The translations under genes were made by a program, and so were the position numbers. Shown piece by piece: positions 1 to 64,000 of a DNA stretch of 64,000 nucleotides (the first letter of the stretch is position 1; each line of letters opens with the position of its first letter). Source of the DNA: Rhodovulum sp. P5 (GTDB lineage Bacteria; Pseudomonadota; Alphaproteobacteria; Rhodobacterales; Rhodobacteraceae); contig NZ_CP015039.1 of NCBI RefSeq assembly GCF_002079305.1, positions 2,581,001 to 2,645,000 of the forward strand, in the 5' to 3' direction. The notes beneath the pieces were generated by a model. The model was given only the letters and a program-made list of their open reading frames with translations, was not told the origin of the DNA and did no database searches.

Positions 1-363
1 ATTGGCGAGGGCATGGCCGCCGCGGCCCTGACCGGGACCGAGAATGCCGACGAGATCTTCCTCGGCGAGGATGGCCAGCCCGTCTATTCCTCCAACCACG
101 CGGGCGGCATCCTTGGCGGTATCTCCACCGGGCAGGACGTCGTCGTGCGCTTCGCGGTCAAGCCGACCTCGTCGATCCTGACCCCGCGCCGCACCATCAC
201 CAAGTCGGGCGAGGTCACCGAGATCGTCACCAAGGGCCGCCACGATCCCTGCGTCGGCATCCGCGCCGTGCCGGTGGGCGAGGCGATGATGGCCTGCGTT
301 TTGCTGGATCACCTGCTCTTGCATCGCGGGCAGGTGGGCGAGAACCGGGGGCGGATCGGGTAA
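1..363 (+). CDS. aroC: Chorismate synthase, C-terminal part (5' end outside window)
   Basis: Last step of the shikimate pathway: converts 5-enolpyruvylshikimate-3-phosphate to chorismate using reduced FMN, in the cytoplasm. The frame is open from base 1 and ends with TAA at 361-363, so about 120 C-terminal residues are present. Family signatures are visible: the [16 protein letters not shown] block, the KPTSSI stretch, and the C-terminal [18 protein letters not shown] block that closes the active site. The end is at normal family position. The next gene is convergent. Identification is by family motifs and is firm; the N-terminal two thirds are not in the window. Confidence 0.96.
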
Positions 364-367
364 CACC

Positions 368-407
368 GCGACCCTGTCAGGCACACAGGCGCCCGACAGG
401 GGATCGC
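368..407. terminator. Imperfect hairpin between convergent aroC and EamA gene
   Basis: GCGA-CCCTGTC (368-378) pairs with GACAGGG and TCGC (395-401 and 404-407), with a 2-base bulge and a 16-base loop. It lies five bases after the aroC stop and before the convergent gene end at 457. There is no clear T-tract, so termination on either strand is only suggested. Confidence 0.35.
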
Positions 408-456
408 GCAGGCGGCCCCACATTGTCTGCCCGTCCCGGCCTTGTTCGGCGCGGCC

Positions 457-1347
457 TCACTTGCCCAAGGGCGCAACCGCTTGCGTCTGCTTCGACACCT
501 GAACGGCGAAGATGCCGGCCATGATCACCGCGACGCCGGCCACATCCATCGCGCCCAGACGTTCCCCCAGCAGAAGGGCCGCGATGCCGACCCCGAAAAA
601 CGGGCTGAGGAAGTGGAAGGTCGCGGCGCGCACGGCCCCCACCCGGCGCACCAGCAGGAACCAGATCAGCGTGGCGGTGAGGCCGGGGAACAGCGTGGTA
701 TAGCCGAAGGCCAGACCCAGCCGCCAGTTCGGGGTGATGTCCCAGACCTCTCCGGCCGCCAGCGAGGCTATGCCCAGAACGGTGGCCCCCAGCAGCATCT
801 GAAGACCCACGATCATCAGCACGTTCCCGCCCGAGGACGCCCCCCGGACCGACAGCGTTGCGGCGGTCAGCGCGAACACCCCGGCGATGCACAGCACCAG
901 CCCGAACAGATCGACGCCTTGGGTGATGCGGCTGCCCATGATGATCGCCACGCCCGCAAAGCCGACGACCAGCCCGGCAATGCCCAAGGGGCGCACCCGT
1001 TCCCCCAGCACGATCCAGCCGAAGAGCGCGACCAAGAGCGGCATGGTCGAGGCGATGATCGCCGCCATCGAGGCCTCCAGCGTCTGCATCGCGACGAAGT
1101 TCAGACCGAGATACAGCGCGTTCTGGCTGATCCCGAAGATCGCGGTCGCGCGCCATTGGGGCCCCGTCAGGCGCCAGCTTTGCCCCAGCGCCGCGGCGAT
1201 CCCCACGCCCAGAAGGCCCGAAATCAGGAACCGGAAGGCCAGCGCGCCCAGCGGCGGCGCCTCGGCCACGATGATCCGCGCCGAGGAAAACGCCGAGGCC
1301 CAGATGAAGGCGAAGGCCAGGCCCATCGCCAATGCGCGGAAATCCAT
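457..1347 (-). CDS. EamA/DMT-family membrane transporter
   Basis: Ten-helix drug/metabolite-transporter-family permease of the inner membrane; the substrate cannot be told from sequence. The protein is about 296 residues, usual for a two-EamA-repeat member, with hydrophobic helices throughout and the typical N-terminal FIWASAFSSARI helix and a second-half LVRRVGAVRAATFHFLSPFF segment. The frame opens further upstream with a TTG, but the GGAGGAAGA ribosome site lies inside that extension and directly precedes the ATG at 1347, so I chose this ATG. It follows the HU gene on the same strand, separated by a probable terminator. Confidence 0.9.
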   Translation of the reverse strand: MDFRALAMGLAFAFIWASAFSSARIIVAEAPPLGALAFRFLISGLLGVGIAAALGQSWRLTGPQWRATAIFGISQNALYLGLNFVAMQTLEASMAAIIASTMPLLVALFGWIVLGERVRPLGIAGLVVGFAGVAIIMGSRITQGVDLFGLVLCIAGVFALTAATLSVRGASSGGNVLMIVGLQMLLGATVLGIASLAAGEVWDITPNWRLGLAFGYTTLFPGLTATLIWFLLVRRVGAVRAATFHFLSPFFGVGIAALLLGERLGAMDVAGVAVIMAGIFAVQVSKQTQAVAPLGK

Positions 1348-1364
1348 TCTTCCTCCGGACAAGC

Positions 1365-1389
1365 AAAAGGGCCGCCCCCGGGACGACCC
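1365..1389 (-). terminator. Probable rho-independent terminator of the HU gene
   Basis: Read on the minus strand, GGGTCGTCC and GGGCGGCCC form about nine pairs (two G-U) with a short loop, followed by TTTT (plus-strand AAAA at 1365-1368). It sits just after the HU gene and just before the ribosome site of the EamA gene. Confidence 0.55.
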
Positions 1390-1432
1390 TAGACCGTTTC
1401 CGGCCAGCGCAGAAGCGCAGAAGGGCGGAGGT

Positions 1433-1720
1433 CTATCCGTTCACGCTGTCCTTCAGCGCCTTGGCGACGGTCACCTTCACGACCTTGTCGGCCTCTTTCT
1501 TGAACTGCTCGCCGGTGGCGGGGTTGCGCACCATCCGCTCGGGCCGTTCGCGGCAGTAGATCTTGCCCACGCCGGGCAGCGTCACGGCGCCGCCAGCGGC
1601 GACTTCGCGTGTGATGATGGCCGTCATCGCGTCCAGCGCTGCGCCTGCCGTCTTCTTGTCGGCCTCCATCTCCTCCGCGAGGGCCGCAACCAGTTGCGTC
1701 TTGGTCATCGGTTTTGCCAT
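1433..1720 (-). CDS. HU-family nucleoid DNA-binding protein
   Basis: Small histone-like dimeric protein that bends and compacts DNA. The 95-residue product has the HU/IHF fold signatures: N-terminal helices (MTKTQLVAALAEEMEADKKT), the GVGKI strand turn, and the arm-tip sequence RNPATGE that intercalates in DNA. Length matches the family. A GGAG ribosome site precedes the ATG at 1720. It lacks the features that separate IHF subunits and is closest to a generic HU; which HU paralogue it is cannot be told. Neighbours AMP nucleosidase (upstream) and an EamA permease (downstream) are functionally unrelated. Confidence 0.95.
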   Translation of the reverse strand: MAKPMTKTQLVAALAEEMEADKKTAGAALDAMTAIITREVAAGGAVTLPGVGKIYCRERPERMVRNPATGEQFKKEADKVVKVTVAKALKDSVNG

Positions 1721-1848
1721 TCGTGGTCTCCTCGATCCTGCCCTCTATGGGGGCTCATTTCGGTGACATTGCGGGATATTGCGGGCCCACACAACGCTTT
1801 GTGGTCGAAAAGGCCGGATTTCCTATGATTTTGTGGCCGATTTGCGTC

Positions 1849-3333
1849 TTACAGAAAGGCGGTTTCCTGAAAACTGCGGAGTTTCCGGCTGTGGATCCGC
1901 TCCAGCGGCATGTCGCGCAGCCGCTCCATCGCGCGCACGCCGATCGCCAGATGCCGCGAGACCTGCGTCTTGTAGAAGTCGCTGGCCATCCCCGGAAGCT
2001 TCAACTCGCCATGCAGCGGCTTGTCCGAGACGCACAGAAGCGTGCCATAGGGCACCCGGAAGCGAAAGCCGTTGGCCGCGATGGTCGCGCTTTCCATATC
2101 CAGCGCGATGGCGCGGGACTGCGACAGCCGCTGCACCGGCCCGGTCTGGTCGGCCAGTTCCCAGTTGCGGTTGTCGATGGTGGCCACGGTGCCGGTGCGC
2201 ATGATGCGTTTCAGCTCATAGCCTTCAAGCTGTGCCACTTCCTCCACCGCGTCTTCCAGCGCGACCTGGATTTCGGCCAGCGCCGGGATCGGCACCCAGA
2301 CCGGCAGGTCGTCGTCCAGAACGTGATCTTCGCGCAGATAACCGTGGGCCAGCACGAAATCCCCCAATCGCTGGGAATTCCGCAAGCCCGCGCAATGGCC
2401 CACCATCAGCCAGGCATGGGGGCGCAGAACGGCAATATGGTCGGTCGCCGTCTTCGCGTTCGAGGGGCCCACGCCGATATTGACCAGCGTGATGCCCTGC
2501 CCGTCGGCCCGTTTCAGGTGATAGGTCGGCATCTGCGGCAACTTGGGCGGTGTGGGCAGTGGGGCATCGGGGGCGGTGATCTCGACATTGCCGGGGCCGA
2601 CAAGGGCGACATAGCCGCTGTCGGGATCGGCCAGTGCCTTGCGGCCCAGCGCCTCGAACTCCTCGACATAGAACTGGTAGTTGGTGAACAACACGTGGTT
2701 CTGGAAATGCTCCGGCGCGGTGGCGGTGTAGTGGGACAGCCGGGCAAGGGAATAATCCACCCGCTGCGCCGTGAACGGGGCCAGCGGGGCCGGGGCGCCG
2801 CCAGAGCGGTCCAGCGTGCCATTGACGATGTCGTCATTGGTGGTGCCAAGGTCCGGCACGTCGAACAGATCGCGCAGCGGCACGTCGAACGCGCCTTCCT
2901 GGGGCACGGTCATGCCATCGTCGCCAGCCATCGCGAAATGGATCGGGATCGGCGTGGTCGAGGGGCCGATGGTGACGGGCTGGTTGTGGTTTTCCACCAG
3001 AAGGCCGATCTGCTGGCGCAGGTAGTTGGCGAACAGGTCTGGCCGGGTGATCGTCGCGGCATAGGTGCCGGGTTCGGCGACATGGCCAAAGCTCAATCGG
3101 CTGTCGACACGGGCATGGGTCGCCGTGGAGAACCGGATCTCGGGATAGACCGCGCGAGAGCGTGCCTTCGGCGGGGCGCCGGCCATGGTTTCCCGGAACC
3201 GGGTTTTCAGGAACCCGACAGAGGCGTCGTAGAGCGCGATCAGCCGTTCGACCGCGGCGTCGGCCTCCATGAAGGTGGCGGGATCGGGCAGGGCAGGGGT
3301 ATCCAGCGGCAATTCCGCGGTGGCGTCCGGCAT
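1849..3333 (-). CDS. amn: AMP nucleosidase
   Basis: Hydrolyses AMP to adenine and ribose 5-phosphate, controlling AMP pools; cytoplasmic. The roughly 494-residue length and two-part architecture fit the family: an N-terminal AMP-nucleosidase-specific domain (including the IGLLVENHNQPVTIGPSTTP region) and a C-terminal nucleoside-phosphorylase-like catalytic domain with NIGVGPSNAKTATDH and the late ALDMESATIAANGFR segment that recognises the nucleoside. The frame continues 13 codons upstream to a TTG; the ATG at 3333 has an AGGACGAGG ribosome site and is preferred. Divergent from the following SDR gene. An adenine deaminase gene at 19-20.7 kb could use the adenine released. Confidence 0.93.
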   Translation of the reverse strand: MPDATAELPLDTPALPDPATFMEADAAVERLIALYDASVGFLKTRFRETMAGAPPKARSRAVYPEIRFSTATHARVDSRLSFGHVAEPGTYAATITRPDLFANYLRQQIGLLVENHNQPVTIGPSTTPIPIHFAMAGDDGMTVPQEGAFDVPLRDLFDVPDLGTTNDDIVNGTLDRSGGAPAPLAPFTAQRVDYSLARLSHYTATAPEHFQNHVLFTNYQFYVEEFEALGRKALADPDSGYVALVGPGNVEITAPDAPLPTPPKLPQMPTYHLKRADGQGITLVNIGVGPSNAKTATDHIAVLRPHAWLMVGHCAGLRNSQRLGDFVLAHGYLREDHVLDDDLPVWVPIPALAEIQVALEDAVEEVAQLEGYELKRIMRTGTVATIDNRNWELADQTGPVQRLSQSRAIALDMESATIAANGFRFRVPYGTLLCVSDKPLHGELKLPGMASDFYKTQVSRHLAIGVRAMERLRDMPLERIHSRKLRSFQETAFL

Positions 3334-3475
3334 TGGGGGAACCTCGTCCTTGGCGGGGCGTGACGCGACCAAGTGTCATTCTTTGGACACGCGGCGCAAG
3401 GTCTGCGGGGCTTTGCCGCTTGTCCTTTGTCGCTTTTTGCTTGAAACGAGTGAGTGCCACGCAATCCTGAGGATT

Positions 3476-4351
3476 ATGAAACCTGTCCTTTTGTCCATAG
3501 GCCACGGCTATTCGGCACAGGCGTTGGCCCGGTGTCTGACGCCGGACTGGCATGTGATCGGCACCACGCGGGGTGCGGCCCGTGCGGACGTCTTGCGCGC
3601 GCAGGGGGTGGAGCCGTTGATCTGGCCCGGCGCCGAGATCGGCCCGGCGCTCGCCCGCGCCACCCATGTGTTGAGTTCCGTGCCCCCGACGCCGGACGGC
3701 GACCCGGTTGTCGCGGCGCTGGGCGGGGCATTGGGGGCGGCGCGCCACCTGCAATGGGTGGGCTATCTGTCCACCACCGGCGTCTATGGCGATCACGGGG
3801 GCGGTTGGGTCGACGAAGACACCCCCCTGACCCCGGCGACCGACCGTGGACAGGCCCGGGTGAAGGCCGAAGCTGACTGGGCCGCGCTGGGCCTGCCCCT
3901 GCATATCTTCCGCCTTGCCGGGATCTATGGGCCGGACCGGTCGCCCCTCGACCGGGTCAGATCGGGGGTCGCCCAGCGCATCGTCAAGGACGGGCAGGTC
4001 TTTTCCCGCATTCATGTGGACGATATCGCGCAGGTGCTGGCCGCGTCGATGGCCGCGCCGTGCCCCGGTGCGGTCTATAACGTCGCCGATGACGAACCGG
4101 CGCCGCCGCAGGATGTGATCGCCTTCGCCGCACGGCTGCTGGGTCTGCCCCTGCCGCCCGAGGTGGCGTTCGAGGAAGCCGGCCTTGGCCCGATGGCGCG
4201 CAGCTTTTACGCGGAGTCCAAGCGCGTGCACAACGACCGCATCAAGGCGGATCTCGGCGTGATCCTGCGGCATCCGGACTATCGCGCAGGGCTTGCCGCC
4301 CTGTTGGAGTTGGAGCGGATGCAGCGGTCGGGGCCGGAGCGTTCGGCGTGA
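3476..4351 (+). CDS. NAD(P)-binding SDR/epimerase-like protein (YeeZ type)
   Basis: About 291 residues. An N-terminal Rossmann segment (LLSIGHGYSAQALARCL) and an extended-SDR layout with LSTTGVYGDHGGGWVDEDT, then FRLAGIYGPDRSPLDRVR, as in YeeZ-like and epimerase-like proteins. The catalytic YxxxK is not obvious after the GVYGD segment, so activity is uncertain. Start at ATG 3476, preceded by GAGGA seven bases upstream. The frame is open far upstream but has no ribosome site there. It is divergent from amn and convergent with the sugar operon. The role is unknown; an NAD(P)-dependent nucleotide-sugar or related oxidoreductase is the family expectation. Confidence 0.8.
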   Translation: MKPVLLSIGHGYSAQALARCLTPDWHVIGTTRGAARADVLRAQGVEPLIWPGAEIGPALARATHVLSSVPPTPDGDPVVAALGGALGAARHLQWVGYLSTTGVYGDHGGGWVDEDTPLTPATDRGQARVKAEADWAALGLPLHIFRLAGIYGPDRSPLDRVRSGVAQRIVKDGQVFSRIHVDDIAQVLAASMAAPCPGAVYNVADDEPAPPQDVIAFAARLLGLPLPPEVAFEEAGLGPMARSFYAESKRVHNDRIKADLGVILRHPDYRAGLAALLELERMQRSGPERSA

Positions 4352-4367
4352 CGGACCGTGGGCGCCG

Positions 4368-5036
4368 TCAGTCGTAATCCGACACAAGCAGGCGCAGCGG
4401 CGCGACGTCTTCGGTGACGTTTGAAAACCGCCCGATCGGGTCGGCGAAGACGTTGTCGGTGAGGTCGTCATTGACGGTTGAGACCTCTGCGATCAGGCAG
4501 TCGCCGCCTTCCGCCCAGAACGCGTGCCACACCGTGGGGGGCAGGGTGACGCTGCTGCCGGGCCGAAGCCGCAGATGGCCGCCCGCGGTCATGGTCTGCG
4601 GCACCCCGTCTGACAGCACCTCGACTGCCGCATCGGGGTCAATCGCGCCGTCGGGCCGCGCGGCGTGCAGTTTCAGAACCAGATCACCGCCGCCGCGGTT
4701 GATGATGTCCTCGGTCTTGAGAATGTGCCGGTGCATCGGCGAAAGCTGATCCCGGCGCGAGATCATGATCTTTTCCGCGTAAACCATCCCCCGGCCCTGC
4801 GACAGGGCGCCGAGGCTGCCGTTGCGGATGGTGAACAGGAACAGCCCGAGCGTGTCGAACCGGCCCTGCCCGTAATCGGTGATGTCCCATCCCAGCCGCC
4901 GTTCGCGGATCAGCGCGCCATCGGGGCCGCGCATCCGATCCGGCGGCCAATCGGCAAAGGGCGGCAGGAAATGCCCGAAGGAGCGGATGAACGCCTCCCC
5001 TTCCCTCAGGATGTCGTTGATCTCGGATCGCTTCAT
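4368..5036 (-). CDS. lyxA: D-lyxose/D-mannose ketol-isomerase family protein
   Basis: Cupin-fold aldose-ketose isomerase. Known members interconvert D-lyxose and D-xylulose, and D-mannose and D-fructose. The 222-residue product has the metal-site region PMHRHILKTEDIINRGGG (two His and a Glu) and a later WHAFWAE His, matching the D-lyxose isomerase family in order and length. The ATG at 5036 overlaps the stop of the upstream kinase gene (ATGA), indicating translational coupling. Being the last gene of a Frc-type ABC operon, it probably turns an imported aldose into a ketose for the kinase. The exact sugar is not decided by sequence. Confidence 0.85.
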   Translation of the reverse strand: MKRSEINDILREGEAFIRSFGHFLPPFADWPPDRMRGPDGALIRERRLGWDITDYGQGRFDTLGLFLFTIRNGSLGALSQGRGMVYAEKIMISRRDQLSPMHRHILKTEDIINRGGGDLVLKLHAARPDGAIDPDAAVEVLSDGVPQTMTAGGHLRLRPGSSVTLPPTVWHAFWAEGGDCLIAEVSTVNDDLTDNVFADPIGRFSNVTEDVAPLRLLVSDYD

Positions 5037-5698
5037 GCCGGGTCGGCCTTGTTGGGGGCGGGGGGCGCGTCGCCGCGAAACAGGATATCCGCGGGCAACC
5101 TTTGGCCCGCCACGGCGCGGGCATTGGCCATGTCGTTGGTTTCCGCCCGGGCGCGGGCGGCGTCCGGGGGCAGACCATGCTTCAGCCAGCGGCGGGTCAG
5201 GCGGTCCAGCAACTCGGCTTCGGGGACGTCGCGGAAGACCGACAGGTCCCATTCTGCCGCAAGATCCCGCCAATGCGGCGCATCGAACAGCAGGTAGTTG
5301 CCTTCGACGATGACCGTGTCGCAGTCCCGCGCAACGCGGCCGGCCCCGGCGATGGCGATGTCCCGCGCCCGGTCGAACAGCGGGAAGATGACCTCCTCGT
5401 CGTCGTGCAGGGCCGCGACCAGCCGCTGAAAGCCCATCACGTCGAAGGTGTCCGGTGCCCCCTTGCGCGCGCGCAGGCCGCGTGCGTCGAGCAACCGGTT
5501 ATCAAGGTGGAAGCCGTCCATCGGCACCACGACGCAGGCCGTTCCCGTCTGGGTCACCGCCTCGGACAGGGCCCTTGCCAGCCGGGACTTTCCGCTGCCG
5601 GGGGCGCCGGCCACCGCCACGACCCGCCGGTGCCGGGTGACCGGGCACCGGCCGATCCGGTCGGCAAGGGCCGTGACGGTATCGATCTCCTCGCTCAT
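5033..5698 (-). CDS. frcK: P-loop sugar/nucleoside kinase (FrcK-like)
   Basis: About 221 residues of the uridine-kinase/phosphoribulokinase-like P-loop family. Walker A is GAPGSGKS (about residues 31-38), followed by VVPMDGFHLDNRLLDARG, the typical sugar/nucleoside-binding loop, and a VIVEGNYLL strand. Homologues in rhizobial frcBCAK operons are annotated as fructose-transport kinases, although their true substrate is poorly established. Starts at ATG 5698 overlapping the ATPase gene stop (ATGA) and ends overlapping the isomerase start. Operon context suggests it phosphorylates the imported or isomerised sugar. Confidence 0.8.
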   Translation of the reverse strand: MSEEIDTVTALADRIGRCPVTRHRRVVAVAGAPGSGKSRLARALSEAVTQTGTACVVVPMDGFHLDNRLLDARGLRARKGAPDTFDVMGFQRLVAALHDDEEVIFPLFDRARDIAIAGAGRVARDCDTVIVEGNYLLFDAPHWRDLAAEWDLSVFRDVPEAELLDRLTRRWLKHGLPPDAARARAETNDMANARAVAGQRLPADILFRGDAPPAPNKADPA

Positions 5699-6477
5699 GC
5701 GGCTTGCGCGGCCTCTGGCGCTTCCTTTGCCCCGGTCATGAAGGCCACCGCGTCGGACATGGTGTATTCCCTGGGGTCGATCACGCACAGGCGCCGGCCC
5801 AGCCGGTGGATATGGATGCGGTCGGCTACCTCGAACACATGGGGCATGTTGTGGCTGATCAGCACGATCGGGATGCCGCGGGCGCGGACGTCGCAGATCA
5901 GCTCCAGCACCCGGCGGCTTTCCTTCACGCCCAGCGCGGCCGTCGGTTCGTCCAGGATGATGACCTTGGACCCGAACGCCGCGGCGCGGGCCACCGCCAC
6001 CCCCTGCCGCTGGCCGCCCGAAAGGGTTTCGACCGCCTGGTTGATGTTCTGGATCGTCATCAGCCCCAGTTCGGACAGCTTCTCACGGGCGAAGGCTTCC
6101 ATCGCCTTGCGGTCAAGCATCTTGAGATACTTGCCCATGAAGCCCGATTTGCGGATCTCGCGCCCCACGAACATGTTGTCGGTGATCGAAAGCGCGGGCG
6201 ACAGCGCCAGCGTCTGGTAGACGGTTTCGATCCCGGCCTCGCGCGCCTCGATGGGGGAGGCGAAGTTGACCGGTTTCCCCTCCAGCCGGATTTCACCGGA
6301 GTCGGGCACCAGCGCGCCCGAGATCGCCTTGATCATCGTCGACTTGCCCGCGCCGTTGTCGCCGATCACGGCCAGGATTTCGCCGGGGTAAAGGTCGAAG
6401 TCGGCATGATCCAGCGCGGTGACGCGACCGAACCGCTTGACGACATTGCGGGCGGTGAGAATGGGCTCTTGTGTCAT
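5695..6477 (-). CDS. frcA: Sugar ABC transporter ATP-binding protein (FrcA-like)
   Basis: Single nucleotide-binding domain of about 260 residues, unlike RbsA/XylG, which have two. Walker A GDNGAGKST (about 39-47), signature LSGGQRQGV, Walker B VIILDEPTAALG and the switch His in LISHNMPHV are all present. It would energise import through the adjacent permease at the inner membrane. The frame extends seven codons upstream, but the ATG at 6477 overlaps the permease stop (ATGA) and is preferred. Part of the coupled run permease-ATPase-kinase-isomerase. FrcA-type single-domain ATPases are known from fructose/mannose/ribose importers. Confidence 0.93.
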   Translation of the reverse strand: MTQEPILTARNVVKRFGRVTALDHADFDLYPGEILAVIGDNGAGKSTMIKAISGALVPDSGEIRLEGKPVNFASPIEAREAGIETVYQTLALSPALSITDNMFVGREIRKSGFMGKYLKMLDRKAMEAFAREKLSELGLMTIQNINQAVETLSGGQRQGVAVARAAAFGSKVIILDEPTAALGVKESRRVLELICDVRARGIPIVLISHNMPHVFEVADRIHIHRLGRRLCVIDPREYTMSDAVAFMTGAKEAPEAAQAA

Positions 6478-7556
6478 CCCGAAACCTTTCTGATCCACTG
6501 GTCGATGGCGACGGCCAGAATGATGAGCCAGCCGATGGCGAAGACCTGCCAGAGCACGTCGACCCCGGCCAGCCGCAGCCCCGACTGGAACACGCCGACG
6601 ATCAGCGCGCCGAAAAGCGCCCCGAGGACGGAACCGCGCCCGCCGAAAAGCGAGATGCCCCCGATCACCACGGCGGTGATGGATTGCAGGTTGCCTTCAT
6701 AGAACGCCTGCGGGCTGATCGACCCCACCCGCCCGATGGAGGACCACGCCGCGATGGCGCAGACAAGGCCGGCCAGCATGTAGACCGACATCAGCGTGCG
6801 GTCGGTGCGGATGCCCGCCAGTTCCGCGGCCTCCTTGTCGTCGCCCACGGCATAGACATGGCGGCCCCACGCGGTCTTGTTCAGCAGGTACCACAGCACC
6901 CCGAAGGTCACGAACATCAGGATCGAGCCATAGGTGATCCGCGCATCGCCGATATCGACGGCGTTGCCGAAGAATTTCAGCAGCGGTGCCTCGGCGTCGA
7001 TATCCTGGCTGCGGATCGACTGCGCGCCGGAAAGCCACAGGTTCAGCGCGTAAAAGATGTTCCATGTGCCCAGCGTCACGATGAAGGGCGGCAGCTTGAC
7101 CCGGGTCACCAGCAGGCCGTTCAACAGCCCCGCTGCCGCGCCGCCCGCAAAGGCGACCGGCAGCGCAAGAATCGAGGGCACGCCCATATAGACGGCCAGA
7201 TTGCCCGCGATGACCGACATCAGAACCATGACGGCCGCAACGGACAGATCGATGCCCGCGGTCAGGATGATCAGGCTTTGCGCCGCCGCCAGCATCCCGA
7301 TGATCGACACCTGCTGCATGATCAGCGTCAGGTTGAAGGGGGAGAAGAAGCGCTCCCCTGCGATCAGCCCGAAGACCCCGATGCTGACCAGAAGCACGAT
7401 GATCGGCACCAGCGTCGGATTGCCGTGCAGGATGTGCTGGATGGTGCCCACGACGCCGCGGCGGTCCTCGGCAAATTGCGCGACGCGCGTATCGCTTTGG
7501 GCGAGGCTTCGTTCGAAGTCCTGCCCGCGCGCGGCGGGTTCGGTTGTGTCAGTCAT
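6474..7556 (-). CDS. frcC: Sugar ABC transporter permease (FrcC/RbsC family)
   Basis: About 360 residues with multiple transmembrane helices of the BPD_transp_2 (RbsC-like) family, including the conserved ILTAGIDLSVAAVM and VIGGISLFGGRGSVLGALFGA segments. The hydrophilic N-terminal 50 residues are cytoplasmic. Starts at ATG 7556, seven bases after a GGGAGGA ribosome site; 14 extra upstream codons are unlikely to be used. The gene lies 115 bases downstream of the binding-protein gene, across a strong hairpin that probably reduces its expression relative to the binding protein. Overlaps the ATPase gene (ATGA). Confidence 0.93.
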   Translation of the reverse strand: MTDTTEPAARGQDFERSLAQSDTRVAQFAEDRRGVVGTIQHILHGNPTLVPIIVLLVSIGVFGLIAGERFFSPFNLTLIMQQVSIIGMLAAAQSLIILTAGIDLSVAAVMVLMSVIAGNLAVYMGVPSILALPVAFAGGAAAGLLNGLLVTRVKLPPFIVTLGTWNIFYALNLWLSGAQSIRSQDIDAEAPLLKFFGNAVDIGDARITYGSILMFVTFGVLWYLLNKTAWGRHVYAVGDDKEAAELAGIRTDRTLMSVYMLAGLVCAIAAWSSIGRVGSISPQAFYEGNLQSITAVVIGGISLFGGRGSVLGALFGALIVGVFQSGLRLAGVDVLWQVFAIGWLIILAVAIDQWIRKVSG

Positions 7557-7624
7557 TAAAAGTCCTCCCGGGGGGAAGCATGCCCGCCCCCGCTGCATCG
7601 GTCAAAGCTGGTCTTGAGGAGGGA

Positions 7625-7655
7625 GGCGGCGCGGGGCCGGAACGCCCGCGCCGCC
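7625..7655 (-). promoter_or_regulatory. Intercistronic GC hairpin between binding protein and permease
   Basis: A perfect 11-bp inverted repeat (GGCGGCGCGGG at 7625-7635 with CCCGCGCCGCC at 7645-7655) with a 9-base loop. It lies in the only sizeable gap of the operon, after the binding-protein stop and before the permease. Such hairpins typically stabilise the upstream message or attenuate read-through, giving more binding protein than membrane components. There is no T-tract, so a full terminator is unlikely. Confidence 0.65.
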
Positions 7656-7671
7656 GGTCAGGCCTTGGCCG

Positions 7672-8700
7672 TCAGCCCCAGCACATCTTCAGCCCCTCGG
7701 CGGAGGTCTTGGAGGGCAGGCCGTCCACCGGTTCGTCGCTGATCAGTTCCACGCCGGTGTTGTAGAAGTCGAGCCCTTCGGTGTTCTGCGGCTTCTCGCC
7801 GGTTTCGGCGAAATGCTTGATCGCCTCGATCCCCTTGGACGCCATCAGAAGGGGGAACTGCATCGAGGTCGCCCCGATCACGCCATCTGCGATGTTCTGC
7901 ACGCCGGGGCAGCCCCCATCGACGGAGACGATCAGCACCTTGTCCTCGCGCCCCATGGCCTTCAGCGCCTCATAGGCGCCCGCGGCGGCGGGTTCGTTGA
8001 TGGTGTAGACGACATTCACGCTTGGGTCGCGCTGCAGAAGGTTCTCCATCGCCATGCGCCCGCCTTCCTCGTTGCCGTTGGTCACGTCATGGCCGACGAT
8101 ACGCGGGTCGTCTTCGTCCCCGATATCGGTGGGGTTCTTGATGTCGATGCCGAAGCCTTGCATGAACCCCTGATCGCGCAGGTAGTCGACCGACACCTCG
8201 GACGGGTTGAGGTCGAGGAACGCGATCTTGGCATCGGCCGCTCCGTCGCCCAGCTTGGCCTTGGCCCATTGTCCGATCAGTTCGCCCGCCTTGAAGTTGT
8301 CGGTGGCAAAGGTCGCGTCGGCCACGTCCGCCGGTTCGAAGGGGGTGTCGAGCGCGATCACCAGAAGCCCGGCGTCCCGCGCCTGCGTGACCACGGGGGC
8401 CAATGCGCGGCTGTCGGACGGGGTGATCAGGATGCCCTTGGCGCCGCTGGCGATGCAGGTTTCCACCGCCGCGATCTGGGTTTCGACATCGCCGTCGAGT
8501 TTGCCTGCGAAGGTCGACAGCTTGATCCCGTTTTCCTTGGCGCCCTGCTGCGCGCCTTCCTTCATCTTCACGAAGAAGGGGTTGGTGTCGGTCTTGGTGA
8601 TCAGGCAGGCGCCGATATCGGCGGCCCATGCGCCGCCGGTGGCCAGGGCCAGGGTTGCTGCGCCGATGAAGAGTGTTTTCAGGGTGGCAGAGTTTTTCAC
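7672..8700 (-). CDS. frcB: Periplasmic sugar-binding protein of ABC importer (FrcB-like)
   Basis: About 342 residues. N-terminal signal peptide with Lys, a hydrophobic core and a predicted cleavage after GAWA near residue 26, then a peripBP_4 (RbsB/FrcB-like) fold: [59 protein letters not shown]. The ligand is probably fructose, mannose, ribose or a related monosaccharide; not decided here. Start chosen at GTG 8700 because GGGAGGAAAC lies immediately upstream; the longer frame would put 31 hydrophilic residues before the signal peptide. First gene of the operon, transcribed away from the ROK regulator. Confidence 0.93.
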
Positions 8701-8787
8701 GATGTTTCCTCCCGCTCGTGTCGCGTCCGGATCGGCGGCGTTCTCCCCGCTGTCCTTGTGCCCTATGAGCGCGATTCTCAGGCGAAA

Positions 8788-8824
8788 TGTCAATAAATAA
8801 TTCAGAGTGATTTATTTATTGACA
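8788..8824. promoter_or_regulatory. Perfect inverted repeat, probable ROK operator with divergent -35 elements
   Basis: TGTCAATAAATAA (8788-8800) is repeated inverted as TTATTTATTGACA (8812-8824) with an 11-base spacer. The site is very AT-rich against its surroundings and is centred between the binding-protein gene and the ROK gene. Each arm ends in a TTGACA hexamer pointing outward, so one regulator dimer could cover the -35 regions of both divergent promoters. The -10 elements are not obvious. It resembles operators described for ROK/NagC-type repressors in length and symmetry. Confidence 0.75.
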
Positions 8825-8874
8825 GATGTGGCGTGACCTCGCCATCCTTGGGGCAAGCCGAACAGGAGATCGAC

Positions 8875-10080
8875 GTGGAGAAGGTGGAGCCGCAACTGAC
8901 CGTACCGATCCGCGGGTCGAGCCAGAGCGGCATGCGCGCCCATAATGAGCGGCTGGTTCTGACCTTGCTGCGCCGCCACGGGCCGCAACCCAAGGCGCAG
9001 ATCGCGCGCACGACGGGGCTGTCGGCGCAAACGGTGTCGGTCATCATGCGGCGGCTTGAGGAGGACGGGCTGCTGGTGCGCGGCGCGCCGATGCGGGGCC
9101 GGGTGGGGCAGCCCTCGGTCCCGATGGCGCTTGCCCCCGATGGGGCGCTGTTCTTCGGTCTGAAGGTCGGGCGGCGCAGCCTTGAACTGGTCCTGATGGA
9201 TTTCATGGGCCATGTCCGGGACCGCCGGCAGGAACGGCACCGCTATCCGACGCCGGACGGCACGGTCAGCTTTGCCCGCCGGGCTGTGGTGGAAATCATG
9301 GCCGCGCTTGACCCCGCGCTCGGTGCCCGGCTTTCCGGCATGGGCATCGCCTTGCCGTTTCAGTTGTGGGACTGGGCCGAGCCCATCGGGGCGCCCCAGG
9401 ACGAGATGTCGGCCTGGCGCACCCGTGACATCCGGGCGGAACTGGAGGCCGCGCTGGGCCTGCCGGTGTTCCTGCAAAACGACGCGTCATCGGCATGCGG
9501 GGCGGAACTGGTCCTGGGTACCGCGGACCTGCCCGCCAATGTGCTGCATGTCTTCGTGGGTTATTTCATCGGTGGCGGCGTGGTGCTGAACGGCAGTCTT
9601 TTCACCGGAAGCAAGGGCAATGCCGGGGCGCTGGGCTCACTTCCCGTGCTGGCTGCCGACGGAACGCGCCGCCAGTTGATCGAACTGGCCTCTCTGGCCA
9701 CGCTGGAGCGCATGCTGGAGGCCACCGGGGTCTCTGCCGGGACGCTATGGGCGTCGCCCGACCGGTGGGAGGTCGATACGCTGATCCTGACCGACTGGCT
9801 GGAAGGGGCCGCAAACGGGCTTGCCCAGGCTGTCGCCGCGGCCTGCGCGGTCATCGATTTCGAGATGGTGCTGATCGACGGCTGGCTGCCGCCCGAGATC
9901 CGGGCCTGCCTCGTGCGTCGCACGCAGGAGGCCTATGCCGGGATGAACCGCGCCGGCCTGACCCCGGTGGCGATTGCCGAGGGCACCATCGGCCCCCATG
10001 CGCGATCACTGGGCGCGGCCTGCCTTGCCCTGTCAGAGCGGTTCTTGGTGGACCAGAACGTGCTGTTGCGCGACGCCTGA
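8875..10080 (+). CDS. frcR: ROK-family transcriptional regulator of the sugar operon
   Basis: About 401 residues: an N-terminal winged helix-turn-helix (about residues 15-75, including RTTGLSAQTVSVIMRRLEEDGL) followed by a ROK sugar-kinase-like domain with the FLQNDASSACGAE segment. I see no CxCGxxGC-type zinc motif after the GNAGALGSLP stretch, where many ROK proteins carry it. GTG at 8875 follows an AGGAGA ribosome site; a GTG 14 codons upstream lacks one. Divergent from the binding-protein gene across a perfect inverted repeat, so it most likely represses the transport operon until a sugar or sugar phosphate binds. The symbol frcR is by context. Confidence 0.88.
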   Translation: MEKVEPQLTVPIRGSSQSGMRAHNERLVLTLLRRHGPQPKAQIARTTGLSAQTVSVIMRRLEEDGLLVRGAPMRGRVGQPSVPMALAPDGALFFGLKVGRRSLELVLMDFMGHVRDRRQERHRYPTPDGTVSFARRAVVEIMAALDPALGARLSGMGIALPFQLWDWAEPIGAPQDEMSAWRTRDIRAELEAALGLPVFLQNDASSACGAELVLGTADLPANVLHVFVGYFIGGGVVLNGSLFTGSKGNAGALGSLPVLAADGTRRQLIELASLATLERMLEATGVSAGTLWASPDRWEVDTLILTDWLEGAANGLAQAVAAACAVIDFEMVLIDGWLPPEIRACLVRRTQEAYAGMNRAGLTPVAIAEGTIGPHARSLGAACLALSERFLVDQNVLLRDA

Positions 10081-10090
10081 GCGTTCGCGG

Positions 10091-12019
10091 TCAGGCGCGC
10101 TTGGCCGCGGCGTCGGAGGCGTCCAGAACTTCCAGCACCTTCGCCTCGATATCCGGGGCGTTCATCTTGGCAGAGGCATACATGTCCGCGGGGCTGGCAT
10201 GGTCGATGAAGGTGTCGGGAAGGACCATGGAGCGGTATTTCAGCCCACTGTCGAAAATGCCGTTTTCGGCCAGGAGATGCGCGACATGGCTGCCGAAGCC
10301 GCCGACGGCGCCTTCCTCGATGGTGATCAGCGCCTCATGGTCGCGGGCAAGGCGCAGGATCAGCTCCTCGTCCAGCGGCTTGGCAAAGCGGGCATCGGCG
10401 ATGGTGGGCGTGATGCCCTTGGCGGCGAGCGCCTGTGCCGCCTCGTTCACCTCTTTCAGCCGGGCGCCGAAATTCAGGATCGCCACGCGCGACCCTTCGC
10501 GGATCATCCGGCCCTTGCCGATTTCCAGCGGAACGCCCTTTTCGGGAAGCTCCACCCCCACGCCTTCGCCCCGCGGGAAGCGGAAGGCGATGGGCCCCTC
10601 GTCATGGGCGACGGCGGTGGCAACCATATGCACCAGTTCGGCCTCGTCCGCGGCGGCCATCACCACCATGCCCGGCAGGTTGGCCAGAAACGCGATGTCA
10701 TAGCTGCCCGCATGGGTCGCGCCATCGGCGCCGACAAGCCCGGCCCGGTCGATGGCAAAGCGCACCGGCAGGCGCTGGATCGCCACGTCATGCACGATCT
10801 GGTCGTATCCGCGTTGCAGGAAGGTGGAATAGATCGCGCAGAACGGTTTCTGCCCGCCTGCGGCCAGCGCCGCGGAAAAGGTCACCGCGTGCTGTTCCGC
10901 GATCCCCACGTCGAAGGTGCGTTCGGGGAAGCGTTCGGCGAACAGGTTCAGACCGGTGCCGTCGGGCATCGCCGCGGTCACGCCCACGACCTTGCGGTCG
11001 GCCCGCGCCTCGGCAATCAGGGCGTTGGCAAAGACCTTGGTGTAGGAGGGGGCATTGGCGGGCGTCTTCTTTTGCTCACCCGTCGCGATGTCAAAGCGCG
11101 ACACGCCGTGGCAGCGGTCGGCGGCGGCCTCCGCCGGGGCATAGCCCTTGCCCTTCTGCGTGATGACATGCAGCAGCATCGGCCCGGTGGCCCGGGTCTT
11201 CACCGTGCGCAGGATCGACAGCAACTGGTCAAGATCGTGCCCGTCGATCGGGCCGACATAGGAAAAGCCCAGCTCCTCGAACATGGTGCCGCCGACCGTG
11301 ACATGCTTGATCAGGTCCTTGGCACGCTTGGCGCTTTCCTGCAGCGGGCCCGGCAGATGGCGCACCGCGCCCTTGGCGATGGCCTTGAATTCCTGGAACG
11401 GTGCGCCGGTATAAAGCCGGTTGAGGTAGGTCGACATCGCGCCCACCGGCGGGGCGATGGACATCTCGTTGTCGTTCAGGATCACCACCATCCGCGATTT
11501 CAGATGGCCCGCATGGTTCAGCGCCTCGAACGCCATGCCGCCGGTCAGCGCCCCGTCGCCGATCACCGCGATGGCATCGCCAACGCCGGCTTCGGGCGCC
11601 GTGCCCAGATCGCGCGCCACCGCATAGCCCAGCGCCGCCGAGATCGAGGTGGAACTGTGACCCGCCCCGAAGGCGTCGTATTCGCTTTCCGACCGCTTGG
11701 TGAAGCCCGAGAGCCCCCCCTTCTGGCGCAGGGTGCGGATACGGTCGCGCCGCCCGGTCAGGATCTTGTGGGGATAGCACTGGTGGCTGACATCCCAGAT
11801 CAGCCGGTCGCGCGGCGTGTCGAACACCGCGTGCAGCGCCAGCGTCAGTTCGATAACCCCAAGCCCGGCACCCAGATGGCCGCCGGTCTCCGACACCGCC
11901 GCGATGGTTTCCTGCCGCAACTCCTCGGCAAGCTGCCTCAGTTCGGCGTCCGAGAAACCTTTCAGGTCGGCAGGGCTGGACACACGATCCAGAAGCGGGG
12001 TGACGGGGCGGTTACTCAC
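10091..12019 (-). CDS. dxs: 1-deoxy-D-xylulose-5-phosphate synthase
   Basis: First enzyme of the MEP isoprenoid pathway: thiamine-diphosphate-dependent condensation of pyruvate and glyceraldehyde 3-phosphate. 642 residues, normal length. Visible are the ThDP/Mg motif region [18 protein letters not shown] through NDNEMSI, the DRAG segment, [15 protein letters not shown] and the C-terminal transketolase-like domain. Start is GTG 12019, preceded by GGAGGG; the longer upstream frame is a shadow of ispA. It follows ispA by about 30 bases on the same strand, forming the xseB-ispA-dxs cluster seen in related bacteria and joining precursor and prenyl-chain synthesis. Confidence 0.97.
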
Positions 12020-12050
12020 AGTACGGGCCCTCCGGGGCTGTCGGCGCGAT

Positions 12051-12920
12051 TCAGGTCTCGCGCGCAATAACGAAGCGGGCCGTTGCCCGCAAGGTATCGG
12101 CCTTTTCGCCAAAGGGGGCGAGGGCGTCTTCGGCCTCTTCGACCAGCGCCTTGGCGCGGGCCTTGGCCCCGTCGAGGCCCAGCAGCGACACGAAGGTCGC
12201 CTTGCCGGCATCCGCATCCTTTTGCACGCGCTTGCCGGTCTTGGCCACGTCGCCCTCCACATCAAGGATGTCGTCGGCGATCTGGAAGGCAAGGCCCAGC
12301 GCGGTGGAATAGGCAGACAAGGGCGCGATATCGGCCTGGCCCAGCCGTGCCCCGGCTTCGGCCGACCAGCGGATCAGCGCGCCGGTCTTGTTGGCCTGCA
12401 ACTCGGTGATCTCGTCCAGCGTCAGCGGGCGGCCGGCGGTTTCGGCGGCGATGTCCTGCGCCTGCCCCAGCACCATGCCATCGATGCCAGAGGCCCGCGC
12501 CATCGTCGCGACAAGGTCGATCCGCACCGCGGGGTCGGGGTGGCAACTTTCATCCGCCAGAAACTCGAATGCCAGCGTCTGCAACGCGTCGCCGACCAGA
12601 AGCGCCGTGCCGTCATCCCATTTCACATGCACGGTGGGCTGGCCGCGGCGCAGGTCGTCGTCGTCCATGCAGGGCATGTCGTCATGCACAAGGCTGTAGG
12701 CATGCACGGCCTCGATGGCGGCGGCGGCGTGCACCGACTGCTCCGGCCCGATTCCGTAAAGCGCGGCCCCTTCCATCACAAGAAAGCCGCGCAGGCGTTT
12801 GCCCCCGGCCACGGCGTAGCGCATGCCGTGGGTCACGGGCTGATCGGCGCGGTTTTCAAGGGACGTCATCAACCGCGCCTCGATCCGCGCGGCGGCGGCC
12901 TTCAACTGGGTCTGGAACAT
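12051..12920 (-). CDS. ispA: Farnesyl diphosphate synthase (short-chain polyprenyl synthase)
   Basis: Condenses isopentenyl diphosphate onto dimethylallyl or geranyl diphosphate to give farnesyl diphosphate, precursor of undecaprenyl carriers, quinones and other isoprenoids. 289 residues with the first Asp-rich motif [15 protein letters not shown], the GGKRLRGF segment and the second Asp-rich motif [11 protein letters not shown] at 12920 begins four bases after the xseB stop; 17 upstream codons in the frame overlap xseB and are not needed. Cotranscribed with xseB and dxs. Confidence 0.96.
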
Positions 12921-12924
12921 GGGA

Positions 12925-13167
12925 TCAGAGACCTTCGACAGGGGCGGTGCCCGTGGGTGTGCCCTCGGCATCCAGCTTGATGGCCTCGACCTTTTCCTCG
13001 GCCTCTTTCAGCTTGGCCTCGCAATGGCGCTTCAGCTTCGCGGCATGTTCGGAAAGCGTGATCGACTCTTCCAGCGGCACCTCGCCCTTTTCCAGCGCGG
13101 AGACCGCCGATTCCAGCGCCGCCATCGCCTCTTCGAAGCTCATCTCGGTGATCTTCTTCTCGCTCAT
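12925..13167 (-). CDS. xseB: Exodeoxyribonuclease VII small subunit
   Basis: 80-residue helical subunit of exonuclease VII, which digests single-stranded DNA together with XseA. The sequence has the family core SFEEAMAALESAVSALEKGEVPLEES cut here into recognisable pieces: SFEEAMAALESAV, LEKGEVPLEES and LKRHCEAKLKEAEEKVE. Its ATG at 13167 overlaps the stop of the deacetylase-family gene upstream (ATGA), and ispA begins four bases after its stop, so the three are probably translated from one message. XseA is not in the window. Confidence 0.95.
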   Translation of the reverse strand: MSEKKITEMSFEEAMAALESAVSALEKGEVPLEESITLSEHAAKLKRHCEAKLKEAEEKVEAIKLDAEGTPTGTAPVEGL

Positions 13168-14099
13168 GCCCCCCGCTCCATCAGAACGCCCACATGGGCC
13201 GCGACGCTCGCGGCCAGTGCGTCAAGATCATATCCGCCTTCGAGTGTCGAGACCAACCGCCCCCCGCAATGGGTCTCCGCGATGTCGCAGAGCCGCTCGG
13301 TGATCCATGTGAAATCGGCCTCGCGCAGGTGAAGCTGGGCCAGCGGGTCGGCGGTGTGGGCGTCGAACCCGGCCGAGACGAGCAGCAACTCCGGCGCGAA
13401 GTCCGCCAGCCGCGGTAGGACGTGGTGCTCCACCTCGGCCCGGAAGCGTGCGCCATCGGTCTGGGCGGGCAGGGGCAGGTTCAGCACGTTGTCATGGGCG
13501 CCGGTTTCGTCCGCCGCCCCCGTGAAGGGGTAGAACGGCGCCTGGTGGGTCGAGATGAAAAGCGCGTTCGGTTCGTCCCACAGCACGTCCTGCGTGCCGT
13601 TGCCGTGATGCACGTCGAAATCCACCACCGCGACGCGGGACAGACCGTGCCGGTCCAGCGCGTATTTGGTGCCGATCGCCACGGTCGAAAACAGGCAAAA
13701 CCCCATCGCGCGGGTCTTCTCCGCATGGTGGCCCGGTGGGCGGACGGCGGCAAAGGCGTTCGCCACCTCGCCCGCCATCACCATGTCGATGGCCCGCAGA
13801 TGGGCCCCCACGACGCGCAAGGCGGCCCGCATCGACCCCGGAGAAACATGGGTGTCTGGGTCGAGAGAGACCGAACCCGCCTTTGGGATCGCGGCGCGCA
13901 GCTTGTCGATATAGCCCTGCGGATGGGCGCGCAGGATCTCGGCCTCATCGGCCAGGGGCGCGGTTTCGCGGACAAGGGCGGAAAACCTCTCGGTCGTCAG
14001 CGCCTCGTTCACGGCCTCCAGCCGGGCGACGCGTTCGGGGTGCCCCGGCGGTGTGACATGGCCAAGGCAGTCGGGATGGGTGATCAGCGCGGTTGTCAT
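13164..14099 (-). CDS. Histone deacetylase family protein (class II/AcuC-like hydrolase)
   Basis: Zinc amidohydrolase of the histone-deacetylase/acetylpolyamine amidohydrolase superfamily, about 311 residues. Catalytic and metal signatures are present: RPPGHHAEK (tandem active-site His), DFDVHHGNGTQ (Asp and His zinc ligands), SAGFDAH (Asp ligand) and a C-terminal EGGYD. Bacterial members act on small acetylated molecules or acetyl-lysine; the substrate here is unknown. Start ATG 14099. It overlaps xseB (ATGA) and so sits at the head of the xseB-ispA-dxs run, a common arrangement in Rhodobacterales. Confidence 0.93.
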   Translation of the reverse strand: MTTALITHPDCLGHVTPPGHPERVARLEAVNEALTTERFSALVRETAPLADEAEILRAHPQGYIDKLRAAIPKAGSVSLDPDTHVSPGSMRAALRVVGAHLRAIDMVMAGEVANAFAAVRPPGHHAEKTRAMGFCLFSTVAIGTKYALDRHGLSRVAVVDFDVHHGNGTQDVLWDEPNALFISTHQAPFYPFTGAADETGAHDNVLNLPLPAQTDGARFRAEVEHHVLPRLADFAPELLLVSAGFDAHTADPLAQLHLREADFTWITERLCDIAETHCGGRLVSTLEGGYDLDALAASVAAHVGVLMERGA

Positions 14100-14138
14100 G
14101 CGCGAAAGGCTAGGGGCGCGGGGGCGACCCCGCAACCG

Positions 14139-14843
14139 TCAATCGGGGGCCAGCATGTAGCCCGCCCCGCGCACGGTCTGCAGATAGCGGGGCTGCTTGG
14201 GGTCTTCCTCGATCTTGCGGCGCAGGCGGGTGATCTGCACGTCGATGGCGCGTTCCTGCGCCTGCCCGCCATCGCGGCCCAGTTCCTCGACCAGCGTTGT
14301 CCGGCTGACGGCCTCGCCCGGGCAGGCGGAAAAGATACGCATCAGTTGCGCCTCGGTCGCGGTCAGGCGCACGCGTTCCTCGCCCTGCCACAACTCGCCG
14401 CGGCCGATGTCATAGCGCACCGGGCCCAGATGCAGCACCTTGGGCAGCCGCGCTTCGTCCCGCGCATGGGGCAGGCGGCGCAGGATCGCGTTGATCCGCA
14501 GCAGCAGTTCCTTCGGCTCGAACGGCTTGGGCAGATAGTCGTCGGCCCCGGCTTCCAGCCCCTCGATGCGATCCGTGGTTTCGCCCCGGGCCGTCAACAG
14601 CAGGATCGGCGTTGAAATCTCGCGCCGAAGTGCGCGGGTAAAGCTGATCCCGTCTTCCTCTGGCATCATCACGTCCAGCACGATCAGGTCGAATTCCAGC
14701 CCGGCCAGCAATTTGCGGGCATGGGCGGCATCGCGCGCGGCGCTGACCCAAAAGCCGTTGCGCACAAGAAACTTGCGCAGCAATTCGCGAATCCGGGCAT
14801 CGTCATCGACGATCAGCAGGTGGATTTCGGTTTCGGCATTCAT
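14139..14843 (-). CDS. petR: OmpR-family response regulator (PetR-like)
   Basis: 234 residues: receiver domain (acidic pocket D13-D15, phosphoacceptor D57 in LIVLDVMMPEEDG, conserved Lys in LPKPFEP) and a C-terminal OmpR-type winged helix (RAIDVQITRLRRKIEEDP, TVRGAGYML). The gene is coupled to the MarR-type gene by ATGA at 14840-14843 and lies divergent to ilvE, the organisation of petP-petR in Rhodobacter relatives, where this pair was described upstream of the cytochrome bc1 genes. No histidine kinase is adjacent. Target genes cannot be read from the window. Confidence 0.92.
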   Translation of the reverse strand: MNAETEIHLLIVDDDARIRELLRKFLVRNGFWVSAARDAAHARKLLAGLEFDLIVLDVMMPEEDGISFTRALRREISTPILLLTARGETTDRIEGLEAGADDYLPKPFEPKELLLRINAILRRLPHARDEARLPKVLHLGPVRYDIGRGELWQGEERVRLTATEAQLMRIFSACPGEAVSRTTLVEELGRDGGQAQERAIDVQITRLRRKIEEDPKQPRYLQTVRGAGYMLAPD

Positions 14844-15355
14844 TTCCCGCCATCCGACAGGCGATTGAAATGGCGGCGCATCTCCGGGTCCATCATCGCC
14901 TCCAGCACCTCGCGAAATCCGGCCACGGCGCTGGGGCCGGCGGCGCGATAGGCCTCGCGCATCCGTTCCCGCTGGGCGGTGGACAGTTCGTGTTCCAGCG
15001 CCGCGCCGCTCTCGGTCAGATACAGGTGACGCTCGCGCTTGTCGCGGTTGCCCACCCGGCTTTCGACCAGCCCGTCCTCGATCAGGCTGCGCAACACGCG
15101 GTTCAGCGACTGTTTCGTCACGCCGAGGATCGACAGCAGGTTGTTCACCGTGGTGCCCGGCGCCCGGTGGATGAAGTGGATCGCCCGGTGATGGGCGCGG
15201 CCATAGCCGTATTCTTCGAGAATGCGGTCGGGATCGGCGGTGAAGCCGCGATAGGCGAAGAACATCGCCTCGATTCCCTTCCGAAGCTGTTCGTCGGTCA
15301 GATAAAGCAGGCTTTCGCCGCTTTTCTTCGTAATTGCGGACGTCCCTTGCGCCAT
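14840..15355 (-). CDS. petP: MarR-family regulator (PetP-like)
   Basis: 171-residue winged-helix protein of the MarR family: GYGRAHHRAIHFIHRAPGT region, HTH LSILGVTKQSLNRVLRSL and the wing with VESRVGNRDKRERHLYLT. Start at ATG 15355 with a purine-rich GGGGTGGGA ahead; an upstream extension in frame is not supported. Overlaps petR (ATGA). Known in Rhodobacter as petP, essential together with petR. Likely autoregulated or acting on envelope or energy genes; this cannot be seen here. It is divergent from ilvE with a 185-base gap holding the promoters of both. Confidence 0.92.
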   Translation of the reverse strand: MAQGTSAITKKSGESLLYLTDEQLRKGIEAMFFAYRGFTADPDRILEEYGYGRAHHRAIHFIHRAPGTTVNNLLSILGVTKQSLNRVLRSLIEDGLVESRVGNRDKRERHLYLTESGAALEHELSTAQRERMREAYRAAGPSAVAGFREVLEAMMDPEMRRHFNRLSDGGK

Positions 15356-15540
15356 GATCCCACCCCGCAGGTTTGCATTCCGATCAATTGTTAAGCGATC
15401 ATATGTCAGCCTTGTTGACTTTCCAAGACTCAACTGATAGCCATCCGTGAAATTAGCGCAACATTATGTCCGTTTCGGACCTAGGTTGCGCAACTTTCGT
15501 AAAAGCAACGCCGCGAGAGGCAAGAGGAAGGACTACAGCC

Positions 15541-16407
15541 ATGGCTGGCTACGACGACCGGGACGGCTTTATCTGGATGGATGGGAAACTGGTGCCTTGG
15601 CGCGACGCCAATGTGCACATCCTGACCCATGCGATGCATTACGCCTCCTCGGTATTCGAGGGGGAGCGGGCCTATGGCGGCAAGATCTTCAAATCGGTCG
15701 AACATTCGGAACGGCTGCGGTTCTCTGCCAGCCAGATCGATTTCGAGGTCCCCTACACGGTCGAGGAAATCGAGGCCGCGAAATACGAGGTCATGAAGGC
15801 CAACAACCTGACCGACGCCTATGTCCGTGCGGTCGCGTGGCGCGGTGCGGGGGAAGACATGGGGGTCGCCTCCGCGCGCAACCCGGTGCGCATGGCCGTC
15901 GCGGTCTGGGAATGGGGTGCCTATTACGGCGATGCCAAGATGAAAGGCGCCAAACTGGACATTTCCAAGTGGAAGCGGCCCAGCCCCGAGACGATCCCGA
16001 GTGCTGCCAAGGCCGCCGGGCTCTACATGATCTGCACCATGTCCAAGCATGCGGCAGAGGCCAAGGGCTGTTCGGACGCGATGATGTTCGACTATCGCGG
16101 CTATGTGGCCGAGGCGACCGGCGCCAACATCTTCTTCGTCAAGGATGGCGAGGTGCACACGCCCAAGCCCGACTGCTTCCTGAACGGGATCACCCGGCAG
16201 ACAGTCATCGGCATGCTGAAAGACCGTCAGGTCAAGGTGCATGAACGCCATATCGAACCCGGTGAGCTGGAAGGGTTCGAACAGTGCTGGCTGACCGGCA
16301 CGGCGGCAGAGGTCACGCCGGTGGGCCAGATCGGCGACTACAACTTCGAAGTCGGTGCCCTGACCCGCGAAATGTCGAACGCCTACGAGACGCTGGTGCG
16401 CGCCTGA
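15541..16407 (+). CDS. ilvE: Branched-chain amino acid aminotransferase
   Basis: PLP fold-type IV aminotransferase that makes leucine, isoleucine and valine from their 2-oxoacids using glutamate. 288 residues. N-terminal FEGERAYGGKIFK, the probable PLP-binding Lys157 in SAAKAAGLYM, and the cofactor-binding YRGYVAEATGANIFFV and CWLTGTAAEVTPV segments are present. ATG 15541 follows an AGGAAGG ribosome site; codons upstream in frame are not conserved-looking. Divergent from petP. A D-amino-acid transaminase or ADC lyase is the family alternative, but the substrate loops fit IlvE. Confidence 0.94.
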   Translation: MAGYDDRDGFIWMDGKLVPWRDANVHILTHAMHYASSVFEGERAYGGKIFKSVEHSERLRFSASQIDFEVPYTVEEIEAAKYEVMKANNLTDAYVRAVAWRGAGEDMGVASARNPVRMAVAVWEWGAYYGDAKMKGAKLDISKWKRPSPETIPSAAKAAGLYMICTMSKHAAEAKGCSDAMMFDYRGYVAEATGANIFFVKDGEVHTPKPDCFLNGITRQTVIGMLKDRQVKVHERHIEPGELEGFEQCWLTGTAAEVTPVGQIGDYNFEVGALTREMSNAYETLVRA

Positions 16408-16510
16408 TCCGGGCCCGGACTGCGACGCAGGGCAGAACTGCCCTGCGTTCTTGACTTGTCAGACCGCCTGAGCCTCTATGCCCGCGATTTTCAGGCAAGG
16501 CAGTTCTCTT

Positions 16511-17923
16511 ATGGCACCCAAATTCGGAACAAGCGGGCTTCGCGGTCTGGTGACGGACCTGACGCCCGATCTTGTCGGCCGCTACACGCGGGCCTTCGTG
16601 GCGGCCTGTCCTGTCGGGGACAGCATTTTCGTCGGCCGCGACCTGCGCGACTCCTCCCCCCGAATTGCGGGCGACGTGATCGCGGCGGTGCGCGCCGCTG
16701 GCAAGCGGGCCGTCGACTGCGGGGCGCTGCCCACCCCGGCGCTGGCGCTGGCGGCCATGGGGCAGGGCGCGGGCGCGGTGATGGTCACGGGCAGCCACAT
16801 TCCCGCGGACCGGAACGGGCTGAAATTCTACCTGCCGACGGGCGAGATTTCAAAAGCCGACGAACAGGCCATCGCGCAGAGTTTCGCATGCGAAACTTTT
16901 GCCGCGTCGGGGGCGCAGGGCGCGCTGGCGGCCGATCCGAAGGCCCTGTCCGACTATGTCGGGCGCTATGCGCAGGCTTTTGGCGCGGATGCCCTGGCGG
17001 GGCTGAAGATCGGCGTTTATCAGCATTCCTCCGTCGCCCGCGACGCGATGATGGACGTGGTGCAGGCCCTGGGGGGGCAGGCGCTGCCGCTGGCCTTTTC
17101 CGATCACTTCATCCCCGTCGATACCGAGGCCGTGGATGCCGATACCCGCGCGATGCTTGCGGGGTGGTGCGCGGATCACGGGCTGGACGCGGTGATTTCC
17201 ACAGATGGCGACGCCGACCGGCCGATGCTGACCGATGCCAACGGGCGCGTGGTGCCCGGCGATGTCATGGGCATCGTCACGGCGCGCGCGCTGGGCGCCC
17301 GGGCGGTCTGCACGCCGGTGTCGTCCAACAGCATGGTCGCGCGTCTGCCAGAGTTCGACACCGTGCGGCTGACCCGGATCGGATCGCCCTTCGTCATCGC
17401 CGCGATGGAAGAGATCCTCGCCACCGATCCCGCCGCCCCGGTCGTGGGGTTCGAGGCGAATGGCGGGTTCCTGCTGGGCTTCACGGCCCATCGGCCGGCC
17501 GGCGCGCTGCCACCGCTGATGACGCGCGATTCCCTTTTGCCCATCGTGGCGGTGCTGTCCGCGGCCCGGGCTGCGGGGGGCGGGGTGGCCGATCTGCTTG
17601 CCGGTTTGCCCGCCCGGCGCACCGCCGCGGACCGGCTGCAAGGCGTGGCGACAGAGGCCTCGGCCGACTTCCTTACCGGGCTGAAGGCCGATCCGAACGC
17701 CCGCGCCGAGTTCTTCGCGCCCGCGGGGGCAGAGACGTCGTGTGACCTGACCGACGGGCTGCGCGTGACGTTTGAGGGCGGCGATATCGTGCATCTGCGC
17801 CCCTCCGGCAACGCGCCGGAGTTTCGGGTTTATACCGAGTCGGAAAGCACCGACCGGGCAGAGGCGTTGCTGGCCACCTTCCTCGACCGGGTTGCCGTCC
17901 GTCTGATCGGCGCTCTGGCGTAA
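16511..17923 (+). CDS. Phosphohexomutase (phosphomannomutase/phosphoglucomutase family)
   Basis: Alpha-D-phosphohexomutase of about 470 residues. The four active-site elements are in order: the catalytic serine loop TGSHIPADRNG, the metal loop STDGDADRP, the sugar-binding loop GFEANGG, and the phosphate loop RPSGNAPEFR. It interconverts hexose 1- and 6-phosphates, feeding nucleotide sugars for LPS and exopolysaccharide. ManB, Pgm and GlmM share these motifs; FEANGG favours phosphomannomutase but is not decisive. Start placed at ATG 16511, which puts KFGTSGLRG at the usual N-terminal position; an ATG 11 codons upstream is possible. Confidence 0.9.
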   Translation: MAPKFGTSGLRGLVTDLTPDLVGRYTRAFVAACPVGDSIFVGRDLRDSSPRIAGDVIAAVRAAGKRAVDCGALPTPALALAAMGQGAGAVMVTGSHIPADRNGLKFYLPTGEISKADEQAIAQSFACETFAASGAQGALAADPKALSDYVGRYAQAFGADALAGLKIGVYQHSSVARDAMMDVVQALGGQALPLAFSDHFIPVDTEAVDADTRAMLAGWCADHGLDAVISTDGDADRPMLTDANGRVVPGDVMGIVTARALGARAVCTPVSSNSMVARLPEFDTVRLTRIGSPFVIAAMEEILATDPAAPVVGFEANGGFLLGFTAHRPAGALPPLMTRDSLLPIVAVLSAARAAGGGVADLLAGLPARRTAADRLQGVATEASADFLTGLKADPNARAEFFAPAGAETSCDLTDGLRVTFEGGDIVHLRPSGNAPEFRVYTESESTDRAEALLATFLDRVAVRLIGALA

Positions 17924-17960
17924 ACCCATCTCCGGAAGACCTTTGATCGGCGCTCCGGCG
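17905..17960 (+). repeat. Short imperfect direct repeat at the end of the mutase gene
   Basis: TGATCGGCGCTCTGGCG (17905-17921, the last codons of the mutase) recurs as TGATCGGCGCTCCGGCG at 17944-17960, with 16 of 17 identical bases, just after the stop. It could be a small duplication. The rest of the 143-base gap up to 18067 is GC-rich with no gene. Confidence 0.5.
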
Positions 17961-18066
17961 ATGGCGCTGCGGGGCTGCCGCCCCTTTGCTCCGCGCCGCA
18001 GGCTTCGGCGCGAACGGCGATGGTTCGAACTGTGCGCGAGGTTTTGGGACGTGGTGCAAGACGTTT

Positions 18067-18908
18067 TCAGAACACCAGATACTTCACCCCGATCCCCGTC
18101 ACGATCACGGCCATGATCGCCTGCAGTACGGCATTGGGCATCGCCCGGTTCACCTTCGGCCCCAGGATCGCGCCCCCGATGACACCGACGATCAGCGGGA
18201 TCAGGATGCCGAACTGGATCTCGGCCCCCAGCGCCACGAAATTGCTGATCGACACGGCCAGCGACATGAAGATCGCGATCGCCGCGGTGGCCGGGATGAT
18301 GTACATCGGCAGACCCAGCATCACCGACAGATAGGGCACCAGCAGGAACCCCCCGCCCACGCCGAAGATCGCCGCCAGCATCGCGATGCCCGCCCCGGCC
18401 AGCAGGGGAGAGCGCAAGGGGATGCGGTAGGCGTGATCGCCATAGGAAAACGACAGCGCCCGGAGCGAGATCGACGTCCCCCGGACCGGCAAACCTCCGG
18501 GCAGGCGCCTGGTGTCGCGGCTGAACCAGCCCTTGACCAGCTTGGTGACGATCTGCACGGCAATGGCGAGGGTCAGGACGCCGAACAGCGGGCGAAAGGT
18601 CGTCATGTCCGACAACAGAAGGCTGGAAAGCGTGCTGCCGACATAGGCGCCCACCAGCCCCCCGGCCCCAGCAACACCCCAAGCGGCAGAACCACGGCCG
18701 ACCGGCCGAAATAGCCCGGCACGAAGGTCAGCGTCGCAGCGAGGACGACAAGCTGGGTCATCGGTTTGACGCTGTTGGGGTCGGCGACGGCGAAAAGGGT
18801 GATCAGGCCGAAAGAGGTCAGGATGCCCCCCGCAGCCCCGATGGCCGAGAACACGACGCCGGCCAGAACGCCCCAGCCCAGATAGGCGGGTATCATCATG
18901 ACTTCCAC
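18067..18908 (-). pseudogene. Sulfite exporter TauE/SafE family permease, broken by a single-base frameshift
   Basis: Membrane permease of the TauE/SafE family (sulfonate/sulfite or related anion export). The N-terminal part from GTG 18908 (ribosome site GGGAGGA upstream) reads MMIPAYLGWGVLAGVVFS and on to PLGVLLGPGG in one frame. The rest (LVGAYVGSTLSSLLLS to the end at 18067) is in a second frame. Together they give one normal protein of about 280 residues. The break lies at the G-runs near 18658-18669: adding one G to the four-base run restores LLGAGGLVGAYVG. Either a recent inactivating deletion or a homopolymer sequencing error. Confidence 0.85.
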
Positions 18909-19016
18909 GGTGCGGTCCTCCCTCGTCGCTCCGCAACCGGCGCGCATGGGGTGCGGGCCGGTCCGCCGAACATCAAGACCGGCCCGCACGGGATTTTCAA
19001 GGGCCCGCGCCCGGTG

Positions 19017-20711
19017 TCAGGAGATCAGTTCGAACCGGTCCACATCGACCATGCCGCGGTCGGTGATCTTCAGCGACGGGATCACCGGCAGGGCAAGAAA
19101 GGCCAGTTGCAGGAAAGGTTCTTCCAGCGTCACGCCAAGGCTTTTGGCGGCGGTGCGCAGGGAAACCAGCCGGTCATGGACCGCCTCGAACGGATCAAGG
19201 CTCATCAACCCCGCCACGGGCAGGGGCAGTTCGGCCAGAACGGTGCCACCCGCGGCGACGACGAAACCGCCCTCGATCTCGCTCATCCGGTTCACCGCCA
19301 GCGCCATATCGGGATAGTCCACGCCGACACAGGCGATGTTGTGGTGATCGTGACAGACGGTGGAGGCAATCGCCCCCCGTTTCAGGCCAAATCCCTTGAC
19401 GAAGCCCGTCGCGATATTGCCGTTCTTTCCGTGCCGTTCGACCACCGCGATCCGCACCAGATCGCGCGCCGGATCCGGGCGCTTGTCGCCATCGACGATG
19501 GGGACGGTCTCGTGCAGGTGTTCGGTCAGGATCTTGCCGTCCAGAATGCCGATGACATGGGTGTCCTCCCGGTTTTCCGCGAGGCGGAAGTTGTCGGCCG
19601 TGACCTGTGGCGCGAGGACGGAGTGTCGCCCGATCGGGGCGATGGTGTCGCGTGCGGCAAAGGCGGTCTCGCCCACGCGCCGCCCGGCCGCCCAGACCAT
19701 TTGCGCGCGGCAGTCATTCAAGCTGTCCAGCGCCACGATATCGGCGCGCTTGCCCGGTGTGATCAGGCCGCGATCTTTCAGCCCGAATGCCTCTGCCCCG
19801 GACAGGGACGCCGCGCGGTAGACGGCCAATGGCGGGCAGCCCAGCCCGATCAGCGTGCGGATCATGTAGTCGAGATGCCCGGCATCCGCGATATCCAGTG
19901 GATTGCGGTCGTCGGTGCACAGGCACATGTAGGGCGCGGTCGTCTCGGTCAGCACCGGTTGCAGGGCGTGCAGGTCCTTGGATACCGATCCTTCGCGGAT
20001 CAGCACGCGCATCCCCTTTTGCAGCTTTTCAAGCGCCTCTTCGGCGGTGGTCGCCTCATGCTCTGTCCGGATGCCCGCGGCGATATAGGCGTTGAGGTCG
20101 CGCCCCGACAGAAGCGGGCAATGCCCGTCGATATGACCGCCGTCAAACAGCCGCAGCTTGGCCAGAACGCCCTGGTCACGGAAGATCACGCCGGGGTAGT
20201 TCATGAACTCCGCCAGCCCGATGCCGGAGGGGTGGCCCATCAGGGCGGCCAGCGCGTCGGCGTCGATCTCGGCGCCTGCGGTTTCCATCGTGGTGGACGG
20301 CACGCAGGAGGAAAGCTGTACCCGGATGTCCATCAGCGTGTGTTCGGATGCCTGCTGGAAGTATCGGATCCCGTCGGGCCCGATGACATTGGCGATTTCA
20401 TGCGGGTCGCAGATGGCGGTGGTGATCCCGCGGGGGGTGACGCAGCGGTCGAACTCGAACGGCGTGACAAGGCTCGACTCGATATGCAGATGCGTGTCGA
20501 TGAAACCGGGGACGAGGATCAGGCCGGAGACGTCGACGACCTCTCGCCCCTCATATTCCGCGCCGGTGCCGACGATGGTGTCGCCGCAGATCGCGACATC
20601 GCCGTCCAGCATCGCGCCGGTGATCAGGTCGAAGACACGGCCCCCGCTGAGGACCAGATCGGCAGGCTCGTCGCCCCGGCCCTGGGCAATGCGGCGTTCA
20701 AGATCGGCCAT
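19017..20711 (-). CDS. ade: Adenine deaminase
   Basis: Deaminates adenine to hypoxanthine with release of ammonia in purine salvage. 564 residues, usual length for the bacterial Ade (amidohydrolase superfamily) type. Metal-binding motifs are present: [35 protein letters not shown], and the C-terminal Ade domain [13 protein letters not shown] 20711 with an AGAAGGAA site upstream is chosen over a frame extension of 14 codons. Possible metabolic partner of the AMP nucleosidase at the window's left, although the two are 16 kb apart. No operon partner: gaps on both sides exceed 100 bases. Confidence 0.95.
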
Positions 20712-21001
20712 CGGTTGCGTTCCTTCTGCACCCCCGGGCGGTCCGGGTGTCACCCTAAGACATACCAGCGGACCGTGAACATGACCACGTCACAGACGAG
20801 TTCAGGTTGTGCCGGAGATCCAAGGCGCGGAGTCGAGGGGAGTCAGCCCCGGCGATCTGCTGACGCCTGCGCATCGATCAGAGGCGCGGCGAACGTGTCG
20901 CGACAAAGTGCCCACAAGTTTGGTCGGATTGCCGCGCCTCGACCCTGCGATGGCGCGCCTCGGCACATCGTCGGCGGATGCCCGCGGCTGACGCGGCCCG
21001 C
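20712..21001. other. Gene-free gap between ade and pncB
   Basis: About 290 bases with normal high GC. Open frames here are short and only shadows. No clear promoter, hairpin with T-tract, RNA gene or repeat is seen. It should contain the ade promoter and the 3' end of the pncA-pncB message. Confidence 0.4.
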
Positions 21002-22294
21002 TCAGACCACGACGTCGATGGCCTCTTGCGTGCCGACGCCGAACACCCGTTTGTAGCGTTCGATTTCGTCCGCCGGGCCCATCGCCTTGTTGGGGTTGTC
21101 CGACAGCTTTACCGTCGGGCGGCCGTTGGCGCTGACCGCCTTGCAGACCAGAGAAAACGGCGCCAGCGCGTCGTTCGCCACCAGTCCGCGGAAATCGTTG
21201 GTCAGAAGCGTGCCCCAGCCGAAGCTGATCTTGGCGCGGCCCGCGAATTGCGCGTGCAACTCGATGATCTTGTCCACGTCCAGCCCGTCTGAAAAGATGA
21301 TCAGCTTCTGCGTCGGATCCTCGCCCCGCGCCTGCCACCAGCGGATGGCGGTCTCTGCCCCTTCCGCCGGATCGCCGGAATCGATGCGAATGCCGGTCCA
21401 GCCCGCCAGCCAGTCCGGCGCGTGGTCGAGAAACCCCTTGGTGCCATAGGTGTCGGGCAGCATGATCCGCAGGTTGCCGTCATGTTCTTCGTGCCAGTCG
21501 GCCAGAACCTTGTAGGGCGCCTGCCGCAATTCCTCGTCCGTCTCGGCCAGCGCGGCCAGGACCATGGGCAGTTCATGGGCATTGGTGCCGATGGCCTCGA
21601 TATCGTGGCGCATCGCGATCAGGCAGTTGGAGGTGCCGACGAAGCTGCGGCCCAGACCCTCGATCATCGCCTCGACGCACCAGTCCTGCCACAGGAAGGA
21701 ATGCCGCCGCCGGGTGCCGAAATCGGCGACCTTCACGCCCTCAAGCGTTTTCAGCCGCTCGACCTTTTCCCACAGCTTGGTCATCGCGCGGGCATAGAGG
21801 ATCTGAAGCTCGAACTTGCCCATCCGCTCCAGCACCGCGCGGGAGCGCATCTCCATCAGCACGGCGAGCGCGGGGATTTCCCACATCATCACCTCGGGCC
21901 AGCGGCCCTCGAAGGTCAGTTCGTACTGGCCGTCGCGCTTTTCCAGGGAATAGGGCGGCAGTTGCAGGTTCTCGTACCACTCCATGAAATCGGGGCGGAA
22001 CATCTGGCGCTTGCCGTAGAAGGTGTTGCCGCGCAGCCATGTGCTTTCGCCGCGGGTCAGGCGCAGGGTGCGAATGTGGTCAAGCTGTTCGCGCAGCTCG
22101 CCCTCGTCGATCAGATCGGCAAGCCGGATGTCGGTGGACCGGTTGATCAGGCTGAAACGGACATGCGTGTCGGGCCGGTTGCGGAACACCGACTGGCACA
22201 TCAAGAGCTTGTAGAAATCCGTATCGATCAGGGACCGGACGATGGGGTCGATCTTCCACTTGTGGTTATAGACCCGTGTCGCGATGTCGACCAT
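21002..22294 (-). CDS. pncB: Nicotinate phosphoribosyltransferase
   Basis: Joins nicotinate and PRPP to nicotinate mononucleotide in the Preiss-Handler NAD salvage route. 430 residues, normal for the bacterial short form. Landmarks: [14 protein letters not shown] at the N-terminus, the FGTRRRHSF phosphoribosyl-binding segment with its surroundings, [19 protein letters not shown] and [15 protein letters not shown] at 22294 lies three bases after the pncA stop, so the two NAD-salvage genes form an operon with pncA first. Confidence 0.96.
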
Positions 22295-22297
22295 GCG

Positions 22298-22906
22298 TTA
22301 CGGTTCCAGCACGATGTTCGCTTCCAGCATCGCCTGTTTGGCGTCTTCCAGCGACCCGTTCAGGTCGATCCCCCGGCAGGCACCGTCGATGACCGTCACC
22401 GCATAGCCCAGCTTGTTCGCGTCAAGCGCGGAGTAGAGCACGCAGAAATCGGTGGCCAGCCCCACCAGCGTCAGGTGGTCGATGCCCTTGCCGGACAGAT
22501 AGTCGTCCAGCCCCGTTGGGGTTTCGTGGTCGTTTTCGAAGAACGCGGAATAGCTGTCGATCTCGGCGCGGAAGCCCTTGCGCACGATGTGATCGGCACG
22601 GGAGACGTCCAGCGCGGGGTGGAAGGCGGCGCCCTCGGTGTCCTGCACACAGTGGATCGGCCACAGGATCTGCCCGCCATAGGGCATGTCGATCACCTCA
22701 TAGGGATTCTTGCCCGGATGGTTGGCGGCGAAAGAACTGTGATTGGCCGGGTGCCAGTCCTGCGTGAAGACCCGCGTCTCGAATTCATCCATCAGCGCGT
22801 TGACGCGGGGAATGATGGTCTCTCCGCCGGGCACTTCCAGCGCGCCGCCGGTGCAGAAATCGTTCTGGATATCGATCACGATGAGGGCTTCGTTCGCGGG
22901 TCGCAT
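22298..22906 (-). CDS. pncA: Nicotinamidase
   Basis: Hydrolyses nicotinamide to nicotinate and ammonia, supplying the next enzyme PncB. 202 residues of the isochorismatase-like fold. Catalytic triad visible: Asp in [10 protein letters not shown], Lys in VRKGFRAE and Cys in [11 protein letters not shown]. The metal-site Asp and His lie in [15 protein letters not shown] at 22906. Directly upstream of pncB with a three-base gap, and divergent from trhO. Confidence 0.96.
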
Positions 22907-23013
22907 GGGCCTTCCTCCGGTCGGTTTCGCCCCAAGGGGTTAAGGAAGTGCCCCCCCCGGGTCAATGCCCCGCTCTTGCCGCAGGGCCGGTGCCCATCGT
23001 ATCACATGCGTCG

Positions 23014-23940
23014 ATGTATGATGTCGCAGCCCTGTACCACTTCACCCGGTTCGATGATCCGGCGCGTCTGAAACCGCCGCTTCTGGCCTTGTGCGAGGCG
23101 GAGGATATCTGCGGCTCACTCCTTCTGGCGCGGGAGGGGATCAACGGGACGATCGCCGGGTCCCGTGCGGGGATCGATGCGGTGCTGGCCCATATTCGGG
23201 CGCTTCCGGGCTGTGCCGGCCTGGAATGGAAGGAAAGCACCGCCGCGGACCGCCCCTTTGGCCGGATGAAGGTGCGCCTGAAGCGCGAGATCGTCACCAT
23301 GGGGCAACCGGATGTCGACCCCCGCGCCGCCGTGGGCCATTACGTGCGGCCACGGGACTGGAACGCGCTGATCGCGTCAGAGGACGTGGCCGTGATCGAC
23401 ACGCGCAACGACTATGAAATCGCCATCGGCAGTTTCGAAGGTGCGGTCGATCCGGGCACGCGGAGTTTTCGGGACTTCCCGGCATGGTGGCAGGAAAACC
23501 GCCATCGGTTTCACAACAAGCGGATCGCGATGTTCTGCACCGGCGGTATCCGCTGCGAGAAATCGACGAACTACCTTTTGTCCCAAGGGGTTGAAGAGGT
23601 CTGTCACCTCAAGGGCGGGATCCTGAAATATCTGGAAGAGGTGCCGGAGGAAGAGAGCCTCTGGCACGGCGCCTGTTTCGTGTTCGACGGGCGCGTGTCG
23701 GTAGAGCACGGGCTGCGCGAGGGGGCCCATGTGATGTGCCATGCCTGCCGCCGCCCCCTGTGCCCAGAGGATCTGGCCCACCCGGACTACGAGGAAGGCG
23801 TGCGCTGCCATCAGTGTGCGGGTGAGTATTCCGAGCCGCAACGGGCCCGCTTTCGCGAACGCCATCGGCAGGTAAAGCTGGCCGAGGCGCGGGGGGAACG
23901 GCATCTGGGGCGGTCTGGACGCGGGGCCGACGGCACCTAG
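23014..23940 (+). CDS. trhO: tRNA uridine(34) hydroxylase, rhodanese-domain type
   Basis: TrhO/YceA family: oxygen-dependent formation of 5-hydroxyuridine at the tRNA wobble position. N-terminal acylphosphatase-like domain ([26 protein letters not shown]), a rhodanese domain with the active-site loop [11 protein letters not shown] (Cys about residue 175), and a C-terminal Cys-containing tail ([15 protein letters not shown]). About 308 residues from ATG 23014, where the family N-terminus starts; a GTG eight codons upstream is possible because neither start has a strong ribosome site. Divergent from pncA. Confidence 0.9.
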
Positions 23941-23974
23941 ACTTAGAAAAGTCTGAGGTATCGGAGGGCCCGAA

Positions 23975-24661
23975 ATGCTTCACGTCGTGACCCCGTCGAC
24001 CGTGTCGCGCAAATACGCCATGAAGATCCGCAAGGTCCCGCGGGCGCTGTTCGGGCATGGGTCGGGCCTGTTGCCGCCGGGGTCGATGACCAGCAAGATC
24101 TATCTGCGGATGCTGATGGAAAATTCGTTCCTGCGGTATTGCATCCCGCTGACGCCGTTTCCCGTGGCCATGCTGCTGTTCCCGGACCTGGCCTTGCCCA
24201 TCGGGCAGGCGCCGGCGCTGATGTTTCTTGTGGTCTACCTGTTCGAATCGCGGCTGCTGTCCGTCGACAATCCCGAACGCCGCCGTCGCCTGATGGCCGA
24301 GGAAGAGGCCGAGCGCGGCGCCGATATCGCCAAGGCCCGGGGGCGCGAGATCCTGACCAAGATCGCCGCCAAGCGCGGGCAGACGGCGGGAGAGTTGCAC
24401 CTTGTGATCGAACAGACCCAACTGGCGCGCATTCCGCCGGTGACGATCGTTTCGCTTCAGACCGCCGAGCCGGAACCAACCGTTCTGGACATGGACGAGG
24501 AAGAAGTCGCGCTGATCCACGAGACGCTGTTCGACGATGAGTTCACCGAACAGCGCATGCACATCACCAGCCTTGCCCTGGGGCGCTTCTTGCACGATGT
24601 GGTGCTGGAGGCCCGGAGCGTGTCCGCCCATGCGCGACTTGCGGCGCTGGCCGGGGAGTAG
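23975..24661 (+). CDS. Unknown protein with one or two membrane segments
   Basis: 228 residues with no family I can name. N-terminal 55 residues are basic; residues about 57-95 are strongly hydrophobic (IPLTPFPVAMLLFPDL and APALMFLVVYLFE, broken by a short loop) and may form a hairpin or two helices. The remainder is a charged, probably helical cytoplasmic part rich in Glu, Arg and Ala, with an acidic stretch VLDMDEEEVALIHE. ATG 23975 has a GGAGGG site. It follows trhO by 34 bases and could be cotranscribed. The codon use and GC match the neighbours, so it looks like a genuine conserved gene. Confidence 0.7.
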   Translation: MLHVVTPSTVSRKYAMKIRKVPRALFGHGSGLLPPGSMTSKIYLRMLMENSFLRYCIPLTPFPVAMLLFPDLALPIGQAPALMFLVVYLFESRLLSVDNPERRRRLMAEEEAERGADIAKARGREILTKIAAKRGQTAGELHLVIEQTQLARIPPVTIVSLQTAEPEPTVLDMDEEEVALIHETLFDDEFTEQRMHITSLALGRFLHDVVLEARSVSAHARLAALAGE

Positions 24662-24784
24662 GGCAGGGCGTCCCCGTTCCGCGGGCCGGGCCGAATTCAG
24701 GGAAGATCCGAGGCGTCGATTAGGAGCGTTCGGCACCGCCTTGTGCGGCCCAAATCCGCTTATTCAAGAGCGCAACATGGCCAA

Positions 24785-24808
24785 CTCGCCTTAAGGGCGA
24801 GATGTTTT
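24785..24808 (+). terminator. Weak hairpin plus T-run downstream of the unknown membrane gene
   Basis: CTCGCC (24785-24790) and GGCGAG (24796-24801) form a 6-bp stem with a 5-base loop, followed by ATGTTTT. It is 124 bases after the stop of the preceding gene. Short stem, so a modest terminator at best. Confidence 0.35.
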
Positions 24809-24860
24809 AGCTATTGGATTCAATCTACCAAAAATTAGCGAAATGGGGCAATCGAAATTA

Positions 24861-24889
24861 TTGACGAAACCGTGAATGATTGCTTAACG
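24861..24889 (+). promoter_or_regulatory. Candidate sigma-70 promoter for the VPLPA-CTERM-like gene
   Basis: TTGACG (24861-24866) and CTTAAC/TTAACG (24883-24889) are spaced 16-17 bases apart in an AT-rich patch. This leaves a leader of about 200 bases before the ATG at 25098. The hexamer match is partial. Confidence 0.35.
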
Positions 24890-25097
24890 TCCCTGCGTTC
24901 GCGGACTTGGTGGGAATCGCGGTCGCCGAAGGCCTGTCAGGTCCGAACGGCCACGATACACGGGGTGCGATGTCTGCGGGACGGGTCGCCATAATGGCGG
25001 CACCAGACGGACTGAATTGGACTCCGGTGCGTGGATGGGCGGGCATGCCTGCAAATCTCTGTACCTCTGCTGTTACAAGGCATGGAAGGACAGAACG

Positions 25098-25811
25098 ATG
25101 AAAGTCTTCAAAAGTTTGGCCGCCGCAGCGCTTGCACTGGCCGTCTCCGGCGCAGCAAATGCTGAAACACTGTTGTATGACGAAGTAATCGACGGCGATG
25201 CCGCGCCGCTTCGTCAGGGATCGCCCGTCGTTGACCTTGTGGCGGGGCGCAACGTGATTTCGGCCTCGGCCCTTTATGTGGACCGGCAGGCCGATCTGGA
25301 TGCATTCGAACTTCGCCTTGGCGCGGGATTGGAAATCGAGAATCTCTCGGTCAGCTTTTCCAGTTTCTATTACGGCGGCGATTATTATCACGAAATCAAT
25401 GGCCAACCTTACGGTAACCCCGCCCTGATGTATGTCAGCTTTGGCGCATATTACGCGAAAAGCGGGGGCGGCGGGCGCTCCTACCTTGGGTCGGTGTATC
25501 ATAGCATCGACGACCCGGTCGAAGACGGCGAAAGTATTTCGCTGGGCTATTCGTCCTTCTGGGCCGCGGGTTCGGAAGAGGCCCGCAATGGCATGGAACT
25601 CCTTGTCTATCTGCAAGGCTACAGGGCAGAGGTCGGTCTTCAGGGCGTGATCTACGATATGGATTATTCGTTCGTCTTCGACGTGGCCGACCTGAACGCC
25701 CCGCCCTTGGAACAGAATCTGCCGCGAAACCCGTTGCCGTCGTCGCTGCTGTTGATGTTGGGGGCGATGGGCGCTGTCGGCGGATACCGCCGCATCACGA
25801 CACGCAACTGA
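25098..25811 (+). CDS. Secreted protein with VPLPA-CTERM-like sorting signal
   Basis: 237 residues. Signal peptide at 1-22 (hydrophobic LAAAALALAVSGAANA core), a Tyr/Gly/Ser-rich beta-type middle part, and a C-terminus built as NPLPSSLLLMLGAMGAVGG followed by YRR. That tripartite end (Pro-Leu-Pro motif, hydrophobic helix, basic tail) is the pattern of VPLPA-CTERM/PEP-CTERM proteins, which are cut and surface-anchored by exosortases in Gram-negative EPS producers. No exosortase gene is in the window. ATG 25098 has GGAAGGA upstream; an upstream frame extension is not credible because it would bury the signal peptide. Function unknown. Confidence 0.8.
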   Translation: MKVFKSLAAAALALAVSGAANAETLLYDEVIDGDAAPLRQGSPVVDLVAGRNVISASALYVDRQADLDAFELRLGAGLEIENLSVSFSSFYYGGDYYHEINGQPYGNPALMYVSFGAYYAKSGGGGRSYLGSVYHSIDDPVEDGESISLGYSSFWAAGSEEARNGMELLVYLQGYRAEVGLQGVIYDMDYSFVFDVADLNAPPLEQNLPRNPLPSSLLLMLGAMGAVGGYRRITTRN

Positions 25812-25873
25812 CCAGTCTGGCAAGCGGGTCCCGCGTCGCCACGCCGGGGGCCGTATGTCACCCCAAAACGCAT

Positions 25874-25905
25874 CGCGCCCCCGCACTATGGCGGAGGCGC
25901 GTTTT
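25874..25905. terminator. Rho-independent terminator, probably bidirectional
   Basis: CGCGCCCCCGC (25874-25884) pairs with GCGGAGGCGCG (25891-25901) with one mismatch and a 6-base loop, followed by TTTT at 25902-25905. On the other strand the stem is followed by ATGCGTTTTG. It lies between the convergent secreted-protein and peroxiredoxin genes. Confidence 0.75.
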
Positions 25906-25929
25906 CGTGACGGTTCAGGGGTGGCCGCC

Positions 25930-26418
25930 TCAGATTTGCGCCAGCAGCGCCTCACCGGCCGAGATCTCGCATTCGCCGGGGCTGTCCTCGACATTCAGCG
26001 CCTTGACGACACCGTCATCCACGAGCATCGAGTAGCGTTTGGATCGCGCCACCAGACCCACGGGCATCGCGTCGAAATCCATGCCGATGGCGCGGGTGAA
26101 GTTGCTGTCGGCATCCGACAGCATGGTGATCCCGGCCGCGTGCGCGCCGGTCGCATCGCCCCAGGCCTTCATCACGAAGGGATCGTTCACGGCGACGCAG
26201 ATGATTTCGTCCACGCCCTTGGCTTCGAGATCCGCCTTGGCGCGGATGAAGCTCGGCATATGGGCCGAATGGCAGGTGGGGGTGAACGCGCCGGGCACGG
26301 CGAAGATCACAACCTTGCGGCCCTTCAGCTTGTCGGCGAGCACGACTTCGCCGGGGCCGTCGGCGCCCATCTCGGTAAAGGTCGCGTCGGGCAGGCGGTC
26401 GCCTACGGAAATCGTCAT
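25930..26418 (-). CDS. Prx5-type peroxiredoxin
   Basis: Thiol peroxidase reducing hydrogen peroxide and organic hydroperoxides, probably with glutaredoxin or thioredoxin as partner. 162 residues. The peroxidatic Cys49 lies in PGAFTPTCHSAHMP, with the family segment WGDATGAHAAGITMLSDAD downstream. ATG 26418 is preceded by GAGGAG; the longer frame adds six unlikely residues. Divergent from an FAD-dependent reductase with an 83-base gap, which is a plausible but unproven functional link in redox stress. Confidence 0.93.
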   Translation of the reverse strand: MTISVGDRLPDATFTEMGADGPGEVVLADKLKGRKVVIFAVPGAFTPTCHSAHMPSFIRAKADLEAKGVDEIICVAVNDPFVMKAWGDATGAHAAGITMLSDADSNFTRAIGMDFDAMPVGLVARSKRYSMLVDDGVVKALNVEDSPGECEISAGEALLAQI

Positions 26419-26501
26419 CGGGCTTACTCCTCGCACATTGCCAATGGTTTCATCGCTCAGATAATCTGTGCCGCGGAATAGGCCAGAGCGAAAGGGCGCG
26501 G

Positions 26502-27713
26502 ATGTCCCATATCGTCATTGTCGGTGCCGGGCAGGCGGGCGCTGCGCTTGCCGCGAAACTGCGCGGGCTGGAGTTTACCGGCCAGATCACCTTGATCGGC
26601 GAAGAACGGGTGCCGCCCTATCAGCGCCCGCCCTTGTCGAAGAAATACCTGCTGGGCGAGATGGAGCTGGAGCGGCTGTTCCTGCGCCCGCCCGACTTTT
26701 ACGCCGAGAACGGGATCGATCTGCGCCTGTCGGACACGGCCATTGCCATCGACCGGGCGGACAAGACGGTGATCGCGGGGGGGCATGCGATCGCCTATGA
26801 CCAGCTTGCCCTGACCACCGGCGCGGTGCCGCGGCGCTTGCCCGCCGATATCGGGGGGACCTTGTCCGGCATCCACGTCGTGCGCACGCTGGCCGATGTC
26901 GATGCAATGGCGCCGGCCTTCGTGGCCGGGGCGCGCGTGCTGATCGTGGGGGGCGGTTATATCGGGCTGGAGGCCGCGGCTGTGGCGGCCAGCCGTGGGC
27001 TGGCGGTCACCTTGATCGAGGCCGCGCCGCGCATCCTGCAACGCGTCGCCTGTGCCGAGACTGCGGCATGGTTCCGCGATCTGCACCGGGCCCGTGGGGT
27101 CGATCTGCGCGAAGGCACGGTCCTGACCCGGCTGATCGGCGAAACCCGTGTCACCGGGGCGGAGATGTCGGACGGCACCGCGCTGAACGTCGATTTCGTC
27201 ATCGCGGGGATCGGTGTCAGCCCGGCCACCGAACTGGCGCAGGCCGCGGGGCTGGCGGTGGAAGACGGCATCACGGTGGATGCGTTTGGCCGCACGAGCG
27301 ACCCGGCGATCTGGGCCGCGGGGGATTGTGCGTCGCTGCCCTATCGCGGGCGACATCTGCGTCTGGAAAGCGTGCAAAACGCCATCGACCAGGCAGAGGC
27401 GGTGGCCGCGAACATGCTGGGGGCCGAGACGCCCTATGTGCCGAAGCCATGGTTCTGGTCGGATCAGTACGATGTGAAGCTTCAGATTGCCGGGCTGAAC
27501 ATCGGTTATGACCATGTCGTCGCGCGCCCGGGTGACCGGGAAGGAAGCCTGAGCCACTGGTATTTTCGCGGGGCGGAGCTGTTGGCCGTCGACGCCATGA
27601 ACGACCCGCGTGCCTATATGACCGCCAAGCGGCTGATCGAGGCCGGACGCTCCCCCGATGCGGCCGCGGTGGCCGATGCGGGTGTTGACCTCAAGACGCT
27701 GATGGCCGCGTGA
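26502..27713 (+). CDS. FAD-dependent NAD(P)H oxidoreductase, ferredoxin-reductase-like
   Basis: 403 residues of the rubredoxin/ferredoxin reductase (BphA4-like) class of pyridine nucleotide-disulfide oxidoreductases. N-terminal FAD Rossmann motif IVIVGAGQAGAALAAKL, the PPYQRPPLSKKYL segment, a second dinucleotide motif VLIVGGGYIGLEAAAVA for NAD(P)H, and FAD-contacting WAAGDCAS. The C-terminal reductase domain is present with WFWSDQYDVKLQIAG. It would pass electrons to a 2Fe-2S ferredoxin or rubredoxin; the partner is not in the window. ATG 26502; its stop overlaps the GTG of rsmD. Confidence 0.92.
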   Translation: MSHIVIVGAGQAGAALAAKLRGLEFTGQITLIGEERVPPYQRPPLSKKYLLGEMELERLFLRPPDFYAENGIDLRLSDTAIAIDRADKTVIAGGHAIAYDQLALTTGAVPRRLPADIGGTLSGIHVVRTLADVDAMAPAFVAGARVLIVGGGYIGLEAAAVAASRGLAVTLIEAAPRILQRVACAETAAWFRDLHRARGVDLREGTVLTRLIGETRVTGAEMSDGTALNVDFVIAGIGVSPATELAQAAGLAVEDGITVDAFGRTSDPAIWAAGDCASLPYRGRHLRLESVQNAIDQAEAVAANMLGAETPYVPKPWFWSDQYDVKLQIAGLNIGYDHVVARPGDREGSLSHWYFRGAELLAVDAMNDPRAYMTAKRLIEAGRSPDAAAVADAGVDLKTLMAA

Positions 27714-28270
27714 GGATCATTGCCGGACAGCACAAGGGGCTGCGGCTGGCCTCGGTCGGGAAGGGTGACGCCGGTGCGCATCTGCGCCCCACGACCGACC
27801 GGGTGCGGGAAAGCCTGTTCAACCTGATCCTGAACGGCGGTTACGGCGATCCGGTGACCGGTGCGCGGGTGCTGGATCTGTTTGCCGGGACGGGCGCGCT
27901 GGGGCTGGAGGCGCTGTCGCGGGGCGCGGCCCATGTGACCTTTGTCGATGACGGGGGCAAGGCGCGGGCGCTGATCCGTGAAAATGTCGAGAAATGCCGG
28001 GCCGGGGGGGCGACGAAGATCTTTCGCCGGGATGCCACGCGTCTGGGGGAACCCAAGGGGGCGCCCTTCGATCTGGTGTTTCTCGACCCGCCCTATGGCA
28101 AGGGGCTTGGCGAACGGGCGCTGGCCGCCGCGCTCGACGGCGGGTGGATCGCGCCCGGGGCGCTGATCATCTGGGAGGAGGGGGCGGCGGTCGTGCCGCC
28201 CGACGGGGTGGAGGTGATCGACACACGCCAATACGGCGATACGGTGATCACGCTCCTGCAACCGTCGTGA
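27710..28270 (+). CDS. rsmD: 16S rRNA (guanine(966)-N2)-methyltransferase
   Basis: SAM-dependent methyltransferase acting on G966 of 16S rRNA in the small subunit. 186 residues with RIIAGQHKGLRL at the N-terminus, RPTTDRVRESLFN, the SAM-binding DLFAGTGALGLEALSRGA and the catalytic LDPPYGKG motif. Start is GTG 27710, overlapping the TGA of the reductase gene, so it is translationally coupled. Ends 28 bases before the convergent rpsO end. Confidence 0.95.
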   Translation: MRIIAGQHKGLRLASVGKGDAGAHLRPTTDRVRESLFNLILNGGYGDPVTGARVLDLFAGTGALGLEALSRGAAHVTFVDDGGKARALIRENVEKCRAGGATKIFRRDATRLGEPKGAPFDLVFLDPPYGKGLGERALAAALDGGWIAPGALIIWEEGAAVVPPDGVEVIDTRQYGDTVITLLQPS

Positions 28271-28286
28271 CGCCGGTCGTCCGGCG
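28271..28286. terminator. Small hairpin between convergent rsmD and rpsO
   Basis: CGCCGG-TCGT-CCGGCG forms a perfect 6-bp stem with a tetraloop immediately after the rsmD stop and 12 bases before the rpsO stop. No T-tract on either strand. Confidence 0.35.
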
Positions 28287-28298
28287 CCGCATCCGGCC

Positions 28299-28568
28299 TT
28301 AGCGGCGGATGCCGAGGTTCTGGATCAGCTTCAGGTAACGGCTTTCGTCCTTACCCTTGAGGTAGTCCAGAAGCTTCCGGCGCTGGGCGACCAGTTTCAG
28401 AAGACCACGGCGGGAGTGGTTGTCCTTCTTGTGGGTCTTGAAATGCTCGGTCAGCGTCGAGATGCGGCTGGTCAGGATGGCGACCTGAACCTCGGGCGAA
28501 CCGGTGTCGCCGTCCTTGGTGCCGTATTCCTTGATCAGCCGGTTCTTTTCTTCAGCAGTGATCGACAT
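28299..28568 (-). CDS. rpsO: 30S ribosomal protein S15
   Basis: 89-residue S15, which binds the central domain of 16S rRNA early in assembly. Diagnostic sequence: [51 protein letters not shown] 28568 follows an AAAGGAGA ribosome site. Upstream on the same strand is a strong terminator of the preceding DUF5665 gene, so rpsO has its own promoter in 28569-28631. In many bacteria rpsO is followed by pnp; here it is followed by the convergent rsmD. Confidence 0.98.
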
Positions 28569-28631
28569 CGGGGTCTCCTTTCAAAGGGTCCATGGCACAA
28601 GCCGGGATGTCGTCCAGCAGGGCCCGTGGAG

Positions 28632-28656
28632 AAAAAACGCCCGGACGGTCCGGGCG
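28632..28656 (-). terminator. Strong rho-independent terminator of the DUF5665 gene
   Basis: On the minus strand CGCCCGGAC and GTCCGGGCG form a nearly perfect palindrome (28638-28656), followed directly by TTTTTT (plus-strand A-run 28632-28637). Located between the DUF5665 gene and rpsO. Confidence 0.85.
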
Positions 28657-28707
28657 AAGGCCGCCGTATAGAGGATTCGTGTGTGGAAGGAAAGGGGGCG
28701 TGGCGGC

Positions 28708-29049
28708 CTATTCCTGCAGCGGGGGGGCGCCTACCCCTTCCGGGGCATCGCCGCCCGGGGCCTGATGCCGGATTTCGCGCGCGATTTCCACCGCCCAGTC
28801 GCCGATCACCGGGATGAAGTCGATCTGCGACAGGGAATAGGCGATGACGGAAACAAGCACCGAAGCCCCGACAACGGTGCCAAGCCCCATGGTCATGCCG
28901 CGCAGGAACTGCATCAACAGCATCCGCCGGGCAGAGCCGTTCAGCACGAAGAACCGTTGCGCGTTCAGGGCTTCGACTTCGCGGCGCAGGGCGGCGATTT
29001 CGCGGGCGAGATCGGCGGGCTGGTTATCCGGTTGTCTGGGGTCGGGCAT
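28708..29049 (-). CDS. DUF5665-domain small membrane protein
   Basis: 113 residues. N-terminal 35 residues form a charged helix (LAREIAALRREVEALNAQ), followed by RMLLMQFLRG and one hydrophobic segment GLGTVVGASVLVSVIAYSL, then DFIPVIGDWAVEIAREI. That pattern of helix, FLRG, glycine-rich membrane helix and DFIPVIG is what I know as DUF5665. Function unknown; the predicted position is the inner membrane with a coiled-coil domain. Ends with a Pro/Gly-rich tail. A strong terminator follows. Confidence 0.75.
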   Translation of the reverse strand: MPDPRQPDNQPADLAREIAALRREVEALNAQRFFVLNGSARRMLLMQFLRGMTMGLGTVVGASVLVSVIAYSLSQIDFIPVIGDWAVEIAREIRHQAPGGDAPEGVGAPPLQE

Positions 29050-29119
29050 GACGGCGCTTCGGTGGTTCGCATTGCGGCCAACCTAGGCCAAGCGGTGCGT
29101 CGCGCCAAGCTTTGCCCGC

Positions 29120-29632
29120 CTACACCGCGGCAGACAGATATTCGGGGAACAGCGTGTCCGGGACGAGGTTGACCTTGGCCAGGTTCATCCCGGCGCCGCC
29201 GCTGACAACAGCCAGCGGCATGCCATCCAGCATCAGCATCGCATCGGTCGTTCCGGTCTGCGATGGACGCTTGGACAGGACCGGGTCGGGATGGGTCTTT
29301 GAGTCGTAGACGATGAAAAGCGCGTCTTCCTGTTCGTCATAGGTGTCCACGAGGGCCGGCCATCTTGTATCGCGGTCGAACAGGTCGTCGAGCGAGAACG
29401 GTTTCGCCGTGGCGGTCGCCCGCGCCCATTCCTGGGCCGAGAAATCCGGCCCGTCATCGGTGTCGAGGGCCATCAATGCCGCCTTGAACGCGTCTGCCCG
29501 CGCCAGATCGTCGGAAGGGATGTCATCGAGACAGGCGGAGCGGTCGGGTACTGTTCCGCCTGCGGGCAGGGGGGCTTGCGCCTCGGGCGCGCCGGTCACC
29601 AAGAGCCCCAAGAGACCTGTCACGGTGTTCAT
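29120..29632 (-). CDS. Predicted exported protein of unknown function
   Basis: 170 residues from ATG 29632, which has an AAGGAG ribosome site; the longer frame begins with an Arg-rich segment that looks non-coding. A short N-terminal hydrophobic stretch VTGLLGLLVTGAPEAQA may be a signal peptide, followed by an acidic, mostly soluble domain with DDLARADAFKAALMAL and DALFIVYDSKTHPDP. I do not recognise a family. Neighbours are not functionally informative. Confidence 0.65.
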   Translation of the reverse strand: MNTVTGLLGLLVTGAPEAQAPLPAGGTVPDRSACLDDIPSDDLARADAFKAALMALDTDDGPDFSAQEWARATATAKPFSLDDLFDRDTRWPALVDTYDEQEDALFIVYDSKTHPDPVLSKRPSQTGTTDAMLMLDGMPLAVVSGGAGMNLAKVNLVPDTLFPEYLSAAV

Positions 29633-29765
29633 CTTCCGCTCCTTCCAGAACGCCCCGCGCCGCCTTCGACGGCTTTCACCGTCGGAAAGTCTACGCATCC
29701 CGGCGCCCTGCCGCGACGACAAGCTGGAAAACTGGTAACCGAAACCTTGACGCGGGCGGGCCGGG

Positions 29766-30659
29766 TCAGGCGGCGAAGAAGGGAACGAAAGCGTCCAGCA
29801 CGGCCTGGGGCGCCTCTTCCATGGCGAAATGGCCCGACCGGCAGGATGCGTCCTGTACGTTTTCGGCCCATGCCCGCCACAAGTCGGCCGGATGCCCGGT
29901 TTGTGCGGGAAACCCGGTTTCCGCCCAGAGAAACATCAGCGGGGCCGCGATACGTCGGCCCGCGGCGCGGTCGGCCTCGTCAAGATGGCGGTCGGTCGTG
30001 GCCCCGGCGCGATAGTCGGCACACATCGCGGCAATGCGGGCCGGGTCGCCCGCCTGACGGCGATAGGCGGCAAGGGCTGCGGGCGGGAACACGTCCAGCG
30101 ATTTCGCCAGCGTCCAGCTTTGCAGCGTGTGATCGATATAGCCGACCGGGTCGGCGCCGATCAGCCGTTCCGGCAGCGGCGCAGGCTGGGCAAGGAAGGT
30201 CCAGTGATAGGCCTTGTAGGCAAGATCGGCAGTCCAGGAGGCCCAGAAATCGCCCGTGGGCACGATCTCTATGATCCCCAGCCGGTCCACGCGGTCGGGA
30301 TGGTCGAGCGCCAGCCGATAGGCCACCCGCGCGCCGCGGTCATGGCCGAGGATATGCGCCCGCGCCAGCCCCAGCGCGTCCATCACGCCGACGATGTCGC
30401 GGGCCATTTCGCGTTTGGAATAGGTGGTGTGGGCGTCATCATCTGGGGGCGCGTCGCTGTCGCCATAGCCGCGCAGATCGACCACGATCACATCGAACCG
30501 CTCTGCCAGTGCCGGCGCGACGTTCAGCCAGCACATGTGGTTTTGCGGATAGCCGTGCAGCAGGATCAGCGGCGCGCCCGTGCCCGCGCGATGCACGGAC
30601 AGGCCGATGCCGTTGGTGTCGATACGGGTTTGGGTAAATCCCGGAAGTCCTGATGCCAT
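29766..30659 (-). CDS. Alpha/beta hydrolase, haloacetate (fluoroacetate) dehalogenase-like
   Basis: 297 residues. Residues characteristic of the fluoroacetate dehalogenase group are visible: nucleophile Asp107 with Arg108 and Arg111 in GHDRGARV, the His152-Trp153 pair in YHWTFLAQPAP, Tyr216 in ADYRAGA and catalytic His277 in GHFAMEE. The usual third Asp of the triad appears as Glu131 in IIEIVPTGD, by my alignment from memory. Known members cleave C-F or C-Cl bonds of haloacetates, but many homologues have other substrates. ATG 30659 with AGGGGGG upstream. It follows the DprE2-like gene by 58 bases on the same strand. Confidence 0.82.
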   Translation of the reverse strand: MASGLPGFTQTRIDTNGIGLSVHRAGTGAPLILLHGYPQNHMCWLNVAPALAERFDVIVVDLRGYGDSDAPPDDDAHTTYSKREMARDIVGVMDALGLARAHILGHDRGARVAYRLALDHPDRVDRLGIIEIVPTGDFWASWTADLAYKAYHWTFLAQPAPLPERLIGADPVGYIDHTLQSWTLAKSLDVFPPAALAAYRRQAGDPARIAAMCADYRAGATTDRHLDEADRAAGRRIAAPLMFLWAETGFPAQTGHPADLWRAWAENVQDASCRSGHFAMEEAPQAVLDAFVPFFAA

Positions 30660-30717
30660 GGCTGCCCCCCTCTTTCGGCGTCAGACTAAGCGCCGGATGG
30701 AGCGATGTCGCGCGCTT

Positions 30718-31455
30718 TCAGAGGGAGAGCTTCTTGAACACGGCCTCGGGGATGGCGCGGATGATGGCCATGATCAGACGCCAGACGGGGCGGACATAGA
30801 TGATGTTCCGCTTCTTCTCGACGGCTTTCACGATGGCCGTACCTAGTTCCTGAGGTTCCGCTGTGAGGCCCCCCGGCAGGTCCATCCCCTCGGTCATCCT
30901 CGTGTTCACGAAGCCCGGCAGCACGGTGACCACATGCACGCCCTGTTTGGCAAGCCGGTTGCGCAAACCCGACAGGAACGCGGTGAACCCCGCCTTTGAC
31001 GCGCCGTAGACATAGTTGGTCGCGCGCCCCCGGTCACCTGCCACGGAACTGATGCCGACCAGTGTGCCGGAGCCGCGCGCGGCGAAGCGGTTTGCCAGGT
31101 CTCCGAGGATCAGTGCCGGCCCCTCGAAATTGGCGCGTATCACGAGGGCCGCCTTGCCCGCGTCGGTCTCGTTCTCCGCCTGATCGCCCATCAGGCCGAC
31201 GGCGCAAACGGCAACCTCTGGCAGGGTCGGCAGGTGGTCGAGAAAGGCGGCGTGGTGCGCGGTGTCGAGCGCGTCGAAGTCGTGCACCGATGCCGCGACA
31301 TTGTAGCGGATCGTGATGTCTGTGGCGTCGGGCTGAAGGCTTTCCGCATTGCGCGCGGCCAGCTGGATCGGGTGGCCTTCGGCGGCAAAGGCATGGGCCA
31401 CGGCGCGGCCGATATCGGACCGCGCGCCAAGGATCAGGACGGGGGGCTTGGTCAC
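30718..31455 (-). CDS. dprE2: SDR oxidoreductase, DprE2-like (decaprenyl-P-ketopentose reductase family)
   Basis: 245-residue short-chain dehydrogenase: nucleotide motif ILGARSDIGRAVA, GISSVAGDRGR and the catalytic YGASKAG (Tyr-x3-Lys). The C-terminus is hydrophobic and basic (VRPVWRLIMAIIRAIPEAVF), suggesting membrane contact as in DprE2. Starts at GTG 31455, overlapping the stop of the DprE1-like gene (GTGA). In mycobacteria DprE1 oxidises decaprenylphosphoryl ribose and DprE2 reduces the keto intermediate to the arabinose epimer. The same pairing, in the same order, supports this role here with the bacterium's own polyprenyl phosphate. Family membership is strong; substrate is inferred. 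Confidence 0.85.
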   Translation of the reverse strand: MTKPPVLILGARSDIGRAVAHAFAAEGHPIQLAARNAESLQPDATDITIRYNVAASVHDFDALDTAHHAAFLDHLPTLPEVAVCAVGLMGDQAENETDAGKAALVIRANFEGPALILGDLANRFAARGSGTLVGISSVAGDRGRATNYVYGASKAGFTAFLSGLRNRLAKQGVHVVTVLPGFVNTRMTEGMDLPGGLTAEPQELGTAIVKAVEKKRNIIYVRPVWRLIMAIIRAIPEAVFKKLSL

Positions 31456-32774
31456 AGTGAGAGCCTTTCGGACTGGGAGGAACGGAAGGCGGGGGACATG
31501 CCCCTTGCCTGCCGCAGGGCGGCGAAGTCCTCCGCACGGGGATCGGCGGCGCGCAGGGTCTTCGCGCTCAGCCGCGCATCCTTGGCCAGGTAGAACCGCC
31601 CGCCATGGGCCAGCGTGATCGCATCCAGCCGCGACATCAGCGCCAGCGTGCGGCGGTTGACGGGGAAGTCGAGCGCCAGCGTGTAGCCCTCCATCGGGAA
31701 GGAAAAGCGGCCCTGTCCCGGCCCGAACCGTTTCAGCACTGACAGGAAGCAGCCGGCGCGCGCCGCAGCGATTTCGTCGAGCAGCGCATGCAGGCCGGTA
31801 TTGGCCACCTGCAGGGGCAGAACGCATTGAAACTGTACGAAACCGCGGCGGCCATAGATTCGGTTCCAGCCGAGGATCGCGTCGAGCGGGTAGAAATAGC
31901 TGTCCCAGTCCACGTAGGACGTGCCTGCCTGCCGCAGGCCATTGCGGTAATAGGCGGCGTTGAAGGCCCTGACCGTCAGTGGGTTCAGCGCAAGGCCGGG
32001 GAAATCGATGGGGATGGTCTTCGTCGTCTTCTCGGGCGTGCGGAGGGGATGCAGCCGGTGCTGGTGCGGCAGCTCCACGGCCCGGGCATGTTCGCCCAGC
32101 ATGACAAGCGCGCGGCCCTTGGCGGCCCCGGTGCTGAGACAGTCGATCCAGGCCACCGAATAGGTCGCGTCGTGATGATCCTCGAATGCGGCCATCGCGG
32201 CATCCAGATCGGGGGCGGGGATCATCCGTTGCCGGATCCAGGCGCTTTCGACGGGCCGTAGGCGGATCGCGGCGCGCAGGATGACGCCGGTCAGCCCCAT
32301 GCCGCCAACCGTCCAGTCGAAAAACTCGGCATTCGCGTCCCGCGAACAGCGGTGCACCTGTCCGTCCGGCCCCATCAGGTCGATCCAGTCGACGCTTGCG
32401 CGCATCGCCCCGTCGCGATGATGGTTCTTGCCATGCACATCGGCCGCGATCATGCCGCCCAGGGTGACGAATTTCGTGCCCGGCGTGACCATGGGGAACC
32501 AGCCGCGGGGCAGGAAGGTGTCGATGACGTCGGACAGGAGGAGCCCCGCCTCCGCCACCAGTTGGCCCGTATCAGGGTCGAAGGCGATCATCCTGTTGAA
32601 GCGGCGCATGTTCAGGGTCGTGGCCAGCCCGATCGCGCTGTCACCATAGGCACGGCCATTGCCGCGGGCGATCACGGCGCCTTTCGCGACCGCACGGGCC
32701 AGCGCCGCTTCGCTGTCGGGCCGGGATTCGTCGGTGTCCACCACCGGAAACCGGCCCCAGCCCGAGAGCTTCAT
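31452..32774 (-). CDS. dprE1: FAD-binding oxidoreductase, DprE1-like
   Basis: 440 residues, VAO/PCMH-type flavoprotein. FAD-domain pieces: ARGNGRAYGDSAI, PGTKFVTLGGMIAADVHGKNHH; substrate-domain pieces: YGRRGFVQFQCVLP and FLSVLKRFGPGQG. These match the decaprenylphosphoryl-beta-D-ribose 2-oxidase family. The position of the cysteine targeted by benzothiazinones in the mycobacterial enzyme appears to be Ala here (YTLALDFPV). Overlaps both neighbours (ATGA with GtrA, GTGA with DprE2). Probably acts at the cytoplasmic face of the inner membrane. Confidence 0.88.
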   Translation of the reverse strand: MKLSGWGRFPVVDTDESRPDSEAALARAVAKGAVIARGNGRAYGDSAIGLATTLNMRRFNRMIAFDPDTGQLVAEAGLLLSDVIDTFLPRGWFPMVTPGTKFVTLGGMIAADVHGKNHHRDGAMRASVDWIDLMGPDGQVHRCSRDANAEFFDWTVGGMGLTGVILRAAIRLRPVESAWIRQRMIPAPDLDAAMAAFEDHHDATYSVAWIDCLSTGAAKGRALVMLGEHARAVELPHQHRLHPLRTPEKTTKTIPIDFPGLALNPLTVRAFNAAYYRNGLRQAGTSYVDWDSYFYPLDAILGWNRIYGRRGFVQFQCVLPLQVANTGLHALLDEIAAARAGCFLSVLKRFGPGQGRFSFPMEGYTLALDFPVNRRTLALMSRLDAITLAHGGRFYLAKDARLSAKTLRAADPRAEDFAALRQARGMSPAFRSSQSERLSL

Positions 32775-33193
32775 GCCCTTGCCCCCAACTGGCTGTCGGT
32801 GAAGACAAAGCGGCGGTCGAGCTGGTACTTGGTCACGTAGCCGACGGTCAGCCCCAGAAGGGCCCCGACCTCTCGCATCCTGTCGGTTTGCCAGATGGCC
32901 CAAAAGGCGGTCTCGGTCCCCCAGAAGATCGCGGTCGTGACCACGCCCATCAGGGTATAGAGCGAGAATTTCCGCCCATGTGCCCTGAGCCCCGTGCCGG
33001 TGTCGGCAAAGATCCACCGCTTGTCGAGCAGGTATTTCAGCACCAGCCCCATGCCGGTCCCGCAGACCAGGGCGGCCACGAAGACCAGCGGCCCGTCACC
33101 CAACAGGAATACCACGCGCTGGGTGCCGAGATTGGCCAGCGTGGCCAGTACGGCAAAGGCGGAATAGCGGAAGATCAGCCCATGCAGCGTCAT
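32771..33193 (-). CDS. GtrA-family membrane protein (candidate polyprenyl-P-sugar flippase or accessory)
   Basis: 140 residues with four predicted helices and the GtrA-type segments FRYSAFAVLATLANLG, GLVLKYLLDKRWIF and VGYVTKYQLDRRFVF. GtrA proteins are proposed to flip lipid-linked sugars; the mycobacterial Rv3789, a GtrA protein beside dprE1, has been linked to decaprenylphosphoryl-arabinose handling. Here it is locked between the UbiA-HAD and DprE1 genes by ATGA overlaps on both sides, consistent with moving the finished lipid-pentose to the periplasm. Confidence 0.85.
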   Translation of the reverse strand: MTLHGLIFRYSAFAVLATLANLGTQRVVFLLGDGPLVFVAALVCGTGMGLVLKYLLDKRWIFADTGTGLRAHGRKFSLYTLMGVVTTAIFWGTETAFWAIWQTDRMREVGALLGLTVGYVTKYQLDRRFVFTDSQLGARA

Positions 33194-34632
33194 AGCAGCA
33201 TCGCCGCCAGCGCGAAGCCCGCGATCAGCAGGAAGCTCATCCGGCTGATGCCGTCCCTTGCGGCATAGACGACCGGGTCGTCATGCATCTCTCCGCGATG
33301 GGCGATCATCACCGTGCGCGACAGCCAGTAGAGCAGCACGCAGCAGATGCCCCAAAGTGCCTCTGGCAGGGAGTAAAGCTCCTGCGTGGTGGGGGCATTG
33401 ACGTAAAGCGCCATGACGAGGACGGAGACATAACCCGCCCCGATTGCCATCATCGAGATGATCGGCAGGTCCTCGACAGAATAGTCGCGCCCCGAAGCGC
33501 CCGGTTCCTGTCGTTTCAGGTTATCGACAAGTTCCGCCTGCCGTTTCACCGCGGCGAGCGCGAAGAAAAAGAAGATCGAAAAGGCCAGCATCCAGACCGA
33601 AAGCGGTAGACCCGTCGCCGCACCGCCCGCGATGATGCGTATCGTGTAAAGCCCGGCCAGAACGCAGATGTCGATGACCTTCCTTCGCTTCAGGCCCATC
33701 GAATAGGCCGTGGTCAGCCCGATATAGCCCAGCATCACCAGGAAGAACGGCCCGCCAAGTGCAAGTGCGATCAGGGTGCCGCCGGCCAGCATGCCGGCAC
33801 CCATCATCGTGCCATGGGCAATCGGTACGCGGCCCGCGGCGAAGGGGCGTTCACGCTTGCGCGGATGCGCCCGGTCGGCCCTGAGATCGACCAGATCGTT
33901 GAGGACGTAGACCGCCGAGGCGACGAGAGAGAAAGCCGCGAAGGCGAAAAGCGATGCAAGGACCGCCCCAGGCGTGAACGCATGCGCGGCCAGAAGCGGC
34001 ATGAAGACGAGGATGTTCTTGACCCATTGATGCGGGCGCAGGGCCTGCATGTAGGCGCGCCAGCTTGCCCGATGGGTCGCCAGATGCTCTGCCCCGGGAT
34101 CGAGGGCGTCGGCGGCCGCCCGCAAGGACCGCGATGCATTGACGGTGATCGCCCGCCCGGCCTGATCCCAGATCGCCAGATCGGCGCGCGAGTCGCCCAT
34201 ATAGGCATAGTGTCCCGCGCCGAAGCGGTCATTCAGGAGCGTGGCCTTCGCCCCTGCCTTGAGGTTGGTCCGCCCGTCCGATCCGTGGACCTCGTCGAAG
34301 ATCCCCAGATGGTCGGCGATCTCTTCGGCAAGGAAACGGTCGCTTGCGGTGATCAGCACGGTTCGGCCGCCGGCCGCCCGGAATTGGCGGATATGGTCGA
34401 TGACGGTGCTATCGTAGGGCAGGGTCGTGACGTCGATATGCGAATGCTCTGTCAGGTGGCGTTTCAGCGCCGCCTTGCCCTGGCGCAGCGCCAGGGCCGC
34501 GGTGAAGGGGCGGTGCCAATTGCGAGCACAGGCCGACCAAAGGCTCTCAAACAGCATATCGCTTCGAAGAAGCGTGCCGTCGAGGTCCACGGCGAGGACG
34601 GGACATGGAAGATCCGGCTGCGGTTCGGTCAC
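33190..34632 (-). CDS. HAD phosphatase-UbiA prenyltransferase fusion (DPPR-synthase-like)
   Basis: About 480 residues. Residues 1-185 form a HAD phosphatase domain (AVDLDGTLLRSD, LITASDR, YMGDSRADLAIWD). Residues about 195-480 form a UbiA membrane prenyltransferase with NDLVDLRADRAHPRKRERP carrying the Asp-rich site, and about eight helices. By homology with Rv3806c, the UbiA part would transfer 5-phosphoribose from PRPP to polyprenyl phosphate and the HAD part would remove the 5-phosphate, giving polyprenyl-P-ribose for DprE1/DprE2. Start is uncertain: GTG 34632 has GAGG five bases ahead; a TTG at 34647 gives a five-residue longer form. First gene of the operon. Confidence 0.82.
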   Translation of the reverse strand: MTEPQPDLPCPVLAVDLDGTLLRSDMLFESLWSACARNWHRPFTAALALRQGKAALKRHLTEHSHIDVTTLPYDSTVIDHIRQFRAAGGRTVLITASDRFLAEEIADHLGIFDEVHGSDGRTNLKAGAKATLLNDRFGAGHYAYMGDSRADLAIWDQAGRAITVNASRSLRAAADALDPGAEHLATHRASWRAYMQALRPHQWVKNILVFMPLLAAHAFTPGAVLASLFAFAAFSLVASAVYVLNDLVDLRADRAHPRKRERPFAAGRVPIAHGTMMGAGMLAGGTLIALALGGPFFLVMLGYIGLTTAYSMGLKRRKVIDICVLAGLYTIRIIAGGAATGLPLSVWMLAFSIFFFFALAAVKRQAELVDNLKRQEPGASGRDYSVEDLPIISMMAIGAGYVSVLVMALYVNAPTTQELYSLPEALWGICCVLLYWLSRTVMIAHRGEMHDDPVVYAARDGISRMSFLLIAGFALAAMLL

Positions 34633-34850
34633 AACGGCCTCATCCAAGGCTCAACTTTCGCGGTGATCGCACAGTTTGCACTCAACTTCCACCGTCGCGC
34701 GGGGACAAGTGCGTCGAGTTTGAACGGATCGGCGCCTGCGCCCGCGCCTGTGTCCTGGGTTCGGAAGGCTGACGTCCGGTTATCGTCGGGATGCTGGAAA
34801 GCTGTCTAAAATCCGATTGTTTACCCTGTTCCTTAGGCGTCGGTTAGGCT

Positions 34851-37800
34851 GTGACGCGGATGAAGGGGGCTGTCTTTGCGGTTCTCCAGGTGCTCTCAAT
34901 GCAACGTCACAATCAGGCTGCCCCGGTTTGCGAGGAGACGCCCGGTGTGTCGATTCTGGTCGTGTCGCCGTCGGGCCATATCCTGAGCGCGAGCGGTGCG
35001 GCCATTGCCGCGATGGGGCCGGAATCGACCGACCTGTCTGGCAGGGTTCTGGGCGATATCCTGTGTCCGGACGATGTCGCGGGGGTTGAGACGGCCATCC
35101 GCGCGCTGGACGGCGGGCAGGTTGCCGCGACAGATGTCGAGCTTGGTGTTCTGTGCGCTGGCGGGGTATGCCGCCGGTTCCGGGCCTTCCTGTCGCCCGT
35201 GCGTGCCGACGACCGGATGGTTGCGGTCTCGATGGTGCTGCATGAGCCCGGCAAGGAGAGGGCGGGGCCAACGGTTTCGTCCGCGCCTGACCCCGCGCGG
35301 CAGTTCGATCCCGGCCTCATGCGTCAGGCCGCGCGGCATTTCGGATTCGCCCAGTGGTTTCTGGAGCCGGCGACGCGGGCGATGTGGGCGACGGAGGCCT
35401 ATTTCGACCTTCTGGGATTTGAGCCCGACGAGGTGGAATTGAGCGGCCCCTGGCTGCGGTCGCGGCTGCATCCCGACGATTTCGACGCGACCGTGTCGCG
35501 GATGGAGCAGTTGCTGGCCAATGAGAACGAGACCTTTGCAATCGACTATCGCCTGCGCTGCAAGGACGGGACCTACAAGTGGTTTCAGGCCAATGCCCGC
35601 CTGTATTCGCGCAAGGGCACCGGCTTGCCCCCCGTCGTTTGCGGCAGCCTGATCGACATTTCCCGCCGCAAGGCGAACGAGTCGCGCCTGAACGCCGCGC
35701 GCGCCAAGGCCGACGCGGCCCGGGCCGAGGCCGAGAAGAGCGAGAGCCTGCTGCATATCGCGACCGAACATGCCGGGGTCGCCCCATGGTTCCTGAACCC
35801 GGCAACCGGAGAGTTCGTCCGCAACGACCGGTTCGGCACGATCACCGGACGAACCGGTGACGGTCTGGCCAAGACGCTGGATGGCATGCTGGGCATGGTC
35901 CATCCCGACGACCTGCCCATGGTGCAGCGGGAACTTGCGGCGATGGTGCAGGGCAAGCAGGCCGAGGCCAAGGCAGATCACCGGATACGCCACAAGGACG
36001 GGCATTGGGTCTGGTGCACAAGCGTCGCCAAGCCGTATCAATCGGGGGAAGACGGCCAACCGCTGCTGATTTGCGGCACGACCTTCGACATCACCGACCA
36101 CAAGGCCTATGAGGCGCGCCTTGCCGAAGCGCTGCGCGCGGCGCAGACCGCGCGCGAGGAAGCGCAGGAAGCTGCCGAGATTCTGCGCCACTCGACGGAA
36201 AACAGCAATGTCGTGCCGTGGTACCGCTATCCCGATTTCGGGCAGGACAGGGTTGGCGATCACCTCAAGACGATGCTGGGCCATGGGCCGGAGTTCGAGA
36301 TTGACCGGCCGGCCTTCCTTGACCTGATGCATCCCGATGACCGTTCCGCGGCCAAGGCGGATTTCTGGGCGATGGATCGCGGCGAAATCGACGCCTATGA
36401 TCACAGTTTCCGGCTGCGCCGGGCGGACGGCACGTGGTGCTGGTTCTCGGCCATGGCGAAACGGGTGGATCGGTCGGATCAGGGCCGCCCGCTGCTGATT
36501 TGCGGCAGCCTGACGGATATCGACGACCTGAAGCGGAACGAGGCACGACTGGCGGAGGCCGCGTCGGAGGCGCAGCAGGCGCAGGACCGGCTGCGGAAAC
36601 TGGCCGACAACATGCCGGGCGCACTGGCCGAGCGGCAGGGGTGGCCTGACGGCACGTCCTCTCTGCCGTATTTCAGCGCCAGGCTGCCGGAGATGTTCGC
36701 CACCACGCGGGACGCGATCGAAAAGGACAGCACCGCCCTTTACGTCCACATGCATCAAGACGACCGCGCGCGGCTTGTCGAACGCGTTGATCAGTCCGCC
36801 GCGGAATTGTCGGCCTTCGACGAACGGGTCAGGATCATGGATCCGGAAACGGGGCCGCGCTGGGTTCGGATTTCGTCGCAGCCCTTTGCCCAGCCCGACG
36901 GGTCGGTCATCTGGTACGGCAATGTCAACGACATCACTGCACAGGTGGAAACCGAGCAGCGGGCCGAAGAGGCGGCCGCACGTCTGCGCTTCCTTGAGGA
37001 GCGGTTGCGCCTGGCCACCGAAGCTGCCGGGATCGGGGTCTGGGACTTCGATCTCGTCAGCGGCCAACTTGTCTGGGATGACACGATGCACCGGATTCAC
37101 GGCATCGCCCCGGGAAGTTTCGGGGGGCGGCTGGAGGGCTGGGTTGACCTCGTGCACCCCGAGGATATCGCGGCCTCGGAGCGACGTTTCAGCGCCGCTG
37201 TCCAGTCGGGCAGTGCCTTCGATGACGCGTTCCGTATCGTCCGGCCCGATGGGACCGTCCGTGTCATCAGCGCCAGGGCGCAGATATTCCGCGACGCGTC
37301 CGGGGCCCCGGTAAGGGCCGTTGGCGTGAACATGGATGTCACCGAGCAGAAGGCCGCGGAGTTGCACCTGGCCGAAGCGGCCGAGGATGCAAGGCGGGCC
37401 CATGATCGGCTGAACATCCTTGCCGACAACGCGCCGGGTGCCCTGTTCGAGTTTCGGCAGGACAGCGCGGGCGTGTTCAGCCTGCCCTATTTCAGCGCCA
37501 ACCTTGCGCCGATCATGGGCGTCACGGCCGAGGCGCTGGCCGCGGACGGCGCCGCGGTATTCGCCCATATCCATCCCGAAGACCTTCCCAAGGTGGTGGA
37601 GGATATCGCGATTTCCCGGGCGGACCTGTCGGATTTCACGGCGCGCTTCCGCATCAATGACCCGCGAACCGGTCTGCGCTGGGTCATGGTCTCCTCCCTG
37701 CCGTCGCTTCAGTCGGATGGCGCCGTTGTCTGGTACGGCAACATGTTCGACGTGACCGAGCAGGAAAAGGTCGAACGCCAGGCCGCAGCCGCCGCAAAAG

Positions 37801-39968
37801 AGTTGCGTGTCGCCAACGACCGTTTCCTGAGTATGGCCGAGAACGCACCCGGCGCAATTTTCGAATGCCACATGGCCCCTGACGGCGAGATGGACTTCAA
37901 GTTCCTCAGCTCCACGCTTTTGGACCTGATGGGCGTGGCGCGCGGCGACGTGGTCGCCAAGGGCAGGAACATGTTTGCGCGGATCCCGCAGGAGGATGCG
38001 GAACTGATCTTGCCCCAGATCATGCAATGCGCCGCGGACCTGCGCCCCTATGAGGTCAAGCACCGCGTCGATCATCCCGAAAAGGGACTGCGCTGGGTCA
38101 TGGCGGCGGCAAATCCCTCCCTGCAACCGGACGGATCGATCATATGGCACGGCAGCGTCGTCGATATCACCGACCGGCTGGAGATGGAGCATCGCGCGGC
38201 GCAGGCGGCCGAAGAGCTCAAGCGGGCCCATGACAGTCTGACCCTGCTGGCCGACATCTCGACCGTTGGTCTTTACGAGTTCTGCCTGCAGCCGGACGGC
38301 ACGACGAAACTGTCCTATTTCAGTGCCCGCTTCGCCGAGCTTGTCGGTTTCGCCCGCGAAGACCTGGAAAAATCGGACGAAGGTGTCTTTGCCCGTATTC
38401 CTGAAGAAGACCTGCCCGCTGTCCGGGCTGCCATTGCGAAAAGCCACCGTGACCTGGTGCCGTTCAGCGTGCGTTTCCGCCTGCGGCATCCCGATCGGGG
38501 CATGGTCTGGGTTCTGGCGGCCGCGAATGCACCGCGTCTGAAAGACGGCGTGTTCACATGGTCGGCGGCGCTGTCCGATGTCACCCCCGTGGTCGAGCGC
38601 GAGCAGGAACTGCGTCGTGCCCACCGTTTGGCCGAGGACATGCGCGCCGAGAACGAGAGGCAGGCGCTGCATGACGGGCTGACCGGTCTTCCCAACCGTC
38701 GCTTCTATGACAAGATGATCGCCGAGCGGCTGGCCTCTGCGGTGGATGGCGGGCCGCGGGACTGTGCCCTTATCCGGCTCGATCTGGACCATTTCAAATA
38801 CGTCAACGACACGCTGGGGCACGAGGCCGGTGATCTTGTGCTGGTGCGCGTGGCGGCGGTGTTGCGCGACTGCCTGCGCGAAGGGGATTTCGTGGCCCGC
38901 ATCGGCGGCGACGAATTCTCGATCCTGATGGCGCCGGGCGTGTCCGAGGTGGAGGCCGAGGCGCTGGTCGAAGAGATCCGCGTGCGGCTGGCCGAACCGC
39001 TGATCTATGAGGGGCGCCAATGCCGCTATGGCGCGAGCTTCGGGATCGCGCAGACCGAGGATGTGTCCGAGATGGGCGAGGACATCCAGATGTTCGCCGA
39101 TGCTGCGCTGTACCGTGCCAAGGCGAGTGGGCGGAACCGGCTGGAGGTGTTTACCCCGGACCTGCATCGGGAGATCCTGACCGACCGGCGTCTTGCGGTC
39201 GAAATCCACGAAGGGCTCGACCGGGATCAGTTCGTGCCGTTCTTCCAGCCGCAGGTTGCAGCCGATGACGGACGACTGGTCGGGATCGAGACGCTGCTGC
39301 GCTGGAAACACCCGGTCGAGGGGCTCTTGTCGCCGGACGCCTTCATGCATGTGGCCGAACAGTTGCGCCTTGTTCCCGAAATCGACCGGATCATGATGGA
39401 GAAATCCCGCGATGCGCTGGCAAACTGGCGTGAACAGGGCCTGATCGTGCCGAAGATCAGCTTCAACGTCTCGTCGGGCCGGATGCACGACCCCAGCGTC
39501 GTGGCGCTGGCCGGCGAGATGGCAAGCGGTGAGACGCGCGTGACCTTCGAGCTTCTGGAATCGATCCTGGTGGAGGAGGAGAACGACACTTTCCGCTGCC
39601 ACCTCGACATGCTGCGCGAGGTCGGGGTCGATATCGAGATCGACGATTTCGGCTCTGGCCATGCCTCGATCATCGGGGTGATGGAAATCGCGCCCTCTGC
39701 GCTGAAGATCGACAAGCGCATCGTGCTGCCGGTCGAACAGGACCTGCGCGCGCGCAGCCTGGTGCGGGCGATTGTCGAGATCGCCGACACGCTGGGGATC
39801 AACACCGTGGCCGAGGGCGTCGAAACCGAGAAGCAGGCCAGGATTCTGCGTGGCATCGGCTGCGATGTTCTTCAGGGCTACCTGTTTGCGCGCCCGCTGA
39901 GCGAAGACCAACTGCTGACCTATGCGCTGGGCGATGGGCTGAGCAAGGCACTGGCAGGGGGCCGCTAG
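34851..39968 (+). CDS. Giant soluble multi-PAS GGDEF-EAL cyclic-di-GMP protein
   Basis: About 1705 residues, no transmembrane segment. One degenerate N-terminal PAS-like unit (about 25-130), then eight PAS/PAC units at roughly 160-278, 300-422, 443-565, 581-700, 712-832, 853-972, 991-1110 and 1128-1247, each closed by a DITD/DISR-type PAC end and a coiled linker. GGDEF domain about 1270-1437 with GGDEF at 1352-1356; EAL domain about 1445-1695 with ETLLRW (Glu1480), FELLESI, EIDDFGSGH, KIDKRIV and VAEGVETEKQ. Active-site residues of both domains look complete. Start uncertain: GTG 34851, ATG 34860 or ATG 34899; none has a strong ribosome site. Divergent from the UbiA-HAD operon. Confidence 0.92.
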   Translation: MTRMKGAVFAVLQVLSMQRHNQAAPVCEETPGVSILVVSPSGHILSASGAAIAAMGPESTDLSGRVLGDILCPDDVAGVETAIRALDGGQVAATDVELGVLCAGGVCRRFRAFLSPVRADDRMVAVSMVLHEPGKERAGPTVSSAPDPARQFDPGLMRQAARHFGFAQWFLEPATRAMWATEAYFDLLGFEPDEVELSGPWLRSRLHPDDFDATVSRMEQLLANENETFAIDYRLRCKDGTYKWFQANARLYSRKGTGLPPVVCGSLIDISRRKANESRLNAARAKADAARAEAEKSESLLHIATEHAGVAPWFLNPATGEFVRNDRFGTITGRTGDGLAKTLDGMLGMVHPDDLPMVQRELAAMVQGKQAEAKADHRIRHKDGHWVWCTSVAKPYQSGEDGQPLLICGTTFDITDHKAYEARLAEALRAAQTAREEAQEAAEILRHSTENSNVVPWYRYPDFGQDRVGDHLKTMLGHGPEFEIDRPAFLDLMHPDDRSAAKADFWAMDRGEIDAYDHSFRLRRADGTWCWFSAMAKRVDRSDQGRPLLICGSLTDIDDLKRNEARLAEAASEAQQAQDRLRKLADNMPGALAERQGWPDGTSSLPYFSARLPEMFATTRDAIEKDSTALYVHMHQDDRARLVERVDQSAAELSAFDERVRIMDPETGPRWVRISSQPFAQPDGSVIWYGNVNDITAQVETEQRAEEAAARLRFLEERLRLATEAAGIGVWDFDLVSGQLVWDDTMHRIHGIAPGSFGGRLEGWVDLVHPEDIAASERRFSAAVQSGSAFDDAFRIVRPDGTVRVISARAQIFRDASGAPVRAVGVNMDVTEQKAAELHLAEAAEDARRAHDRLNILADNAPGALFEFRQDSAGVFSLPYFSANLAPIMGVTAEALAADGAAVFAHIHPEDLPKVVEDIAISRADLSDFTARFRINDPRTGLRWVMVSSLPSLQSDGAVVWYGNMFDVTEQEKVERQAAAAAKELRVANDRFLSMAENAPGAIFECHMAPDGEMDFKFLSSTLLDLMGVARGDVVAKGRNMFARIPQEDAELILPQIMQCAADLRPYEVKHRVDHPEKGLRWVMAAANPSLQPDGSIIWHGSVVDITDRLEMEHRAAQAAEELKRAHDSLTLLADISTVGLYEFCLQPDGTTKLSYFSARFAELVGFAREDLEKSDEGVFARIPEEDLPAVRAAIAKSHRDLVPFSVRFRLRHPDRGMVWVLAAANAPRLKDGVFTWSAALSDVTPVVEREQELRRAHRLAEDMRAENERQALHDGLTGLPNRRFYDKMIAERLASAVDGGPRDCALIRLDLDHFKYVNDTLGHEAGDLVLVRVAAVLRDCLREGDFVARIGGDEFSILMAPGVSEVEAEALVEEIRVRLAEPLIYEGRQCRYGASFGIAQTEDVSEMGEDIQMFADAALYRAKASGRNRLEVFTPDLHREILTDRRLAVEIHEGLDRDQFVPFFQPQVAADDGRLVGIETLLRWKHPVEGLLSPDAFMHVAEQLRLVPEIDRIMMEKSRDALANWREQGLIVPKISFNVSSGRMHDPSVVALAGEMASGETRVTFELLESILVEEENDTFRCHLDMLREVGVDIEIDDFGSGHASIIGVMEIAPSALKIDKRIVLPVEQDLRARSLVRAIVEIADTLGINTVAEGVETEKQARILRGIGCDVLQGYLFARPLSEDQLLTYALGDGLSKALAGGR

Positions 39969-40337
39969 GCCGGTCAGACGGGGTCTTTGTGCGCGTTTCG
40001 CACCGGATGCGGCGCCCGTATTTTTATGCACGCATTCGAATGTGAGCATATATGTCGCACCCTGCGCAGGCGCGGCTGCCCGAAAAATGGGCGCAAAATT
40101 AACCTGTAGGCATCTGTATTAAAGCGACAATTCCACCCTGTCGGCATTAATATGCGCATCTGCGGTGTTTCTTTTAACAACCTTGCCAAGTCCTGTGGAA
40201 AAAAATTATCGTCATTTTAGGGCGTTAAGAATCGAGCAGAACAAAAAAACAAAACGATCTTCGGGCGAAGACCCGAGCGCGAACACTGGAAAGGCCTGGC
40301 GACGGAACAGGGTCGCCGACGAGGGAGGAGCTTTTCA
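39969..40337. other. 369-base AT-rich upstream region of the low-complexity-protein cluster
   Basis: Contains no gene. Markedly AT-rich for this genome between about 40015 and 40260 (TTTTTATGCACGCATTCGAA, AAAATTAACCTG, ATTAATATG, CTTTTAACAACC, and an A-run at 40199-40205). That is typical of a strong or regulated promoter region. One promoter candidate is listed at 40183-40211. No clear operator symmetry is seen. Confidence 0.5.
40183..40211 (+). promoter_or_regulatory. Candidate sigma-70 promoter of the SCP2/RND/low-complexity cluster
   Basis: TTGCCA (40183-40188), a 17-base spacer ending in an A-run, and TTATCG (40206-40211). It lies about 125 bases ahead of the first ATG and inside the AT-rich stretch. 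Both hexamers match the consensus at four of six positions. Confidence 0.4.
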
Positions 40338-40739
40338 ATGCCCGAACTGTTCTCGGACGACTTCATGGTCGATTTCGGAAACGCATGGAATGACGATGAA
40401 ATCGGTGAGGCTTTGGCCAAGATCGGGTTCAACTCGACCATCGGTTACGGTTTCGAAGGCGACGACAAACCAAAGGGTTATCTCAAGGTCGAGAATGGCT
40501 TTGTGACCGAGGCCGGCGCCTATCAGGACGCCGCGCTAAACTGGGATCTGCGCGCCAAGCCCGCCGACTGGGAGAAATGGTGCCAGAAGGGCGTCAGCAT
40601 GATGTCGCTCGGCCTGGCCTATACCTCGGGCAAGCTGAAGTTTCTGACGGGTGACTATACCGCGATGATCAAGAACCCGGCGATGGCCGGGCCGTTCATC
40701 AAGAGCTTCGCGGTCATGGGACGCGTTCCGCGCACCTGA
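40338..40739 (+). CDS. SCP2 sterol-binding-domain-like protein
   Basis: 133 residues, no signal peptide. The pattern WDLRAKPADWEKW, followed by a helix and LAYTSGKLKFLTGDYTAMIKNP and a final MAGPFIKSF, fits the SCP2 sterol/lipid-binding fold. Such proteins bind a hydrophobic ligand in a cytoplasmic cavity. A GGAGGAGC ribosome site precedes ATG 40338. It is the first gene of the cluster, 36 bases ahead of the RND adaptor gene, so a role in handling a lipid or hydrophobic cargo for the pump is suggested. The family call is by pattern and length only. Confidence 0.7.
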   Translation: MPELFSDDFMVDFGNAWNDDEIGEALAKIGFNSTIGYGFEGDDKPKGYLKVENGFVTEAGAYQDAALNWDLRAKPADWEKWCQKGVSMMSLGLAYTSGKLKFLTGDYTAMIKNPAMAGPFIKSFAVMGRVPRT

Positions 40740-40775
40740 ACCCTACCGAAATCCTGACGGAGGAGGAGGCGTCGA

Positions 40776-42053
40776 ATGTCGGCGATCTCAAGGATTTTTG
40801 CGCTTGCCGTGGCGGCGTTGGCGGGAGCCGGGGCCGTGATCGTGGCCCGCCCGTACCTGTTCCCCGAAGAGCCGTCCGGCGCGCGGTCCGCGGAGGGATC
40901 GGCCCATTCGCGGCCCCCGGTTTACGGCCCGGCCTTCGCGGCGGCGTCCGGCCGGCTGGTCGAAGTGTCCGAGATGTCGGCGGCGCAACGCATCCGTCTT
41001 GGCGGAACGGTCGAACCGGACCGGACCGTGCGCCTGTCTGCCGAAGCCTCCGGCCGCGTGACCTTCGTCGCGGGTGAGGAAGGCGACCGAGTGGCAGAGG
41101 GCGACATCGTCGTCGGCCTGGATACCGATGCGATCGACCCGCAATACCGGGCGGCATGGGCGGATCTGAGCGAACAGATGGCCGGTCTTGCCAATGCCCG
41201 GACGCAACTTGTGAATGACCTTTACGGCCCGACAACGCCGCCGATGGGGGGCACGCCGCAGGCCGCCTTCGATCAGGCCGGCGTGCCGCTTTACAACATG
41301 TTCCAGAGCATGATGGGCGGGATGCCGGGCACGCCCTATAGCGGGCCGATGCAGACCCAGTCCGAGGCGCAGCGCAACTTCGCCACCGCCTCGGCTGCGC
41401 GGTACGACTATGAACGACAGCTTGCGGCGCTGTCGGCCGCGCAATCCCGGCTTGACGGGCTGGACGCGCAGTTGCGCGACCGCCGGGCCATTGCGCCCTG
41501 GAACGGCGTGATCATGAAGCGGTTCGTGCGCGTGGGCGATCAGGTGCAGCCCGGTCAGCCCGTGGCCGAGTTCGCCGATGTCGATGCCCTTGTCGTTCGG
41601 ATCGACGTGCCGGTTGCGATGGTGGAGAACCTGCATCTTGGCGAACGGGTGCCGCTAAGCATTGCCGGCAACAACATCTGGGCACCGGTCAAGCAGATCT
41701 ATCCGGCGGCCGATCCCTCGGCCCATACCGTGCCGGTCAAGCTGGCGCTGCCCTATGGCGCCCCCGCGGCACCCGGCATGTATGCCGTAGCTTGGATCGG
41801 GCAGGAGAAGAGCGGCAGCCCAAGCGCGCTTTCGGCCGCGATTCCGGCCAGTGCCGTGACCTATCGCGGCAGCCTGCCGCTCGCCTTCGTCGCGGGGCGC
41901 GACGGCCGGGTCGAGATGCGCGTGGTCCGGCTGGGCGACCGGCAGGGCGACCGGGTCGCCGTTCTGTCGGGCCTGAAGCCCGGCGAGATGGTCGTGGATA
42001 CCCCCGCGCCGGATCTGAAATCAGGCCAGTGGCTTGCGGTAACCGGCGGCTGA
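40776..42053 (+). CDS. RND efflux periplasmic adaptor (HlyD/MFP family)
   Basis: 425 residues with an N-terminal anchor helix (IFALAVAALAGAGAVIV), barrel-sandwich pieces VRLSAEASGRVTFVAGEEGD and APWNGVIMKRFVRVGDQV, and a beta-barrel/membrane-proximal end with LKPGEMVV. Between the two lipoyl halves the usual coiled hairpin carries a Met/Gly/Pro-rich insert (about residues 151-195: PTTPPMGGTPQ, MFQSMMGGMPGTPYSGPM) that is unlike standard adaptors. ATG 40776 with GGAGGAGGAGG upstream. Followed after 13 bases by the RND permease. No TolC-type outer-membrane gene is nearby. Confidence 0.9.
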   Translation: MSAISRIFALAVAALAGAGAVIVARPYLFPEEPSGARSAEGSAHSRPPVYGPAFAAASGRLVEVSEMSAAQRIRLGGTVEPDRTVRLSAEASGRVTFVAGEEGDRVAEGDIVVGLDTDAIDPQYRAAWADLSEQMAGLANARTQLVNDLYGPTTPPMGGTPQAAFDQAGVPLYNMFQSMMGGMPGTPYSGPMQTQSEAQRNFATASAARYDYERQLAALSAAQSRLDGLDAQLRDRRAIAPWNGVIMKRFVRVGDQVQPGQPVAEFADVDALVVRIDVPVAMVENLHLGERVPLSIAGNNIWAPVKQIYPAADPSAHTVPVKLALPYGAPAAPGMYAVAWIGQEKSGSPSALSAAIPASAVTYRGSLPLAFVAGRDGRVEMRVVRLGDRQGDRVAVLSGLKPGEMVVDTPAPDLKSGQWLAVTGG

Positions 42054-42066
42054 GGGGCGGTAGACA

Positions 42067-45725
<3,659 letters not shown>

Positions 45726-45729
<4 letters not shown>

Positions 45730-46196
45730 TCGTGCGTTCATCTCTCGCCCTTGCAGCGGCCCTGTTCTGCGCGCCCGTGGCGGGGTCGGCGGGGACGTTC
45801 GGCGAACTTTCCGCGGCCAAGGCCCGGCCCCCGGTGCAGGAGCCACCGGCCGCCACCTGCCCGCCCTATTGCCCGGTTGCGCCCTATTATGCGCCCCCTG
45901 CGGCCGAGGGCGGACTGCGCCGCGGTTACGTCACCGGGCAGCCTTACATGGTCGCTCCCGTGCCGCCGCCCACCCCGTACCCGCCGCTTGTGACGGGGCC
46001 GGGTGGCGAACCGGGCGGGGCGATCCCGATCTGGAGTTACGGCCAGATGACCTCGATGTCGAACCCCTACGATCCGTGGGGGCTCAGCACGCCTTTCATG
46101 CACGTACCTTGGTCGACGCCGCTGTCGGGGTGGACCAATGCGACGACATGGAACTGGTGGCGCGAACGATCCGGCGCGTCACCGGGCAACTGGTAG
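45726..46196 (+). CDS. Exported Pro/Tyr/Trp-rich protein of unknown function
   Basis: 156 residues. Signal peptide at about 1-22 (SLALAAALFCAPVAGSAG), then a low-complexity proline-rich region with CPPYCPVAPYYAPPA, PVPPPTPYPPL, and a Trp-rich end (NPYDPWGLSTPFMHVPW, NATTWNWWRERSG). No family recognised. ATG 45726 overlaps the RND stop (ATGA), so its synthesis is coupled to that of the pump, making it a likely periplasmic or outer-membrane partner or cargo. Composition is akin to the next three genes. Confidence 0.75.
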
Positions 46197-46245
46197 CGCG
46201 GACACAGACCGCGCTGCCACGGGTTAACCAAGGAGGAGACGACCC

Positions 46246-46671
46246 ATGAAAACTCTCAAGATCGCACTGCTCTCGACCGGCTTTGCCGCCGTTGCAGGGC
46301 TGGCCGCTGCCCAGCAGAACATGCAGCCCCCGCCCCCGAGCGGCCCCTATGCCGGTCAGGAACAGCAGGCCCCGGCCCCGCAGGCTGGCCCGCAGGCCCC
46401 GGCCCCCTATGGCTACGCCCCGGCGCCCTACGGCTATGGCTACCCGCCCCCCTACTACGGCGGCTACCCCTACTACGATGACTACGGCTACGGCCGTGGG
46501 TATGGCCGTGGCTACGGGCGTGGCTATGGCCGCGGTCGTGGTCGCGCCAGCGGCTCGTTCTCGTTCGGTGGCGACGCCGACATGTACGGCCGCGGCCTCG
46601 GCGACATGTACGACGACATGTATGGCCGTGGCTACGGCGACCGTGGGGGCTGGGGCCCCGGCTGGTGGTAA
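46246..46671 (+). CDS. Exported Gly/Tyr-rich protein, sulfur-globule-protein-like
   Basis: 141 residues. Signal peptide (about 1-23, ending AAGLAAAQQ), a Gln/Pro/Ala-rich stretch, then PYGYAPAPYGYGYPPPYYGG, a run of YGRG repeats, and a C-terminal unit SGSFSFGGDADMYGRGLGD ending in WGPGWW. Composition and repeat style resemble the small Gly/Tyr-rich envelope proteins of sulfur globules in purple sulfur bacteria. That resemblance could be convergent low complexity. ATG 46246 has an AGGAGGAG ribosome site. A strong hairpin follows, compatible with an abundant, stable message. Its C-terminal block is shared with the next protein. Confidence 0.75.
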   Translation: MKTLKIALLSTGFAAVAGLAAAQQNMQPPPPSGPYAGQEQQAPAPQAGPQAPAPYGYAPAPYGYGYPPPYYGGYPYYDDYGYGRGYGRGYGRGYGRGRGRASGSFSFGGDADMYGRGLGDMYDDMYGRGYGDRGGWGPGWW

Positions 46672-46682
46672 GCAGCACCTTT

Positions 46683-46708
46683 GGCGCTCCGGCTTGTGCC
46701 GGGGCGCC
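46683..46708 (+). promoter_or_regulatory. Strong intercistronic hairpin after the Gly/Tyr-rich gene
   Basis: GGCGCTCCGGC (46683-46693) pairs with GCCGGGGCGCC (46698-46708) over 11 pairs, one of them G-U, with a TTGT loop. It lies 12 bases past the stop and before the next gene. No T-tract, so message stabilisation or partial attenuation is more likely than full termination. Confidence 0.65.
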
Positions 46709-46746
46709 GCCTCCCGTGCCTCCCAAACTCGAGGACCAGTAAGACC

Positions 46747-47814
46747 ATGCAGATCAGAATGAAAATCCTCGGGCCGACCGCCGCGGCAGCCATGGCCCTG
46801 GTCATGGCAAGCGGTGCCCTGGCCCAGAATGCACAGCAGGCACCGGACGCCGGTCAGGGTGGAGCCCAGAGCAGCGCATCCGCTGCTCCCGCGCGTCAGC
46901 AGAATTTCGACCCTTGGGGACCGCCGCCGGGCTGGGGCCCGGAGCCCGGTTGGGGCCCCGAACCGGCCTGGGGCCCCGAACCCGGTTGGGGCCCGGAGCC
47001 GAACTGGGGACCCGCCCAGCGCCCGGCACCCGCATACGGGCCTGGCCCCCGCGGGCGTCAGATGGCCGACCCCGGTTGGGGCGCCGCGCCCGGCTGGGGC
47101 CCGGAACCCAATTGGGGTCCCGAACCGAACTGGGGCGCCGAACCCGACTGGGGGCCGGAGCCCAATTGGGGACCTGAGCCTGACTGGGGGCCCGAACCGG
47201 CTTGGGGCGCCGAGCCGAACTGGGGTCCTGAACCGGGGCGGCAAGGTGCCGCTCCGGCCGCGGCCCCTGCGCAGACCGGCGAGCCGCGCCGGCGGGCCGC
47301 ACCCGAGTGGTGGTCCGATCCGAACTGGGGCGCCGAGCCCGATTGGGGCCCGGAACCCGAGTGGGGGTCTGAACCGAACTGGGGGGCTGAACCCGACTGG
47401 GGTCCCGAACCGAACTGGGGCCCGGGGCCGCGCGGACGGCGTGCCGCGCCGGGCTGGGGCCAGCCGCCGATGGACCCGTGGGGGCCGTATCCCGGTGGGC
47501 AACAGCCGGCGCAGGGTGAACCTGCCCAAGCCCGGCCGATGCCGCCGCAGCAGCCCTATGGCTATGCCGCGCCGGCCTATGGCCCCGGCTATGCGCCCTA
47601 CGGTTATGGTCGTCCGGCGCCCTATTACGGCTATGGCTACAACCCCTATTACGACGGCTACGGGCGAGGTTACGGCTATGGCCGCGGGTACGGCCGGGGG
47701 CGCGGCATCATGCGCGGGTCATGCACCTGTCGCGGTGATGGCGACATGTTCGGCCGCGGATGGGGCGACAACTATGGCCGTGGCTGGGGCCCCGGTCGCT
47801 GGGGTCGCTGGTAA
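46747..47814 (+). CDS. Exported Trp-rich hexapeptide-repeat protein
   Basis: 355 residues, with Trp about one tenth of the sequence. Signal peptide at about 1-28 (ending VMASGALAQ), a Gln/Ala linker, then about 20 copies of a six-residue unit WG(P/A)EP(N/D/G/A/E) between residues 62 and 228 in three blocks separated by short Arg/Pro/Ala linkers. This is followed by a Tyr/Gly/Pro region (PYGYAAPAYGPGYAPYGYG) and YGRG runs. The end, GDGDMFGRGWGDNYGRGWG, parallels the C-terminus of the previous gene, and CTC occurs just before it. I know no named family with this repeat. ATG 46747 is chosen (GAGGACC upstream); ATG 46759 is possible. Confidence 0.75.
   Translation: MQIRMKILGPTAAAAMALVMASGALAQNAQQAPDAGQGGAQSSASAAPARQQNFDPWGPPPGWGPEPGWGPEPAWGPEPGWGPEPNWGPAQRPAPAYGPGPRGRQMADPGWGAAPGWGPEPNWGPEPNWGAEPDWGPEPNWGPEPDWGPEPAWGAEPNWGPEPGRQGAAPAAAPAQTGEPRRRAAPEWWSDPNWGAEPDWGPEPEWGSEPNWGAEPDWGPEPNWGPGPRGRRAAPGWGQPPMDPWGPYPGGQQPAQGEPAQARPMPPQQPYGYAAPAYGPGYAPYGYGRPAPYYGYGYNPYYDGYGRGYGYGRGYGRGRGIMRGSCTCRGDGDMFGRGWGDNYGRGWGPGRWGRW
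46930..47430 (+). repeat. 18-bp tandem coding repeat encoding WG(P/A)EP(x)
   Basis: Roughly 20 imperfect 18-base units of the form TGGGGxCCxGAxCCxxxx in three blocks, in frame throughout. Synonymous differences between units show the array is not a very recent copy of a single unit. Such an array is liable to length change. Confidence 0.85.
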
Positions 47815-47825
47815 TCGCGAAACGG

Positions 47826-47848
47826 TCCCGTGCGCGCGGCGCGCGGGA
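47826..47848 (+). promoter_or_regulatory. Intercistronic hairpin after the Trp-rich gene
   Basis: TCCCGTGCG (47826-47834) pairs with CGCGCGGGA (47840-47848) over nine pairs with one G-U and a 5-base loop. It sits 12 bases after the stop, mirroring the hairpin after the preceding gene. Confidence 0.55.
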
Positions 47849-47878
47849 TCACCGCCCTGAACCAATCGGGAGAAGAAC

Positions 47879-48406
47879 ATGAAAAGGATCAAGCGCGCTC
47901 TCGGTGCCGTTGTGCTGTCCCTCGGGGTTGCAGCATCGGGCACGGCGCAGGCCCAGTGGGGCGGACCTTGGGGTGGAAGCCCGTGGGGCGGCGGTCCTTG
48001 GGGCGGCGGTCCTTGGGGCGGCAACCCCTGGGGAGGTGCCTACGCGCCGTATGGCGGCTACGCACCCTACGGGAACAACCCCTACTACTATGACCCCTAC
48101 AACTCCGGGTATGGCTATGGTCGCGGCTGGGGCCGGGGCCGCACCGGCGGCAATGTGGGCTTCAGCGCCACGATGGGCGGCTGGGGCAACGGGCTTGGCA
48201 ACAACGGCTGGGGCGGCTCGCCCTGGAACAGCTATGGCGGCTCCCCCTGGGGGGGCGGTCCCTGGGGCGGCAGTCCATGGGGAAGCCCATGGGGCGGCTC
48301 GCCCTGGGGGGGCAGTCCCTGGGGCGGTAGCCCATGGGGAGGAAGCCCTTGGGGCGGCAGTCCGTGGGGCAGCCCGTGGGGCGGTTTCCCCGGATTCGGC
48401 TGGTAA
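47879..48406 (+). CDS. Exported PWGG-repeat Gly/Trp-rich protein
   Basis: 175 residues. Signal peptide about 1-26 (LGAVVLSLGVAASGTAQA), then repeats of PWGG(S/G/N) in two blocks: near residues 30-53 and near 115-170. A Tyr/Pro/Asn-rich segment (YGGYAPYGNNPYYYDPYN), YGYGRGWGRGR and an NVGFSATMGGWGNG unit lie between them. Gly and Trp dominate. Sulfur-globule-type or other structural extracytoplasmic proteins show similar make-up; function unproven. The ATG at 47879 has GGGAGAAG upstream. Third of three consecutive Gly/Trp/Tyr-rich exported proteins. Confidence 0.75.
   Translation: MKRIKRALGAVVLSLGVAASGTAQAQWGGPWGGSPWGGGPWGGGPWGGNPWGGAYAPYGGYAPYGNNPYYYDPYNSGYGYGRGWGRGRTGGNVGFSATMGGWGNGLGNNGWGGSPWNSYGGSPWGGGPWGGSPWGSPWGGSPWGGSPWGGSPWGGSPWGGSPWGSPWGGFPGFGW
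48238..48393 (+). repeat. 15-bp coding repeat encoding PWGG(S/G)
   Basis: About ten units with codons for Pro-Trp-Gly-Gly-Ser/Gly in frame, two of them shortened to PWGS. A second shorter block of the same unit lies at about 47966-48037. Confidence 0.8.
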
Positions 48407-48492
48407 TCAGAAACACGTCTTTTGAATGGAACGGCGGCGGCATGTCTGCCTGGCGCCGTCTGTCTTGATCCCGATCTGAAAAGGGGAGCCCT

Positions 48493-49062
48493 ATGCTTTT
48501 GCGTGTTCTCGTCGTCGTGGTACTTGCCGCGGTGTTCTTTGCAATCGGCGCCTGGAGCGGTGGGCGGTTCCCGCCGATCCGCGAGGCCGTCGTGACCGGT
48601 ACAGTCATGGCCGGTGAAAAGGCCGATCAAGCCTGGACGTGGCTGCGTGACGGACCCGTCGGCAGCGAATCCACCCGTGTCTGGCACTGCGTGCGCGACG
48701 GTGCCCCCCAGCGCGCCCCCGACACGCCGCCGGCGGGCGTTGAAACCGTCGCAAGCGTCGCAACCGCCCGCGAGGCCTTTGCCCGGGGCGACCTGAAGGC
48801 GGCGATCGCGGACTACAAGACCGTGCTGGAGGATCAGCCTGACAATGCGGATATCCTGGGCGAGTTGGGCAATGTCTACTTCGCCAGCGGACGGTCGCTT
48901 GAAGCGGCAGAGGCCTTCCACGCATCGGCAATTGCCCTGATCGCGCAGGGCAGTGATGCGAAGGCGCGCGCGCTGCTGCCCACGATCCGCGATCTTGCGC
49001 CGTCGCTGGCGGCGGATCTGGATGCGAAACTGGCCGCCCCGTCAGGCCCGGCGCGGCCATGA
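48493..49062 (+). CDS. Membrane-anchored TPR protein
   Basis: 189 residues. N-terminal hydrophobic helix (about 2-22, LLRVLVVVVLAAVFFAIGAW) without an obvious cleavage site, then a linker and about two tetratricopeptide repeats: ATAREAFARGDLKAAIADYK, DNADILGELGNVYFASG and SLEAAEAFHASAIALIAQG. It is probably a periplasmic TPR scaffold anchored in the inner membrane. ATG 48493 with AGGGGAG upstream. Its stop overlaps the next ATG (ATGA). Position after the repeat-protein genes suggests an assembly or binding role. Confidence 0.8.
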   Translation: MLLRVLVVVVLAAVFFAIGAWSGGRFPPIREAVVTGTVMAGEKADQAWTWLRDGPVGSESTRVWHCVRDGAPQRAPDTPPAGVETVASVATAREAFARGDLKAAIADYKTVLEDQPDNADILGELGNVYFASGRSLEAAEAFHASAIALIAQGSDAKARALLPTIRDLAPSLAADLDAKLAAPSGPARP

Positions 49063-49571
49063 CTGAAAAAGCTGCCTCCACGACGAAGGAAAAACTTGCG
49101 GCCGAAACGCGGGAAAGGCGTCGCGAACTTGCGCGATCGCTCGAATATCTCCAGCATCTCGAACATTTCGAGGCGGCGCTCAAGGCGGTTCGGCTGGTGG
49201 TCTTCGCGGGGATGACGAGCTTTGTCATCCTTGCCATCTACGGCTTCGTCCTGATCTATCGGTTGACCACGGACGTGCATGTTCTGGTGGGTCAGACCGC
49301 GATCATGACGCAGCAGATGCAGGCGATGACCCGAAGCATGGCGAACCTGCACCAGACCACGGCCTCCATGTCGACGGACGTATCTTCGATGAGCGAGGAC
49401 ATGTCCGTGATGACCGGCCAGGTCGGGCGGATGGCGGACTCGGTCACGTTGATGCAGCACTCCGCCACCAACATGGACCGGCAGATGAGCCCGATCATGG
49501 GGACGATGAACCGGTTCATGCCCTTCGACGGCATGTCGGGCTATCCGGTCTCGCCCCCCTACGCGCGATAA
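49059..49571 (+). CDS. Inner-membrane protein with periplasmic coiled coil (MCP-like helix)
   Basis: 170 residues. A charged N-terminal helix (about 8-40), one transmembrane helix about 43-67 (VRLVVFAGMTSFVILAIYGF), then a long heptad-like Met/Ser/Thr-rich helix (about 70-155: MTQQMQAMTRSMANLHQTT, MSTDVSSMSEDMSVMTGQ) similar to the signalling helix of methyl-accepting proteins but on the other side of the membrane. No HAMP or signalling tip. Translationally coupled to the TPR gene (ATGA at 49059-49062) and last of the cluster. Function unknown; perhaps a partner of the TPR protein. Confidence 0.75.
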   Translation: MTEKAASTTKEKLAAETRERRRELARSLEYLQHLEHFEAALKAVRLVVFAGMTSFVILAIYGFVLIYRLTTDVHVLVGQTAIMTQQMQAMTRSMANLHQTTASMSTDVSSMSEDMSVMTGQVGRMADSVTLMQHSATNMDRQMSPIMGTMNRFMPFDGMSGYPVSPPYAR

Positions 49572-49573
49572 TG

Positions 49574-49597
49574 GGCGGCGGCGACAGGTCCGCCGCC
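49574..49597 (+). terminator. Hairpin at the end of the low-complexity cluster
   Basis: GGCGGCGG (49574-49581) and CCGCCGCC (49590-49597) form a perfect 8-bp stem directly after the last stop. A second 6-bp stem (49611-49616 with 49624-49629) follows. No T-tract, so intrinsic termination is uncertain. Confidence 0.4.
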
Positions 49598-49681
49598 GCT
49601 GCTCTCTGCCCCGGCGGGCCTATCGCCGGGAATTTCCCGACGGTCGCGGCCCCGAAGGGGTGGCCACCACGGCGGCGGATG

Positions 49682-50533
49682 TCAGGTGTCGAAGGCGTCG
49701 AATGTTGCCCACATGCGGCCCGCATCGGCGGTGCGATCGGTGAAATGTTCGAACGCGCGCACGGCCTGAAAGACGGCCATGCCCGCGCCTGACATGGTCT
49801 TGCAACCGCAGGCGCCGGCGGTTTTCAACAGTTCGGTTTCGATCGGAAAATAGACAATGTCGCCGACCCACATGGCCGGGTCGAGCAAGTCGAGCGGAAA
49901 GGCGGAACCGGGCAGCTTGGCCATGCCCATCGGGGTGGCGTTGACCACACCGTCGGGACGGTCGGCGGCGATCAACGCCGGCAGATCGGTGACGGCCTGC
50001 GCCGCGATACCCGACCGTTCCGCCACATGGGCGGCCAGTGCCGTTGCACGTTCGGTGTCGGCATCGTGGATCGAAAGCCGGCCGACCCCGCAGGGATCTG
50101 CCAGTGCATGGGCGATTGCGCCCCCCGCACCGCCTGCGCCGATCAGCAGAACATGGCCGCGAGGCGCGTTGCCAAGGTCACGCCGGAAGCCTTCGGCAAA
50201 CCCCCAGTGATCGGTGTTGTGGCCCATGCGCTGTCCGTTGCGGAAGACCACGGTGTTCACGGCACCGACCGCGGCGGCGTCGGGCGACACCACATCAAGA
50301 TGCGACATGACCTCGATCTTGTAGGGATAGGTGACGTTGACACCCGCGTACCCTGCGGCCTCGACCCGGTTCAGGATGTCGGCAAGGGAAAGGTCGGCCC
50401 GCCCGGGGTCGTCCATATCCAGCAGGGTATAGGTGAGGGTCAGGCCCTGCGCCCGCCCTTCCTGAATATGCATCGCCGGTGTGCGGGAGCCTTGTATCCC
50501 CCGCCCGATCAGGCCGACCGAAACGTTCTTCAT
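49682..50533 (-). CDS. Shikimate/quinate dehydrogenase family protein
   Basis: 283 residues. Shikimate-dehydrogenase fold with the substrate-binding Lys in GVNVTYPYKIEV, AVNTVVF, Asp in GHNTDHWGFAEGF, and the NAD(P) Rossmann motif LIGAGGAGGAIAHAL. The N-terminal SxT motif appears as GSRTPAMH instead of the HSxSPxxHN of AroE, so this is likely a paralogue (quinate, shikimate-like or other cyclitol oxidation) and not the main AroE. ATG 50533; the longer frame is unsupported. It is convergent with the preceding cluster. Confidence 0.87.
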   Translation of the reverse strand: MKNVSVGLIGRGIQGSRTPAMHIQEGRAQGLTLTYTLLDMDDPGRADLSLADILNRVEAAGYAGVNVTYPYKIEVMSHLDVVSPDAAAVGAVNTVVFRNGQRMGHNTDHWGFAEGFRRDLGNAPRGHVLLIGAGGAGGAIAHALADPCGVGRLSIHDADTERATALAAHVAERSGIAAQAVTDLPALIAADRPDGVVNATPMGMAKLPGSAFPLDLLDPAMWVGDIVYFPIETELLKTAGACGCKTMSGAGMAVFQAVRAFEHFTDRTADAGRMWATFDAFDT

Positions 50534-50864
50534 GCCTGTCGTCTGTGGTCGCACCTGCACCTGCCGTTCCCCCTCCCGGACGTCCGGCATCGCCGGATTT
50601 GCGGAACGTGAATCGGCAGGTCACCTTCGTCAAGGGCAATTGCCCAGGCGGCTGAGCGGAGAGGATCGCGAAGCAGATCACCACACCCATGCGGATGGTA
50701 ATTGTCTGTTTTCGGATCAAGGCGGGGTTTCACGACGCGGTGCGGGGGGGGGGGCTATCGACGCGTGCGGCCAGAGTCGTAGGCGCCTCGATCCCGACTG
50801 GATGCCGTACATCGATGCCCTTCCTCCAGCCGTATTGGTTGACCGAGGCCGACCAACATTTGTC
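50534..50864. other. 331-base gene-free region with a G11 tract
   Basis: Lies between the start of the shikimate-dehydrogenase-like gene and the end of wzc. No gene supported. It contains an uninterrupted run of 11 G at 50744-50754, about 210 bases upstream of the dehydrogenase start, and no clear terminator for wzc. Confidence 0.5.
50744..50754 (+). repeat. Homopolymer G11
   Basis: Eleven consecutive G residues, the longest homopolymer I noticed in the window. Such runs are prone to slippage in vivo and to miscounting in sequencing. Confidence 0.85.
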
Positions 50865-53033
50865 CTAGCTGGAATAGTAGGTGTCGCCATACCCGGCATA
50901 GGCGCCGTAGCGCTCTCCATAGCCGTAGCGTTTCATTCCCTTGGGGCTGATCTGGCTGAGGATCAGGCCGTTCACGTGCTGGTTGGTGTTGTGGAACATG
51001 CGCATCGCTTCATCCACCTGCGCCTTGCTGGTGCCGTCCCATTTGACCGTGAACAGGACTGTGTCCGCCTCTCGCGCGATGATGCGGGCATCGGGCACGA
51101 CCAGAACGGGGGGCGTGTCGATGATGATCGCATCGTACTGGCTGCGCAGCGTCTTGATGAAATCCCTGAACCGCTGAGAGGCGAACAGGTCGGCGGCATT
51201 CACCTTGGTCCGTTCCCCGGCAAGCACATCGGCCCCGAAACCGGGCGCGTGGTAGACCGCGTCTTCGACCGCCACCTCTCCTGCCAAGACCGAGACGATG
51301 CCGCGTTCTGGCATGCGGTCGAAATAGCGGTTCAGGGTGCGCCGGCGGATATCGCCTTCGACCAGCAGCACCGACTTGCCGAGGCCAAGCAGGTTATGGG
51401 CGAGCGCGAGCGCATTGGTCGTCTTGCCCTCCCCGGGAATGGAGGAGGTCGAGACGATCACCTGCGGCGGGTTGTCCACATTCGACAAGAGCACCGAGGT
51501 GCGCAGGTTGCGTACTGCCTCCGCCGCGGCCGAAGTCGGCTTATCCGTCAGGTAGGACAGGATCTTGCTGCGCGCCTTGGCCGGGATCACGGGGATCTGG
51601 CCCATGACCGTGTAACCTGTATGGGCTTCCAACTCCCGCGCGGTGCGGAAGCCGGTGCTGCGTGCCTCTTTCAGGAACAGCATGGCGGAACCTGCGACCA
51701 CCCCGACGAATGCGGACATCATCAGGATGAGCCCTTTCTTGGGGCTCGACGCATCAAGGGGGACCACCGCGTTGGACAGGATGCGGCTGTCGGGCTGTTG
51801 TATCCCCTGCTGGGCGGATGTCTCTTTCAGGCGGGCAAGGAAATACTCGTACAGAAGCCGCGTTGCCTCGGCCTCGCGGCTGAGTTGCTGCAACGTGATC
51901 AGGTCCTGGCCCTGCTGTTCGATTTGCGCGGTCAGGTCCTGTTTCGAGGCCTCCAGCGCCGCAAGTTGCTGATCGGCGCGGACCAGGTCCATTTCCATGC
52001 GCGTCAGAATCTGGCCGAACCGGGTGTCGAACGCACGGGCCCGGTCCGGGTTCTCGGCGGCCCCTTCAAGGTCGCGGGTCAGCTGGATGTCCTCTGCCAG
52101 CGCGGCTTGCTCTGGCCGGCTTTGCGCGGCCGTCAACCGATCATACCGGGCCTTCAGCGCATCCCGCGCTTCCCGGGTCGACCCGATACGTTCGCGCATT
52201 TCCTTCATCTGGCGTTCCAGCCCGGCCAACGCTTCGGGCGAGACCAGATCGGTTGCGGCATTGAACGCCTTCACCGCCCCTTCGGCCTTTTCAAGCTCGG
52301 TCTGCAATTCGGCGACTCGGTTGCTGAGCCATGTCGTTGCCTGCTCGGTCGCCTCGAACTTCACCGAGACCTGGTCGACGATGTAAAGTTCGACGATGGT
52401 GTCCGCGATCAGCGCGGCCTTTTCGGGACTTTCGCTTTCCGCCGTGACCCCGAAGACAAGCGTCTGTGGAATGTTGCGGACCGAAATCTTTCGCAGAAGC
52501 TGCGAGATCACGCTGTCGCGCAGGCGGCGCGTGGCCTCTTCCGGGGGCAGGGGCAAAGGGGGTTTGGACAGGCCAAGGGCCGCCTTTACCCCGTCCTTGG
52601 CCCGTTCGACCGGGCTGGGGGGCTGAAGCGTGGGGTTGAATTCGGGGTCCGACACGAGGTCAAGCTCATCGACGACCTTGCCCAGCAGGCCGCGGGCGCG
52701 CAGGACCTCGACCTCGGAATTCACCTCTGACGTATCACCGGAAAGCCCGCCCACGACGCTTTGCAGATCGACGATCTGTTCCTGCCGCGTCTCCAGCATG
52801 ACCACGGCGGTTGCGCGGTAAAGGGGGGTGGCGACCATGAAGGCATAAAAGCCGCCGGCGATCACCGCCATGACGCAAAACGCAAGGATCAGGAGTTTGC
52901 CCCGCCACAGGATGCCGAACACCGCCGACAGGTCGATCACGTCTTCCCCTGTGGTGTCCGATCCCCGTTGAGGGAAGGCGCGGGAAACGATCTTGGCGGA
53001 GGGCGAACGCGGTTCTTCGGTCATATGATTCAT
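50865..53033 (-). CDS. wzc: Wzc-type polysaccharide co-polymerase and BY tyrosine kinase
   Basis: 722 residues. N-terminal Wzz domain with the first membrane helix about 45-68, a long periplasmic coiled-coil region (about 200-430), and a second helix about 445 following SSPKKGLILM. A cytoplasmic BY-kinase follows: Walker A SSIPGEGKTT (about 528-538), Walker A' LLVEGDIRRR, Walker B IIIDTPPV. The C-terminal Tyr cluster RYGYGERYGAYAGYGDTYY is the autophosphorylation tail. It controls export and chain length of surface polysaccharide together with Wza. Starts ATG 53033 or ATG 53024; neither has a ribosome site, and TATATACC lies just upstream. Confidence 0.94.
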   Translation of the reverse strand: MNHMTEEPRSPSAKIVSRAFPQRGSDTTGEDVIDLSAVFGILWRGKLLILAFCVMAVIAGGFYAFMVATPLYRATAVVMLETRQEQIVDLQSVVGGLSGDTSEVNSEVEVLRARGLLGKVVDELDLVSDPEFNPTLQPPSPVERAKDGVKAALGLSKPPLPLPPEEATRRLRDSVISQLLRKISVRNIPQTLVFGVTAESESPEKAALIADTIVELYIVDQVSVKFEATEQATTWLSNRVAELQTELEKAEGAVKAFNAATDLVSPEALAGLERQMKEMRERIGSTREARDALKARYDRLTAAQSRPEQAALAEDIQLTRDLEGAAENPDRARAFDTRFGQILTRMEMDLVRADQQLAALEASKQDLTAQIEQQGQDLITLQQLSREAEATRLLYEYFLARLKETSAQQGIQQPDSRILSNAVVPLDASSPKKGLILMMSAFVGVVAGSAMLFLKEARSTGFRTARELEAHTGYTVMGQIPVIPAKARSKILSYLTDKPTSAAAEAVRNLRTSVLLSNVDNPPQVIVSTSSIPGEGKTTNALALAHNLLGLGKSVLLVEGDIRRRTLNRYFDRMPERGIVSVLAGEVAVEDAVYHAPGFGADVLAGERTKVNAADLFASQRFRDFIKTLRSQYDAIIIDTPPVLVVPDARIIAREADTVLFTVKWDGTSKAQVDEAMRMFHNTNQHVNGLILSQISPKGMKRYGYGERYGAYAGYGDTYYSS

Positions 53034-53390
53034 GGTATATACTAGGGCACAGATAACCTCATGCGCCCGCAACGCTGACGCACAATGCGTTGATCAGAAA
53101 ATTTTCCTGCCATCCTTAACCCTTTTTTTCCGCATTTGCCATGCGGGCCGCGCCATATGGTGAATGGAGCGTCGTCTTTGGCGGATGGTTGCCGACCCGG
53201 GGCGGGATCGGCCATGCGAAAACGGCGCGCATTCAACCTGCCCGCCGGAATGCAAGGTTCGAGAATGTAGCGAAGCTTTGGGAGTGGAAAGACGCCATTA
53301 CACCTGCCCAACCAGTGCCTTGGGCCGGTTCGAGGTGACGCCGAGACGTGTCAGGCGGACGGACAGTCGCCCGCCTGACACAGCAGGATA
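53034..53390. other. 357-base region upstream of wzc
   Basis: No gene supported; a minus-strand open frame here lacks coding character. Contains a CAGAAAATTTTCCTG palindrome-like site near 53095, a T7 run followed by CCGCAT-TTGCC-ATGCGG at about 53123-53146, and a long hairpin at 53348-53381. It should hold the wzc promoter. Confidence 0.45.
53348..53381 (-). terminator. Long hairpin downstream of the small exported-protein gene
   Basis: GTGTCAGGCGG (53348-53358) and CCGCCTGACAC (53371-53381) form a perfect 11-bp stem with a 12-base loop, ten bases past the stop of the small exported-protein gene on the minus strand. No T-tract. Confidence 0.5.
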
Positions 53391-53723
53391 TCAGTTCGTC
53401 GTGCCGGTGGTGCCGGTCGTGCTGGTGGCGGACGTGCTGGTCGTGGACCCGCCACCGCGTCCTGCGCCCACGGCGACGCCAAGGCCGATTGCCCCGACGG
53501 CGACGGCGGGCGCGAGCGATACGAATGTTGCGCCGGCAGCACCGGCCCCTGCACCGGCGGTGCCCGTTGCCCCCTCAGCCGACTGCGAGACGACCTCGTT
53601 CGAGGGCAGGTTCAGGCAAGCCGGCAGCCCGGCATTCGCGGGGTTTGCGCAATCGGTCGCGGCAGCGACGGGAAGCGCGGGGACAGCGATCAACAGGGAT
53701 GCTGAGATCAGTTTCTTTAACAT
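53391..53723 (-). CDS. Small exported Gly/Thr-rich protein near the EPS genes
   Basis: 110 residues. Signal peptide about 1-22 (ISASLLIAVPALPVAAA), then a two-cysteine segment (DCANPANAGLPACLNLPSNE), a Gly/Ala-rich hydrophobic stretch that could insert in a membrane (GAIGLGVAVGAGRGGG), and a Ser/Thr-rich end. I know no named family. ATG 53723 fits a GGAGACCGCC ribosome region; the longer frame has no signal peptide at its start. Located between the wzc and phosphatase genes, all on the minus strand. Confidence 0.7.
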   Translation of the reverse strand: MLKKLISASLLIAVPALPVAAATDCANPANAGLPACLNLPSNEVVSQSAEGATGTAGAGAGAAGATFVSLAPAVAVGAIGLGVAVGAGRGGGSTTSTSATSTTGTTGTTN

Positions 53724-53913
53724 GGCGGTCTCCAATTCCTTTGCGAAAGACGTTAACGCATTTCCGGCCCGGAAAGAAGAACGTGTCTGCGGGAAAGTGG
53801 GTCGCGGCTGTGCCGGTCGGCCATGATCTGCCCAAATCTTGCACGCTTCGCACGTCGCGCGGGTAATCGGTATTCCCTTCGCAAGAGCAGACCGGCCCTG
53901 TTGCCCAAGGAGG

Positions 53914-54642
53914 TCAGGCCGTGATGAATTCCACGCCATCTGACGAAACCTGTGCCGCGGTCAGCCGGCCTGTCGCATAGGCCCCGGTATCGATGGCGAT
54001 TCGGCCGTCGGAGGCAACCGGTTCATCAACGATGGTGTGGCCGTGCACGACCCATAGCCCGTCGGGGCGTGGCGTTGTCCGGAAATCGGGATGGCCCCAG
54101 CGCAGGACGCGGCTGGATTGGGCGACAAGCGGCAGGTTGGGGTCTGCCGCCGCATGAACGACGCCGACATTGCCCGTGCTCCAATGGCTCGGAAGGGTCT
54201 CCAGCCATGTGACCAGATCGCGGCCCATGGCCTCGCGCAGTTTGTCACGTGCTTCGGTCAGGGCCGGTTCGGGGGAGGTTTCGGTCACACCGGCCACCCC
54301 GAAACTGGCCATCGCCTGAAGGCCGCCATTGCGAAGCCACCGTGCCCCGTAGCGGCCCGGGTCGTTAAGGAAGCCCATCATCATGTCTTCGTGGTTTCCG
54401 CCGATACACAGGACGTCCTCGCGGGAGTTCAACAGGCGCAAGACCTCGGCGCTGTGTTCGCCGCGGTCGACATAGTCGCCGACGCAGATAATCCGGAAGG
54501 CTGGGTCGATGCGCCCCAGCAGGCGTTCCAGAAGATCGACGCGACCGTGCACATCGCCGATGGCGGCGAATGGCCGATCCGGCGCGGGCGGGGCAAAGGC
54601 GTCTGCCCCCCGAGATCTTCCGAGAATCCGCTTCCAGATCAT
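53914..54642 (-). CDS. Metallophosphoesterase (serine/threonine-phosphatase-like)
   Basis: 242 residues, calcineurin-like phosphoesterase. Metal and catalytic motifs in order: AIGDVHGRVDLLERLL, CVGDYVDRGE, GGNHEDMMMGF, and C-terminal VVHAAADP and VVHGHT with metal-binding His. This matches the bacterial PrpA/ApaH-like phosphoprotein phosphatase group. In an EPS locus with a tyrosine-kinase co-polymerase a regulatory phosphatase is plausible but not shown. ATG 54642 chosen; upstream codons unsupported. Divergent from yjbH. Confidence 0.88.
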   Translation of the reverse strand: MIWKRILGRSRGADAFAPPAPDRPFAAIGDVHGRVDLLERLLGRIDPAFRIICVGDYVDRGEHSAEVLRLLNSREDVLCIGGNHEDMMMGFLNDPGRYGARWLRNGGLQAMASFGVAGVTETSPEPALTEARDKLREAMGRDLVTWLETLPSHWSTGNVGVVHAAADPNLPLVAQSSRVLRWGHPDFRTTPRPDGLWVVHGHTIVDEPVASDGRIAIDTGAYATGRLTAAQVSSDGVEFITA

Positions 54643-54779
54643 GATGACTCCGTCCTGTCGTTTGCCCCTGGTCCGGTCCCCGGGGCTTGACAAGAGGACA
54701 TAGATAGGGCGCAGGAGGGTTTGAAGTCGATTGATACAGTTTTTTCACCGGACGCCGACGCACGCAGGACCGAACGCCC

Positions 54780-56891
54780 ATGCGGACAGGAACAAGGATT
54801 TTGACACTGGCGCTGTGTGTGTCGTCGGTATCCGTCGCGTCGAGTGAGGCACAAGTTCTGACCACCTACGGCACGCCCGGCCTGATCGAGATGCCGAGTG
54901 CCGAAGTGCTGGGCGATGGCGAACTGGGCTTCACGGTCAGCTCCTTCGGCGCCAGCATGCGCAATACGCTGACCTTCCAGTTTCTGCCCCGGGCCTACGG
55001 ATCCTTCCGCTACAGCGTCATTCGCGATTTCGACGGCAACGACAAGAATCGCTATGACCGAAGCTTCGACGTGCATTTCCAGCTTGTCGACGAACGGGAG
55101 GACAGGCCGGCGCTGGCCATCGGCATGCGCGATATCGGCGGAACCGGGATCTACAGCAGCGAGTACCTTGTTGCGACGAAGACGCTGGGATCGGACGTGA
55201 CGGTCACCGGCGGGTTGGGCTGGGGGCGTCTGGCGGGCCGCGGGGCCTTTGATAACCCGTTTGGGCTGCTTTCAGATCGCTTCGATGTCCGGCCGAATGC
55301 CGGGGCCGGGGGGATCAACGAGACCGGTCAACTTGACACCAAGTCGTGGTTTCGCGGCGACGCGTCCTTTTTCGGGGGTGTCCGGTGGCAGGTGAACGAC
55401 CGTTTGTCGCTGATGGCGGAGTATTCGCCAGATCTCTACACGGCCGAGGCGGAGCGCGATGTTGCCGATTTCAGCACGCCGCTGAATGTCGGGGCGTCCT
55501 ACCGGTTTCGCAACGGGTTCGCGCTGAGCGGCTATGTGATCGGCGGAAGCGAGGCCGGGGTTCAGTTGAGCTATGTCGTCGATCCGGCAAAGCGCGCGAT
55601 CCCGGGCGGAACGGGGACGGCGCCCACGGCACTAGTGCCGCGCGACACACTGGCCGCCGCAAGCTGGAACCTGCCCGACCGCGCATCCGATACCCCCGAT
55701 GTCGAAACGGTCCTGAAGGCGCGCCTGCTGGAGCAGGGGCTGGATCTTCAGGGGGTAGAGATCGGGGCGCGCGCGGCCACGATCCGGGTTCAGAACATCC
55801 GCTGGGATGCCGAGGCGCAGGCGGCAGGACGTGCCGCGCGGGTGATGGCCAACACGCTGGGGCCGGAGATCGAGGACTTCTCCGTCATTTTCCAACAGGA
55901 TGGCGTTCCGATCACCGCTATCGAAACGAAACGGTCCGACCTGTACGATCTGGAGCATGACGTCGACGGGGCGTGGCGCAGCTGGACGCGGGCCGAAATC
56001 TCCGATGCCGCCGGGATCGGGCGGCAAGGCGAACTGCCGGATGCGTTCCCACGGACGGACTGGGCGCTCTTTCCCTATCTCTCGCTGGCCTATTTCGACC
56101 CGGACGACCCGATTCGTTATGAGTTCGGGGCGGAGCTGTATGCCGGGTGGCACCCGCTTCCGGGGCTCAGCTTTTCCGGGACGCTGCGCTATCCGCTGGC
56201 GGGCACGATTGATGAGACGACGCGCAGGTCCGATTCCGTCCTGCCCCATGTGCGCACCGATTGGCCGATCTATGCGCGCGAATCGAATCTGGTGGTTCAG
56301 CAACTGACCACCGACTATCTGTTCCGTCCGGCGCCGGATTTCTTCGCCCGGGTTACGGCGGGATATCTTGAGCCGATGTATGGCGGGCTGTCGGGGGAGT
56401 TGCTTTGGTACCCGGCCTATTCGCGGCTGGCGCTGGGCGCGGAGTTGAACTTTGTCCGGCAGCGCGACTTCGACCAGCTTTTCGGCTTCAGCGACTACGA
56501 TGTGGTGACCGGGCATGCCACGGCCTATTACGACCTTGGCGGCAGCTATCATGTGCAGCTTGACGCCGGGCGCTATCTGGCCGGGGACTGGGGCGCAACG
56601 CTGTCGTTGGCGCGTGAATTCAACAATGGCTGGACGGTCGGGGCGTTCGTGACCCTGACGGATGTCAGCACCGATGATTTCGGCGAGGGGTCGTTCGACA
56701 AGGGTATCTGGGTGACCGTGCCCCTGTCCTGGGTCACCAGCAAGCCGACGCGATCCTCGGTCAGTCAGGTTTTGCGGCCGGTGGTGCGCGATGGCGGCGC
56801 GCGACTTGATGTGCCCAAGCGGCTTTACGGTCTGACACGCGACTATCGCGGCAAACAGCTGGGGGACAGCTGGGGCCGGTATTTCAGATGA
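54780..56891 (+). CDS. yjbH: YjbH-domain outer-membrane exopolysaccharide protein
   Basis: 703 residues. Signal peptide about 1-25, then the YjbH family start TTYGTPGLIEMPSAEVLGDG and FRYSVIRDFDG, and many amphipathic beta strands throughout, ending in an aromatic residue as in outer-membrane barrels (WGRYFR). YjbH proteins occur with YjbE-G in exopolysaccharide operons and are thought to help secretion at the outer membrane. ATG 54780. The stop overlaps the next ATG (ATGA), and a Wza gene follows, giving a yjbH-yjbF-wza operon. Confidence 0.9.
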   Translation: MRTGTRILTLALCVSSVSVASSEAQVLTTYGTPGLIEMPSAEVLGDGELGFTVSSFGASMRNTLTFQFLPRAYGSFRYSVIRDFDGNDKNRYDRSFDVHFQLVDEREDRPALAIGMRDIGGTGIYSSEYLVATKTLGSDVTVTGGLGWGRLAGRGAFDNPFGLLSDRFDVRPNAGAGGINETGQLDTKSWFRGDASFFGGVRWQVNDRLSLMAEYSPDLYTAEAERDVADFSTPLNVGASYRFRNGFALSGYVIGGSEAGVQLSYVVDPAKRAIPGGTGTAPTALVPRDTLAAASWNLPDRASDTPDVETVLKARLLEQGLDLQGVEIGARAATIRVQNIRWDAEAQAAGRAARVMANTLGPEIEDFSVIFQQDGVPITAIETKRSDLYDLEHDVDGAWRSWTRAEISDAAGIGRQGELPDAFPRTDWALFPYLSLAYFDPDDPIRYEFGAELYAGWHPLPGLSFSGTLRYPLAGTIDETTRRSDSVLPHVRTDWPIYARESNLVVQQLTTDYLFRPAPDFFARVTAGYLEPMYGGLSGELLWYPAYSRLALGAELNFVRQRDFDQLFGFSDYDVVTGHATAYYDLGGSYHVQLDAGRYLAGDWGATLSLAREFNNGWTVGAFVTLTDVSTDDFGEGSFDKGIWVTVPLSWVTSKPTRSSVSQVLRPVVRDGGARLDVPKRLYGLTRDYRGKQLGDSWGRYFR

Positions 56892-57526
56892 AATCGATAC
56901 TTTTCCCACTCGCCCTTGCCTGTGCCCTTGCCGCCTGTGCCTCCAATCCGGAGCAGGCCCGCAACGTGCGGGCGTTGAAGCAGGCCCTTGCCCGGGACGC
57001 GGCGACCGATTTCGACCCGCGTTTCGTGACCTTGATCGAGGCGCAGGCGCCGATGCTTCAGGTTGGAATCATCGAGCGTCAGTTGAGCGGCACGGTCTTG
57101 CTGGAACGTCGCGATGGCGAGGTCGAGACATGGATGACCCCCGACGGTGCCAACCTGATCCTGACCGGGGGAATGCTGACCGGGACCAAGGGGTTGGGAA
57201 TCGGCCTGCTGGGGGCTGACGTGTCGGCGCCGCTTGCGCTGGTTCGCAGCGGGCAGGCCGGGGTGGTCGACCGCTTCCACACCTATCTGACCGGGGACGA
57301 CCATGCCGTGACCCGGTCCTACAAGTGTATTGTCGAGAACCTTGGCCCGAAGCCGGTCGATTTGGGCGATGGGCCGGTCTCCGCGGTTCTGATGCGGGAA
57401 ACCTGCCGCAACCTTGATCAGTCGTTCTTCAATTTGTACTGGGTAGCGCAAGGAAAGATCGTGCAATCGCGTCAGTGGAGCGGAGAGTTTCAGGGCGCCA
57501 TTTCAACCCGACTTGTGGTGAAGTAA
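56888..57526 (+). CDS. yjbF: YjbF-family lipoprotein
   Basis: 212 residues. Lipoprotein signal with LACALAAC lipobox (Cys about 17), followed by a YjbF/GfcB-type domain with PMLQVGIIERQLSGTVLLER, MTPDGANLILTGGML and GTKGLGIGLLGAD. Such outer-membrane lipoproteins accompany YjbH in group 4 capsule and EPS loci. ATG 56888 overlaps the yjbH stop, so the two are coupled. The wza gene begins about 57 bases later. Confidence 0.88.
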   Translation: MKSILFPLALACALAACASNPEQARNVRALKQALARDAATDFDPRFVTLIEAQAPMLQVGIIERQLSGTVLLERRDGEVETWMTPDGANLILTGGMLTGTKGLGIGLLGADVSAPLALVRSGQAGVVDRFHTYLTGDDHAVTRSYKCIVENLGPKPVDLGDGPVSAVLMRETCRNLDQSFFNLYWVAQGKIVQSRQWSGEFQGAISTRLVVK

Positions 57527-57583
57527 CCGAAACCCGCATCCGGCCGTAACGGCGAAAGCGGAAGTGAACCCGGAGACGTGATC

Positions 57584-58948
57584 GTGCACGCCGTAGCAAA
57601 ACTGACAGCCCTTGTTCTGATCCTCGCCGGGTGCAGCACCGTTTATCGCAGCCCCGCGGTCGTACCCGGCGCGGATGACGGCGCCAAGGTTCGGGTCTTG
57701 CCCGTCACGGCGGAAAGCGTGCTTCAGGCCAACCGATCCTCATACGATCCCAAGACCCTGCCGGCGATCTTCGCGATGACAGCGGGCACCGGCGGCGGGC
57801 TGCGCGGGGTGGGCGATTTGCCCGACGCGCCGGTCGTGCCGGCGACGCGCCCGGGTGTGCTGGAACTGACCCCGCCGCCGCCGGCGGATCCGGGGCCCTA
57901 CCTGATCGGGGTGGGGGATGTGGTGCTGTTGTCGACCCCGCCCGCGACCTCGACCATCGAGGAACTGTCGGGGCTGCTGGCTGCGCAGAACAGCCGCCAA
58001 GGCTATACGGTGCAGGACGACGGCACCATCAACATTCCAAATGTCGGCCGTGTGCGGATTTCGGGCATGACCGTGGACCAGGCCGAGGCGGAACTGTTCC
58101 AGGCGCTGGTTTCGAAACAGATCGACCCGACCTTCAGTCTGGAGATCTCTGGTTTCAAGTCGCAGAAAGTCTCAATCGGCGGGGCCGTTGCAAAGCCGGC
58201 CGTTGTGCCAATCACCCTGACGCCCCTTTACCTTGACGAGGCGCTGGCCGCGGTCGGTGGGCTGACGGTCGAGGATCAGGACTATGCCTCCATCCGCATC
58301 TATCGTGACGGTGCGTTGTACCAGATCCCGCTGAAAGAGCTTTATTCGCGCCGCGGGCTGCGCCGCACCCGGCTGGTGAACGGCGACGCGGTGTTCGTGG
58401 ATACCGAATACGATCTGGTTCAGGCCGAATCCTACTTCGAACAGCAGATCCGTCTGACACAGGCCCGGCAGGAGACACGCCGTCTGGCCATGACCGAACT
58501 GCAGACGGCGGTTGGTTTGCGCCGCGCCGAACTGGAAGAGGCCCGCAGCAATTACCAGACCAGCTTGGATCTGGGCGCCGACGACCGGGACTATGTCTAC
58601 CTTTCGGGAGAGTTCAACCGGCAGACCCGGTTTGCGCTGCCCTATGGCCGAAAGGCGTCGCTGGCCGATGCGATCTATGACGAGGCGCAGGGCGTGCGGC
58701 TTGAAACCGGGGATGTCTCGCAGGTCTATGTTCTGCGGGCGTCGACCGATCCGCGGGAATTCGGCGCGATCACCGCATGGCACCTGAACCTGCGCAACGC
58801 GGCCAAGATCGCCCTGATGCCCCGGTTCGAATTGCGCCCGGACGACGTGATCTTCGTCGCCGCGCAACCCGTCACGCGTTGGGGCCGGACGATTTCGCAG
58901 ATCACGCCGTCGCTTATCACCCAACCGATCTCGGCCACCCTGCGATAG
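57584..58948 (+). CDS. wza: Wza/OPX-type polysaccharide export lipoprotein
   Basis: About 454 residues. Lipobox LILAGC near the N-terminus, a Poly_export domain beginning GPYLIGVGDVVLLSTPP, SLBB-like domains (VSIGGAVAKPAVVPITLT, IRIYRDGALYQIPL), and a C-terminal part with FELRPDDVIFVAAQP. It forms the outer-membrane export channel for EPS and partners with the Wzc-type protein. Start is GTG 57584 (GGAG nine bases upstream); GTG 57578 is too close to the ribosome site. An unusual Gln/Glu/Arg-rich coiled insertion (about 285-330, AESYFEQQIRLTQARQETRR) lies between SLBB-like parts. Confidence 0.9.
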   Translation: MHAVAKLTALVLILAGCSTVYRSPAVVPGADDGAKVRVLPVTAESVLQANRSSYDPKTLPAIFAMTAGTGGGLRGVGDLPDAPVVPATRPGVLELTPPPPADPGPYLIGVGDVVLLSTPPATSTIEELSGLLAAQNSRQGYTVQDDGTINIPNVGRVRISGMTVDQAEAELFQALVSKQIDPTFSLEISGFKSQKVSIGGAVAKPAVVPITLTPLYLDEALAAVGGLTVEDQDYASIRIYRDGALYQIPLKELYSRRGLRRTRLVNGDAVFVDTEYDLVQAESYFEQQIRLTQARQETRRLAMTELQTAVGLRRAELEEARSNYQTSLDLGADDRDYVYLSGEFNRQTRFALPYGRKASLADAIYDEAQGVRLETGDVSQVYVLRASTDPREFGAITAWHLNLRNAAKIALMPRFELRPDDVIFVAAQPVTRWGRTISQITPSLITQPISATLR

Positions 58949-59195
58949 GGTCTTTGCGCGCCGCGGGCGGTCCGTTCGATGCCCGCCGGGACCGCGATGC
59001 AAGCGGTTGGCCTGCCTTGTGCGGCATGGGCTTGATGACACGTTTTCTGCTTCAGGTGAGCGCCGTCATTCGGGCATGGGGTATGCCGTGGGCCCCTTCG
59101 GCGCGCGCCATGAGTGGGCCACGGCCGTTACATGAAGTGCGGGCCAAGAGCCTGTTCTTTCCGCTGGCCTGTGCGATATCTGATCTGCCGACATG

Positions 59196-59227
59196 AAAAA
59201 GCCGGACAGGGTGTGATCCTGCCCGGC
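59196..59227 (-). terminator. Rho-independent terminator of the sugar transferase gene
   Basis: On the minus strand GCCGGGCAGG and CCTGTCCGGC form ten pairs (one G-U) with a 7-base loop, followed by TTTTT (plus-strand A-run 59196-59200). Located 20 bases after the stop of the sugar transferase. Confidence 0.85.
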
Positions 59228-59247
59228 GGTATCGGGGTGCTGAGGGG

Positions 59248-59928
59248 TTACTTGCCGGTGCGAAAGATCACGGCAGCGCCCGTTTTCCAGATGATCGACA
59301 GGTCCGTGCGCAGGGAGCAGTGTTCGAGGTAAGAGATGTCGAGAGCGATCCGCTCGCCATAGCTGATCTCGTTGCGCCCGGAGACTTGCCACAACCCGGT
59401 CACGCCGGGTGTCATCGCCATGTACGAAGACGCGTGCTGTCCATAACGCTGCAGTTCTTCCGTCACGATCGGGCGCGGACCGACGAAGCTCATCTCACCC
59501 GTCAGCACATTGAAGATCTGCGGGATCTCATCAAGGCTCGTCTTGCGGATGAAGCGTCCGATCCGGGTAACACGGGGATCGTCCGTCAGTTTGAAGTCGC
59601 GCTCCCATTCCGCAGCGGCCTCGGGGTTTCGCGCGAGATATGCCTTCAGCTTGTGTTCCGCATTCACGACCATGCTGCGGATCTTCCAGCACTTGAACGG
59701 CTTGCCGTTACGGCCGACACGAGTGTGAAGGAAGAAACCCGGGCCTCCGTCCAGCCGAACAAGAACCCAGAGCAGGGCAATCACCGGCAACAACACCGGA
59801 AGCGACAGAATCGCCAGTGTGATGTCAAAGATGCGCTTACCGTAACGCACATAAAATCCGTGTCCCGATTCGACACGATCAGCCAGTGCCGGATCGAACG
59901 GCGTCGCCGAAAAATCATATCCCTTCAA
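59248..59928 (-). CDS. Initiating sugar (polyprenol-phosphate glycosylphospho) transferase
   Basis: About 226 residues of the bacterial sugar transferase family (ExoY/WbaP C-terminal type). One N-terminal membrane helix (ITLAILSLPVLLPVIALLWVL) preceded by YGKRIFD, then KCWKIRSMVVNAEHKL, RIGRFIRKTSLDEIPQ, MSFVGPRPIV and TPGVTGLWQVSGRNEI. It loads the first sugar phosphate onto undecaprenyl phosphate for EPS. The start is uncertain because no ATG fits: TTG 59928, eight bases after AAAGGGG, is chosen; an upstream TTG at 60045 gives 39 more residues. Followed by a strong terminator. Confidence 0.88.
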   Translation of the reverse strand: MKGYDFSATPFDPALADRVESGHGFYVRYGKRIFDITLAILSLPVLLPVIALLWVLVRLDGGPGFFLHTRVGRNGKPFKCWKIRSMVVNAEHKLKAYLARNPEAAAEWERDFKLTDDPRVTRIGRFIRKTSLDEIPQIFNVLTGEMSFVGPRPIVTEELQRYGQHASSYMAMTPGVTGLWQVSGRNEISYGERIALDISYLEHCSLRTDLSIIWKTGAAVIFRTGK

Positions 59929-60304
59929 TGTCTTGACCCCTTTGTTGGGGCGAACGGAAGGTGACAGCAATTGCTGCCCCGCACGCCGGCCGAAAACTCT
60001 TACTTCCCCAATTGCCCGGTTAACCGATCGCCTGAAGCCCGGCAATTAATAGTTTGATTACACACCCTCTGACGGCAGCGGTTCCCCGCTTAGCCGATGA
60101 AAAGGGCACTCTGCGGCGGCCGATTCTGCCCCGTGCCCGCTTCTTGAGCGGGGCTGAATCGCGGGGCGCATACTCGAAAGACGGCGGTCTGAACCGCCGT
60201 TGGGGCCGTTTCTGGTGATGCATTTGGGGGCGTCTGCTGCCGTTTCCCGGCCGACGGCGCCTCTCCGGCGTAGCCGCCGGAGGGTCTTCCCGTTCGACGC
60301 CCTT
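59929..60304. other. 376-base gap between the sugar transferase and kdsA
   Basis: No gene supported. The part next to the sugar transferase (59990-60070) is relatively AT-rich (TTACTTCCCC, GGCAATTAATAGTTTGATTA) and probably holds its promoter. The part next to kdsA is GC-rich and carries the hairpin at 60263-60282. Confidence 0.45.
60263..60282 (-). terminator. Perfect 8-bp hairpin downstream of kdsA
   Basis: CTCCGGCG (60263-60270) and CGCCGGAG (60275-60282) with a 4-base loop, 22 bases past the kdsA stop on the minus strand. No T-tract follows, so only a possible terminator. Confidence 0.4.
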
Positions 60305-61126
60305 CTAGGCCTTGGTCAGCGCATCATGGGCCTTGAGGTCTTTCAGGAGGCCTTCGAGTTCGGCGAGGGGAACCATGTTCGGGCCGTCAGACGGGGACTT
60401 GTCCGGGTCTTCGTGGGTTTCGATGAACACCGCGGCACAGCCAACGGCAATCGCAGCGCGCGCAAGCGGCGGGACAAATTCCCGCTGTCCGCCCGTGGCA
60501 CTTCCCAAACCGCCCGGAAGTTGCACCGAATGCGTCGCGTCGAACACGACCGGATAGCCGGTGTCGGCCATGATCGGCAGCGAGCGGAAGTCGGAGACCA
60601 GCATGTTGTAACCGAAGGATGTGCCCCGGTCGCACAGAAGGATATTCTCATTGCCGGTCGAGGCGATCTTGTCGGCGACATTCTTCATGTCCCAAGGTGC
60701 CAGGAACTGGCCCTTCTTGACGTTGATCGCCTTTCCGGTTTCGCCCGCGGCCAGAAGAAGGTCCGTCTGGCGGCACAGGAAGGCCGGGATTTGCAGGATA
60801 TCGACGGCCTCTGCCGCGCGGGCGACCTGATGCACCTCATGCACGTCGGTGATGACCGGGCAGCCGAATTCCTCGCGGATCCGGACGAGGATTTCGAGCC
60901 CCTTTTCGATCCCGAGGCCACGCATGCCCGAGATGGAGGACCGGTTCGCCTTGTCGTAGCTGGCCTTGAACACGAAGGGGATGTCGTGGGCGTCGGCCAT
61001 CTCACCGATCCGGCTGGCCAGCATGCGCGCATGGTCCAGGCTTTCAAGTTGGCAGGGACCGGAGATCAGCGTGAAGGGCTGGTCATTGGCGATCGACAGC
61101 GATCCGACTCGAACGGTCTTGGGCAT
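60305..61126 (-). CDS. kdsA: 3-deoxy-8-phosphooctulonate synthase
   Basis: Condenses arabinose 5-phosphate and phosphoenolpyruvate to Kdo-8-phosphate for lipopolysaccharide. 273 residues. Typical blocks: [78 protein letters not shown] and [12 protein letters not shown] 61126 with AGAAGG upstream and a plausible promoter 70-95 bases away. Cytoplasmic. Confirms an LPS-bearing Gram-negative host. Confidence 0.97.
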
Positions 61127-61192
61127 GGGATACCTTCTTGCAGGCTGGGCTCGCCATGTGTGGCGATCATGAGTGGTTCGGTTCCCGCGTCA

Positions 61193-61220
61193 CATGTACG
61201 AATTCACCGCCTTGGGTCAA
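61193..61220 (-). promoter_or_regulatory. Candidate sigma-70 promoter of kdsA
   Basis: On the minus strand TTGACC (61220-61215) is followed after 16 bases by TACATG (61198-61193), giving a leader of about 60 bases to the kdsA ATG. Confidence 0.4.
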
Positions 61221-61251
61221 TAACGTGGTCCGGTGCAGGCTGGACCTTGGT

Positions 61252-61269
61252 GCCGGGTTTTCACCCAGC
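61252..61269 (-). terminator. Small GAAA-loop hairpin after oxyR
   Basis: On the minus strand GCTGGGT-GAAA-ACCCGGC: a 7-bp stem (one T-G pair) closed by a GNRA tetraloop, 30 bases past the oxyR stop. No T-tract. Confidence 0.4.
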
Positions 61270-61298
61270 CGAGATGGCGTGGGGCATACTGTTGGGGG

Positions 61299-62210
61299 TT
61301 AGCGGATGAGTTCGAAATCCGGTGCGGCCTCCAGCCCCCTGACGATTCTTGCGACTTCGTCGAACTGGGAAGACAGCGGCGATGTCTTGCGCCAGACCAT
61401 GCCGATGGTGCGGGTCGGGCGCGGCTTGGGCAGGCGTACGACAGATACCGGGGCCGAGAGCGTTTCCACCGGAACCGCCATTTCGGGGATCAGGGTGACC
61501 CCGATGCCCGCCCCGACCATCTGGACGAGGGTCGAGAGCGAGCTTCCCTCCATCAGGTCGCGGGGCAGGGACGACGACAATTTGCAGAAGGAGAGCGCCT
61601 GATCGCGAAAACAGTGGCCTTCCTCCAACAACAGCAAACGCATCTCGCGCAGGGAGTCTGGCCGGGGGACGGGTTTGTCCGCATCCGCGACGGGGCGGAC
61701 CAGAACGAACTCCTCCTCGAAAAGCCGATGTTCGACCAGGGCAGGTTCCGAAATCGGAAGGGCGACGATGGCGGTGTCGAGTCGTCCTTCCAGAAGTTCC
61801 TCGATCAGTCGGCCGGTGATGGCCTCACGCGGGCGCAGTTCCAGCGCGGGATATTGCAGGGTCAGGCTCTTGATCAGGCGCGGCAGAAGATAGGGGGCGA
61901 CCGTCGGGATCACCCCAAGCCGAAGCCGCCCGGTCAGTGCGGTGTGGGACGCCCGGGCAAGGTCGCCCAGTTCCTCGACCGAGCGCAGGATGCCGCGGGC
62001 GCGTGCGGCCAGCGATTCTCCCAGCCCGGTCAGGCGCACCTGCCGTGGCCCCCGTTCGACCAGCGGTGCGCCAAGGATGTCCTCCAGTTCCTTCATCTGC
62101 ACCGACAGCGCAGGTTGCGATATCGCGCAGGCCTCGGCCGCCCGGCCGAAATGTTCGTGGCGGGCCAGCGCCTCGAAGTATCGAAGCTGTTTCAGGGTGA
62201 TACGGTTCAT
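61299..62210 (-). CDS. oxyR: OxyR-type LysR regulator of the peroxide response
   Basis: 303 residues. N-terminal LysR helix-turn-helix (HFGRAAEACAISQPALSVQM), then a substrate-binding-like domain. Two cysteines, C200 and C209 in EEGHCFRDQALSFCKL, have the same eight-residue spacing as the redox pair C199/C208 of E. coli OxyR, so peroxide-driven disulfide switching is expected. ATG 62210. Divergent from katG with 186 bases between, the classic oxyR-katG arrangement; it should activate katG when oxidised. Confidence 0.95.
   Translation of the reverse strand: MNRITLKQLRYFEALARHEHFGRAAEACAISQPALSVQMKELEDILGAPLVERGPRQVRLTGLGESLAARARGILRSVEELGDLARASHTALTGRLRLGVIPTVAPYLLPRLIKSLTLQYPALELRPREAITGRLIEELLEGRLDTAIVALPISEPALVEHRLFEEEFVLVRPVADADKPVPRPDSLREMRLLLLEEGHCFRDQALSFCKLSSSLPRDLMEGSSLSTLVQMVGAGIGVTLIPEMAVPVETLSAPVSVVRLPKPRPTRTIGMVWRKTSPLSSQFDEVARIVRGLEAAPDFELIR

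Positions 62211-64000
<1,790 letters not shown>

Follow-up and report, generated by a model that had tools for sequence, protein, structure and literature searches.

A conserved RND pump cluster with exported aromatic/Gly-rich proteins in Rhodovulum sp. P5, a candidate sulfur-globule-type module

What would bring together an RND pump, a small SCP2-like protein, four exported aromatic/Gly-rich proteins and two membrane-anchored proteins of TPR and coiled-coil type in a single run of genes? The question is raised by nine genes in a 64,000-nucleotide stretch of Rhodovulum sp. P5 (contig NZ_CP015039.1, positions 2,581,001 to 2,645,000; hereafter the window), among whose products the first-pass annotation had seen a composition recalling sulfur-globule envelope proteins. 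To our knowledge, the making of protein-coated sulfur globules and the membrane traffic that accompanies it are poorly known, and the coat proteins have been studied largely as separate genes. Judging from gene content, conservation and co-occurrence, we consider it probable that the cluster encodes a sulfur-globule-type coat and biogenesis module. Its features are as follows.

40338..40739, + strand: small SCP2-like protein of 133 aa, encoded at the start of the cluster (family alignment A3 and structure model)
40776..42053, + strand: RND periplasmic adaptor (MFP; TIGR01730, 150.7 bits, cut-off 94.9)
42067..45729, + strand: RND permease (1220 aa) of its own clade, with a long basic/Pro-rich C-terminal tail (PF00873, 500.2 bits)
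45271..45726, + strand: permease tail (~152 aa; 30 K/R vs 14 D/E), with RPP(R/K)L-type repeats and without an RGIRLK-like end motif
45726..46196, + strand: exported W protein, rich in Pro and Trp and containing a DPWGL...VPWSTPLSGWTN block, starting within the pump stop (HMM family)
46246..46671, + strand: exported PPPPSGPY / YGRG / FSFGGDADM protein (GPY-type motif in relatives' loci)
46747..47814, + strand: exported WG(P/A)EP-repeat protein (ORF and signal-like N-terminus)
47879..48406, + strand: exported protein with PWGGS repeats, proposed to correspond to the sulphur globule protein of gammaproteobacteria (profile comparison)
48493..49062, + strand: membrane-anchored TPR protein (TPR_11 profile and homologue search)
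49059..49571, + strand: membrane-anchored Met-rich coiled-coil (CC) protein, the marker for genome surveys (alignment A2)

An ORF check of the window recovered all nine reading frames on the + strand at 40338..49571, with intergenic gaps, from the coordinates, of 36, 13, -4, 49, 75, 64, 86 and -4 nt in gene order; the gaps of -4 nt therefore represent two overlaps, pump/W protein and TPR/CC. This confirms the nine consecutive same-strand genes that the first-pass annotation had described, including a Pro/Trp-rich exported protein overlapping the pump stop, and shows them to be tightly packed. Genes of exopolysaccharide type (Wzz, YjbH) adjoin the cluster.

The profiles bear out the claimed RND adaptor (RND_mfp) and permease (ACR_tran, cut-off 28 bits), the two components that are also paired in an HAE-1 RND pump. 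The permease scores far under the cut-offs of the multidrug models (NCBIfam), and the pumps of such clusters form one clade across alpha-, beta- and gammaproteobacteria. Neither inspection nor a family scan recognised an outer-membrane factor gene among the nine cluster genes, and this component may be supplied from elsewhere in the genome. The claimed membrane TPR protein also holds, with a TPR_11 match of 38.8 bits (cut-off 26.8) and only three other homologues found by single-sequence search. The CC protein matches DUF948 below the cut-off only and has no match in 72,556 plasmid records, from which the window's own records were possibly excluded. The label SCP2-like fared less evenly. Members of this family share 52-83% identity (alignment A3), lowest for the cyanobacterial copies, which also precede a related pump. 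Sequence support for the label failed, with 0/12 members matching the Pfam SCP2 model and no match in PDB by sequence search, whereas the structure model (pLDDT 93) has the element order HHEEEEHHEHH, which we take to be that of the SCP2 fold; it is this predicted order that suggests an SCP2 identity.

All four exported proteins of the window combine a signal-like N-terminus, according to a simple hydrophobicity rule, with a mature part that is 48-81% G/W/Y/P/F/N, the signal peptide plus Gly/aromatic-rich chain of a sulfur globule coat protein. The YGRG, WG(P/A)EP and PWGGS proteins of the first-pass annotation are present as ORFs (the best start of the second being the ATG at 46747), and exported proteins with signal-like N-termini recur in relatives. 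None of the four matches a Pfam or NCBIfam model at E<=1. PF17228, the sulphur globule protein family presumably built on SgpA/SgpB, matches neither the proteins starting at 46246, 46747 and 47879 at E<=10 nor that at 45726 at E<=1. The W protein HMM family is present in L011-L015 and L017, and a GPY-type motif, chosen after the loci had been inspected, lies 3' of the pump in 20/34 loci, a count in which whole loci (any ORF within 5 kb) are compared, not like for like, with individual coding-like ORFs, and which leaves out L016, L020, L136 and loci with <2.5 kb after the pump.

Among relatives, PF17228 matches 9/62 cluster-encoded exported proteins. Six of the eight scored matches reach the cut-off of 26.7 bits (L021, L150, L154, L174, L175 and L177; below it, L139 and L173), the best with 56.2 bits (6.5e-15), and these members within pump clusters are gammaproteobacterial. 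Candidate exported ORFs numbered 70, eight of which (window:28443, both ORFs of L019 and both of L136, L145:17726, L159 and L168) were left out of alignment A4 because they looked like chance ORFs. NCBIfam globule models had no match in the 10 relatives scanned. The PWGGS profile comparison outscored 118/120 column-shuffled controls; across three such comparisons 2, 1 and 1 of 120 shuffles reached the observed score, and the two equalling the first were 12- and 3-column alignments. Of the 21 profile matches to the PWGGS family, P0142 alone carries PF17228, alongside OmpA, and a globule name is absent from all 21. Low complexity weakens sequence comparisons; we propose that the PWGGS protein corresponds to the sulphur globule protein of gammaproteobacteria.

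The cluster is conserved. Its pump clade travels with SCP2-like, adaptor, exported aromatic/Gly-rich, TPR and CC genes in alpha-, beta- and gammaproteobacteria, and so the suggested check of whether the RND, TPR and repeat genes stay together had a positive outcome. Pump and TPR gene occur together in 9/12 of the closest named loci; in the remaining three (L016, L020, L021) the sequence ends in the pump or within ~1.3 kb past it. The cluster of L011 lies near a multihaem cytochrome and a molybdopterin enzyme. Viewed from the CC gene, a pump is found on the same strand within 7 kb upstream in 25/40 best-CC loci with >=7 kb upstream and is absent from the other 15, these loci representing 40/78 CC genomes and being hand-picked from CC matches, not random. 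They derive from 59 loci read, 42 of which were kept after excluding L172 (no CC) and 16 with <7 kb upstream; L161 and L162 are secondary CC matches among the 42, leaving 40 best matches. The fetched regions include nine secondary CC matches (L158-L165, L167), L172 as a second G762 region, and the sox region of the window's genome (G000). Some CC paralogues adjoin genes read by eye as napA, cytochrome c maturation and nir/heme d1, and specificity of CC to the module was rejected, CC being present without the pump. Three cyanobacterial loci have an SCP2-like gene before a related pump, without TPR or CC. The cluster has the look of a bacterial module not described before and seen mostly in sulfur oxidizers, in which a membrane pump and scaffold proteins accompany Gly/Trp-rich proteins resembling those around stored sulfur; the parts of the literature searched contained no description of it.

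A second pattern concerns the pump tail. An RGIRLK-like end motif, picked post hoc after the locus sequences had been inspected, is present in 18/18 complete loci with a ParA-type ATPase vs 1/14 without (n=32). These and the GPY counts exclude L136, the same record as L019, and include L011 despite its broken pump frame, the ORF running into other sequence; with L011 removed the latter fraction is 1/13. ParA-type ATPases occur in 18/32 complete loci, and in 17/27 of those in the gammaproteobacterial set; one member matches CbiA, AAA_31 and MipZ. The window cluster has neither a ParA/MinD-type ATPase nor the end motif and is an alphaproteobacterial version without ParA, probably acquired horizontally.

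Co-occurrence with sulfur-oxidation genes was assessed in 369 gammaproteobacterial genomes, a sample centred on G083 and also including G089, the source of the CC sequence L019 in profile A2. With kinship ignored, soxB was found in 70/78 CC+ vs 79/291 CC- genomes (p=1.9e-24) and dsrA in 65/78 vs 52/291 (p=5e-27). CC is encoded by 61/104 genomes with sox and dsr, 9/45 with sox only, 4/13 with dsr only and 4/207 with neither, leaving 43 sox+dsr genomes without CC. PF17228 occurred in 21/33 random CC+ genomes, which were not confined to sox+dsr, vs 2/34 random CC- sox+dsr genomes (p=4e-7, kinship ignored); restricting the CC+ genomes to sox+dsr gave 20/27 vs 2/34 (p=2e-8, kinship ignored), and control genomes gave 0/14. 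The PF17228 genes lie mostly away from CC, within 15 kb of the CC match in only 6/21 positive CC+ genomes. PF17228 had no match in 11 of the 13 genomes G000 and G081-G092.

The proposed check for sox and dsr genes in the window's own genome succeeded for soxA, soxB and soxC (soxC, 603 bits) but not for dsrA, the marker of rDsr sulfur-storing oxidizers, which had 0 matches. Classically, globules are not known to be needed by SoxC-type organisms. Each of the 15 congeners carries soxB but no CC. Two other alphaproteobacterial-type carriers (G081, G087), in records of unstated completeness, gave no soxB match over the cut-off and no dsrA. The link to sulfur globules thus stands in the relatives, through PF17228 members in clusters and an association with sox, dsr and PF17228 across genomes, but does not extend to the window's repeat proteins. 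Support for it is partial because those proteins miss PF17228, G000 is without dsrA, G081 and G087 are without soxB and dsrA, and we infer function.

In the sulfur-globule-type module, the Sec-exported Gly/Trp/Tyr-rich proteins would make up or coat a deposit outside the cytoplasm, most probably of elemental sulfur, which the window's organism may likewise lay down. A cytosolic SCP2-like carrier of hydrophobic ligands would feed the RND pump, which with its adaptor would move a hydrophobic component (a lipid, or a sulfane-carrying molecule) to the deposit site, while the two membrane proteins, TPR and Met-rich coiled-coil, would scaffold assembly and, where present, a ParA-type ATPase tied to the pump-tail end motif would place it. 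A stronger form, which we judge less likely than not, is a positioned sulfur-globule factory, in which the RND pump, fed by the SCP2-like carrier, would build or load protein-coated globules with the help of TPR/CC scaffolds, the RGIRLK end of its long basic tail would dock ParA, and ParA would position pump and globule much as McdA-type ATPases do with other cargo; ParA and motif are both missing from the alphaproteobacterial version in the window.

A general cell-envelope or extracellular matrix or sheath module, with the pump exporting a lipid-like molecule, the repeat proteins forming a surface layer and sulfur not obligatory, would accommodate the exopolysaccharide-type neighbours in the window, the cyanobacterial loci and the two carriers without soxB and dsrA; however, the association with sox, dsr and PF17228, as well as the PF17228 members within clusters, makes it unlikely. 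Those same members count against a respiratory or redox envelope scaffold, in which periplasmic systems of electron transfer or maturation would be arranged by the CC and TPR proteins and also served by the aromatic-rich ones. The napA, cytochrome c maturation and nir/heme d1 neighbours of CC paralogues and the cytochrome and molybdopterin enzyme near the L011 cluster would fit such a scaffold, yet no pump of the cluster's family was found in the fetched stretches with nap-, ccm- or nir-like neighbours, and we regard it as quite improbable. We give very little credence to a detoxification pump relieving sulfide or metal stress with the repeat proteins as bystanders, given that distant classes share both these partners and their order and that the tail motif tracks ParA. 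In its favour, the passages available on Azospira suillum report that RND transporters rise during H2S oxidation, which was interpreted there as the cells responding to toxic metal sulfides (PMC5358917). Against the sulfur-globule module, the same source reports an operon with pump, SQR and adaptor that is highly expressed during H2S oxidation and whose deletion left the rate unchanged (PMC5358917; pump likened by description only).

The conserved pump, carrier, scaffold and coat genes provide a defined set for studies of globule building, and the tail-motif/ParA correlation a directly testable prediction on the placement of a bacterial storage body. If the sulfur-globule reading is true, an RND pump clade named multidrug efflux by several sources would have a physiological, non-drug role.

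Among known systems, sulphur globule proteins (PF17228) resemble the cluster's products as small exported Gly/aromatic-rich proteins, some gammaproteobacterial members scoring as PF17228, whereas the window's proteins have other repeats and miss the model; the literature passages on these proteins that were searched describe no pump/scaffold cluster. Closest in arrangement is sgpD (Alvin_2515) of Allochromatium vinosum, which according to the portions consulted adjoins a gene for a hydrophobic/amphiphilic exporter and is 28-fold up on sulfide, with SgpD located on globules, although it is reported as its own transcription unit and cells without SgpD still formed globules (PMC10386293; compared from description alone). 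HAE-1 RND efflux pumps (AcrB type) share the ACR_tran permease and adaptor; the window's permease differs in scoring far under multidrug cut-offs, the cluster pumps in their long tail, RPPRL-repeat or RGIRLK-like-ended, and the window's nine genes in having no recognised outer-membrane channel gene. McdA-type ATPases place other cargo, and a ParA/McdA-type system here would differ in having an RND pump as partner and, in the window, in lacking ParA; the likeness lies in the ParA-type ATPase of 18/32 loci, all with a motif-ended pump tail.

The nine genes form a real, conserved module that, as far as our searches reach, is undescribed and that most likely coats or builds sulfur deposits. All nine ORFs proposed in the first-pass annotation were found on one strand, separated in order by 36, 13, -4, 49, 75, 64, 86 and -4 nt, and curated models confirm each of the RND adaptor, RND permease and TPR identities. 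The exported proteins yielded zero matches to Pfam or NCBIfam models at E<=1. The cluster and its surroundings are arranged as follows.

34851-39968: upstream neighbour, whose 1705-aa product combines GGDEF and EAL domains with seven PAS_3 stretches
40338-49571, plus strand: the whole cluster, beginning with the SCP2-like, adaptor and RND permease genes
45726-46196, plus strand: exported protein W
46246-46671, plus strand: GPY-type exported protein
46747-47814, plus strand: WG(P/A)EP-repeat exported protein
47879-48406, plus strand: PWGGS-repeat exported protein
48493-49062, plus strand: membrane-anchored TPR protein
49059-49571, plus strand: membrane-anchored Met-rich coiled-coil protein (CC)
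50865-56891: downstream of the cluster, a minus-strand Wzz/tyrosine-kinase-like gene and a plus-strand exopolysaccharide gene, YjbH

The 4.47 Mb genome of Rhodovulum sp. P5 (99.99% complete) has 11 rows matching ACR_tran; two of these share one frame, and one is this pump. When 8000 permease homologues were scored, the best 120 included full-length proteins with about 61% identity or more from named sources such as Marimonas, Tropicimonas, Marinibacterium, Rhodobacter ferrooxidans, Rhodoblastus, Azonexus, Parasulfuritortus and Sulfuriferula, followed at 50-58% by Thiorhodospira, Thioalkalivibrio, Endothiovibrio and Granulosicoccus. A permease-alignment scan of named genomes provided L011-L090, the best 80 loci among the matches listed. 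The expectation that pump, TPR and repeat genes stay together was borne out in L011-L022, where the SCP2-like, adaptor and pump genes are usually followed by those for the exported proteins, then TPR and CC; pump and TPR occur together in 9/12 loci, with the sequence of L016, L020 and L021 stopping in the pump or shortly past it. CC is also present in seven of these nine, with none in L013 and L015 within the available stretch, and the SCP2-like gene in 8/12, being absent from L021 and L022 despite upstream sequence. L014 and L022 additionally carry a ParA-type gene. The pump of L011 is 80% identical to that of the window, and the surroundings of this cluster encode a multihaem cytochrome as well as a molybdopterin oxidoreductase; its record (CP059262.1) is titled Exiguobacterium profundum, a label that looks wrong for this DNA.

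The other 68 loci, with pump identities of 47% or less and many of them short, yielded no CC, one weak TPR instance (L029) and only three SCP2-like genes, all cyanobacterial (L038:7129-7524, L039:7468-7863, L045:7516-7911). Each of these three precedes a related RND pump (42% identity) in a locus with no detected TPR or CC, and there may be an older SCP2-pump core outside sulfur oxidizers. When 24 selected cluster pumps were placed in a tree with seven others, the cluster pumps formed a single clade (support 0.993), within which an alpha plus beta group stands beside a gamma group.

Pump tails reach 130 residues or longer in 17/26 measured cases (the broken L011 frame left out), with K+R exceeding D+E in 15 of the 17. 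Alpha and beta tails carry (R/K)PPRL-type repeats, and beta forms and 18/27 gamma-set forms end in RGI(R/K/Q)(L/I)(K/N). Across 32 loci in which the pump is complete and CC lies within 9 kb, this end motif was found in 18/18 with a ParA-type gene versus 1/14 without (p=4e-8, relatedness uncorrected); the one ParA-type ATPase scanned exceeded the cut-offs of CbiA, AAA_31 and MipZ. The window has neither this ATPase nor the motif.

The pump lies upstream of CC in 25 of the 40 best-hit loci that have 7 kb or more of upstream sequence. Several pumpless and secondary CC copies adjoin, as read by eye, nap, ccm/dsrC, dsrAB or nir/heme d1-like genes, and others have unremarkable neighbours. The CC family is therefore broader than the module, and among the fetched loci copies linked to the pump outnumber any other form. 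Paralogues in L145, L158, L159, L203 and L205 lie by periplasmic nitrate reductase, cytochrome c maturation/dsrC and nir/heme d1-like clusters.

The SCP2-like and CC genes had zero matches in 80 relatives, including 15 congeners. In the window's class, 11/385 genomes match the CC profile at E<=1e-3, the only strong match being Rhodovulum sp. P5 (2.4e-74; runner-up 1.2e-6). In the class of a Rhodocyclaceae genome (G083), which takes in beta- and gammaproteobacteria in GTDB and is here termed gammaproteobacteria, CC occurs at E<=1e-8 in 78 of 369 genomes. Rarity in its own class and frequency in the latter fit horizontal acquisition of the cluster by the window's lineage.

Within these 369 genomes, counted without correction for relatedness, soxB (E<=1e-120) was found in 70/78 CC-positive versus 79/291 CC-negative genomes and dsrA (E<=1e-60) in 65/78 versus 52/291. 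By genotype, and likewise uncorrected, CC was present in 61/104 genomes with both genes, 9/45 with soxB only, 4/13 with dsrA only and 4/207 with neither. Among Rhodovulum sp. P5 and the 12 genomes of L011-L022, soxB exceeded the cut-off in 10/13 and dsrA in 9/13, the latter not being found in Rhodovulum sp. P5 or the genomes of L011, L017 and L021. All 15 congeners encode soxB and lack the SCP2-like and CC genes; dsrA was found in 0/5 examined.

PF17228, the Pfam sulphur globule family, matched 9/62 cluster-encoded exported proteins at E<=10 (best 6.5e-15), other families each matching at most four of the 62, with a best E-value of 0.00035 (Collagen, one member). Scores were at or above the 26.7-bit cut-off in L150 (56.2), L177 (36.1), L175 (33.2), L021 (30.3), L174 (27.7) and L154 (26.7) and below it in L139 (25.7) and L173 (21.0); none was obtained for L153. 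Genome-wide (E<=1e-4), PF17228 occurred in 21/33 random CC-positive versus 2/34 random CC-negative sox+dsr genomes, in 20/27 when the CC-positive set was confined to sox+dsr genomes (p=2e-8), and in 0/14 controls. Only six of the 21 had a match within 15 kb of CC, so globule genes often lie elsewhere in the genome.

The window's repeat proteins, previously likened to sulfur-globule proteins, have no PF17228 match. More weakly, their sequences may resemble gamma globule proteins, whose mature-part profiles scored 32.5 against the PWGGS family, above 118/120 column-shuffled controls (the two exceptions being alignments of 12 and 3 columns), and 37.5 against the GPY family, above 119/120. Motif order offers a second link: motifs picked after inspecting loci recur in ORFs downstream of the pump. 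A GPY-type motif occurs in 20/34 loci, against 1/281 coding-like ORFs elsewhere, and [ND]PW in 18/34 loci, against 4/281, the control being counted per ORF and the loci per locus. The PWGGS-family profile also matched P0142, a 292-aa metagenomic protein listed with OmpA and PF17228 domains.

The weakest link is extending the relatives' evidence to Rhodovulum sp. P5 itself. Of the sox, dsr and sqr genes suggested for checking, models identified soxA (246 bits), soxB and soxC (603 bits) in its sox region, with soxX, Y, Z and D recognised there on reading, and dsrA is absent. Any sulfur deposition would therefore not proceed via rDsr and could instead involve a sulfide:quinone reductase.

The earlier view, that no described system with this exact gene set was known, agrees with the passages covered from PMC10386293, PMC11267869, PMC7787665, PMC4287430 and PMC5358917, which do not describe the cluster. 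According to PMC10386293, SgpD is the most abundant globule-bound protein, its gene adjoins a hydrophobic/amphiphilic exporter gene, and globules still form after its loss.
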